Source: Gemmatimonadota bacterium
GTDB taxonomy: Bacteria > Gemmatimonadota > Gemmatimonadetes > Palauibacterales > Palauibacteraceae
Direction of reading: 5' to 3'
NCBI GenBank assembly: GCA_029861425.1
Contig: JAOTZH010000008.1
Span: 2,501-42,493, forward strand
Length of the DNA stretch: 39,993 nt
Part shown: piece after piece, positions 1 through 39,993 of the stretch
Layout: each line of letters begins with the position of its first letter
How positions within the stretch are numbered: the stretch's first letter is position 1
Notes under the pieces: model-generated
The model's database searches: none
The model's input: only the letters and a program-made list of their open reading frames with translations
What the model was told of the DNA's origin: nothing
Position numbers and translations under genes: made by a program

Positions 1-987
1 GAAGCTCCGCTCTCGCTTCCCGCCGGGACGAGGCTCGACGCGCGGTTCGTGTACGACAACTCGGAATCCAACCCACACAACCCGACGCGACCGCCGGAGC
101 GCGTGATTTACGGTCCGCGCTCGACGGATGAGATGGGTGAGATCTGGATGCAGGTGGTGCCCGGTTCCGGTGCCGACCTGCCGACGCTGGTGGCGGACTT
201 CGGGGAGAAGGACCTGGCGTCGAAGGTCGAGGGATGGCGCCACATGCTCGCCATGAAGCCGGGCGAACCCACCGCGCACGTCGGGCTCGGGACGGTGGAC
301 CAGTCGAACGGTCGTCACCAGGAGGCCGTGAGGCACTTCGAGGAAGCAATCGATTCGAGGCCCGGCTACGTGGTCGCGCACTACAACATGGGCGTCTCGC
401 TCGAACAGCTCGGGCGAGTAGACGAGGCGGTGCGTCACTTCGAGACGGTCGCCCGCCTCGACGCCGGGCATGCTTCGGCGCATACCAATCTCGGGGTCAT
501 CGCCGCGGAACGGGGGGAGCTGCAACGGGCCGTGGCGCACTTCGAGGCGGCGGTACACGGGAATCCGAATCACCCCGAAGGTCTGAACAATCTCGGCAAC
601 GCGCTTCGACAGATGGGGGCGCTGTCCCGAGCGGCGACGCACCTGGAGCGGGCCCTCGATCTCGAGCCACGCTACGTGGCGGCCCGATTCAATCTCGCCC
701 TGGTGGCCTGGGGCCTGGCCACCGCGAGCGACGGGTCGACGCGCGACGGGGACGTGGCCGTACGGCTTGCCGAGCGGGTCGTCGAAGGGCACGCCGCGGA
801 CTACCGGCTCCTGGATGTCCTGGCCGCGGCATACGCCGAGGCCGGGAGGTACGAGGAGGCTGTGGCGGCGGCGAGTCGCGCGGTGCGGCTCGCTGAAGTT
901 CGGGGGGACTCGTCGAGAGCCGAGCTGTCAGGCCTGGGTTTTCGGCTCCGCCTCTATTCGCAGAACCGGCCGTTCAGGGCACGCTGA
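1..987 (+). CDS. Copper monooxygenase-like C-terminal domain with TPR array (5' end outside window)
   Basis: The reading frame is open from the first base, so the gene starts left of the window; 328 codons are visible. The first ~55 residues contain LPAGTRLDARFVYDNS followed by NPHNP and STDEM. This pattern is typical of the C-terminal half of copper type II (DBH/PHM-like) monooxygenase domains found in large secreted redox proteins of several environmental phyla. From about residue 70 on there are five or six tetratricopeptide repeats with the usual A-x-x-N-L-G and Y-x-E-A spacing, for example VVAHYNMGVSLEQLGRVDEA. TPRs mediate protein contacts; the substrate of the oxidoreductase part cannot be told from the fragment. 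A GTG at 49 is an in-frame internal start but would cut the monooxygenase signature, so I reject it. The gene ends 10 bases before the convergent neighbour. Confidence 0.75.
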   Translation, partial: EAPLSLPAGTRLDARFVYDNSESNPHNPTRPPERVIYGPRSTDEMGEIWMQVVPGSGADLPTLVADFGEKDLASKVEGWRHMLAMKPGEPTAHVGLGTVDQSNGRHQEAVRHFEEAIDSRPGYVVAHYNMGVSLEQLGRVDEAVRHFETVARLDAGHASAHTNLGVIAAERGELQRAVAHFEAAVHGNPNHPEGLNNLGNALRQMGALSRAATHLERALDLEPRYVAARFNLALVAWGLATASDGSTRDGDVAVRLAERVVEGHAADYRLLDVLAAAYAEAGRYEEAVAAASRAVRLAEVRGDSSRAELSGLGFRLRLYSQNRPFRAR

Positions 988-997
988 CCGAAGTCGC

Positions 998-2650
998 TCA
1001 CGGCCCATGGACGCCCGCGTAGGGAATGTCCGCCAGTGCGGCCATTTCGCGGTCCCACGTCGTCAGGTCCGCAAGCTCGAAGTCCGCGAGGCTCGAGTGT
1101 CCGCACGCCCTCGCCATCACCTGCATCAACTCGACGGTCGCCTCCAGGAAGCGTGTCAGTCTCGAGGCCGACTCTTCGATGATCAGTCGTGCGCGCAGGT
1201 CCGACTTCTGGGTCGCGATTCCCACCGGGCAGTTGTTGGTGTGACACGCCCGCATTCCAAGGCACCCGATCGCCTGTAGCGCCGAGTTGCTGATCGCGAC
1301 CGCGTCCGCGCCGAGGGCCAGTGCCTTGATGAAGTCGGACTCCGTCCTGAGCCCCCCCGTAATCACGAGTGTGACGGAGCCGGCGTCGCGCGTATCGAGA
1401 TGGCGTCTCGCCCTGGCGAGCGCCGGGATCGTCGGGACCGAGATGTTGCTCTTGAACAGCTCCGGCGCGGCGCCGGTCCCGCCTCCACGCCCGTCGAGGA
1501 TGATGTAGTCGACCCCGATGTCGAGAGCGAAGTCGATGTCCTCCTCGATGTGCTGGGCGGAAAGCTTGAAGCCGATCGGGATGCCGCCGCTTGCCTCGCG
1601 CACCTCGGCCGCCAGCGACTGGAAGTCGCTCACGGCGACGAGGTCGGGGAACGTCGCCGGGCTGATCGCGGCTTCGCCCGGCTCGAGACCGCGGACTTCG
1701 GCGATTCGACCCACGACTTTGGTGCCCGGGAGGTGACCGCCGGTCCCGGTCTTCGCGCCCTGCCCGCCCTTGAAGTGAAACGCCTGGACGTCGCGGACTC
1801 GATCGAGGGACCAGCCGAACCTGGCGGACGCGAGCTCGTAGAAATAGCGCGAGTTCGACTGCTGTTCGTCGGGAAGCATGCCGCCCTCCCCGCTGCAGAT
1901 GCCCGTGCCGGCCCCCTCGGCCCCGAGCGCGAGGGCGACCTTCGCCTCCTGGCTCAGTGCCCCGAAGCTCATGTCCGACACGAAGAGCGGGATCTCCAGC
2001 TCCAGGGGTCGGGCCGCGTTCGCGCCGATCGTCACCCGCGTATCGACCGGAGCGTCGTCGAGGAGGGGGCGCCGAGCGAGCTGTCCCGTAAGGATCTGGA
2101 TGTCGGACCAGCGCGGCAGCTCGGTGAGTGGCACCCCCATCGCCGAGACCTTGCCATGGTGCCCCCAGCGATCGAGCCCGTTTCGGGCCAGGTGCTGGAT
2201 GTACTTGTTGTGAGGCTCGGCCGGGGTGCCGGTCGGGTCCTGGTACAGCCCTAGATACTGGTCCCGGTCGTACGGCTGTGGGTGCGCCTCGGCCCAGGCG
2301 GAGACCTGGGTCCGGTCGACGTGGACTGCATCCTCGTCCAGGTCGACCCACGCATCGAACTTCTCGAGCACCTCATCGTTCGCGTACTCGCTGACGCCGG
2401 TGTCGTAGCGGTAGTCCCACCCGTGCACTCCGCAGATGAGATTCTCTCCGTCCACGTGGCCGTCGGAGAGAAGAGCGCCACGGTGCAGACAGCGGCCGTA
2501 GAGGACGGAAACCGCCTCGTCGAAGCGGATGACGACGAGATCGACGCCATTCACGAGCGCGTAGGCGGGGACTCGATCCTCCAGCTCGCTCCAGCGCGCG
2601 ACGGGGGCTCCGGTGCTCCTCCGCGGGTCGACGGGTTCGGACATGGGCAT
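998..2650 (-). CDS. Rieske [2Fe-2S] domain fused to FMN-binding glutamate synthase-like domain
   Basis: A 550-residue protein. Residues 18-115 are a Rieske domain with cluster ligands C54-L-H56 and C73-G-V-H76. Residues 150-540 match the FMN/3Fe-4S central domain of the glutamate synthase large subunit (GltB): SFGALS near 228-233, GGQGAKTGTGGHLPG at 295-309, GRGGGTGAAP at 387-396, and the three 3Fe-4S cysteines C463, C469 and C474 in CLGMRACHTNNCP. The N-terminal glutaminase domain and the C-terminal beta-helix of true GltB are absent, so it cannot use glutamine alone and its reaction is unknown. The start is set at ATG 2650; ATG 2644 is also possible. The frame stays open upstream, but that stretch lies in the tRNA-His gene, so I exclude it. 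The Rieske centre could pass electrons to the flavin; this is inference. Confidence 0.85.
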   Translation of the reverse strand: MPMSEPVDPRRSTGAPVARWSELEDRVPAYALVNGVDLVVIRFDEAVSVLYGRCLHRGALLSDGHVDGENLICGVHGWDYRYDTGVSEYANDEVLEKFDAWVDLDEDAVHVDRTQVSAWAEAHPQPYDRDQYLGLYQDPTGTPAEPHNKYIQHLARNGLDRWGHHGKVSAMGVPLTELPRWSDIQILTGQLARRPLLDDAPVDTRVTIGANAARPLELEIPLFVSDMSFGALSQEAKVALALGAEGAGTGICSGEGGMLPDEQQSNSRYFYELASARFGWSLDRVRDVQAFHFKGGQGAKTGTGGHLPGTKVVGRIAEVRGLEPGEAAISPATFPDLVAVSDFQSLAAEVREASGGIPIGFKLSAQHIEEDIDFALDIGVDYIILDGRGGGTGAAPELFKSNISVPTIPALARARRHLDTRDAGSVTLVITGGLRTESDFIKALALGADAVAISNSALQAIGCLGMRACHTNNCPVGIATQKSDLRARLIIEESASRLTRFLEATVELMQVMARACGHSSLADFELADLTTWDREMAALADIPYAGVHGP

Positions 2651-2677
2651 CGATCGGTTGGGTGTGAAGAAAGGGAG

Positions 2678-2752
2678 GGTGAGCGACGGGATTCGAACCC
2701 GCGACCTCCAGGGCCACAACCTGGCGCTCTAACCGACTGAGCTACGCCCACC
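2678..2752 (-). tRNA. tRNA-His (anticodon GTG)
   Basis: Read on the minus strand the sequence folds into a full cloverleaf. The acceptor stem GTGGGCG pairs with CGCTCAC, with an encoded extra 5' G (G-1) opposite C73, the hallmark of tRNA-His. The D arm has TAGCTCAGTCGGTTAGAGC. The anticodon stem is CCAGG/CCTGG around loop TTGTGGC (anticodon GTG), and the T arm GCGGG-TTCGAAT-CCCGT has one G-T pair. The 3' CCA is not encoded. The gene lies just upstream of the Rieske/glutamate-synthase gene on the same strand, so read-through into that gene is possible. Confidence 0.95.
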
Positions 2753-2798
2753 ACGCCCGCAAGAGCGGGACACCTGCACCCCTGAATCGGGGCGCTGC

Positions 2799-2826
2799 AA
2801 TCTAGAGGTTGGCCCTTCAGTTGCAA
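2799..2826 (-). promoter_or_regulatory. Candidate sigma-70 promoter for tRNA-His
   Basis: On the minus strand TTGCAA (2826-2821) is followed after 16 bases by TAGATT (2804-2799). Each hexamer matches four of six consensus bases. Transcription would start about 40 bases upstream of the mature tRNA 5' end. The match is moderate and was found by eye only. Confidence 0.35.
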
Positions 2827-2861
2827 GACAACGGGCATGACTTGAGTATGTGGGTAGGATG

Positions 2862-2923
2862 CGCCGCTTATCTGCGGCGATCAGGGCAATACGCGCGCGG
2901 ACGGTGGGGCGCTCGAGCGCCCC
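2862..2923. promoter_or_regulatory. GC-rich hairpin and 18-bp perfect palindrome upstream of the TM2 gene
   Basis: Two dyads sit in the 225-bp gap between tRNA-His and the TM2-domain gene. The first is CGCCGC (2862-2867), loop TTATCT, GCGGCG (2874-2879). The second is a perfect palindrome at 2906-2923, GGGGCGCTCGAGCGCCCC. Neither is followed by a T tract on either strand, so they do not look like intrinsic terminators. They could be an operator or a leader hairpin of the downstream gene. No other gene is visible in the gap. Confidence 0.35.
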
Positions 2924-2977
2924 AATCGGGGGGTGGCGAGGAAACCCGCGGGTGGGTTCGCGCGTAGAAGGCAGGCG

Positions 2978-3697
2978 ATGACCGAGCAACCGAACGACCA
3001 GGGTCAAACGCACCCGTCATATGGCGGCACGCAGCCGGGCACGCCCGGGGGTGGGCCGCAACAGCCGGGTGCGCCACACCAGGGTCCGCAGCCGGGTCCA
3101 CAGCACATGCAGATGGCGCCCCTACAGCCGGTAACGGCCGGCCCGCCGCAGCCGATGGCGGTCTCACACGAGGTCCCGCCCGATGCGGAGGGGATGTACA
3201 AGGAAGGCATCGGGTACGGACTGTGGTGTCTGTGGCTGTTCGGCATGGCGGGTGTCCACCGCATCTACATGGGCAAGTACGGGACGGGGATCCTCTTTCT
3301 CCTCACGTGGGGTCTCTTCGGCATTGGCCAGTTCGTCGACCTCTTCCGCATGAAGGGCCTCATCAAGGACGCGAATATCCGGGAGGGCTACCTGCCCCAC
3401 CCCAGGCTCGCGCGTCGCATGCAGGGTCCGCCCGTGCCGCAGCAGGTCGCGGCGAGCCAGTCCGGCTCGTTGCCGCCGGGTCGCGTCAATGTTCAACAGG
3501 CTCTGTTGAAGGCGGCTCAGGCGAACGGCGGAGCGTTGACCGTCACCCAGGGCGTGGTGACAACCGGGCTCACGTTCGAGCAGGTCGAGGAGATCCTTCG
3601 CGAGATGGTGGCGAAGGGGTACGTCGACGTCGACAACGCCCCCAACAGCGGTGTCGTGGTCTATCGCTTCCCGGAGCTGTCCGGCCCCTTCAACTGA
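2978..3697 (+). CDS. TM2-domain membrane protein with C-terminal winged-helix-like domain
   Basis: A 239-residue protein. The first ~65 residues are rich in Pro, Gly and Gln and low in complexity. A TM2 domain follows: GLWCLWLFGMAGVHRIYMGK, a short turn, then a second hydrophobic helix ending GQFVDLFRM. The G-x-H-R-x-Y-x-G-K core is the family signature. The last ~70 residues (VNVQQALLKAAQANGG to VVVYRF) look like a small winged-helix domain that often accompanies TM2 proteins. The function of the family is not established. I chose ATG 2978, which follows a purine-rich GAAGGCAGG; an upstream GTG at 2933 would add 15 residues that do not resemble the family. It precedes chdC by 42 bases and may share its transcript. 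Confidence 0.8.
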   Translation: MTEQPNDQGQTHPSYGGTQPGTPGGGPQQPGAPHQGPQPGPQHMQMAPLQPVTAGPPQPMAVSHEVPPDAEGMYKEGIGYGLWCLWLFGMAGVHRIYMGKYGTGILFLLTWGLFGIGQFVDLFRMKGLIKDANIREGYLPHPRLARRMQGPPVPQQVAASQSGSLPPGRVNVQQALLKAAQANGGALTVTQGVVTTGLTFEQVEEILREMVAKGYVDVDNAPNSGVVVYRFPELSGPFN

Positions 3698-3739
3698 TCC
3701 TGTTGCGGGTCCCGCCGGGCAAGGCGAGGTTCCGCGATC

Positions 3740-4609
3740 ATGGAATCAGCCCGCGCTCCAACGACTGAAGTCCCGGCCCGGGGCGGAGCCCAACTCGCTC
3801 CCGGGACCCTCGACGGATGGTACGTCTTCCATCAGCTCTTCCGAGTGGATTGGCCGGCGCTGAAAGCCCTTGATGACGGTGACCGGTCCCGGCTGACGAC
3901 CGGGCTGTCCAACCTCCTGGATCGCTGGAGCTCGGGTGCTTCGGAGGGCTGGTCCGGCGCGTATGGGATGGTCGGAGGAGGCGTCGATCTGATGCTTCTG
4001 CATTTCAGGCCGACGATCGAGGAGGCCGGAGCGGCGGGGCGCGCCTTCGCCCTTGCCGAAGCGGCTGATTTCATGGACCTCGACCATGACTACCTGTCGA
4101 TCGTCGAGCTGGGGTTGTACGCGCTCACCGTGGAGGTTGCGGGTCGTGTCGACCCGGCCGACCACGAAGCGTATCGGGCGGCTCTGGATGAGGCGCTCGA
4201 GGCACAGCGCGAGAAGGACTACGTCCGCCGCCGGCTGAACCCGATTCAACCCGAGAACATGCCGTATGTCTGTTACTACCCGATGGACAAGCGGCGGGAC
4301 AAAGACGCGAACTGGTACTCGCTTCCGATCGAGACCCGGTCCGAGCTCATGCAGGCTCACGGTGCTGTCGGACGGCGGTTCGCCGGACGGATCTCGCAGG
4401 TGATCAGCGGTTCGCTCGGGCTGGCGGATTGGGAGTGGGCAGTGACCCTCTGGGCGGCGGACCCACTGCGCTTCAAGGAGATCGTCACGGAGATGCGCTA
4501 CGATGAGGCGAGCGCGGAGTACGCCGAGTTCGGACGCTTCTTCGTGGGGCGTCGCTTGTCGGTTGACGGTCTGCGGGCCTTTCTATCGACTGACGAGGAG
4601 ACGGGGTGA
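3740..4609 (+). CDS. chdC: Coproheme decarboxylase (HemQ, chlorite dismutase family)
   Basis: A 289-residue protein of the chlorite dismutase superfamily, ChdC branch. In the coproporphyrin-dependent pathway ChdC turns iron-coproporphyrin III into heme b by two oxidative decarboxylations in the cytosol. The diagnostic segment CYYPMDKRRD places the radical tyrosine at Y180 and the conserved lysine at K184, and MQAHGAVGR (H207) supplies the expected proximal histidine. Length is close to the family norm with a short extra N-terminus. The start is ATG 3740 with only a weak upstream GAGG. The stop overlaps the hutH start as GTGA. A heme synthesis enzyme at the head of a histidine-degradation set is not an obvious functional pairing, but the rest of the window is rich in heme proteins. 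Confidence 0.88.
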   Translation: MESARAPTTEVPARGGAQLAPGTLDGWYVFHQLFRVDWPALKALDDGDRSRLTTGLSNLLDRWSSGASEGWSGAYGMVGGGVDLMLLHFRPTIEEAGAAGRAFALAEAADFMDLDHDYLSIVELGLYALTVEVAGRVDPADHEAYRAALDEALEAQREKDYVRRRLNPIQPENMPYVCYYPMDKRRDKDANWYSLPIETRSELMQAHGAVGRRFAGRISQVISGSLGLADWEWAVTLWAADPLRFKEIVTEMRYDEASAEYAEFGRFFVGRRLSVDGLRAFLSTDEETG

Positions 4610-6231
4610 GCGCGGGAGCCGAAGACCTGAGCCGGGGCGTGGATTCTCGGCGCGGCGACACCATCGAGCTGAGAGATCTCGGGGTCGAGGACGTGGTGGC
4701 CGTGGCACGGTCGGGCGCGACAGTGGCTCCCCTCGATGAGGATGGACGGGCGTGCGTCATCAGAAGCCGTGAGTGGGTCGCTGAGGCGGTCGGTCGGACC
4801 GACGAGACGATCTACGGTGTGAACACGGGGTTCGGATCGCTCGCTAACACCCGGATCCCCGCGGATCAGCAGCGCATGCTATCGCGCAATGTGATCCTCA
4901 AGTGCATGGTCGGGGTGGGCGACCCGCTGCCGGAAGACTGGGTTCGAGCGATGCTCCTCGTTCGGGCGAATTCGCTGGCCCGCGGCGTATCGGGCGTGCG
5001 GCCCGTGATCATCGACACTCTCGTCGAAATGCTGAACCGGGGCGTCATCCCGCGGGTGCCTGCGAAGGGTTCGCTCGGAGCCAGCGGAGATCTGGCTCCG
5101 CTGGCCCACCTGGCGGCGGTTGCGACCCGCGGGCCCGAGGAGATGGCGGAGGACTCGAGCGGTGAAGCCTGGCTCGACGGCGCCTTGATGACGGGGGACG
5201 AGGCGATGCGCGTCGCGGGGATCGAGCGCCCGATCGTTGAGGCGAAGGAGGGCCTCGCCCTTACGAATGGCACGACCATGATGATCGCGGGCGCGGCACT
5301 CGCGATACATGACGCTCGCCGGGTGCTCGTGCACGCGGAGATCGCGGCCGCCCTGATGATGGAGGGTCTGCGCGCCCTCACGGAAGCGTTTCACCCGGAC
5401 CTGCATGAGGCGAACAACCAGCCCGGTCAGGTGAGGACCGCGGCTCGTCTGAGGGCGCTGTTGGCGGGAAGCGGGCTCGTGGATTCGGATCCGGCCAAAG
5501 TCCAGGATGCCTACAGCCTGCGGTGCACGCCCCAGGTGCTGGGACCGATCCACGACATGTTCGGGTTCCTCGGGGACCGGATCGCCGGGGGGCTGAACGC
5601 CGCGTCCGACAACCCTCTGATCTTCCCTGATCGAGCGGACCATCCCACGCGAAAAGCGATCTCGGGGGGGAACTTTCACGGTGCCGGACCCGCGCTGTGG
5701 TTGGATACGCTCGGGATCGCGATCTCCGAAGCCGGGAACCTGTCGGATCGACGTGTCTTTCGGGCACTGACGCCTGAGCTTTCCGGGGGCCTCCCCGCGA
5801 TGCTCATCGAGGAGGCGGGTCTGCACGGAGGCCTCATGACGACCCAGTACACCGGGGCCGCGCTCGTCTCCGACAACAAGACGCTGGCCCACCCCGACTC
5901 GGTCGATTCGATCCCGTCGAGCGCGAACCAGGAAGACCACGTGAGCATGGGTGCGAACGCGGCGAGGCACGCTCGCGAGATCGTCGCGAACGTGCGGAAG
6001 GTCGTCGCGATCGAGCTCGTGGCGGCGGCGCAGGCGGTGTGGCTGCGACCTGGCGGCGAAGCGAAGCTCGGCGCCGGTACCGCTCCTGTGTACAGGGCAC
6101 TGCGCGAGCGAATCCGTCCCGTAGTCGCGGACCGGGCGCTGGCTCCCGACTTCGAAGTCGTCGAAGGGATGATGGACTCGGGCGAGCTGCTGCGTGCGGC
6201 AGAAGAGGGGCTGGGCGGGCCCATCCCATGA
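4606..6231 (+). CDS. hutH: Histidine ammonia-lyase
   Basis: A 541-residue enzyme that removes ammonia from L-histidine to give trans-urocanate, the first step of histidine degradation. The autocatalytic MIO cofactor is formed from A159-S160-G161 in GSLGASGDLAPLAH. Other conserved segments are YGVNTGFGSLAN (70-81), the QDAYSLRC block near residue 300, and NPLIF with GNFHG further on. The N-terminus is about 20 residues longer than usual. The GTG start at 4606 overlaps the chdC stop, implying translational coupling. ftcD, hutU and hutI follow in pathway-compatible order. Confidence 0.95.
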   Translation: MSAGAEDLSRGVDSRRGDTIELRDLGVEDVVAVARSGATVAPLDEDGRACVIRSREWVAEAVGRTDETIYGVNTGFGSLANTRIPADQQRMLSRNVILKCMVGVGDPLPEDWVRAMLLVRANSLARGVSGVRPVIIDTLVEMLNRGVIPRVPAKGSLGASGDLAPLAHLAAVATRGPEEMAEDSSGEAWLDGALMTGDEAMRVAGIERPIVEAKEGLALTNGTTMMIAGAALAIHDARRVLVHAEIAAALMMEGLRALTEAFHPDLHEANNQPGQVRTAARLRALLAGSGLVDSDPAKVQDAYSLRCTPQVLGPIHDMFGFLGDRIAGGLNAASDNPLIFPDRADHPTRKAISGGNFHGAGPALWLDTLGIAISEAGNLSDRRVFRALTPELSGGLPAMLIEEAGLHGGLMTTQYTGAALVSDNKTLAHPDSVDSIPSSANQEDHVSMGANAARHAREIVANVRKVVAIELVAAAQAVWLRPGGEAKLGAGTAPVYRALRERIRPVVADRALAPDFEVVEGMMDSGELLRAAEEGLGGPIP

Positions 6232-6265
6232 TCGGGGCCGGCCGGGGGAGACCTATCCGGACCCC

Positions 6266-7156
6266 GTGATCCTCCTGTGTGAACCGAACGTCAGCGAGGG
6301 CCGCGACACGGCCTCGATCGACGCGCTGACCGAAGCCGTGCGATCGGCGGGGGTGGAGCTTGTCCACTCGTCGGCCGATCCGGACCACAACCGGATGGTC
6401 CTCGCCTATCGTGGCCTACCGGACGCAGTGGTCGAGGCGACGACGCGGTTGGCGACGGAGGCTTTTGCCCGCATCGACCTGACCCGGCACGAGGGGCAGC
6501 ACCCGAGGATCGGGGCCCTGGACGTCGTACCCTTCGTTGCCGAGCGTCACGAGCCCGACCGGCACGCGGCTGCCCTGGAAGCATGTCGGGCCTTCGGGGC
6601 CCGGGTCGGTGCGGGGGGGGTGCCCGTCTTCTACTACGAGGATGCCGCCACCGCCCCGCATCGGTGTCCGCTTCCGGCGGTCCGGTCCGGCGGATTCGAG
6701 GGCCTGGCCGACAAGATGGCCTCCGACAAGTGGCGACCGGATGAGGGGCCGTCGCTGCCCCACCCCGCCGCCGGCGCCGTGATCGCCGGCGTGCGACCCC
6801 CGCTGGTCCGCTTCAACGTCAACCTGGCCGACCCGGACGTCGAAACGGCGCGGGCGATCGCTTCCGCGATTCGTGCGTCGAGTGGCGGGCTCACGGGCGT
6901 GCGGGCACTCGGCCTCACGCTCTCGCATCGGGGCCTTACTCAGGTCACGATGAACCTGACGGACTATCACACCACGTCGCTCGCACGCGTATACGAGGAG
7001 GTTGCGACGCGTGCCTTCGCGGTGGGAGTCGGCATCGTCGGGACGGAGGTGATCGGTCCAATCCCGCGTGCCGCGCTCGCGGGCGTCGGAGCCGATATAC
7101 TGGACGACCTGGACCCGAATCAGATTCTCGAACCTGCCGAGGACGAGACCGGATGA
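6266..7156 (+). CDS. ftcD: Glutamate formimidoyltransferase (monofunctional)
   Basis: This 296-residue protein matches the formimidoyltransferase part of FTCD, which moves the formimino group of N-formimino-L-glutamate to tetrahydrofolate and frees glutamate. The N-terminal [10 protein letters not shown] and the catalytic region [16 protein letters not shown] (75-90; H79 is the likely catalytic histidine) are clear, as is the C-terminal subdomain with [13 protein letters not shown]. The cyclodeaminase domain is missing, so a separate cyclodeaminase would be needed elsewhere. I set the start at GTG 6266 because CEPNVSEG lies at the N-terminus in this family; the 24 codons upstream do not look like family sequence. 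It lies 34 bases after hutH, and its stop overlaps the hutU ATG (ATGA). Confidence 0.9.
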
Positions 7157-8829
7157 AGCCCGACGGCCCGATCAGGGCGCCCCGTGGGACGGAAATCAGC
7201 TGCAAGGGCTGGCACCAGGAGGCCGCCCTGCGGATGCTGATGAACAACCTGGATCCCGAGGTCGCCGAGGCTCCGGAGAAACTCGTCGTCTACGGCGGGA
7301 CGGGGAAAGCCGCCCGCGATTGGGAGTCGTACGGAAAGCTCGTCGAGACGCTCCGTCGGCTGGAGAACGACGAGACCATGCTCGTGCAGAGCGGGAAGCC
7401 CGTGGGCGTCTTCCGCACACACGAGGAAGCCCCTCGCGTGCTCATCGCGAATTCACACCTGGTGCCTCGCTGGGGCACCTGGGAGGAGTTCCGAAGGCTG
7501 GAGGCGCTCGGGCTCACGATGTACGGCCAGATGACGGCTGGATCCTGGATCTATATCGGGACGCAGGGGATCCTCCAGGGGACGTACGAGACGTTCGCGG
7601 AGCTTGCCAGACACCACTTCGGGGGATCGCTTGCGGGGCGCCTCGTGGTGACCGCCGGACTTGGCGGAATGGGTGGGGCCCAGCCGCTCGCGGCGACGAT
7701 GAACGGTGCGGCGTTTCTCGGAGTCGAAGTGCGCGAAGAGCGCATCCGCCGTCGGCTCGAAACCGGCTACTGCGACCGCATGTCGACGAACCTGGACGAG
7801 GCGCTCGACCTGGTCGGGGAGGCGAAAGCCGCGGGCGAGGCCCTCTCGGTCGCCCTGCTCGGGAACATCGCCGAGGTGCTGCCCGCGATGGTCGAGCGCG
7901 GGGCGATTCCCGACGTGCTCACCGATCAGACGGCGGCGCACGATCTCCGCGTCGGCTACATCCCGGCCGGGCTCTCGGTAGATCGGGCCGAGGAAATGTC
8001 GACTACGGACCCGGTGGGATACGAGGATCGCGTCCTGGATTCGATGGTCGTTCATGTCGAGGCTATGCTCGCCATGCAGGAGGCGGGCGCCATCACCTTC
8101 GACTACGGGAACAACCTCCGCGGCCACGTGGCCGATCTACGTGGCATGGAGGAGGCGTTCCGAATCCCGGGGTTCGTCCCGGAGTACATCCGGCCGCTCT
8201 TCTGCCGCGGGGCCGGGCCGTTTCGATGGGCCGCTCTCTCCGGAAACCCGGCGGACATCGCCGCCACCGACGACGCGGTGCTCGAGACGTTTCCGGAGAA
8301 TGACTCTCTTGCCAGATGGATCCGGAAGGCGCGCGAGAAGGTCCACTTCCAGGGGCTGCCGGCGAGGATCTGTTGGCTCGAGTACGGCGAGCGAGCGGAG
8401 ATGGGCGAGCGATTCAACTGGCTCGTGAAGACGGGCCGGGTGGACGCCCCGATCGTCATCGGACGCGATCACCTCGATACGGGGTCCGTCGCGTCCCCGA
8501 ATCGCGAGACGGAAGGGATGAAGGACGGCTCGGATGCCATCGCCGACTGGCCCCTCCTCAACGCCCTCCTGAACACAGCCAGCGGTGCGAGCTGGGTGTC
8601 GCTGCACCACGGGGGCGGTGTCGGGATCGGCTACTCGATCCATGCTGGCATGGTGTGCGTAGCGGACGGCACGGAATCCGGTTCGAGGCGGCTGGAGCGC
8701 GTGCTGACCTGCGATCCCGGCACCGGTGTGATGCGGCACGCGGACGCGGGCTACGAGGACGCGATCGAAACGGCGCGCGAGCGGGGGGTCGACCTCCCGA
8801 TGATCGATTTGAGTCGAGAGTCCGGGTGA
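7153..8829 (+). CDS. hutU: Urocanate hydratase
   Basis: A 558-residue NAD+-dependent hydratase that converts urocanate to 4-imidazolone-5-propanoate, the second step of the pathway. Length and sequence match the family throughout: [16 protein letters not shown] near the N-terminus, [27 protein letters not shown], the segment [17 protein letters not shown] that carries the catalytic cysteine, and [16 protein letters not shown] near the C-terminus. The ATG overlaps the ftcD stop by four bases. It is followed by a 38-base gap before hutI. Confidence 0.96.
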
Positions 8830-8867
8830 GCGGCGCCGGCCGGGATCCGCGATGACGGGGGACTGAC

Positions 8868-10100
8868 GTGCCGGTCCTCACGGGAATCTCTTCGCTGGTG
8901 ACGTGCGCGTCGCCGGAGGGACAGGGCGCGATCGATGCGGTTCCGGATGCGGCCCTCGCCTGGCGCGAGGGGTTGGTCACATGGGCCGGGCCGGCGGACC
9001 GGATTCCGGGGGCGTACGGTGGCGAAACGGTCCTCGATGCGGGTGGACGCCTCGTGGTGCCGGGGCTGGTCGACTGCCACACGCACCTCGCGTTCGGAGG
9101 CTGGCGGGCGGGAGAGTTCGCGGATCGGATACGCGGACGTTCGTACCTCGAAATCGCCGCCGCGGGAGGAGGCATCGCCTCGACCGTCCGTGAGACCCGT
9201 CGTCTGGACGAAGCGTCCCTCCTCGACCGGGCCCGCGGGTTCGCGAGCGAGATGCTTGCCCGGGGAGTCACGGCGATCGAGTGCAAGAGTGGATACGGGC
9301 TCGATGTGGAGACGGAGCTTCGGCTTCTCGGCGTCTATCGGACGCTGGCCGATGAGGGGCCGCAGAGGATCGTCTCGACGTTCCTCGGCGCGCACGTCGT
9401 TCCGCCGGAGTACCGTGAGCGTCGCGAGGAATACGTCCGGCTGCTGATCGAAGAGATGATCCCGGCCGTGGCCGCGGATGGGTTGGCGGACTTCTGCGAC
9501 GTGTTCGTCGAAGAGGGCGCATTCACGGTCGATGAGGCTCGCCGGATCTTCCGCGTCGCGACGGCGCACGGCATGTCCGCGAAGCTTCACGTGGATCAGC
9601 TGGCGGACGGGGGCGGGGCCGAGCTGGCGGCGGAGCTGGGAGCGGCCTCGGCGGATCATCTCGAGTTCGTCTCCGACGCCGGGATCGCCGCGCTCGCTAG
9701 CGCCGGAGTCGTAGCCGTGACGCTACCCATCGCCACCCTCGTGCTGAACCAGGACCCGCCGCCGGCGAGGCGACTGATCGAGGCCGGGGCGGCGGTGGCG
9801 GTGGCTACCGATTTCAACCCGGGCACCGCCCCATCGAACGATCTGGCTCTGGCGCTGCTGTTGGCGTGCAACCGACAGCGAATGACTCCAGCGGAGGCGA
9901 TCAAGGGCGCCACGCGATATGCGGCCCGGGCGATCGAAAGGGAGTCGGAACTGGGGTCGCTCGAGCCCGGGAAGGTGGCAGACTTCGCGGTGCTCGATGC
10001 GCCCGATGTCGACCACTGGCTGTACCACTACCGTCCCGCGACCGCCGCCGCGACGGTCATCGCGGGCGAGGTGATACACGGAGAGCTGCCCGGCCGCTAA
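8868..10100 (+). CDS. hutI: Imidazolonepropionase
   Basis: A 410-residue amidohydrolase that opens imidazolone-propanoate to N-formimino-L-glutamate, the substrate of the ftcD product encoded just upstream. The metal site is intact: H71 and H73 in DCHTHLAFGG, H241 in KLHVDQLAD and D315 in ATDFNPGT. KSGYGLDVETELRLL is also characteristic. The start is GTG 8868, preceded by ACGGGGGAC at normal spacing. It is the last gene of the plus-strand run. Its TAA stop shares two bases with the TAG of the convergent phosphatase gene, leaving no room for a separate terminator. Confidence 0.95.
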   Translation: MPVLTGISSLVTCASPEGQGAIDAVPDAALAWREGLVTWAGPADRIPGAYGGETVLDAGGRLVVPGLVDCHTHLAFGGWRAGEFADRIRGRSYLEIAAAGGGIASTVRETRRLDEASLLDRARGFASEMLARGVTAIECKSGYGLDVETELRLLGVYRTLADEGPQRIVSTFLGAHVVPPEYRERREEYVRLLIEEMIPAVAADGLADFCDVFVEEGAFTVDEARRIFRVATAHGMSAKLHVDQLADGGGAELAAELGAASADHLEFVSDAGIAALASAGVVAVTLPIATLVLNQDPPPARRLIEAGAAVAVATDFNPGTAPSNDLALALLLACNRQRMTPAEAIKGATRYAARAIERESELGSLEPGKVADFAVLDAPDVDHWLYHYRPATAAATVIAGEVIHGELPGR

Positions 10101-11377
10101 CGCTCGCTGTGGAGCTCCGCTAGCGGTGTCGGCTCCCCTAAGAGCGGGATGCGATACCGATCCCACCCCCCGTCCTTCCGTCTCGCGAGATGCAGGAGCT
10201 CCGTGGCGGCTTCCTCGAGATCGGTGGCAATCAGCTTCCCGTCGTACATCTCCCGAATCGTCTTGACCGGTGTGTGTCCCACGACGTGTACCTTCGTGTC
10301 GAAGTGCTCCAGGACCTCATCGAGAAAGACCCCGAGCGTGTCGGACTGCACGAGATCCCGGAACCACAGCACGCTGCTTCCCTCGAAGAAGAAGTTCCAC
10401 CGACGAAGGACACCCAGCGAGTCGGCGATGAACTCGTCGGGCTCCGGGTCCTCGCCATACGAGTCGAGGTACTCCTGATCGCCCCAACGCTTGAACAGCT
10501 CCTCGTCGATGAAGGTCCGAAGACTGTCCTGGTATCCCTGAAGGGTGTAGTCCCTGTACTCGGGACTCACGCCTCCGTGGGCGAGGAGCAGGTCCTCCAT
10601 TCGGACCAGACCCGGCTTGTGCGCCAACCAGCGCCCCAGGACAGAATCGTGCGGGTCGAAGAGCTTCGCGTACTTCACCCCGTGCGCCTGCGCGATCGCC
10701 GTTTCCTTGAACCCGACGTATCGGTCGTCGTCGGACATCACCATCACCTCGTGATTGCCGAGGACGACGTGAACGGCGCCGCCTGCCTGGGCCGCCTCCC
10801 GCTCGAGTCTGTAGAGGAACCACAGGACGCGCGTGACATCGTCGCCCCGATCGAAGATGTCGCCCAGGAATACGAGGTGGCTGTCGCCCCCCGCCCATTC
10901 GAGCTCCTCATCGATGAGTCGAGCGTTTCTGAGAAGACCGACTACGCGATCGAACTCGCCGTGCACGTCGCCGAACATGTAGGCGGTCTCGACCCCATCG
11001 ATCTCGATCTCGGGCTCCGCTCGCGGCTCTCTGACGATCGCGGTCCGGTGGGCCTCTCCTCCATCGGCCCCGTAGACCAGAGTGACCTCGGGGGCCAGAG
11101 TCTCCACGAACACGAAGTGGGTTTGCGCGGACGCGGTGCGCACGCGCTCGATCTCCTCGCTCTCGACGAAGGCATGTAGCATCCCGGGGCCGGCCTCGGC
11201 CGTGATCCACCGGACCTCCAGGCCATCGTCGACAACGCGGACGTACAACCCGTACTCGCCGTCGAAGCGAAGCTCTTCGTCCTGCGCCCGGACGGACGAC
11301 GTGGTGAGCGCCAGGAACCCGACCGCAAGCATGACGGCGCGGGCCCCTGCCCTGCGTGGGTGGAGACGAGTGAACAC
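10097..11377 (-). CDS. Exported calcineurin-type metallophosphoesterase
   Basis: A 426-residue protein with a twin-arginine-poor, Sec-like signal peptide (basic start, hydrophobic 13-28, cleavage likely near VRAQ at 29-32). Residues 33-125 form a beta-rich region of unknown role. The metallophosphatase core follows with all dinuclear metal motifs: GDVHG (136-140), GDIFDRG (172-178), GNHE (207-210), then HGGVS and GHTPV. This set resembles PPP-type Ser/Thr protein phosphatases and bacterial Shewanella-like phosphatases, so the substrate could be a phosphoprotein; that is inference. It starts 19 bases after the kinase-like gene and ends the five-gene minus-strand run. Being exported, it would act in the periplasm. 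Confidence 0.82.
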   Translation of the reverse strand: MFTRLHPRRAGARAVMLAVGFLALTTSSVRAQDEELRFDGEYGLYVRVVDDGLEVRWITAEAGPGMLHAFVESEEIERVRTASAQTHFVFVETLAPEVTLVYGADGGEAHRTAIVREPRAEPEIEIDGVETAYMFGDVHGEFDRVVGLLRNARLIDEELEWAGGDSHLVFLGDIFDRGDDVTRVLWFLYRLEREAAQAGGAVHVVLGNHEVMVMSDDDRYVGFKETAIAQAHGVKYAKLFDPHDSVLGRWLAHKPGLVRMEDLLLAHGGVSPEYRDYTLQGYQDSLRTFIDEELFKRWGDQEYLDSYGEDPEPDEFIADSLGVLRRWNFFFEGSSVLWFRDLVQSDTLGVFLDEVLEHFDTKVHVVGHTPVKTIREMYDGKLIATDLEEAATELLHLARRKDGGWDRYRIPLLGEPTPLAELHSER

Positions 11378-11396
11378 GATGGGCTCGCGAACCCGA

Positions 11397-12374
11397 CTAG
11401 AAGACGGTGTACCGACCGCCGTCGATCCAACCGATGAGGCGCTCGAGACGCCGATACATCTGCCGGACCTCCGACTCGGTCAGCCCGAGCTGGATGCGAC
11501 CGTCACCCGCACGGACGCCCCGTCCCGGGTTCATGTTCTCAGTTGACGGGACCTGGACGAACTGGCCTCCCTGCAGCTCGAACTCGGCCACCGTTCCGAG
11601 GGCCGCCTGAAGCTCGTCCTCCGTGATGCTCCTCAGCCTCTCGATCGACTCGGCCGGAAAGCGGTCGACCTGGACATCCCGCCAGTAGAAGCCGCGGTTG
11701 CTCTCTTCGTTGGAGAACGCGACGCCGTTGTCGACGCTGAAGATCCGGGGGCTCTCCGCAACCGTCGATCGAAGGAAGTTGCCCTCGTTCGAGTCGTTGT
11801 GGCGGATGAGGTACGTCACGAGGTTGAAGTTCCCCAGATGAGTGGCGTAGACATCGTCTTCCTGTCGATCGCCATCGTCCAGCTCGTCCGGGACCTCGAC
11901 GTTCCACAGCCAGTATTGCAGGAGGACGAGCGTCATGTCCCAGTCCCCGAACGTGGACTCGGCCTCCGGCTTGTAGTCGACCTGGAGCATGTCGAGAACG
12001 CCCTGGACCTGTGACCTCGGGAAGGCGCGGGCACGCGTCGGGGGGACCGCATAGTGCTCCGGATCCAGAAACAGTTTCTGGATCTCGTATGCCGCGAGCT
12101 CGTATCGCGGACGATTGTTGAACTCGTCCGCGCCGCGTGCCGCCGGCGCGTATTTCATCTGTATCATGGCATTGCCCGCCTGCGCGGTGATCTGATACGT
12201 CCGCTCCGAGGGAAGCCCCCTGGAGGTCGTGACCGAGACCACCTGGAAGTCCCCGGTGCTCATGATCTCCTCGAGCTGATCGACCGGGAGCGCCATGTTG
12301 GCGTCCTGTCCCCAAGACGCCGCGGGAACCGCGAGGGTCACCGCGATCGCCAAGCTCCATTCACGCACTCGCAT
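11397..12374 (-). CDS. Exported protein with atypical kinase-like motifs
   Basis: A 325-residue protein with a Sec signal peptide (hydrophobic 7-20, cleavage likely after SWG or SWGQ). I do not recognise a named family, but the motif order resembles the protein-kinase-like fold of the HipA, PI3/4-kinase-like and FAM20C groups. These are a lysine on a beta strand (K74 in MIQMKYAP), a glutamate on the next helix (E92 in YELAAYEIQKLF), a catalytic-loop-like H192-N-D194-S-N-E-G-N199, and a DFG-like D215-N-G in FSVDNGVAFS, the last close to the DNG of FAM20C. Assignment as an active kinase is inference. The gene overlaps the histidine kinase gene by 14 bases and lies 19 bases upstream of an exported phosphatase, so the two may act on the same target outside the cytoplasm. 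Confidence 0.6.
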   Translation of the reverse strand: MRVREWSLAIAVTLAVPAASWGQDANMALPVDQLEEIMSTGDFQVVSVTTSRGLPSERTYQITAQAGNAMIQMKYAPAARGADEFNNRPRYELAAYEIQKLFLDPEHYAVPPTRARAFPRSQVQGVLDMLQVDYKPEAESTFGDWDMTLVLLQYWLWNVEVPDELDDGDRQEDDVYATHLGNFNLVTYLIRHNDSNEGNFLRSTVAESPRIFSVDNGVAFSNEESNRGFYWRDVQVDRFPAESIERLRSITEDELQAALGTVAEFELQGGQFVQVPSTENMNPGRGVRAGDGRIQLGLTESEVRQMYRRLERLIGWIDGGRYTVF

Positions 12375-13185
12375 CTGAACCTCCTTCGTCGCGGGTGTTG
12401 GCCGGGAGCGTCAGCGGCAGGCTGAGACGGAACGTCGTGCCTGCGCCGACCGTGCTGTTGGCGGAAATGCTCCCACCATGATGATCGATAATCTGCTTCG
12501 AGATCGCGAGACCCAGACCCATCCCCATGCGCTGGCCCTTGGTGGTGAACCCGGGCTTGAAGATCTCCGCCAGATGATCGGGGCTGATCCCCTTTCCCGT
12601 GTCCTCGACTTCGATGACCACTGCATCGGCGTCGGTACGGGTGCGGACGGTCAGCGTGCCCCCAGGCTCCATCGCCTGCGCCGCGTTGTGGACGAGGTTC
12701 ATGAAGACCTGGTTCAGCCGGTTCGGGAAGCACTCGATGTCGGGGATGTCCTGGTAGTCCTTCACCACGGAGTGCTTCTTGAGCTCGGCGTTCAGGACGG
12801 CGAGCGTGCCATTGAGGCCTTCGCGAAGATCGACTCGATCGACTTCAGCCCGGTCAGGTCTTCCGAACGTCCCGAGGCTCTCCACGATCTGACGCATGCG
12901 GTCGACCGCGATGCCGTTGGTCCGTAACACGCCATCCATCGCGCGGACGATCTTACGGACGTCCTGTAGCTCGTCGGGCGTCACGACTTCGTCCTCGAGG
13001 ATGTCCTGTAGCTTGAGGAGCGCTCGCTCGATCACATCGTGGTTGCTGCGGATCGCGCCGAGCGGCGTGTTCAGCTCGTGGGCCACCCCGGCGACGAGCG
13101 TCGCGAGCGTCGAGAGGTGCGCCTGGTCGATCAGCGCCTGCTCGGGCTCCTCTGTCGGCATCGTGGCCGCCGGGCGGTCGTTCAC
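12361..13185 (-). CDS. Soluble sensor histidine kinase
   Basis: A 274-residue histidine kinase with no transmembrane segment and no recognisable sensor domain. The dimerisation/phosphoacceptor box is AGVAHELNTPLGAI with H36. The ATPase domain has the N box NQVFMNLVHNAAQAM, G1 VEDTGKGI, F box FKPGFTTKG and G2 GMGLGLAI. The lack of an input domain suggests the signal comes from a partner, perhaps the REC protein encoded upstream or the large membrane carrier. The ATG overlaps the response-regulator stop (ATGA). The last codons overlap the start of the kinase-like gene. Confidence 0.9.
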   Translation of the reverse strand: MNDRPAATMPTEEPEQALIDQAHLSTLATLVAGVAHELNTPLGAIRSNHDVIERALLKLQDILEDEVVTPDELQDVRKIVRAMDGVLRTNGIAVDRMRQIVESLGTFGRPDRAEVDRVDLREGLNGTLAVLNAELKKHSVVKDYQDIPDIECFPNRLNQVFMNLVHNAAQAMEPGGTLTVRTRTDADAVVIEVEDTGKGISPDHLAEIFKPGFTTKGQRMGMGLGLAISKQIIDHHGGSISANSTVGAGTTFRLSLPLTLPANTRDEGGSDASA

Positions 13186-13661
13186 AGAAATGCGTGAATC
13201 AGGCGCTCGCGGAAGTCATCGAGCTCTGCGTTGGCTTCCGCGAGCTCCGCCATGCGCGCCTGAAGGTCGAGAAACAGGGCCGAGCGTTCGACGCCGTTTC
13301 GGATGATCATCTTGAGAGCTTCGTTGTCCCAGGGTTTCTCGAGATAATGGTAGAGGCCCGCCTCGTTGATGGCCCGGATCGCGTTCTGCTTGTCCGCGTA
13401 TCCCGTGAGCAGTACTCGAGTCGCCTGGGGTTGGACTTCCCGCGCCCGCGTGAGGAACGTTACCCCGTCCATCTCCGGCATCATGTAGTCCGCGACGATC
13501 ATGTGGACCGTGTGCTCGCCCAGCGCCTCGAGTGCCCTGTCCGGCGACGTGAACGGGAGCACAGAGTGCTCCGTGTCGAACTCCAGGAAGCTCTGGATGG
13601 CGCCCACGATGATCTCCTCATCGTCGACGATCATCACCTTGGTATCTGACAGACCCGTCAT
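13182..13661 (-). CDS. Response regulator, receiver domain with short coiled tail
   Basis: A 159-residue protein. The receiver domain has the acidic pair D13-D14, phosphoacceptor D58 in VADYMMPEMDG, T86 in LLTGYAD and K109 in LEKPWDN. The sequence around K109 resembles receiver domains of the RpfG and hybrid-kinase type. After the receiver only a ~30-residue charged helix (LDLQARMAELAEANAEL) remains, with no DNA-binding or enzymatic output, so it probably works by protein contact, most simply with the histidine kinase whose start codon overlaps its stop. It begins 45 bases downstream of the carrier gene. Confidence 0.9.
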   Translation of the reverse strand: MTGLSDTKVMIVDDEEIIVGAIQSFLEFDTEHSVLPFTSPDRALEALGEHTVHMIVADYMMPEMDGVTFLTRAREVQPQATRVLLTGYADKQNAIRAINEAGLYHYLEKPWDNEALKMIIRNGVERSALFLDLQARMAELAEANAELDDFRERLIHAFL

Positions 13662-13706
13662 CGCGGATGTCTCTCTCGTCGGATGTTCTGTACGTATGCC
13701 ATCGGA

Positions 13707-16700
13707 TCAGGCGGACGCCGCAAGCGCTCGCATTCGCCGTGCGAGTCCCTGGAGCAGGTCCAGGGCCAACTCCGGATAATCTACGAGGAGGTCGCGGAAT
13801 TCGGACTGTCGAATCTTCAATAGCCTGCAGGGCCTCGTCGTTTTCGCCTCCAGCAGGCTGGCCTCACGGTCGATCAGGGCCCACGTACCGAAGGCGGCCC
13901 CGGCTTCGACCGTGATCGACTTGCCCGCGACGCCACCGAGAGCGACCTCGCCATCGATGACTACGTAAAGAGCGTCCGCTGGTTCCTCTCGTGAAATCAG
14001 CACCTGATCCGCATCCACCTCCAGTTCGTTCGCGATGGACGCGAGCAGGGCCAGCTGCTGGCTGCGTGCACCACCGAGCAGATCGACGTTCTGAAGGAGG
14101 AAAACCTTCTCGATGAGGTCCATGTCGTCGCTCTCCGGATCGATCGTTTGGCCCACGGTCGCCGTGGGACGTCTTCTGAGGCGGGTGACGGATCGCTGGA
14201 GTCCAGGGTCGCCCGGGGCGTAGGCGGCAAGGTGCTCCAATGTCTCCGCCGGCGCGGTGTCGTAGCAGGCCCAGACGGCCAGTCGCGCAAGCCAGACGTC
14301 CTCGTCGTCCCACAATCTTCTCAACTCTTCGAGTCCCCCTCCATCCCCGTCCACCGCCTCTCCCGTCCCGAGCGCGGGGTCGAGTGTCATGAAGAGAGTG
14401 TGCCCGACCGTGCTCTCCAGCCACTCGAGCGCGTTTGCCCTGGGTCGGTCTTCGCCCCCCTCGATGGCGAGATAGCTCCGATACATCCCGCCCTGCGAGT
14501 AGAGGAGACCCAGCCACCGGAAAACCCCTTCGCGCCGCTCGCTGATGGCCTCGGCGAGGGCTCGGCGCAGGAGGGAGACGCTCGTCGCCGGCGGCAGGCT
14601 GCCTGCGATCACGCGAGCTCGTGAATACCGTTCAGCCGAATCGACCTCACGCCCCACGGCCTTCAGCACGCGGCCTTCCGGGAACGACAGGTCGGTCGCG
14701 GCTCGGAGCCGGGATAAGGCCCCGAGCGCCCGGTTGTCGAGGACCTGCTCAGTCTCGGGCAGCATGTAGGCTTCGATGAGCGCGTCGACGGTCGCGTCCG
14801 TCGGGATCTCGCCCAGGACGGACGGGACATTCCGGCGGACGGTGGGGTCGGTGGTCCGGACCGAAAGGGCCGTCATCAGCGGCTGCAGCACCGCCTCACC
14901 CTGACGGGCCAGCGCGTCCCGGGCCGCCTCGCGGGTTCCGGTGGGACCCAGGGCCTGAATGACGTCCGAGGTCAGCTCGGGGCCGCCGAGCCTCGCCGCG
15001 CTGGCGACGGCCGCCCGAGCGACCTCGTCCTCGTCGTCTTCAAGGAGTCGGCGGACGACCTGCGTGGCCGCCTCGTCGCCCGGAAGCATGCCGGCGGCCA
15101 CTGCGAGCTCGAGCCGAGCCGCCTGGTCCGCGTCACCGTTCGTCTCCAGGTGCCGCGCGAAGATCGGCCCCACGACTCGCGCGGCGAGTTCCGGCTCTGC
15201 AGTCCCCCGGAGACAGGACAGGGTCGCGGCGCGCGTTTGCGCATCGGGATGATCGAGAAGCTCGCCAAACAGTTCGTCCGCCGGCCCATCGATACGGGCC
15301 ACGAGGGCGCGTACGGCGCGTTCCCTCACCCGGGCCGAATCGTCCGTGAGCCGCTCCCGGAGGACGGACTCTTCGACCGCCAGTGGTGCTCGGGCGAGGA
15401 TGTCGAGGGCCCTTAGCCGCAGCTCGACGGTGTCACTCGCTGTCAGCTCTGTCAGCTCGTCCGCGAACGGCGCCACGTCCTCATCGTCCCCCTGCTCGAT
15501 GAGATCGAGTGCGAACGCTGCTTTCAGGGGTTCGCCGCTCGCAAGCGCCTCGCGGACCATGCGTCTGGTGCCCTGCTCCACCAGCGGGATATACGTGCCT
15601 CTGAGGCTCGCGAACCTGCCCTCGATCGATGCGGCGAGGCTCCTCACGTACTCGCGGCGGACGCGGAGAAAGACGAACAGCAGCACGACCGCGGCGCCCA
15701 GGCCGATGAACCCGATCAGGGCGAGACGATTCATGATCGACATCGACCCCGTGGCCAGCACCAGGAGCAGGATGATCACGGCGGACAGGACCTTGCCGAG
15801 TCCCTTCTCCACCGCGACGTCGATGTAGGCCTTGGCCTTGAGCCGGATGTTATCAGGGACCGGCACGTAGAGGATCTCCCGCCCCGTCCGCTCCGCCGAA
15901 TACCGGAACATCCGCTCCCCCGTCCGGGCCATAACCGCGACCGGCAGCGTCAGGACCGTGGCGAGCGCCCCGGTGGCGAGAATCATCACCGTCGGGAAGA
16001 TCAACACCGTAACACCTGCACCCCAGCGTCTCAGGATGGGCCGGAGAGAGAGAAGGACGATGATCGGAAGCCACTGGGTGGCAGCGTCGACGAGCCCCAG
16101 GAAGCCGCTGACCCGATCGAGATCCTGGAAGACCTCGCGGGTGAGCGTCTTGTACTGATAGTCGACGAACTGCTTCACGAGAACGGTGAGAAGCACCGAT
16201 GTCGCGATCAGCTGCACCTGTCGATTCGAGAAGATCCTGCGGAACTCTCGCGAGGAGAACTGCTCGTCCTGATTTCGCTCGCGTGGCCGTCCGGCGTCCG
16301 GGTCTTCCCGACGCCACACGAGGGTAATCCCGACAGCGAACAGGACGATCGCCGCCCCCGCGACCAGCAGGAGATTCGCGGTCCCGACGCGCTGCGAGAA
16401 GAACGCCGTGATGCCGCCGCCCACCGCCGCTCCAACGGAGCCGGCGGCGATCACCAGCGGATACGCGCGCTTCGCGTCGCGCGCATTGTAAAAGAGCTGG
16501 GTCGCCATGAAGAACTGGGTGACGAGAGCGGCGACCATGAGATCGTACCACCCGTAGAAGGCCATCCCGAAGACGGCGCTACCCGGGAGATACAGGAATC
16601 GAAAGACCACCATGCTCGCCGCGAAGAACAGCGCGACCGCCGGGATCAGCTCCTTCCACCGGATACGGTCGGCGAGCCGGTTGTAGATGGGAACGAACAG

Positions 16701-16907
16701 CACGACGATCGCGCTGACGAAGTAGACCTGATAGAAGTCGCCCGGCTCGAGACCGTCGAGCGCGATGGCGTCTCGAATGGGTCGCAGTACGCCGACCACG
16801 AAGATCACGAGGAAGCTGAGGAGCATCATCGCGAGCAGCTTGGTGAAATCGCGATTTTTTCGGAGGGCGGCGAAAGCCGCGAGCTTCGACGTCCTGGCCA
16901 TCTTCAC
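13707..16907 (-). CDS. NTT-type nucleotide carrier-like protein with HEAT repeats and cNMP-binding-like domain
   Basis: A 1066-residue three-part protein. Residues ~15-430 form about 12 membrane helices resembling the ATP:ADP antiporter/Npt family (LRPIRDAIALDGLEPGDFYQ, YNARDAKRAYPLVIAAGSVG). Residues ~430-900 are HEAT-type alpha-helical repeats rich in A, L, R and D. Residues ~940-1060 resemble a cyclic-nucleotide-binding domain, but the phosphate-binding cassette is degenerate: the usual FGE and R-A pair read FGTWALIDREASLLEA, so cAMP/cGMP binding is doubtful. Transport substrate is unknown; obligate ATP import as in intracellular bacteria is unlikely from this alone. The start is GTG 16907 with AGGAG 13 bases upstream; ATG 16901 is an alternative. 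It heads the run with the response regulator and histidine kinase genes. Confidence 0.78.
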   Translation of the reverse strand: MKMARTSKLAAFAALRKNRDFTKLLAMMLLSFLVIFVVGVLRPIRDAIALDGLEPGDFYQVYFVSAIVVLFVPIYNRLADRIRWKELIPAVALFFAASMVVFRFLYLPGSAVFGMAFYGWYDLMVAALVTQFFMATQLFYNARDAKRAYPLVIAAGSVGAAVGGGITAFFSQRVGTANLLLVAGAAIVLFAVGITLVWRREDPDAGRPRERNQDEQFSSREFRRIFSNRQVQLIATSVLLTVLVKQFVDYQYKTLTREVFQDLDRVSGFLGLVDAATQWLPIIVLLSLRPILRRWGAGVTVLIFPTVMILATGALATVLTLPVAVMARTGERMFRYSAERTGREILYVPVPDNIRLKAKAYIDVAVEKGLGKVLSAVIILLLVLATGSMSIMNRLALIGFIGLGAAVVLLFVFLRVRREYVRSLAASIEGRFASLRGTYIPLVEQGTRRMVREALASGEPLKAAFALDLIEQGDDEDVAPFADELTELTASDTVELRLRALDILARAPLAVEESVLRERLTDDSARVRERAVRALVARIDGPADELFGELLDHPDAQTRAATLSCLRGTAEPELAARVVGPIFARHLETNGDADQAARLELAVAAGMLPGDEAATQVVRRLLEDDEDEVARAAVASAARLGGPELTSDVIQALGPTGTREAARDALARQGEAVLQPLMTALSVRTTDPTVRRNVPSVLGEIPTDATVDALIEAYMLPETEQVLDNRALGALSRLRAATDLSFPEGRVLKAVGREVDSAERYSRARVIAGSLPPATSVSLLRRALAEAISERREGVFRWLGLLYSQGGMYRSYLAIEGGEDRPRANALEWLESTVGHTLFMTLDPALGTGEAVDGDGGGLEELRRLWDDEDVWLARLAVWACYDTAPAETLEHLAAYAPGDPGLQRSVTRLRRRPTATVGQTIDPESDDMDLIEKVFLLQNVDLLGGARSQQLALLASIANELEVDADQVLISREEPADALYVVIDGEVALGGVAGKSITVEAGAAFGTWALIDREASLLEAKTTRPCRLLKIRQSEFRDLLVDYPELALDLLQGLARRMRALAASA

Positions 16908-17017
16908 TCGCTTAGCGGTTCTCCTGGCTGCACCCGGGCGAGAGGGAATCTAGGGGCGGGCACCCGCGTGGAATAGCCGAACTCGCGACGCGAACGGGTC
17001 TTTGGGGGGAGGCCCGG

Positions 17018-17051
17018 CCGCACGACCCGCGGGGAGCGGGACCGCACGACC
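17018..17051. repeat. Two 10-bp direct repeats upstream of the carrier gene
   Basis: CCGCACGACC occurs at 17018-17027 and again at 17042-17051, a 24-base period, with a short inverted element CCCGC-GGGGA-GCGGG between them. The site lies in the 180-bp gap upstream of the minus-strand carrier operon, where a regulator could bind. No promoter with good hexamers was seen. In such GC-rich DNA the repeat could be chance. Confidence 0.25.
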
Positions 17052-17056
17052 GGGTA

Positions 17057-17077
17057 GGCGGCCGGGAGGCAGCCGCC
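17057..17077 (-). terminator. Hairpin just downstream of the TadG-like gene
   Basis: GGCGGC (17057-17062) and GCCGCC (17072-17077) form a 6-bp GC stem with a 9-base loop, beginning 11 bases after the stop of the TadG-like gene. There is no T tract, so it is a weak terminator candidate or an mRNA 3'-end structure. Confidence 0.3.
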
Positions 17078-17087
17078 GGTATCCGAC

Positions 17088-18305
17088 TCAGCCCGACAGG
17101 CGCACGAGGAGATCCTGCGCGACGAGATCGAACATCTGCTGGAGCTCGGAGGCCGTGGGGGCGAAGAAGACACGTCCCTGCGGCTGGCTACCACTCACGA
17201 TCCCGCCTTCGTTCGCGATCGCCTGGAGGTACGGGAGATCGGGGGTCATGAGCGGGTCGGTCTGGTCCGGATCTCCGAGCGCCACCACGTAGATCGCGGC
17301 CCCAAGGTCACGAATCCCATGCGCCATCCCCAGCCCTGCGGCGGCACTCTGCGCCCGGACGGTCGGCTCATCCCACCCCCAGCACTGTGGGAACTGACTG
17401 CACCCGTCGGGATTCGCCTGCACGTTCAGGGGCAACTGGTCCGGATTATCGAAGTACCCGCGCACGAGGGTCGACGTGCGGGACTCGACTGCGATCACGC
17501 GGTCCGCCGGGTTCCCGGGAGGACCGATGGGCCCGCGCAGCGCGGTTGCCCGGCCGTCGGTGAAGAACACCACAACCTTCCCGGAGCTCGGCCGGACGTT
17601 CGGGCGCTGCATCTGCAGGCTGGCGAGCCGCAGGGCCTCACCCATGTTGGTATCGCCGGCCGGGCTCAGATTGCTGATCTCCGTCGTGATCATGCCGGAG
17701 AACGAGTGCGCGAGCTGGAACCGATCTGCCGCGACGACCTGGAAGGACACGAGACCGAGCTGGTCGATCGAATCGTCGAAGTAGCCGACGAAGTTCTGAG
17801 CTGCGTTCTGGAGCTGCCCGAAGCTCCCCGTCGCCCCGAGTGACCCGGATTGGTCGAGCACGAGGACGAGATCGATCGGGGGCACGGCCGCGGTGGCCGC
17901 CACGCCCAACGACATGTCGTCCCGCCCGAGCACCTTCATGAACGTGGTCGGGATCGTCCGGCTGGCCCTCATGGTGACCGTGTTCTCGCCCCGGTTGTTC
18001 ACACCGAACACCACGGACGTGGCGACCCCCCCGGTGCCGTCGATCCCGTTGGCCCGCGCCACCGCATCCGCCTCGTTCTGTGCAACCGCCTGTCCGAGCC
18101 GGAGCGCTCGAGCGGCGGCCAGGGATCCTGCATCGACGGCTCGTCCGAGACGCATCCTTTCCACGTATCCGCGTCCGAGGTCGACCGCGAGACCGGTCGA
18201 GGCGAGCATCATGATCATCGCCACGGCGACGAACGCGAGGATTCCGCCTCGCTCATCCGCGGCGAGTCGCCGGGCTTCCGCCCGAATCGACGGGGCAACA
18301 GGCAT
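17088..18305 (-). CDS. TadG-like protein with von Willebrand factor A domain
   Basis: A 405-residue protein. A positively charged N-terminus is followed by the hydrophobic segment GILAFVAVAMIMMLASTGLA and VDLGRGYVER, the TadG/TadE-like membrane-anchor pattern. The rest is a von Willebrand A domain with MIDAS residues: D-Q-S-G-S in VLVLDQSGS, T/N in SPAGDTNMGEAL and D-G in VVVFFTDGRA. TadG proteins accompany tight-adherence (Flp) pilus machinery and face the cell exterior. The ATG start at 18305 shares one base with the stop of the TadE-like gene before it (TAATG), so these genes are co-translated. The Tad ATPase, platform and secretin genes are not in this window. Confidence 0.85.
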   Translation of the reverse strand: MPVAPSIRAEARRLAADERGGILAFVAVAMIMMLASTGLAVDLGRGYVERMRLGRAVDAGSLAAARALRLGQAVAQNEADAVARANGIDGTGGVATSVVFGVNNRGENTVTMRASRTIPTTFMKVLGRDDMSLGVAATAAVPPIDLVLVLDQSGSLGATGSFGQLQNAAQNFVGYFDDSIDQLGLVSFQVVAADRFQLAHSFSGMITTEISNLSPAGDTNMGEALRLASLQMQRPNVRPSSGKVVVFFTDGRATALRGPIGPPGNPADRVIAVESRTSTLVRGYFDNPDQLPLNVQANPDGCSQFPQCWGWDEPTVRAQSAAAGLGMAHGIRDLGAAIYVVALGDPDQTDPLMTPDLPYLQAIANEGGIVSGSQPQGRVFFAPTASELQQMFDLVAQDLLVRLSG

Positions 18306-18811
18306 TAAAACACCGTCCGGTCGTAGAGCGTATCGGGGACGACGGCCCGTACGAGGGCGTCGAGCGGCGTGAAGGGCTGGTATGGGGCGAAGACTTCCAC
18401 GACGAAATACGTCTTCCCGTCGGTCAGGCCCTGCCCCGCGAGCGGCGTCGCCGGTCCTCCGAGCAACCCGAGCCGGCTGAGCCCCGTGTACCCCTGGGTC
18501 GCGACCTGATCGATGACGATGGGAACGGCTCCCTGCATCACCACTTCGCTGGCGACGACACCGCCGCCAGACTGGAGCCCGATGGCCGCCCCGTTGTACG
18601 CCGTGACGTTGAGCACTGAGTCCAGGTGGGCTCCACGGGATGCCATGTTGGCGCCTTCCCGTGTCAGCCCCGTGATCGAGTGACTCACGTCGAGAAGCGT
18701 CCCCAGTTCGAGAATTCCGAACGTGAGAGTCAAGAGAACCGGGAGGACGAGCATCAGCTCGACCAGGCCCTGACCGCGATCCAGCGCGCGCGCGCGGCGA
18801 TCCCGGGCCAT
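18305..18811 (-). CDS. TadE-like pseudopilin (second copy)
   Basis: A 168-residue protein. The N-terminal block RGQGLVELMLVLPVLLTLTF followed by GILELG is the TadE signature: short basic leader, G-Q-x-x-V-E and a single membrane helix. The remaining ~130 residues would lie outside the membrane and have no recognised motif. It overlaps the preceding and following genes by one base each. It is likely a minor pilin-like component of a Tad apparatus or a related secreted assembly. Confidence 0.85.
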   Translation of the reverse strand: MARDRRARALDRGQGLVELMLVLPVLLTLTFGILELGTLLDVSHSITGLTREGANMASRGAHLDSVLNVTAYNGAAIGLQSGGGVVASEVVMQGAVPIVIDQVATQGYTGLSRLGLLGGPATPLAGQGLTDGKTYFVVEVFAPYQPFTPLDALVRAVVPDTLYDRTVF

Positions 18812-19266
18812 CAGAACGCCGGCTCGTTGATTACGGCGGTCGACACCGTGAAGTCCACGAAGCCGTTGCCGAAGAACTTCGCAATCGGCGTGAGCACGAA
18901 CCTGTAGCGATAGGTCGCGTCGATCTGGACGATCTGCCCTGGGCCGCCACCGTCAGGAGGATTCAGCGAGATGCCGGTGACGTCCACGTCGAGATCCGCG
19001 GCCCTATCGACGATCACCTGAACGATCGAGGTGGAGCGCGACATCGGCTGACCCGTGGATTGGTCGATGAGGCTCTGCCCGGTGACCGCGAATCTGGCCG
19101 CCTCGGCCACCGCGTGGCGGAGCGTCAGGCGGGTGTAGAAGTGCTTGCCGAACTCGAAGATTCCGGCGAGCAGCAGGAGTACGAGGGGTAGCGCCATCAG
19201 GAACTCCACGGCGCTCTGCCCTCGCTGGCCCAGTCTTCGGCTTCTCTGTCGGATCGTGCGTCGCAT
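18811..19266 (-). CDS. TadE-like pseudopilin (first copy)
   Basis: A 151-residue protein starting with a strongly basic leader (MRRTIRQRSRRLGQ) and the TadE signature RGQSAVEFLMALPLVLLLLA with GIFEFGKHFYTRL. The processing motif and membrane helix occupy residues 15-40; the rest is a predicted extracytoplasmic domain. It is the first gene of the three-gene Tad-like set, and the stop overlaps the next start by one base. Only ~23% identity by eye to the second copy outside the signature, so it is not a recent duplicate. Confidence 0.85.
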   Translation of the reverse strand: MRRTIRQRSRRLGQRGQSAVEFLMALPLVLLLLAGIFEFGKHFYTRLTLRHAVAEAARFAVTGQSLIDQSTGQPMSRSTSIVQVIVDRAADLDVDVTGISLNPPDGGGPGQIVQIDATYRYRFVLTPIAKFFGNGFVDFTVSTAVINEPAF

Positions 19267-19361
19267 ACGTCGCGCGTCTCCAGCCGTCCGCGCGCTGCTC
19301 GGGTCCCGCCCGTCCCGACCTCCGCCCCATTGCCCGGTTCACGCGTGCAATGGCCCGGTCG

Positions 19362-19416
19362 CGTAACGTCCTCCCTCGTGGAGGGTTACGGATCCGCTTT
19401 TCTGCCTCGCGGATCC
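19362..19416. promoter_or_regulatory. Two tandem hairpins upstream of the Tad-like genes
   Basis: The first hairpin pairs CGTAAC (19362-19367) and CCTCC (19370-19374) with GGAGG (19380-19384) and GTTACG (19385-19390), an 11-bp stem with a two-base bulge. The second pairs GGATCCGC (19390-19397) with GCGGATCC (19409-19416), a perfect 8-bp stem around an 11-base loop containing TTTT. They would lie in the 5' leader of the Tad-like transcript and could form a leader structure or protein-binding sites. Confidence 0.4.
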
Positions 19417-19494
19417 ACCGGGTGATGGGGGGGCAGGGGCAACGGGCGTACCATCTCTGGCGGCCCAGTCCGGCGAACACAGCTCTCAAATCCT

Positions 19495-19521
19495 GTAAGC
19501 TGATATTTCACACCAGCTTAC
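19495..19521. promoter_or_regulatory. Perfect 8-bp dyad, operator candidate
   Basis: GTAAGCTG (19495-19502) and CAGCTTAC (19514-19521) are exact inverted copies separated by 11 AT-rich bases. The half-site spacing (about 19 bases centre to centre, two helix turns) suits a dimeric regulator. It lies 229 bases upstream of the first TadE-like start and overlaps a weak plus-strand promoter-like element. The regulator is unknown. Confidence 0.4.
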
Positions 19522-19713
19522 GACATGTATTCTGCGAGGCTTTCGGAACGTGCTGCAGGACAAGGACTTACGCGATGTTGTGGCGTCACACCGACAGGAT
19601 GATGCATCAGGTCTGCAGTACAGTGTTGGGAGATGTCCACGCTTGGCTTTCGGGGTCGCGGCCCGTCCGCTTCGACTGGCTTTACGGCTCGGCGGCCGTC
19701 ATCTTCGTGCGAA

Positions 19714-19787
19714 CGGGGCGTGGCGCAGTCCGGTAGCGCACCTGCTTTGGGAGCAGGGGGTCGCCGGTTCAAATCCGGCCGCCCCGA
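19714..19787 (+). tRNA. tRNA-Pro (anticodon TGG)
   Basis: The acceptor stem CGGGGCG (19714-19720) pairs with CGCCCCG (19780-19786), with discriminator A at 19787. The D arm is GGCGCAGTCCGGTAGCGC. The anticodon stem CCTGC/GCAGG encloses TTTGGGA, giving anticodon TGG for proline. The T arm GCCGG-TTCAAAT-CCGGC is perfect. CCA is not encoded. Confidence 0.96.
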
Positions 19788-19800
19788 TCGATGTGTCTGG

Positions 19801-19825
19801 CGAGGGTCCTAGCTGAGGACCCTCG
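19801..19825. terminator. Perfect 10-bp hairpin between tRNA-Pro and the convergent unknown gene
   Basis: CGAGGGTCCT (19801-19810), loop AGCTG, AGGACCCTCG (19816-19825). It begins 14 bases after tRNA-Pro and also contains the stop and last codons of the minus-strand gene, so it could end transcription from both sides. There is no T tract on either strand, so an intrinsic terminator of the classical kind is not shown. Confidence 0.5.
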
Positions 19826-20360
19826 TGATGAAGCGTGTGACTTCCTCGGCGACCGTCGAGACCGTCACATCGGCGATGTGGTAGGACCTGGGTGGTAGCT
19901 CCTGCAACTCGCTCCCGTCCTGCGCCGCCCCGGCGACCATCATCCGATCGGGGGAGGCGAAGCGGAAGCTCAGCTCGTTGGGCTGTATCCCGTTTTCCGC
20001 GCTGTCCCGCGGGGAAAAGGCACATGCGAGTGCCGGCTGACCCAGGATGTCCACCCTCGACTCGACGCTCCAGCCGTGACCGTGGTCCCGGACCTCCGTA
20101 CCCAGCTCGACGAGGGTCGGCCCGATGACCGTCTCGAGGAGACGAGAGGCCTCGGCGCGAAACTGCTCATGCCGTTCCGCTTCGGTCCGCTCCTCGGCCG
20201 CAGCCGATTCGAAGCGGCGGTCGTAGGCCTCGAGCACGGTCGAAAGATCGACCGCCCCCTCGTCCGCATCGCCGTGTATCGAGCTCTCGGAAGTGGCCGC
20301 ACGGTCCCGGCGCCCAAGTGTCCAGGAGCGGATCGCCTTCATCTCGAATCGAGGTGACAT
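19809..20360 (-). CDS. Hypothetical protein, 182 residues
   Basis: I do not recognise the family. The protein is soluble, with no signal peptide or membrane segment. Residues 45-90 are a charged, Glu/Arg/Ala-rich likely helix; the C-terminal ~80 residues alternate hydrophobic and polar residues (NELSFRFASPDRMMV, SYHIADVTVSTVAEEVTRF), suggesting a small alpha/beta domain. The start at ATG 20360 is well supported by GGAGG seven bases upstream; a start at 20429 lacks this. Codon use fits the neighbours. It follows rdgB on the same strand after 103 bases and ends inside a strong hairpin. Confidence 0.7.
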   Translation of the reverse strand: MSPRFEMKAIRSWTLGRRDRAATSESSIHGDADEGAVDLSTVLEAYDRRFESAAAEERTEAERHEQFRAEASRLLETVIGPTLVELGTEVRDHGHGWSVESRVDILGQPALACAFSPRDSAENGIQPNELSFRFASPDRMMVAGAAQDGSELQELPPRSYHIADVTVSTVAEEVTRFITRVLS

Positions 20361-20463
20361 CTCGTATCCTCCGGTGCAGCAAGAACCGACTACCTGTACG
20401 GGCAACTCGTGTGCCGTTACCGGAAACACGCGGTTTGAGGGAGGGGTGGGCCCAGACAGCGCC

Positions 20464-21111
20464 TCAGGGTCCCGACGTTCCGTCGGCCAGGGAGAGGACG
20501 TGAGGCAGCGCGAGCCGGAGCGCCCGCGACCGGTGGCTCGTGGCCGCCTTCACCTCCGGCGGGAGTTCAGCATACGTGGCGTCTTCTCCATCCGGCACGA
20601 ACAACGGGTCGTAGCCGAACCCGCCGGTACCGCGAGGCTCGACGGCGATGGTCCCGTCGACTTGCCCGACGAATGTCGCGTACTCGAGATCGTCGACGAT
20701 GGCGATCGCGCACCGATAGTGCGCGCTGCGCCGGCCCTCGGGTACGGCCGCCAGACGTTCGAGCAGCCAGCGGTTGTTCGCCTCATCCCGACCCCAGCGC
20801 GCGGCCCAATCGTCGGGTGCGAACCGTTTCGTGCGCACTCCGGGACCCCCGTCCAGCGCGTCGACGCACAGGCCGGAGTCGTCTGCCAGGGTCGGCACCC
20901 CGGATCGGTGGTGGAAGTAGCGGGCCTTCGAAAGTGCGTTGCTCTCGAAGGTCTCGAAGGGCTCGAGGTCCGCCTCTTCATCGAGCTCCGGCAGGCCGAG
21001 GTCGTTCAGCCCCAGACAGCGGATCGGAGCCTCGGACAAAGCCCCCCGGATCTCCTGGAGTTTGTGCTCGCTGCGGGTCGCGACGAGGAGAGGGCCGGTC
21101 AGTCCGCCCAA
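20464..21111 (-). CDS. rdgB: RdgB/HAM1-type non-canonical purine NTP pyrophosphatase
   Basis: Cleaves dITP, dXTP and ITP to monophosphates and keeps damaged purines out of nucleic acids. Family blocks are all present: LLVATRSEHKLQEI at the N-terminus, FESNALSKARYF, ADDSGLCVDALDGGPGVRT with the catalytic aspartates, GTGGFGYDPLFVPDG, and the C-terminal SHRSRAL. About 215 residues. The start is uncertain: there is no ATG or GTG in the right place. TTG 21111 is used here; CTG 21102 is an alternative that overlaps the upstream stop as CTGA, like the ATGA overlaps of the genes before it. It is the last gene of the oxidase run, with no functional tie to it beyond position. Confidence 0.88.
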   Translation of the reverse strand: MGGLTGPLLVATRSEHKLQEIRGALSEAPIRCLGLNDLGLPELDEEADLEPFETFESNALSKARYFHHRSGVPTLADDSGLCVDALDGGPGVRTKRFAPDDWAARWGRDEANNRWLLERLAAVPEGRRSAHYRCAIAIVDDLEYATFVGQVDGTIAVEPRGTGGFGYDPLFVPDGEDATYAELPPEVKAATSHRSRALRLALPHVLSLADGTSGP

Positions 21112-22061
21112 AGCGCGTCGGCCGTCAGCCGCTCGGCGAGCTTCGGGTGAGCCTTCCACATGTAGGAGCCCATGGCGATGGCCGCGAAGATGTTGCCCAC
21201 GAGGATCGACCACCAGGCGAGCTCCTGGAGGATCCAACGCCCGAGCACGGCGACCATTGCGATGAAGAAGACCTCGAAGACCACGAACAGGATCAGCAGA
21301 CCGAACGCCAGCGGGGGGAACTTCTGCACCTGTCGCACGAGGGCAGACAGCATGACTCCGAACAGAAGGAAGAACGCGAAGTGGACCAATGAGTAGCCGA
21401 GTACCGGGCCCATGGCGACCACCACGGAGCCCGGGTCCCCTCCCCCCTGGAACAGAACCGTGGCGAGGGCCGCTGGCGTGTAGAGGGGTTCGCGCAAGAC
21501 CGTATCGATAATCAGGAACCAGACGGCGACGACGACGCCACCGAGAAGCCCGGCCGTGATACCACGTCGCGTGATCGGATGGGTCTGCAGGAAGTCCTGG
21601 AGCCCGATCACGCCGGGTTCGGTGCTGACCCAGTGGAGGTGGGTGAACATCACGACGCCAGCGAGCGCGTTCCCGAAGAAGACGGCGGGCCAGCCCGGCG
21701 CCGACAGGACCATCGCGTCGGGGGCCCGGATCAACCCGAGGTAGAAGACGAACGAGCACGCGAAGAGCCCGTACGCCGCCCCGATGAACGGACTCCGCGG
21801 CAGCGTCGCCCAGTGGACCAGCATCGCCGCCAGAACACCCAGAAGGCTCCAGGCGGCGAAATGAAGGATCGTGTACCCGACGACGACGCCGGCCGTGGGA
21901 TCCGCCGCGCCGCTCTGGATGAGCGCGCCCCACAGGAAGGCCGGCGTCCTGAGGGGAGCCCCCTGCCCGAGATCGTAGAAGTAGAACAGGACGGCGAGCA
22001 CGAACCCCGCCAGCAGTCCCGCCACGACCCCGTCACGGATCGTCCGTGCGGGGAGCGTCAT
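21099..22061 (-). CDS. Internally duplicated polytopic membrane protein of unknown function
   Basis: A 320-residue protein with about eight to ten membrane helices. It is built from two related halves, residues ~7-84 and ~163-242. Both share the order A-G-L-L-x-G, A-V-x-F, D, P-L-x-T-P-A, D-P, G-Y and H-F-A followed by L-x-G-V. For example APLRTPAFL matches EPLYTPAAL, and VGYTILHFAAW matches LGYSLVHFAFF. D30/D186 and H67/H227 are conserved between halves and could bind metal or heme; this is inference. ATG 22061 has GGAGG seven bases upstream and overlaps the previous stop as ATGA. Its place after ctaB suggests a role in oxidase assembly, but no family is recognised. Confidence 0.75.
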   Translation of the reverse strand: MTLPARTIRDGVVAGLLAGFVLAVLFYFYDLGQGAPLRTPAFLWGALIQSGAADPTAGVVVGYTILHFAAWSLLGVLAAMLVHWATLPRSPFIGAAYGLFACSFVFYLGLIRAPDAMVLSAPGWPAVFFGNALAGVVMFTHLHWVSTEPGVIGLQDFLQTHPITRRGITAGLLGGVVVAVWFLIIDTVLREPLYTPAALATVLFQGGGDPGSVVVAMGPVLGYSLVHFAFFLLFGVMLSALVRQVQKFPPLAFGLLILFVVFEVFFIAMVAVLGRWILQELAWWSILVGNIFAAIAMGSYMWKAHPKLAERLTADALWAD

Positions 22062-22249
22062 TGGCGCCCCTCCCACTCGACCTGTTCTTCCAGGGCATGG
22101 GCGACCTCACGCTCGCGCTGGCGGCGCAATGCCCGAAAGAGCCCCCCACCGATGACGAGAAGCAGCAGATAGGGCATGGCTGCGAGAAACAGCATGCTCC
22201 AGAAGTATCCGTCCATGACCTGACCAGTCATCCCGCCCATCGGGTTCAT
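22058..22249 (-). CDS. 63-residue single-pass membrane peptide
   Basis: A small gene joined to its neighbours by ATGA overlaps on both sides: its ATG overlaps the ctaB stop, and its stop overlaps the start of the duplicated membrane protein. The peptide starts MNPMGGMTGQVMDGYF, has one hydrophobic helix (about 18-38, WSMLFLAAMPYLLLLVIGGG) and a charged cytoplasmic tail (RALRRQREREVAHALEEQ). Small one-helix peptides are common accessory parts of terminal oxidases, such as CcoQ-type subunits, and position suggests a similar job. No sequence family is recognised. Confidence 0.7.
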   Translation of the reverse strand: MNPMGGMTGQVMDGYFWSMLFLAAMPYLLLLVIGGGLFRALRRQREREVAHALEEQVEWEGRQ

Positions 22250-23172
22250 AGCTTGTCCAGGCTCAAGGTCAGCAGAAGTAGCGGAAGATACAGCACGGAG
22301 TACTTGAAGACCCGGCGCGCGCCGGTGGCATCGGGCGTTCGCACGAAACCCACGGCTTTCCAGAGAAAGATCAGGCCCAGCGAGAGGGTCACCCCGAAGT
22401 AGATCGGGCCGGTGATCCCGATGACCGTCGGGAGCAGGCTGACCGGTAAGAGAGCCAGCGTATAGATGAGCGTCTGATGTCGGGTCTGGAAGCCGTCCTG
22501 ATCCCCGACCGACAGCGTGCGGATCCCCGCCGACTCGTAGTCGTCGCGGAGGATCCACGCCAGCGTCAGGAAGTGCGGCAGCTGCCAGACGAAGAGAATC
22601 GCGAAGAGGGCCCAACCCCCTGCCCCGAGCGAGCCCGTCGCGGCCGTCCAGCCGCCCAGTGCTGGAAGGGCCCCCGGGATCGCGCCCACGACGGTCGACA
22701 GGGAGTGCACGCGTTTCAGCGGCGTGTACATGAAGTCGTAGCTGACGAACGTTGCCAGGGCGAGAGCTCCGGTCAGGGCATTCGTCATCACGGCCAGGTA
22801 GGCGATACCCGCCGCTGCCAGCGTCCCCGAGAAGACGGCTGCCGGCAGGAGTCCTACTCGCCCGGCCGGGAGCGGCCGGTTCTTCGTCCGCTGCATCAGG
22901 GCGTCCACGTCGCGCTCGAGGACCTGGTTCATGGCCGAGGTTCCGGCGGCGACCATGGCCACGCCGATCATCGCGTGCGCGAATCCGACGAAGTCGAATG
23001 TCCCCGCGCTTCCGAGGTAGAACCCCGCAGCCGCGGTCACCACCACGAGGGCAGTGATCCGCGGCTTCGTGAGCTCGAGGTAGTCGCCGGCCGAGGCGCG
23101 ACTTCGGGCCGGAGATCCCGCCCTTCTCCGCGCAGGGCCCCGGGGGGCCTCGACCAAACTCTCCGACTTCAC
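22246..23172 (-). CDS. ctaB: Protoheme IX farnesyltransferase
   Basis: A 308-residue UbiA-family membrane prenyltransferase that adds a farnesyl chain to heme b to form heme O, needed for heme-copper oxidases. The substrate motif NQVLERDVDALMQRTKNRPL (Asp-rich N-x-x-x-D-x-x-x-D region and R-T-x-x-R-P) is present, and seven or more helices follow. The second Asp-rich loop is less clear by eye. A ~30-residue Arg/Pro-rich N-terminal tail precedes DYLELTKPRI. The GTG start at 23172 has CGGAG six bases upstream. It follows ctaF by 13 bases. No ctaA (heme A synthase) is in the window. Confidence 0.93.
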   Translation of the reverse strand: MKSESLVEAPRGPARRRAGSPARSRASAGDYLELTKPRITALVVVTAAAGFYLGSAGTFDFVGFAHAMIGVAMVAAGTSAMNQVLERDVDALMQRTKNRPLPAGRVGLLPAAVFSGTLAAAGIAYLAVMTNALTGALALATFVSYDFMYTPLKRVHSLSTVVGAIPGALPALGGWTAATGSLGAGGWALFAILFVWQLPHFLTLAWILRDDYESAGIRTLSVGDQDGFQTRHQTLIYTLALLPVSLLPTVIGITGPIYFGVTLSLGLIFLWKAVGFVRTPDATGARRVFKYSVLYLPLLLLTLSLDKL

Positions 23173-23185
23173 AGGAAGCTCCGGC

Positions 23186-23464
23186 TCAGACGTATTCCAT
23201 CATGATGACGATGATCATGATGGCGACCGCCGGGAGCGGTGCCAACGCCACGAGCCGCAGCCTTGTCGGCTCCCACTTCATGTGCATGTAGTACATCGCC
23301 ACCAGCAGCGCCTTCCAGAACGCCATGATCAGCAGGGACCACACGATGATCGCTTTGGGGATCGGGAGGAACGCGACCCCGACCTCGGCGACGGTGAGGA
23401 TGAACAGATACAGCCAGATGAGCATGTAGTTCGGAGCTTTGTGCTCCCCGGCATGGTCGCTCAT
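23186..23464 (-). CDS. ctaF: Cytochrome c oxidase subunit IV
   Basis: A 92-residue protein with three membrane helices and the prokaryotic subunit-IV pattern, including PNYMLIWLYLFILTVAEVG, FWKALLVAMYYMHMKWE and the very hydrophobic C-terminus. It stabilises the oxidase and has no catalytic residues. It lies between ctaE and ctaB in the usual order. Confidence 0.9.
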   Translation of the reverse strand: MSDHAGEHKAPNYMLIWLYLFILTVAEVGVAFLPIPKAIIVWSLLIMAFWKALLVAMYYMHMKWEPTRLRLVALAPLPAVAIMIIVIMMEYV

Positions 23465-23537
23465 GAAATCGCTCCGTTCATCGGTTCCTCTCGTACCATT
23501 GTGCTCGCCGCCGAGCTCTCTTCGCGAGGTCTCCGCA

Positions 23538-24158
<621 letters not shown>

Positions 24159-24218
24159 TCGCTCGTCCTTCTCTCTCGGTTCTAGCGGTTCAGGCGTTCA
24201 AGAGCTCGCGACGGGGGC

Positions 24219-25982
24219 CTAGTGCCCGCCGCCGGCCGGGGACACGACGTCCGGCCTCTCGTTCTGCGCCAGCCAGTCCTTGTCTTCGACATCCGGGTGG
24301 CTGAACTCGTGCGGGCCGTGATAGACGACGGGAGTCTCGGCCCAGTTCCCATGCATCGGCGGCGAGGGAGTCTGCCACTCCAGCGTGGTGGCGTTCCACG
24401 GATTCGCCTCGGCCTTCTTCCCCTTCTTCATGCTCCAGAAGAAGTTGAACGCGAAGAGGAAGCCGGACGCGTACAGACCGAGCGCCGCGAACGTGATCAG
24501 CGCGTTCGTGTCCTGAATCCCCTGCAAATGCGCGTAGCCGCTGGAGTCGTAGATCCGTCGCATCATCCCCGCCATCCCGACGCCGTGCATGGGGAAGAAG
24601 ACGAGGTTGAAGAAGATCAGCGTCAGCCAGAAGTGCACCTTGCCGAGCTTCTCGTTCATCATCCGCCCGAACATCTTCGGGAACCAGTAGTAGATCGCGC
24701 CGAAGAGCGCGAAGAGGCTCCCGCCGAAGAGGACGTAGTGGATGTGGGCGACGATGAAGTAGGTATCGTGGATGTAGATGTCGACCGGTGTCGACGCCAT
24801 GAAGATCCCCGACAGACCCCCGATCGCGAACATCGCGACGAACCCGACCGCGAAAAGCATAGCTGTGTGGAAATGGAGGTTCCCCCTCCACATCGTCCCC
24901 ATCCAGTTGAACGTCTTAATGGCTGACGGCACCGCGATTAACAGCGTCGAGATCGTGAAGCTCAGCCCGAGCATGGGGTTCATCCCGCTCTGGAACATAT
25001 GGTGGCCCCAGACGACGAACCCGAGAAACGCGATGCTGATGATCGCCCACACCATGGCGTGGTACCCGAACACCGGCTTCCGTGACCCGGCCGCGATGAT
25101 CTCGGAGGTGAAGCCCATGGCCGGCAGGATCAGGATGTAGACCTCGGGGTGTCCGAAGAACCAGAACAGGTGCTGCCAGAGCAGCGGCTGCCCCCCACCC
25201 TCGGGCAGGAAGAACGTCGTCCCGATGGTCTGGTCGAACAGGAGCATGATGCCCGCGGCCGACAGGACGGGCATGGCGAGAAGGCCGAGGATCGCGGTGA
25301 TGAACAGCGCCCAGACCGTGAGAGGCATGCGGAACCAGGTCATTCCGGGCGCGCGCATGTTGATCACGGTCGTGATGTAGTTCACGGACCCGAGGATCGA
25401 CGATAGGCCGATGAGCACGAGCGCCAGCAGCCAATAGATCTGCCCGAGCTCGACGCCCGACAGGTCGGGACGGGCGCTCAAAGGCGCGTAGAGCGTCCAA
25501 CCCGATGAAGCCGCGCCACCGACCACGAAGAAGCTGGCCAGAGTCAGCAACCCCGCCGGCACCATCAGCCAGAACGACATCATGTTCAGACGCGGGAACG
25601 CCATGTCGTCCGCGCCGATCTGCAGAGGGATCAGGTAGTTCGCATACACGCCGACCAGCATCGGCATGATGGCGAGAAACACCATGATCGAGCCGTGCAT
25701 CGTCACCAGGGAATTGTAGAACTCCGGCAGCATGTAGCCGCTCGCCACCATGCTCTCGGGGAGGATTCCGCCCCCCGGAAGCGTCTGATCGGGCCAGGCG
25801 ATCTGATACCGCATCATGATCGCGAGAAAGCCGCCGATCATGAGGAAGAACAGAGTATAGATGAGGAACTGGATCGCGATGATCTTGTGATCCGTGGAGA
25901 ACATGTACTTCCGCAAGAACGTCTGCGGATGGTGTTCCTCGAGGATCGCCTGTCCCGTTCCTTCGGCTACGATCGTGGCCAT
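24219..25982 (-). CDS. ctaD: Cytochrome c oxidase subunit I
   Basis: A 587-residue heme-copper oxygen reductase subunit I with 12 or more helices; it reduces O2 at the heme a3-CuB centre and pumps protons. Heme and CuB ligands are visible in TMHGSIMVF, FFGHPEVYILILPAMG (with the Glu and cross-linking Tyr), WGHHMFQSG and HDTYFIVAHIHYVLF. The glutamate of GHPEVY marks an A1-type enzyme. The D-channel region YLIPLQIGADDMAFPRLN reads A-D-D where A-P-D is usual. The C-terminal ~70 residues are hydrophilic. ATG 25982 has GAGGTGAA directly upstream. Confidence 0.97.
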   Translation of the reverse strand: MATIVAEGTGQAILEEHHPQTFLRKYMFSTDHKIIAIQFLIYTLFFLMIGGFLAIMMRYQIAWPDQTLPGGGILPESMVASGYMLPEFYNSLVTMHGSIMVFLAIMPMLVGVYANYLIPLQIGADDMAFPRLNMMSFWLMVPAGLLTLASFFVVGGAASSGWTLYAPLSARPDLSGVELGQIYWLLALVLIGLSSILGSVNYITTVINMRAPGMTWFRMPLTVWALFITAILGLLAMPVLSAAGIMLLFDQTIGTTFFLPEGGGQPLLWQHLFWFFGHPEVYILILPAMGFTSEIIAAGSRKPVFGYHAMVWAIISIAFLGFVVWGHHMFQSGMNPMLGLSFTISTLLIAVPSAIKTFNWMGTMWRGNLHFHTAMLFAVGFVAMFAIGGLSGIFMASTPVDIYIHDTYFIVAHIHYVLFGGSLFALFGAIYYWFPKMFGRMMNEKLGKVHFWLTLIFFNLVFFPMHGVGMAGMMRRIYDSSGYAHLQGIQDTNALITFAALGLYASGFLFAFNFFWSMKKGKKAEANPWNATTLEWQTPSPPMHGNWAETPVVYHGPHEFSHPDVEDKDWLAQNERPDVVSPAGGGH

Positions 25983-26025
25983 TTCACCTCGCCTCGTGGT
26001 TCGCTGAGCGCATTCGAACGACCCG

Positions 26026-26691
26026 TCAGTTCCCTGCCGCCTGTCCCGCCGACCAGGCGTCGAAATCAGCCCGGTCGTGAATCACGACCTGCGCGTCCAT
26101 CGAATAGTGACCGAGGCCGCACAGCTCGGCGCACGCGATCTGGTACTCGCCCGTCCCGGTGGCCTCGAACCAGATCGGGATGGTCATGCCGGGCACCGCG
26201 TCCTGCTTGACCCGCAGCTCGGGCACGAAGAACGAGTGGATGACGTCTTCCGACTCGAGACGCACGATCACCGGCTCGTTCGCCGGGAAGTGGAACTGGT
26301 TTCGCACGACGAAGTCGTCCGCCGTGTCGATCCGTCCGTCAGATCCGGGGTAGGTGATGTTCCACTCGAACTGTTTGGCGACCACGTTGAACGTCAGTGC
26401 GTCCTGTGGGAGCGCGCTCGCACCCCGGATGTCGGCCCAGACGCCCCCGGAGTAGATCCCCAGGACCGCGAGGATCACCGCGGGCACTGCGGTCCAGATG
26501 ATCTCGGCCTTCTTGGACCCATGCGTGTAGTGCGCCTTCTGACCGTCGCGGCGGCGGTATTTGATCGAGAACCAGATGATCCCCGCTTCCACGAGGATGA
26601 ACGCGACCCCCGTGAGAACAGCGATGATCCAGAACAACCGGTCGATCACCACGCCCTGGGTGGAGAGATTGAGAGGTAACGACCAATCCAC
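26026..26691 (-). CDS. ctaC: Cytochrome c oxidase subunit II
   Basis: A 221-residue subunit II with two N-terminal membrane helices (about 17-42 and 64-84) and a periplasmic CuA cupredoxin domain. CuA ligands are H152 (VIHSFF), C187 and C191 with E189 (CAELC), H195 and M198 (GHYSM). No cytochrome c domain is fused at the C-terminus, so a separate electron donor is needed; the cytochromes c and cupredoxin-like lipoprotein encoded just upstream are candidates. The GTG start at 26691 follows AGGAG at eight bases. Confidence 0.95.
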   Translation of the reverse strand: MDWSLPLNLSTQGVVIDRLFWIIAVLTGVAFILVEAGIIWFSIKYRRRDGQKAHYTHGSKKAEIIWTAVPAVILAVLGIYSGGVWADIRGASALPQDALTFNVVAKQFEWNITYPGSDGRIDTADDFVVRNQFHFPANEPVIVRLESEDVIHSFFVPELRVKQDAVPGMTIPIWFEATGTGEYQIACAELCGLGHYSMDAQVVIHDRADFDAWSAGQAAGN

Positions 26692-26729
26692 GGGCTTATC
26701 TCCTCATTGAAGCCTGCGGGTTAGAGCGG

Positions 26730-26754
26730 GGGGCGACGCGACGCGCGCCGCCCC
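26730..26754 (-). promoter_or_regulatory. Strong GC hairpin between lipoprotein gene and ctaC
   Basis: GGGGCG (26730-26735) pairs with CGCCCC (26749-26754), and after one mismatch four more inner pairs close on loop ACG. It lies in the 76-base gap downstream of the cupredoxin-like lipoprotein stop and upstream of ctaC. There is no T tract on the minus strand, so it may be an mRNA processing or stability element that sets different levels for the two oxidase gene sets rather than a full terminator. Confidence 0.4.
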
Positions 26755-26767
26755 TCCGTTGTGCGTC

Positions 26768-27634
26768 TTAGTCCTGGGCTCCGCGGTGCACCTCGATGCC
26801 GTGCTCTCCGTGCCGGATGACCAGCGGCTCGCCGAGCGGAACGTGCGCACCCGCCATGTCCGAGCTGTAGTCGAAGCTGAGCGTAGCGGTGCCGCCTGCG
26901 GTGACGGTCACGCTACCCGACATAGCGCCGTAGGCCTCGTGCCAGGCCTCCGCGGTGTACGTGCCAGCCGGCACGTTGGGGATGGTGAAGCTCCCGTCGG
27001 GACCGGAGACACCGAAGTACGGGTGGTCGACGACTCCGATGTACGCCTGCATCCAGCCATGCACGTCACAGCGCACGGGGACCATCACCTCAGCAAGAGG
27101 GAAGCTCTGATTGCTGGTGATGCCGGCGCGGGGCTGGCTGATGTTGAAGCCGCGGTTCTCGGTCGGGCTCGCGTTGATGTTATGGAGCAGATCGTCCGAG
27201 TTGGTGATCTCGATGTTCTGGCCGACCTGCACGCCGAGGACGTGCGGCATATACCGGCAGTTCTCCTGGTCGAGCTGGACCGAGCCGCTCGGGGCCGGGC
27301 CGCCGGACACGCCAGTGAGATGGACGAACACGTTCGCGAGCCTGCCGTTGGCAGCTATCACGTTGTTCGACATCGGGCCGTCCGGGCCGTAGCCGGCCGC
27401 GCAGTCCGCTTCGGCCGACATGTCGATCGCCGTGGGGGCAGGCGAGTCGCCCGCAAAGTTGATGGTGCCCGAGATCGTGCCGACCGTGGCCGGATCGACC
27501 TGAGCGGCCGCAGGGGCTTCCCCTCCGCCCGCGTCGCCGCCGGGGTCGCCCCCGCCACTGTCACCGCCCCCGCATGCGGCCATCGCACCGGCTGCAACCA
27601 ACACGGAGACCTTCTTCAAAAACTCGCTACGCAT
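26768..27634 (-). CDS. Cupredoxin-like lipoprotein with carboxypeptidase-regulatory-like domain
   Basis: A 288-residue lipoprotein: hydrophobic signal ending AAGAMAAC with the acylated cysteine C21, then a Gly/Asp-rich linker. Residues ~50-200 form a plastocyanin-like domain; H151 (DLLHNIN), C189, H192 and M195 (RCDVHGWM) match the His/Cys-His-Met set of a type 1 copper site. Residues ~200-245 (GPDGSFTIPNVPAGTYTAEA) are a carboxypeptidase-regulatory-like beta sandwich. It would sit on the outer face of a membrane and could carry electrons between the cytochromes c and the CuA of CtaC; this is inference from motif and place. It lies between the bd-like and heme-copper oxidase gene sets. Confidence 0.82.
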   Translation of the reverse strand: MRSEFLKKVSVLVAAGAMAACGGGDSGGGDPGGDAGGGEAPAAAQVDPATVGTISGTINFAGDSPAPTAIDMSAEADCAAGYGPDGPMSNNVIAANGRLANVFVHLTGVSGGPAPSGSVQLDQENCRYMPHVLGVQVGQNIEITNSDDLLHNINASPTENRGFNISQPRAGITSNQSFPLAEVMVPVRCDVHGWMQAYIGVVDHPYFGVSGPDGSFTIPNVPAGTYTAEAWHEAYGAMSGSVTVTAGGTATLSFDYSSDMAGAHVPLGEPLVIRHGEHGIEVHRGAQD

Positions 27635-27697
27635 ATCCTGCCCTCCCTGCCATCTTTCAGGCGATTACGGCGAAAACCCGCGTCATTTGGCTCCGTA

Positions 27698-29245
27698 TCA
27701 GGCTCGCGCCCGACCCTGAGCACGGCGAACGAGAACCAGCCCGAACGCTCCAGTCAAGAGGATCGCGATGAGGGGGGTCACCACGACCGCGTTCGAGGGC
27801 TCTTGCTCCAGAAGCACGTAGTACCACGAGGAGACCCCGGCCCTCTTGTCCGTCTCGCCGCTCGAACCGTCCCACGCGGAGAACGCGACCGGGATCGGCA
27901 CTCCCTCGGAGAAGGTCAGTCCGTCTGCCCCCGCCGCGATCGGCCGCCTGAGGTAGAGCGTCCATCTCCCATCCTGCCACTCGGCGGTTCCCTGCAGCTC
28001 TCCGGGTAGAGGCTCGACCGACCCGTATCCGCGTCCGCGCCCCTCACCGACGCCGTCGTTCGAGCTCCATGTCCAGAGATAGACCGGCTGTCGGGTGGTG
28101 CCGCCGAGGAAGTACGGACGCTCCGCACCATCCGGGACCTCGAACGGGAACTGCAGCCTGATCGCGTCTGGCCATCTGACGGTGACGGCGCCGGTGCTGT
28201 CGAGCGCTGGGGCCTCGAAGCCGTCGAGATCCATCGTCGCCAGAATCTTCGCTTGCCATTCGTCCCACTCGGAATCGGGGCTTCTCGACGGGTCGTTCCA
28301 CTGCACCCTGAACGCCATCTCCGACCCGTCGTGGACGCCTTCCACCCAGATGCCGTCCACGGTGGGGGCGAAGTTGCGCGGCACCTCGATGACTTGCCCG
28401 GCGAGCGGAAAGAAGAACGCCTCGATGTCCCCCCAGGCCTCGTCGGACCCGTCCTGTGGCAGCCCTTCGGAGGCTCGTTCCACGCGCACCACTTCGCGCA
28501 GGCGAGGCCGCTCGCGGGGTCCCATGCTCGCGACGTAGTGGGCGAGCTGCCAAACCTCGTCAGGTGACACCACGCCCGAGTTCATCGCGTCGATGGCCGC
28601 GGGCATGGGCGTACCGTCTAGACCGGTGAGGACACGTGTGTGGATGTCGTTGACCGAGCTACCCCCGTTCAGTGCCCAGGCCTCGGTCAGATCGGCCGCC
28701 CGGATCGGGAAGCCGCGCCAGTCCTCGAGCGTCGGCGCGGAGGTGCCATTGCCTCGTCCAGCGGCGCCGTGACAGGCCTCGCACTCGAGGGTGAGGTACG
28801 CCTGGGCTCCCGCCGCCAGCGCCTCTGGCCCGCCACCCGGATCAGAACCGAAATCGAGCGGCTCGGGGGCCGGCCCGGCGGCAAAGAACCGGGAGAAGCT
28901 CTTGATGTACTCGATGACGTCGCGCTTCTGCTGATCCGACAGGTTCGGCCAGCCCGGCATGGTCGTGCCCGGGAGACCGACGTTCAGCACGTGCATCAGG
29001 TCGTCGTCGGTCGGCAGCTGACCGCTACCCGTGGTGCGGACCTGGTAGCGTGCCTGGCTGAAGGTGCGGGGGCGCGGAAGCATCGACGCGGCGGCGGACC
29101 CGTCGCCGAGACCCTCGGCGCCGTGGCACTCCGCGCACCAACGGTCATAGAGGACGCGGCCGTTCTCGTTCTCCTGCGCCACCAGCCCGGCAGCGCCGAC
29201 GAGAAGGAACGTGGCGATCGTCTTGAGCAGTGTTCCAGATCTCAT
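27698..29245 (-). CDS. Diheme cytochrome c with ethylbenzene-dehydrogenase-gamma-like domain
   Basis: A 515-residue exported protein. After a signal peptide (about 1-23) come two cytochrome c domains with heme sites C37-A-E-C40-H41 and C155-E-A-C158-H159; M96 (GTTMPGW) and the Met of GTPMPAA are likely sixth ligands. Residues ~270-480 resemble the heme b-binding gamma subunit of ethylbenzene and dimethylsulfide dehydrogenases (SEMAFRVQWND, IRLQFPFEVPDG). A C-terminal helix (NAVVVTPLIAILLTGAFGLV) anchors it. The start is ATG 29245, one base overlapping the previous stop (TGATG); a longer upstream frame is out of keeping with the family. Expected to pass electrons within the cluster's respiratory complex. 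Confidence 0.85.
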   Translation of the reverse strand: MRSGTLLKTIATFLLVGAAGLVAQENENGRVLYDRWCAECHGAEGLGDGSAAASMLPRPRTFSQARYQVRTTGSGQLPTDDDLMHVLNVGLPGTTMPGWPNLSDQQKRDVIEYIKSFSRFFAAGPAPEPLDFGSDPGGGPEALAAGAQAYLTLECEACHGAAGRGNGTSAPTLEDWRGFPIRAADLTEAWALNGGSSVNDIHTRVLTGLDGTPMPAAIDAMNSGVVSPDEVWQLAHYVASMGPRERPRLREVVRVERASEGLPQDGSDEAWGDIEAFFFPLAGQVIEVPRNFAPTVDGIWVEGVHDGSEMAFRVQWNDPSRSPDSEWDEWQAKILATMDLDGFEAPALDSTGAVTVRWPDAIRLQFPFEVPDGAERPYFLGGTTRQPVYLWTWSSNDGVGEGRGRGYGSVEPLPGELQGTAEWQDGRWTLYLRRPIAAGADGLTFSEGVPIPVAFSAWDGSSGETDKRAGVSSWYYVLLEQEPSNAVVVTPLIAILLTGAFGLVLVRRAQGRARA

Positions 29246-30039
29246 CAGTGCGCCTCCCCTTCCGCGCCTTCTTCCTCCCACGTGCGAGGCGTGCTTCCGG
29301 TACGCTCGTATAGGAACAGGATGACGGACCAGGTTTCGTTCTCGTCTAGGATCGTCTCCCAGGCGGGCATCGCCGAGTTCCAGGGAGCGCCCTCGTTGGG
29401 CAAGCCCGGTCCGCCCTTCGCGATACGCCAGAATACATAGCTCTCCGTGAGCTGGACGATCGTGCCGGTATTCGTGAAGTCGGCGGGAACCGGCGTGAGC
29501 ATCGAGGCGAAGTGACCCTGGCCGTCGAGGAGGTCGCCGTGGCACGGGACGCAGTTGCGGGTATAGACGGCGTTCCCGACGGCAAGGTGAGCCTCCATGT
29601 CGCCGGAATGGCGGAGCGGATTCTCGAGTCCGGCAAGCTCCATGGTCGCTCCCCGGAAGGTGATCGAATTCGGCGGCGCCGGGTGGATCGACCGAAGGGT
29701 AGCTGGCGCCCCGAAGCTCGGCTTGACGCCCTGGTACGCGACCCAGCCGACCAGGAGCGGGAGCCCCACCAGAAGGATGCCGCGGAGCGCCCGGCGTCCG
29801 GGATCCACCATGGTCCGCACCATGGGTGCCTTGAACGCGGCCCATCGATCAGACTCCGCGCTCATGTAGAGGAGGACGCCGACCAGCACCGTCAGCATGT
29901 ATTGCGTGACCACCGTGCTCGGCACCGGCGCGCTAGGGACGCCGATCATCGGCAGGAGATATCCGATTCCCCACTTGATGACGACATAGGCGAGCACGAG
30001 AACCAGCACGCCCTGCCAGAACGGGTGCTTCAGATTCAT
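29245..30039 (-). CDS. Membrane-anchored monoheme cytochrome c
   Basis: A 264-residue protein with three N-terminal membrane helices (about 9-30, 43-60, 86-103) and a periplasmic cytochrome c domain with heme site C163-V-P-C166-H167; the Met of NSAMPAWE is the likely sixth ligand. It lies 12 bases after the diheme cytochrome gene and overlaps the next one by a base, so the three cytochromes are made together. The number of membrane helices is unusual for a simple cytochrome c and suggests packing against the CydA-like subunit. Confidence 0.88.
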   Translation of the reverse strand: MNLKHPFWQGVLVLVLAYVVIKWGIGYLLPMIGVPSAPVPSTVVTQYMLTVLVGVLLYMSAESDRWAAFKAPMVRTMVDPGRRALRGILLVGLPLLVGWVAYQGVKPSFGAPATLRSIHPAPPNSITFRGATMELAGLENPLRHSGDMEAHLAVGNAVYTRNCVPCHGDLLDGQGHFASMLTPVPADFTNTGTIVQLTESYVFWRIAKGGPGLPNEGAPWNSAMPAWETILDENETWSVILFLYERTGSTPRTWEEEGAEGEAH

Positions 30040-30051
30040 GACGTCGCCTCC

Positions 30052-30873
30052 CTATTCGCCGCTTCCGTCGCCGGAGCCATCGTCTCCATCGTCGCCGCCT
30101 CCGGGGTCGCCTGTAACGAGGAACTGGATGAGCGCGTCGAGCTCGGCCGGCGACATGATGCCGGCGAGCCCCGGCGCCATCAGCCCGGCGACCGACTCGT
30201 AGCCTTCGGCTATGTCGGCGCCGGGGTCCTCGATCGCCCGCCGGATGTACTCGGGATCCTTGCCCACGGCCTCCTCGAACGGCGGTCCGAGCTCAACTCC
30301 CTCGCCGCTATACATGTGACAGGCGAAACAGCCGGTGTTCCGGGCGACCGCCACCGGGTCGATGCTCGCCGGGTCGACCGGAGCAGCGTCGGCCGGCGCC
30401 GTCTCCGGTGCCGTATCTTCCGCCAGCGCGGACGCGAAGTCGTCGGCGTTCACCGTGACCGTGCCGCCCTGGTCCTGAAGGAACGCGACGAGGGCCCACA
30501 GCTGGGGCTGGACAATTGTCCGGCTCTGATCGAGCATGATCGGTTGGAAGCCCTCGACGACGTACGCCGTCGGGTTCACGAGAGACTCCCAGAGATACGT
30601 CTTGCAGTCTTGCCCCGGTACACGCGTCTCACATACCGACCCGGCGACGCCGACGAGGTCGGGGGCGCGCGTCCCCAGGCCGTGGCAGGCCGTACAGCCG
30701 CCGACGCCCGCATAGAGCTCTTCACCGATCGCGACGAGCTCTTCGGGCGTCGTCTCGGCCGTCAGCACGATCTCCCTGGGGACCGCCGACTGTACCTGCG
30801 GGATGATGTTCGCCACGAGCGTGTACACGGCGAGCGTCCCGATGATCGTGAGAAGAATCTTGAGATTCGTCAT
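30052..30873 (-). CDS. Membrane-anchored diheme cytochrome c
   Basis: A 273-residue protein with one N-terminal membrane anchor (5-25) and two cytochrome c domains with heme sites C60-T-A-C63-H64 and C182-F-A-C185-H186, joined by an Ala/Pro/Asp-rich linker (about 145-175). M113 and the Met of GLMAPGLAG are probable axial ligands. C81 and C90 may form a disulfide. The tail is Gly/Asp-rich. The start ATG 30873 has GGAGG ten bases upstream; six codons further upstream are open but have no ribosome site. It lies 70 bases after the CydA-like gene. Confidence 0.88.
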   Translation of the reverse strand: MTNLKILLTIIGTLAVYTLVANIIPQVQSAVPREIVLTAETTPEELVAIGEELYAGVGGCTACHGLGTRAPDLVGVAGSVCETRVPGQDCKTYLWESLVNPTAYVVEGFQPIMLDQSRTIVQPQLWALVAFLQDQGGTVTVNADDFASALAEDTAPETAPADAAPVDPASIDPVAVARNTGCFACHMYSGEGVELGPPFEEAVGKDPEYIRRAIEDPGADIAEGYESVAGLMAPGLAGIMSPAELDALIQFLVTGDPGGGDDGDDGSGDGSGE

Positions 30874-30943
30874 GCGACCGGTTCCTCCCAATCAGCTCCG
30901 ATAAGGGGCGCCGTGGCCACTCTCGCAACGCGTTGTAGTGCAA

Positions 30944-32701
30944 TCACTTGGCCGTCTCCTCGTACACCGATTTCTCCGCAAGGCCGCCGAGCCAGAAGAT
31001 CATCCCGACAAGGCCGAAGAAGATCGCCACGCAGATGCTGATCATGGTGGCCGCCGGACCGAGTGCCGGCGTGAAGGCCTGCTCGCTGGTGTCGCGGATG
31101 ACCTCGTAGACGTGCCAGTGCTGCCGGATCCCCGACCGGGCGAACCCCATGAGCCCCATGAGCCAGGTGAACGTGACGGCCAGAATCAGGAGCGCGTACT
31201 GGGAGCGCGCAGGCATCTTGCCCCACTGGATCTCGCCCCTCGACTTCGCCCCGCGCAGCATGGCGGAGTCGATCAAGATCACGAAGATGATCGTCGCGAG
31301 GACCGCAAGCACCTGATAGACCGAGAAGCCGATGCGGACGATCGCGGTGACGAAGTACCCGTATATGCCGTAGAAGACGACGATGACCGCCGCGATCGCG
31401 AATGCGGCGCCCTGGAGCATCGTCCCCGTCTTCGCCCAGCTCACCACTGGCTCCTTGTTGGCCCGCCGGTACAGCATGAACGAGAGGAACGTCGTGAGGA
31501 TCATGAGGTTCACGGCCGTGTTCTTGGCGCTCATGACCCCGAGGACCCCGAGGAAGGGATGCTGCTGCCCGCCCATGGCGGCGACCTCGTCGCGGCTCGC
31601 GATCATCGTGTTCGGGGTCGCCCATACGATCACGCCGACCACGAGCACCAATAGCATCCATTTGATGTACGGCTGGAAACGCTCGGCGCCCGGGATGCGG
31701 CCCATGCCGATCCACAGGTAGTAGTTGCCCGCCAGGAAGAGCACGCCGATGAGGAAGGCCTGGATGATCCAAAGCCAGCTCATGAAGCCGCCCATCATCG
31801 TGATCCCCATCTGCTGGCTGAACTCGTAGATCTCCCGGCCCAGCCAGTAGCCGGCGAAGGGGAGCACGATCAGCGCCCCGATCGCGATCAAGTTCCCGGT
31901 GTAGCCCATCCAGTCGTAGTGCGCCCGTTCTTCGTCGCTCTCGGAAGTCAGGAACCGGTAGGCCGCGTAGGCCCCCACGATCGCGCCGCCGAACACCACG
32001 TTCGCGATCAACCTGTGGATGTTGATCGGCATCCACGTCGCATTGTTGATCGCACTCCAGAGCTGAACCGTTTGAGGGGCCGTATCCACCGTCACGTCGG
32101 GGGGCGGGCTCATCATGTACGTGAGCCAGCCGTTCGCGATGAACATCACGATCGTGCCCCAGATGTTCAGCAGGATTCCCAGCCCCCAGTGGAACTTCTT
32201 GGCTGCCCCTTTCTTCCAGGCGTCCCACCCGTAGTAGTACAGGTAGAGCGTGAACGACTCGAAGAAGAACAGCGCCGCGTAGAGCCACATCGAGGGTGCG
32301 AAGATCGCCGTCAGGTAGACCCAGAAGCGGGGGTAAAGCGTCGAGATGAAGAAGACGAGGATCGCGCCCCAGATCGCCGTGGCGCTGTACGCCACGAGGA
32401 GGAGCCGCGTGAACTCCTTGGCGAGCTTGTCGTAGCGCTCGTTGTCCGTAAAGATCCCGATCGCCTCGATCACGACGGCGAACATCGGTACGCCGAGGAC
32501 GAACGCCGCGAAGAGTAGGTGCAGCTGGGCCGCGATCCAGACGGCGCCACGGCGGTCCAGGCCGAAGATCCCGAACTCGCCGTAGTCGGGCCCGGCCGCC
32601 TGGGCGAGCAGCGGCATGGCGACCAGCAGCGCGAGCCCGGCACCCGTGGCGGCGCGCATCAGCCACCGCCGTCTTCCGTCACGACTCTTCGTCAGGTCCA
32701 C
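30944..32701 (-). CDS. CydA-like subunit of a cytochrome bd superfamily oxidase, no CydB partner
   Basis: A 585-residue membrane protein with about 13 helices. The first half aligns with CydA: H61 (QLHLLF) matches the heme ligand H19 of E. coli CydA, E149 (FFFESF) matches E107, IANGW at 188-192 matches VANGW, and H229 (INIHRL) matches H186. E99 of CydA is not kept (Y141 at that place). The hydrophilic quinol-binding Q loop with its K and E is absent; instead the protein goes straight on to further helices. Known work on the superfamily describes families without the quinol site that must use another donor. No cydB, X or B-like gene is near; three cytochrome c genes follow. The start GTG 32701 follows AGGGAAG; a longer upstream frame would add 50 unlikely residues. 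Confidence 0.85.
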   Translation of the reverse strand: MDLTKSRDGRRRWLMRAATGAGLALLVAMPLLAQAAGPDYGEFGIFGLDRRGAVWIAAQLHLLFAAFVLGVPMFAVVIEAIGIFTDNERYDKLAKEFTRLLLVAYSATAIWGAILVFFISTLYPRFWVYLTAIFAPSMWLYAALFFFESFTLYLYYYGWDAWKKGAAKKFHWGLGILLNIWGTIVMFIANGWLTYMMSPPPDVTVDTAPQTVQLWSAINNATWMPINIHRLIANVVFGGAIVGAYAAYRFLTSESDEERAHYDWMGYTGNLIAIGALIVLPFAGYWLGREIYEFSQQMGITMMGGFMSWLWIIQAFLIGVLFLAGNYYLWIGMGRIPGAERFQPYIKWMLLVLVVGVIVWATPNTMIASRDEVAAMGGQQHPFLGVLGVMSAKNTAVNLMILTTFLSFMLYRRANKEPVVSWAKTGTMLQGAAFAIAAVIVVFYGIYGYFVTAIVRIGFSVYQVLAVLATIIFVILIDSAMLRGAKSRGEIQWGKMPARSQYALLILAVTFTWLMGLMGFARSGIRQHWHVYEVIRDTSEQAFTPALGPAATMISICVAIFFGLVGMIFWLGGLAEKSVYEETAK

Positions 32702-32753
32702 TCGTTCTTCCCTCTCCGTTCGCCCTTCACCTGGAGCGATCAAAGGGTTCAGG

Positions 32754-34151
32754 TCAGTGCTTTCGACGCGCCTGGTCGTTGCCCGGTCGTCCGCCCGCGA
32801 AGAACGGCAACCGTTTGGAAAAATCGACGGGCATGGACCGTCGTACCTCACCCATCAATTCCAGCGTCACCCGGTCCCGGCCATGCTCGCGGGCGAACTT
32901 CTCGACCCGGCTCGCCACCACGCCACGCACAAAGGAAGGAATGCTCTCGAGACGGGCCGTCGCCTCGGGAGACCAGGTCATGTCCAGGCTGGCCGCGTCC
33001 CCGTAGGTGACGGACACCGCGGGCCGCACCGGCTCGTTCCGTCCCTCCGGCTCATACGCGCACGATGTATCCGGTCCGAGGAAGTCCCCGTCGGCGGCGT
33101 ACGCCCGGGCTCGGCAGCCACCGCAGATCTCGCGGTACTCGCATCGACCGCACTTGCCGCCCAGCTCCCCTTCCCGCAGCAGTCGAAAGACCGTGGCTTC
33201 GCTCCAGATCTCGCCGAATGAGCGCTCCGAGAGGTCGCCGGCCACTTCGGGCATATACGGGCAGGGCGTGACCTTTCCCTCCGGAGTGATGCGACAGTAT
33301 TGAACGCCACAGGGGCACCGCGTGCGATAGTGGAGCAGCGGGGACTCGGCGTCGTTCTCGTACACATGCCGCATCAGTTGGGGCTGACACTTGGAGCGGA
33401 TCATCAGCCGTCCCCGGTACTCGCGCTGCAGCTCCGTCAGGCGTTGGAGAACGATGTCGTTGTCCTCCGGAGAGAGGCCGCGCATGCCCTCCCCACGGCC
33501 CGTCTCGACCAGGAAATACACGTTGAGGCAGACGGCTCCCTTCTCCGCCGACCATGCCACGATCTCGTCGAGCTCGTGCCGGTTGCCCTTCGTCACCGAG
33601 AACTGGATGAGGAAGTCCAGGCCACGTTCCCCGAGACGGTCGACCGCCTCCAGCGTCTCCGCGAGCGCGCCGTCGCCATGTCGGAATCGGTCGTGGTAGG
33701 TCGGATCGAGGGAGTCGACACTCAGCGCGACCCCCTTTACGCCCGCGTCCACGAGCGAATCGATCCGCTCCGCGGTCAGCCCGGTCCCGTTGGTGCCCAC
33801 CACAACCGTTGCGCCACCCTCCGAGGCGTGGCGCGCGATATCCTCGAGATCCACGCGGACGAGCGGTTCCCCACCACTCAGAATCAGAAGGGGAGACGGG
33901 TTCACCTCGAGAATCTGGTCGATGATCCCTCTGCAGGAATCTGTGTCGAGCTCCGCCTCGGCAGATTCCCACGAGCCGGCCGAGATGTAGCAGTGTGCGC
34001 AAGCCAGATTGCAGCGGCGGGTGAGATTCCAGGCGATGACATGCGGGATGAAGGTCGACGGAGAATCTGCGACCCGGGGGCCCTCCGCGGCGGAGTCCGC
34101 CCACAGCGGAGCCATACCGGAGGGCGGCGTCACACCTGGGGATGCCTTCAC
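32754..34151 (-). CDS. Radical SAM/SPASM protein (NirJ/AhbD-like) with C-terminal PCP_red domain
   Basis: A 465-residue protein. The radical SAM [4Fe-4S] motif is C47-x3-C51-x2-C54 in TRRCNLACAHCYI, followed by LSGGEPL. A SPASM region with further cysteines spans CRITPEGKVTPCPYMP and KCGRCEYREICGGCRARAY. NirJ and AhbD, the closest familiar relatives by motif, modify heme side chains in heme d1 and alternative heme synthesis. Residues 391-440 (TWSPEATARLESIPSFVRG, then KFAREHG) match the PCP_red domain of protochlorophyllide reductase subunit B. The start GTG 34151 has CGGAG five bases upstream; ATG 34115 is an alternative. It lies 52 bases before the CydA-like gene, so a role in making or tailoring its heme is plausible but unproven. 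Confidence 0.82.
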   Translation of the reverse strand: MKASPGVTPPSGMAPLWADSAAEGPRVADSPSTFIPHVIAWNLTRRCNLACAHCYISAGSWESAEAELDTDSCRGIIDQILEVNPSPLLILSGGEPLVRVDLEDIARHASEGGATVVVGTNGTGLTAERIDSLVDAGVKGVALSVDSLDPTYHDRFRHGDGALAETLEAVDRLGERGLDFLIQFSVTKGNRHELDEIVAWSAEKGAVCLNVYFLVETGRGEGMRGLSPEDNDIVLQRLTELQREYRGRLMIRSKCQPQLMRHVYENDAESPLLHYRTRCPCGVQYCRITPEGKVTPCPYMPEVAGDLSERSFGEIWSEATVFRLLREGELGGKCGRCEYREICGGCRARAYAADGDFLGPDTSCAYEPEGRNEPVRPAVSVTYGDAASLDMTWSPEATARLESIPSFVRGVVASRVEKFAREHGRDRVTLELMGEVRRSMPVDFSKRLPFFAGGRPGNDQARRKH

Positions 34152-34191
34152 CGACGCTCCGGCTTCACGGCCCGGTGGGGGGAACCGTCGG

Positions 34192-36405
34192 TCATTCGGC
34201 GTCGTCGGCAGAAGGCGGTGGCTCCACGTCGTCGCGGCTGGCAAACTGCTCGATCGCGGCGCGGGCCTCGTCGGGTGTCGCCATCTTGAAGTCCACCGGG
34301 CAGTCGCTGGCCGCCTGTTCGATGTCGCGGATCGGACACCGGGTGACGCCTGACGCCTTGGCCTCCTCGATGAACTTCCGCATCTCCTCGCTGACGCCAT
34401 CTACGCCGGCGGCTTCGGCCTTGGCCTGCTTGGCCTTCATCTCGTTGAACATGACGAGCATCGTGTCGAGGTCGAACTCATCGGCCTCGATCATGGCGTC
34501 CTTGTTCTCGTCCATTACGGTCGACGTGACCCGCCACAGGCCCTGCGTCTTCGCGAACCTCTCGACCGTGTTCCGGGCGAGCGGACGGGCGATGAGCGGG
34601 ACGCGTCTCAGGCGATCGAACGCCTCATGCGTCCAGACCACGGGATCGCTCACGGTCCGGTCCCGGGGCAGCTCGTTGTCCGTGACAGGGCATCTCGCCA
34701 TCACGGGCGGCGGCGCGTCGAAGGCATCGGCATCCGCGGTGTCGACGACCGTTCGGCGCATGGCCTCTTCGGCTTTCACTTCGGCGAGCGCGAGCTCCTC
34801 GGCATCCCCAATCCCCATGACGAGCTGCATATGGGTCGGGAGGAGCTTCTTGATCGCCTCATCGAGGCGCTCGTTCGTGACGACGGGCAGCTCGTCACGA
34901 CTCGCGACGTCGAGACCGGCTCCGTTGCTTCCGTTGGCCCTCACCGCCGCGACGTCCTGAATAGACGGTGCCGTTCCGCTCTCGAGGGCGGCCGCGGCCA
35001 TCGCCGCGGTGGCGTTGCCGTCGCCGTCGCCGTTCGTCGACTGGTATTTCCTCTCATCCTTCGGATTGGGGACGAAAGCGGCGGCATACCGGCTTCCGGG
35101 CCCATAGTGCTCCAGGACGAACTCCTCTACCGCCTTTCGGGCGATTCCCAGCGCGAACGGGGGAACGCGCAGGATGCGGACTTCGGCTTCGGGCGCCCAC
35201 TCCAGTCCCGCCTCGCCGTCTTCCTCGATCCACGGGATCTCCTCCGGGCGTACATCGGTCGTCCCGATCAGCAAGACGTTGGTGTCGGTCAGTCGGACGA
35301 GATTGTCCGCCTGCGACCCCATATCCGTCCCCTCGATGCGGTGCGATCCGTGTCGCGCGATCACCATGAGCGAGGGCTCGATCTCCTCGGCCCACTTCAG
35401 CATCGCGTCGAACGGCTTCCCGATCAGGACCTGGGTTTCGATCTCCACATCGGGGTATTCGCTCGCCATGACTTCGGCGCGCCTGAGATTGGCTTTGCAC
35501 AGCCGGAGAAGGCCCTTGTCGATGATGTTGTTGTGGAGCTCCTCCTGCTCCTCGAACTTGAACACCTTCGACGCCTGGACGGAGAGGACGTCCTTGATGT
35601 TGTGGAACACGACGTGGTGGTACTGCACGTCGAACGCGCTCGCGATGTAGAGCCTGGCGCCGAACTGCTGCGCCATCTCGAGCGCGAGCCGGAGCCCCTT
35701 GTAGCTGTAAGCCGACCCGTCGATCCCCACGAGCCATTTGCCACCGGCAAGTGGAACATCGTCTCGGACGATGAGCACGTCCTTCTGGATCCCCCGCAGC
35801 GCTCGCGCCACGACGCCGCCGAGCTGACTCTTCTCCTGTCGGCCCAGTCCATGGGCGCCGATCGCGATCAGGTCGTACTCGCGCTCGGAAGTCCCCGCCA
35901 GCTTGTCTTCGAGCTCCTCCTCCTCGGCGACGAGCCGTCCGTTCTCGCCGAGCTTGACATCGCTGCGCTGCGTGTCGCTGCCGTCGTAGTTGTGCGCGAT
36001 GTTGGGATCGAAGCCGATGAGGCTTGGCAGACGCCCCGCCCCGCTGTTCGACTCGTTGATGATCTCTTCGTAGTTGATCCCCTCGAGGAGCTGTCGAGTG
36101 ACCGTGACGCCGGCCTCGGCGCACCTTTTGTGCAGGAGATCGAGGAAACTGTCGGAGATGAGCTGGAGGCCCTTCTCGATCAACTTGTCGTGGATCTTTC
36201 GCTGGCGACGGATCTCTTCCGGCTCCTGGAACTGGGCCGGGAGCCCGATCTCGAGCTGGCGGAATCGAATGTCGTGGAGCCGGGCGGCGTACACGTGCGA
36301 CCCCGTGATGCGGCCGTCGAGGGGCTTGCAGATCTCGATCGCTCGGTTGACCGCCCAGTCGGATTCGAGCGAGTTGTCGACAGGGACGAATACCTCTCGG
36401 TACAT
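34192..36405 (-). CDS. Double universal stress protein with two PCP_red-like segments and Cys-bearing tail
   Basis: A 737-residue soluble protein. Residues 1-215 and 222-382 are two Usp domains. The first has the ATP-binding pattern GAHGLGR, LGGVVARALRG; the second begins WLVGIDGSAYSY and ends VLLIG. After them come residues 402-435 (EWAPEAEVRILRVPPFALG) and 590-638 (VWTHEAFDRLRRVPLIARPL, AKTQGLWRVTSTVM), both resembling the PCP_red domain. The linker 455-500 is low complexity. Cysteines at C572-P, C690-P and C702-P could bind a metal. ATG 36405 has GGGAG four bases upstream. I know no characterised protein with this architecture. It lies 40 bases before the radical SAM gene. Confidence 0.78.
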   Translation of the reverse strand: MYREVFVPVDNSLESDWAVNRAIEICKPLDGRITGSHVYAARLHDIRFRQLEIGLPAQFQEPEEIRRQRKIHDKLIEKGLQLISDSFLDLLHKRCAEAGVTVTRQLLEGINYEEIINESNSGAGRLPSLIGFDPNIAHNYDGSDTQRSDVKLGENGRLVAEEEELEDKLAGTSEREYDLIAIGAHGLGRQEKSQLGGVVARALRGIQKDVLIVRDDVPLAGGKWLVGIDGSAYSYKGLRLALEMAQQFGARLYIASAFDVQYHHVVFHNIKDVLSVQASKVFKFEEQEELHNNIIDKGLLRLCKANLRRAEVMASEYPDVEIETQVLIGKPFDAMLKWAEEIEPSLMVIARHGSHRIEGTDMGSQADNLVRLTDTNVLLIGTTDVRPEEIPWIEEDGEAGLEWAPEAEVRILRVPPFALGIARKAVEEFVLEHYGPGSRYAAAFVPNPKDERKYQSTNGDGDGNATAAMAAAALESGTAPSIQDVAAVRANGSNGAGLDVASRDELPVVTNERLDEAIKKLLPTHMQLVMGIGDAEELALAEVKAEEAMRRTVVDTADADAFDAPPPVMARCPVTDNELPRDRTVSDPVVWTHEAFDRLRRVPLIARPLARNTVERFAKTQGLWRVTSTVMDENKDAMIEADEFDLDTMLVMFNEMKAKQAKAEAAGVDGVSEEMRKFIEEAKASGVTRCPIRDIEQAASDCPVDFKMATPDEARAAIEQFASRDDVEPPPSADDAE

Positions 36406-36616
36406 GGCACTCCCGTTCGCGTGTTGACCGGCATGCACCGTACCGGCGCACCGTCCCCCACCGCGGGAGTCGTCCACGCCACCTCGGAGCTGCCTGGGGT
36501 CCGTACCGCGACCCACAAATCCCTTGGATCTATGAAACCGATACGGGTCCGAAACGACCCGCCGGGTCCCTCATCAGCCACGTGTTCCGGAACCGAGCGC
36601 CGTGTAGCGCGACAGG

Positions 36617-36645
36617 AAGTTGCTCCGGCCCCGATGGATTGTCAA
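36617..36645 (-). promoter_or_regulatory. Weak promoter candidate upstream of the Usp/PCP_red gene
   Basis: A perfect -35 hexamer TTGACA (36645-36640, minus strand) lies in the 247-bp gap between the ABC permease and the Usp gene, the largest gap in the minus-strand run. The bases 17 further on (CAACTT) are a poor -10, so the start of transcription is uncertain. Nothing else is evident in this gap. Confidence 0.2.
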
Positions 36646-36652
36646 AAGTCCC

Positions 36653-37366
36653 TCATCCGGCGTACGGCCACTCGAATCGTCGTGTCCAGAACCGGCTCGT
36701 CACGAGCAGGACCAGGACCGCGATCATGGCCACGACGAGGGCCGTGACCCAGGGATCGCCGTCGATCGTGCCGGAGGTCTGGACGGCGGCCAGACCTTCC
36801 CGGAGAGGTCGATAAGGCATCGCCGAAGCGACGGAGCGAGTCCACCCGTCGACCGGCGCCCGGAAGAAGCCGGAGAAGTGAAGGAGCAGGAGAGACACCG
36901 CGGCGCTCGCGAGCGCCGCTTCCGCCAGCGAGCGTACAACGGCGGCGATGAACGGACCGATCGCGTTCGCGCTGACCAGGGCGAGCAGCAGCGCGCCAGC
37001 CAGATACGCGAGATCCGCCGCGGAGGTGCCGCCGGCGCTCCAGACCAGCACCGCGACCACGGGGAGGAGCTGGATCAGGTCCAGGATGGCGCCGGCGCAA
37101 ACGGTCTCCGCGAACCACCGGCTTCGTCCGTATCCTGTCAGGAATACCGTGTCCAACCAACCGCCCCTTGCATCCCGGACGGTGGGAATCGACGCGCCGA
37201 ACGTCGCGAAGAACACGATGAAGACGCCGAAGACCGCGGTCCGATGAGGGGCCGCCGCCGCGCTCACGGCTACTGGAGTCAGCAGCAGCGCGGGGATGGC
37301 GACGTTCCAGGCAAAGAGCCTTTTGCGGGCGAAGGCGGTCCGCCAGGCGAGCGACCAGATCCTCAT
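36653..37366 (-). CDS. ABC-2 type transporter permease
   Basis: A 237-residue protein with six predicted helices and the layout of ABC-2 exporters: a basic cytoplasmic start (MRIWSLAWRTAFARKRLF), paired helices, and near the end the amphipathic segment GFFRAPVDGWTRSVASAMPY before the last helix. The substrate is unknown. The size also fits CcmB heme-export subunits, but the sequence is closer by eye to ABC-2 proteins. Its ATG overlaps the stop of the ATPase gene (ATGA), so the two form one exporter. Confidence 0.82.
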   Translation of the reverse strand: MRIWSLAWRTAFARKRLFAWNVAIPALLLTPVAVSAAAAPHRTAVFGVFIVFFATFGASIPTVRDARGGWLDTVFLTGYGRSRWFAETVCAGAILDLIQLLPVVAVLVWSAGGTSAADLAYLAGALLLALVSANAIGPFIAAVVRSLAEAALASAAVSLLLLHFSGFFRAPVDGWTRSVASAMPYRPLREGLAAVQTSGTIDGDPWVTALVVAMIAVLVLLVTSRFWTRRFEWPYAG

Positions 37367-38319
37367 CGTTCGCGCCCAGCATCCCAGGAGGGTCGTGACG
37401 CGAGCACCCGACCCGTCACGGCGAAGTAGGCGTCACGGAGGCCGGTCTCGTGTACCGTGACGGAGATCACTCTCGCGCCTCCCCCCACGAGCCACTCCAG
37501 CACTGGCGGGAGTGCGGTCGCCGGATCCGCGGTGCGCAACACGAGCCCGTCGGGCTCCGCCTCGACGCGCGAGACACCCTCCGGTGCTTGGGCCAGCGTT
37601 GCTTCCAACGGCTCGCCCCCCGGGGCGAACGTGACTTCGATACGCCCCTCCCGAGCAAGACGACTCAGAAACGCGTCCGGGGTGTCGACGGCGAGGAGCC
37701 GACCCTCATCCATGAAGCCCACTCGATCGCAGTGCGTCGCCGCGAAGTCCGTGTCGTGCGTCGTCATTATGACGGACATGCCCTTGGAAGCCAGCCCGGC
37801 GAGCGAGCGGGAGAAGCGGTCCCGGGCATCCGGATCCAGGCCTGCCAGTGGCTCGTCGAGGAGCAGGCACGGTGCGCCGCTGGCGAACGCGACGGCCAGC
37901 TGGAGGCGCTGTGCTGTCCCACGGGAATAGCTGCCCACCGGGCGGTCTGCGGCGTCGAGCAGATCGAACTCCTCGAGGACCGTCTCGACGGCCGACCCTG
38001 CGTCCGGTCGCCCTCTCATGCCCAGAAGCGCCGTGGCGAGATCCCTGCCGGACAGCCAGTTCTGGAAAGCTGGCCGGTCGAGCGCGAGCGCGGGCGCCCC
38101 GCGCGAGTACGTCACGGCCGGATCGGGCCGGTGTCCGCCCCGCGCGAGCAACCGCAGAAGCGTCGTCTTCCCACAACCGTTCGGACCGAGAAGCCCCAGC
38201 ACTTCACCCCGAGCGACCTCGAGGTGGATGTCGGTCAGGGCCGTCGTCCCGTCGGGGTAAGCGAACCCCAGGCCACGTACCCGGACGTCAGGCTCCGGGC
38301 TGCCCGCCCCAATCCTCAC
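37363..38319 (-). CDS. ABC transporter ATP-binding subunit
   Basis: A 318-residue ATPase. Walker A is GPNGCGKTT (45-53), the signature is YSRGTAQRLQLA (a form common in ABC-2 exporters), Walker B is CLLLDEPLAGLDP, and the switch histidine lies in MTTHDTDFAATH. The C-terminal ~100 residues form an extra domain often seen in exporter ATPases. GTG start 38319 overlaps the ferredoxin stop (GTGA). Co-translation with ferredoxin and Fe-S genes suggests export linked to cofactor handling, which is inference. Confidence 0.93.
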   Translation of the reverse strand: MRIGAGSPEPDVRVRGLGFAYPDGTTALTDIHLEVARGEVLGLLGPNGCGKTTLLRLLARGGHRPDPAVTYSRGAPALALDRPAFQNWLSGRDLATALLGMRGRPDAGSAVETVLEEFDLLDAADRPVGSYSRGTAQRLQLAVAFASGAPCLLLDEPLAGLDPDARDRFSRSLAGLASKGMSVIMTTHDTDFAATHCDRVGFMDEGRLLAVDTPDAFLSRLAREGRIEVTFAPGGEPLEATLAQAPEGVSRVEAEPDGLVLRTADPATALPPVLEWLVGGGARVISVTVHETGLRDAYFAVTGRVLASRPSWDAGRER

Positions 38320-38561
38320 GGGATGATGGCCACGTCGTCCTCATACACCGTGATCGCGTCGACGGGGCAGGTCGCACAGGCCTCTAGAAGCTCGCCACGA
38401 TCAGCCGACTGCGGGGTGTTGAACACCGCGATCCCTTCGTCATCCAGCTCGAAAGACGCCGGCGACTCGGTCACGCAATCGCCGAAGCCCACACAGAGAT
38501 CTCGGTCGATCTCCACGCGGAGCCCGTTCACGACGATCAGGGATCTCGGATCGTCGCTCAC
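38316..38561 (-). CDS. Small ferredoxin, probably [3Fe-4S]
   Basis: An 81-residue ferredoxin with cysteines C23, C29, C62 and C65. The pattern C-x5-C with F26 in place of the second ligand, and C65-P66 near the end, matches single-cluster [3Fe-4S] ferredoxins. C62 in ACATCP is extra and could form a disulfide or an alternative ligand. VTESPASFELDDEG is typical of the group. It overlaps both neighbours by four bases, so it is made with the zinc-ribbon/PCP_red protein and the ABC ATPase. A role as reductant for the radical SAM or PCP_red proteins is possible. Confidence 0.9.
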   Translation of the reverse strand: MSDDPRSLIVVNGLRVEIDRDLCVGFGDCVTESPASFELDDEGIAVFNTPQSADRGELLEACATCPVDAITVYEDDVAIIP

Positions 38562-39004
38562 ATCCCCTCCAGCCCGAGATCCGTTCGGGCCCGATCCATG
38601 ACCTCCGGCGTGATGTCGGTGATCCCCCGTTCCTTCGCATACTCGGAGTAAATCTTCTTCACCATGCCTCGCACGAACGAGGGAACATTGCCCAGTCGGT
38701 CGATCGCATCCACCGACCAGGTGACCCGCTGCGTCCCATCCGGGTGTGCGGTTTCCTCGAACGCATCATCCCGCCCCGAGGCGACCCCCGACCGGATACC
38801 CTCGAACGGTTCTTCCGGGACGGTTCTGCCACCGACCTTGACGCCGAGAGAGCTGACCAGTTGGGTTTCCATTGGGTTGGTCAGCATCGCGGTCATGCGG
38901 GCACAGGCGGGACATCGAAAGACCGCTGCCAGCGTCCCGTCACCCGGCAGCTGACGCTCCTCGAAGATCATCTGCTCGTCGCAGTCCACGCAAAGAAACT
39001 TCAT
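38558..39004 (-). CDS. Zinc-ribbon protein with C-terminal PCP_red domain
   Basis: A 148-residue protein. The N-terminus has a four-cysteine metal site, C5-V-D-C8 and C31-P-A-C34, typical of a zinc ribbon or rubredoxin-like knuckle. A linker of ~55 residues follows. Residues 94-142 (VTWSVDAIDRLGNVPSFVRG, then YAKERGITDITPEVM) are a clear PCP_red domain, the small C-terminal domain of the light-independent protochlorophyllide reductase subunit BchB/ChlB. No other bch genes are present, so photosynthesis is not implied. It overlaps the Mrp-type ATPase gene and the ferredoxin gene by ATGA. Confidence 0.85.
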   Translation of the reverse strand: MKFLCVDCDEQMIFEERQLPGDGTLAAVFRCPACARMTAMLTNPMETQLVSSLGVKVGGRTVPEEPFEGIRSGVASGRDDAFEETAHPDGTQRVTWSVDAIDRLGNVPSFVRGMVKKIYSEYAKERGITDITPEVMDRARTDLGLEGM

Positions 39005-39906
39005 TCTGTGGAATCCTCCCCCATGGCCAGCCCATCGAGGACACGGCCGGCGAGATCATCGAGCTGGATGGCGGTCGCAGCATCCCCGGAGAGCCAGGAC
39101 GCGAGTTTCCCCGCCTCCGCCGCTCTTCCCAGTCCGATGTCCATCGGAAGTCGTGCCAGCACGGGAAGGTCGAAACGCTCCGCGAGGTCCGTGGCGGCAT
39201 CGCCCTCATGGAGCGCGCCGATCTGACCGCAATCCGCGCAGCGGTAGCCTGACATGTTCTCGACGACGCCCAGCATGTGCAGCCCCCGACGACGCCCGAG
39301 CTCCAGCGAGCGCGATACGGCGTCACGCGAGGCGCCGCTTGGGATCGTGACCGTGACGACCCCCGCCAGATCCGGCACGAGCTCGTGGAGCTCGACCAGG
39401 CGCTGCGTGCCCGGCGGCAGGTCGACGAGCAGCACGTCGAGCTCGCCCCAGGCGACGTCCGAGAGGAACTCTCGTAGCGCCCCGCGCTCGAGGGCTCCGC
39501 GCCACACGAACCCGGCCTCGTCGGGCTCGTGCCAGTCGATGGCCGCGTCCTCATCCACTAGGAGGGCCATGGACATGAGGGCCACTCCGTCCGGGGATCG
39601 CTCGGGCTCCACTCCACCGGGCGTCGACTCGAGCGGTCGCGCGGTCACCCCGAGCATGCGGACCAGACTCGGGCCGTTCACGTCCGCATCGATCACGCCC
39701 ACACGGAGACCGCGGCGCGCGAACGAGGAGGCGAGGGCGGCCGTAAGCAGGCTCTTACCGACGCCTCCCTTCCCGCTCATCACGCCGAGAACTCGCGCGA
39801 CCGAAGACAGCCTCGCGCCGACGCGTTCCTGCTGTCTCCCGACCTGATCCGCGAGGTCCGAGGACTGGCCATCCAGCTCCGAATACGTCCGAATCCTCAG
39901 GCCCAT
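39001..39906 (-). CDS. Mrp/ApbC (NBP35) family Fe-S cluster carrier ATPase
   Basis: A 301-residue P-loop ATPase. The deviant Walker A SGKGGVGKS is at 44-52, switch I VIDADVNGPS near 71-80, and Walker B LLVDLPPGT at 159-167. VENMSGYRCADCG carries the C223-x2-C226 pair that binds a bridging [4Fe-4S] cluster in Mrp proteins. The ~35-residue N-terminus is not the usual DUF59 domain. It would deliver Fe-S clusters to apoproteins; the ferredoxin, radical SAM and PCP_red proteins of this run are natural clients. The start ATG 39906 lies 3 bases after the stop of the next gene upstream. Confidence 0.9.
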   Translation of the reverse strand: MGLRIRTYSELDGQSSDLADQVGRQQERVGARLSSVARVLGVMSGKGGVGKSLLTAALASSFARRGLRVGVIDADVNGPSLVRMLGVTARPLESTPGGVEPERSPDGVALMSMALLVDEDAAIDWHEPDEAGFVWRGALERGALREFLSDVAWGELDVLLVDLPPGTQRLVELHELVPDLAGVVTVTIPSGASRDAVSRSLELGRRRGLHMLGVVENMSGYRCADCGQIGALHEGDAATDLAERFDLPVLARLPMDIGLGRAAEAGKLASWLSGDAATAIQLDDLAGRVLDGLAMGEDSTE

Positions 39907-39909
39907 GGT

Positions 39910-39993
39910 CTAGAGATCCCAGCCGGCCCGGGCGAGCATCCACAGGTTGCCGACGATGACGACCATGGCTGTCAGGTAGAACGACGCGGGCAG
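39910..39993 (-). CDS. C-terminal end of a membrane protein (cut by the right edge)
   Basis: The last 27 codons before a TAG stop (39912-39910) are visible: LPASFYLTAMVVIVGNLWML then ARAGWDL. This is a hydrophobic helix with a short tail, so the gene codes for a membrane protein that continues outside the window. It ends three bases before the Mrp-type gene and belongs to the same run. The family cannot be told from this fragment. Confidence 0.65.
   Translation of the reverse strand: MPASFYLTAMVVIVGNLWMLARAGWDL

Follow-up and report, generated by a model that had tools for sequence, protein, structure and literature searches.

What does the small C-terminal domain of the chlorophyll enzyme BchB (PCP_red, PF08369) do in four copies on three neighbouring proteins next to an unusual oxidase? 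The question arises from a stretch of 39,993 nucleotides (the window, i.e. the whole stretch of DNA that was analysed) of a bacterial genome whose closest named relatives belong to Candidatus Palauibacter (Gemmatimonadota). All genes concerned lie on the minus strand. In the direction of transcription, the gene for the Fe-S carrier Mrp is followed by those for the zinc-ribbon protein, the ferredoxin, the ABC pair, the double-Usp protein and the radical SAM protein (in the following, the set), then by the bd-like CydA homologue, three cytochromes c, a secreted-looking protein, CoxII and CoxI. There are 4-base overlaps between the first five genes, 247 bases separate these from the Usp gene, and the later gaps measure -4 to 76 bases; the block is presumably co-transcribed. 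Its features are the following:

39001..39906, minus strand: Mrp/ApbC-type Fe-S carrier P-loop ATPase, first gene of the set (PF10609, 204.9 bits)
38558..39004, minus strand: zinc-ribbon protein with C-terminal PCP_red, 148 aa (PF08369, 50.2 bits)
38585..38719, minus strand: PCP_red segment of the zinc-ribbon protein (52.1 bits in the HMM search of its own genome)
38316..38561, minus strand: small ferredoxin (Fer4_13, Pfam)
37363..38319, minus strand: ABC transporter ATPase, optional neighbour (Pfam)
36653..37366, minus strand: ABC-2 permease, optional neighbour of variable presence (Pfam)
34192..36405, minus strand: double-Usp protein with two PCP_red copies, 737 aa (PF00582, PF08369, alignment of 19 sequences)
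35110..35199, minus strand: Usp PCP_red copy 1, first two helices (22.4 bits, profile positions 1-30)
34828..34884, minus strand: Usp PCP_red copy 1, third helix past a variable linker (motif VTNERLDEAI.. in 19/19 rows)
34501..34635, minus strand: Usp PCP_red copy 2 (44.5 bits, three helices in the model)
32754..34151, minus strand: radical SAM/SPASM protein, AhbD/NirJ2-like, with C-terminal PCP_red (Pfam Radical_SAM, SPASM and PCP_red)
32844..32975, minus strand: PCP_red segment of the radical SAM protein (59.9 bits)
30944..32701, minus strand: cytochrome bd-like CydA homologue without GRQPW (PF01654, N-terminal part only)
30052..30876, minus strand: cytochrome c, two matched stretches (Pfam)
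29245..30039, minus strand: cytochrome c (Pfam)
27698..29248, minus strand: cytochrome c with an EB_dh (ethylbenzene dehydrogenase-type) haem domain (PF00034, PF09459)
26768..27634, minus strand: secreted-looking, carboxypeptidase-regulatory-like protein (PF14686; PF13620 at 31.5 bits, cut-off 32.3)
26026-26691, minus strand: CoxII of a haem-copper oxidase (PF00116)
24219-25982, minus strand: CoxI of a haem-copper oxidase (PF00115; CtaD/CoxA model at 661 bits, cut-off 670.75)

A preliminary description of this DNA had proposed the four copies of PCP_red, had named a search with PF08369 as the check and had held that a lack of significant matches would speak against the idea. In HMMER searches all three proteins scored above the curated gathering cut-off of 32.5 bits. 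The zinc-ribbon protein reached 50.2 bits (E 2.6e-13, residues 96-140), the radical SAM protein 56 bits (E 4e-15, about residues 393-436 counted from the GTG at 34151) and the double-Usp protein 51.3 bits over two stretches, of which the better one covers residues 591-635. Taken singly, copy 2 of the Usp protein passes the cut-off and copy 1 of the window protein stays below it (22.4 bits). The whole genome (90% complete) contains four PF08369 places with E below 0.01 (59.9, 52.1, 44.5 and 22.4 bits), all within 6 kb, and two further matches at chance level (E 0.76 and 0.88). These are exactly the four places originally described, and the two Usp copies were rightly ranked as the weaker ones. 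The remark that no photosynthesis gene is present holds as to BchB, since no BchB-type match was found in this genome at 90% completeness.

HHalign linked the families of the zinc-ribbon, radical SAM, second Usp, first Usp and BchB-tail segments pairwise, with E values from 2e-25 to 7.5e-8 that are one-pair comparisons, the profile of the first Usp copy being made from 7 short forms and that of BchB from 12 of 24 tails; the weakest pair was the first Usp copy with BchB (E 7.5e-8, again as a one-pair comparison). Every segment family has a consensus of its own. The helices of the domain are predicted alike in the structure models of the radical SAM and Usp proteins. Furthermore, a single zinc-ribbon sequence retrieved 2XDQ chain B, 2KRU and the short protein Asr4154 (2L09) with E values of 2.7e-6, 3.8e-5 and 1.4e-3. 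By sequence it is the same 45-residue domain as at the C-terminus of BchB/ChlB of the dark-operative protochlorophyllide reductase (DPOR), the protein in which PCP_red is otherwise found, both in the genomes of the phylum sampled here and in the solved DPOR structures. In contrast to BchB, however, no nitrogenase-like body is recognised by Pfam in the proteins described here, in which the domain is joined to a zinc ribbon, a radical SAM enzyme and Usp domains; with at most 40.5 bits against a cut-off of 509 we reject their identity with the DPOR subunit. The recurrence of PCP_red in three proteins is confirmed.

The first Usp copy seems partial, matching profile positions 1-30 only, because 106 residues separate its tryptophan from the VTNERLDEAI helix in the window protein. 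This spacing is 35-41 residues in 7 of the 19 aligned orthologues and 64-123 in the others. Where copy 1 is contiguous it exceeds the cut-off by itself (36.3, 38.9 and 43.9 bits in the genomes G028, G030 and G238), and AlphaFold predicts a helix past the linker, at 511-524, with low to moderate confidence for copy 1 and a weak overall pLDDT of 64. Copy 1 is a genuine PCP_red domain that a linker of variable length interrupts. The Usp assignment itself is clear (PF00582, 98.4 bits, three stretches), and Pfam finds no Fe-S domain in this protein. Seventeen picked His/Asp/Glu positions in the two halves of the protein and two Cys-Pro pairs are invariant in 19/19 sequences, a third pair in 18/19. 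Cys-Pro is known as a haem-regulatory motif. These residues resemble what a metal or haem site might show, which is a weak hint because conservation extends over the whole alignment, whose sequences are 61-82% identical to the window protein.

The neighbourhood of the copies is conserved as well. PF08369 occurs in 25 of 40 relatives, own genome counted: exactly four matches were counted in 21 of them, three matches in another three, and eight, from two copies of the locus, in one. In twenty loci, fetched for their PCP_red, the genes for Mrp, zinc-ribbon protein, ferredoxin (in varying position), Usp protein and bd-like oxidase were found in 20/20 and the radical SAM gene in 19/20; G028 possesses the oxidase and lacks a radical SAM gene bearing PCP_red. 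The link to an Fe-S carrier and a ferredoxin claimed earlier is thus a constant one at these loci. A contig scan with the Usp alignment yielded 140 relatives, of which the best 80 were evaluated; some of them are identical with loci among the twenty. Among these 80, the radical SAM and bd-like genes were present in 59/59 loci with at least 4 kb of right flank, the zinc-ribbon, Mrp and ferredoxin genes in 58/59 with at least 6 kb of left flank, and the zinc-ribbon, radical SAM and bd-like genes in 49/50 with both flanks adequate, so that the neighbourhood proposed for checking is conserved within the phylum and its proteins do occur together. In the exception, L116, a second bd-like cluster sits between the ABC permease and Usp genes. 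Most of the best 80 bear Gemmatimonadota names; five genomes named otherwise were checked and have four PF08369 matches each, and three of them (G260, G263, G266) show the same contig positions as G114, G106 and G049 of our phylum sample.

Mrp, whose gene in the window has 4 bases in common with the zinc-ribbon gene, shares PF10609 with the Mrp/ApbC Fe-S carriers, but scores under the MrpORP and ApbC equivalog cut-offs and is placed in an oxidase block; the models of BchX and BchL give weak matches to it as well. By eye, the ENM motif is followed by C-x-x-C in 15/20 sequences. The four cysteines of the zinc ribbon are invariant in 23 aligned rows. Plasmid relatives were searched for the zinc-ribbon and Usp proteins and none were found. 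As only 27 of the 59 loci with ample left flank contain the ABC transporter, we do not count it among the core of the system.

The oxidase next to the set deviates from canonical CydA. The motif GRQP is found in 0/15 sequences and is replaced by GIRQHWH in 15/15, and HHalign with nine canonical CydA proteins of the phylum aligned residues 50-296 only (E 4.3e-16). Two histidines are kept in alignment with two of canonical CydA which we take to be haem ligands. Because GIRQHWH stands in place of GRQPW, the active site may hold something unusual. One cluster here combines a protein whose N-terminal half is CydA-like with cytochromes c, among them the EB_dh cytochrome. If the latter is taken as NxrC-type, this gene content fits the description of the module of bd-like oxidase and alternative NxrC; here the CoxI/CoxII genes and the PCP_red set lie next to it. 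The literature reports the bd-like oxidase with an alternative NxrC from Nitrospira, Nitrospina and anammox bacteria and calls its function enigmatic (PMC3578206, PMC6606698); PMC3578206 describes the bd-like oxidases of nitrite oxidisers as lacking the residues that bind quinol in the canonical enzyme and mentions a putative zinc-finger protein in its cluster. By eye, the secreted-looking protein at 26768..27634 is cupredoxin-like. A second bd-like cluster, with no adjoining PCP_red gene, is found in the same genome. A bd-like module replacing complex III is not required, as ActD of the alternative complex III occurs in 24 of the 25 genomes used for the haem-gene comparison below (17 of the 18 with the set); PF00033 is missing in 12 of these 18.

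How closely are set and oxidase tied? In a sample of 249 genomes of the phylum, PF08369 was detected at E 1e-5 in 88. We set apart 22 genomes whose match, classed by best hit, is of BchB type (at least 66 bits), none of which has a bd-like orthologue (0/22), as well as G120 with a weak match in a 527-residue protein that looks BchZ-like by eye. The remaining 65 all have at least two matches, and 62 of them possess a bd-like orthologue (E <1e-200), in agreement with the earlier claim of a link to an unusual oxidase. After this setting apart, the sample comprises 62 genomes with both, 3 with PCP_red only, 1 with the oxidase only and 183 with neither; the Fisher value of 1.6e-52 treats G120 as a genome with PCP_red and no oxidase and takes account of neither phylogeny nor linkage. 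Set and oxidase are strongly co-inherited within this one phylum, uncorrected for phylogeny, and since the genes are neighbours, function and linkage both enter into the co-occurrence. All four discordant genomes have a contig that breaks off within the cluster: G250 (oxidase present, no PCP_red even at E 0.01), and G025, G052 and G238, for which the absence of the oxidase is therefore unproven. The radical SAM gene of G025, however, is found on a separate contig among unrelated genes. G052 carries a divergent form: its Mrp, zinc-ribbon/PCP_red and radical SAM proteins show about 35-45% identity, and its Usp protein, cut off by the contig end, contains three stretches resembling PCP_red and what looks by eye like a zinc ribbon. 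This points to a family broader than our sample.

The radical SAM protein starts at the GTG at 34151 or the ATG at 34115. Its radical SAM and SPASM cysteine motifs are kept in 20/20 rows. The closest NCBIfam models are NirJ2 (278.1 bits) and AhbD (267.7 bits), with cut-offs of 500 each, followed by TIGR04053, a model named without function (244 bits, below cut-off), NirJ (170.6 bits, cut-off 515) and PqqE (120 bits, below cut-off); the NirJ2 and AhbD scores are more than twice those of the PqqE, mycofactocin and WgkB models. SPASM motifs are common to AhbD, NirJ, NirJ2 and the protein described here, which nevertheless stays far below the cut-offs and has a C-terminal PCP_red added. Helices of this domain are predicted at 383-391, 394-410 and 418-427 (counted from the ATG), with a block confidence of 71-94 over 381-430. 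Among 32 genomes searched, matches covering PCP_red occurred only at loci of the set, and unfused distant relatives (29-35% identity) in genomes both with and without it.

AhbD and NirJ act on tetrapyrroles in haem and haem d1 synthesis, respectively. We compared haem genes in 25 genomes, 18 with the set and 7 without. The siroheme decarboxylase family PF17805, used here as the marker of AhbA/B and NirDLGH, is found in none of them (0/25, 0/18 with the set), while 4 of 14 control genomes were positive. The ChdC family PF06778 and ferrochelatase were each detected in 22/25 and both in 18/18 genomes with the set; G017, G035 and G037, three of the seven without it, lack both. The window itself contains a PF06778 gene at about 3899-4555 and a heme o synthase gene at 22246-23172. 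With 267.7 of 500 bits for AhbD, 278.1 of 500 for NirJ2 and 170.6 of 515 for NirJ, and PF17805 absent in 25/25, the candidate functions of AhbD haem synthase and of NirJ/NirJ2 in haem d1 synthesis were rejected. Since PF17805 is absent from the genomes tested and the ChdC family present in those with the set, the set can be assigned neither to haem d1 synthesis nor to the alternative route to haem already known. A radical SAM enzyme in place of ChdC is not needed in ordinary haem synthesis either, as PF06778 and ferrochelatase are complete in the 18 genomes. On this gene content protohaem probably comes by the coproporphyrin route, which would make the radical SAM enzyme superfluous for protohaem and leave a modified haem or another substrate.

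We tentatively favour, at a little under an even chance, that this co-inherited, operon-like block is a cofactor-maturation route for the adjoining bd-like/haem-copper complex with PCP_red as shared adaptor. Mrp would supply clusters and the ferredoxin electrons to the radical SAM enzyme, which would most likely modify coprohaem or haem b, tetrapyrroles supplied by the coproporphyrin route; carrier or assembly functions would fall to the zinc-ribbon and Usp proteins. PCP_red would act as a three-helix adaptor bringing all three proteins to one partner, either that tetrapyrrole or, by analogy with BchB and BchL, the Mrp ATPase. The domain may hold or hand over a tetrapyrrole, as its known bearer BchB belongs to a tetrapyrrole-reducing enzyme. 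It may also dock an ATPase, given that BchNB works with the Fe-S ATPase BchL and that the Mrp and zinc-ribbon genes overlap here. In this scheme we infer what chemistry takes place and on which substrate, which way the cofactor moves and that PCP_red is an adaptor. Against the scheme count the second bd-like cluster of this genome, which has no PCP_red gene beside it, the separate position of the radical SAM gene in G025, the lack of a fused radical SAM gene in G028, and, for the radical SAM protein, the sub-threshold NirJ2 score, the similar score of TIGR04053 and the fold matches to peptide enzymes mentioned below. Of the cofactor-handling pathway suggested in the preliminary description, the linkage of Mrp, ferredoxin, radical SAM protein and oxidase is borne out, and the pathway itself is a plausible reading. 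A bolder version, which we consider doubtful, is an undescribed pathway in which an enzyme from the AhbD/NirJ neighbourhood makes a special haem for bd-like oxidases, PCP_red being a general tetrapyrrole carrier or hand-over domain of which BchB is one user.

Several other readings have to be weighed. PCP_red could serve docking only and tether the three proteins to Mrp for Fe-S delivery, with no tetrapyrrole involved and the radical SAM enzyme aiming at something else that the oxidase needs. The constancy of Mrp (20/20 fetched loci), its overlap with the zinc-ribbon gene, its weak matches to BchX and BchL and the comparable pairing of BchNB with BchL agree with this, but it leaves two copies in a Usp protein devoid of a Pfam Fe-S domain unexplained, and the nearest radical SAM models are tetrapyrrole enzymes; we hold it to be possible, though rather unlikely. 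Alternatively, the radical SAM/SPASM protein might modify a peptide or a protein side chain, e.g. in the oxidase, with PCP_red recognising the substrate. Its top fold matches in Foldseek were PqqE, SkfB and SuiB, a ranking that is driven by the enzyme body and uninformative on PCP_red, and PqqE and SkfB are the best solved relatives by sequence, too. All three act on peptides. The structural ranking is, however, an unfair contest because the solved relatives were retrieved without any AhbD or NirJ, and the NirJ2 and AhbD models outscore the peptide-enzyme models more than twofold, so that a peptide substrate seems unlikely.

The double Usp domain and the zinc ribbon could also be sensors of a stress or redox regulator of respiratory genes, the conserved Cys-Pro pairs and His/Glu residues sensing haem or metal. 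Usp proteins of Nitrospira marina rise at low oxygen, with no known tie to the set (PMC8115632). The cluster motif in 20/20 radical SAM sequences, Mrp and the ferredoxin point to chemistry instead, and we regard a regulator as improbable. Leftovers of a lost chlorophyll pathway, suggested by the BchB-type tails in some genomes of the phylum, are hardly credible: 62 genomes retain PCP_red alongside the oxidase, in G126 and G209 the set lies on a different contig from a BchB-type match, the segment families are distinct in consensus, and the conservation of the Usp loci (49/50 well-flanked ones of the best 80 of 140) makes decay unlikely.

A PCP_red set beside a bd-like oxidase was not found in the open-licence literature, and the terms "radical SAM" and "chlorophyllide" have 0 occurrences in the main texts of the bd-like oxidase literature examined. 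The parts are known already. If the maturation reading is true, a tightly linked set of this kind means that a cofactor step of its own is required in one lineage or more, and it offers concrete proteins for testing the enigmatic bd-like oxidases. PCP_red itself shifts from a "chlorophyll enzyme tail" to a shared module, which gives a chance to learn its role in BchB.

Both halves of the double-Usp protein of the window (34192-36405) contain invariant His/Glu/Asp positions, and Cys-Pro pairs are conserved at C572, C690 and, in most cases, C702. Judged from the alignment, these His/Glu/Asp and Cys-Pro residues are a possible metal or haem site. A divergent Usp protein, P0005, was detected in genome G052 (L153:8126-9577, contig G052:C1), where it is cut off by the contig end. 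It carries three PCP_red-like stretches and, judged by eye, a zinc ribbon; the Mrp, zinc-ribbon/PCP_red and radical SAM genes on the same contig are likewise divergent. No orthologue of the bd-like CydA homologue was found in this genome.

The PCP_red gene set is also present in public records labelled Gammaproteobacteria (loci L083, L090, L100 and L105). By contig position G260, the genome of L083, matches G114 of the Gemmatimonadota sample, and therefore the label looks wrong for L083 at least. In assembly G008 the PCP_red locus occurs twice (G008:C75 and G008:C195), possibly because two strains were binned together.

The genome under study encodes another bd-like CydA homologue (L146:649-2718, contig G000:C138) exhibiting 51% identity to that of the window in the N-terminal part and 38% beyond. 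Its neighbours include separate cytochromes c and a carboxypeptidase-like protein, but no PCP_red gene. Clusters of a similar kind were detected in G250:C92 and G268:C35.

Further genes of the window are:
3740-4609, plus strand: ChdC/HemQ-family gene (PF06778 match at 3899-4555)
4606-10100, plus strand: hutH, hutU and hutI (histidine utilisation)
23461-24081: protein of 206 residues, encoded between the genes for CoxI and heme o synthase

The 206-residue protein has no match in Pfam or NCBIfam; relatives occupy the same position in several of the fetched loci.

Outside BchB, a weak PF08369 match was observed at the C-terminus of a protein assigned by eye as BchZ-like (L169, G120:C48:10072-10224). 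From this match, the domain may be common to BchB and BchZ.
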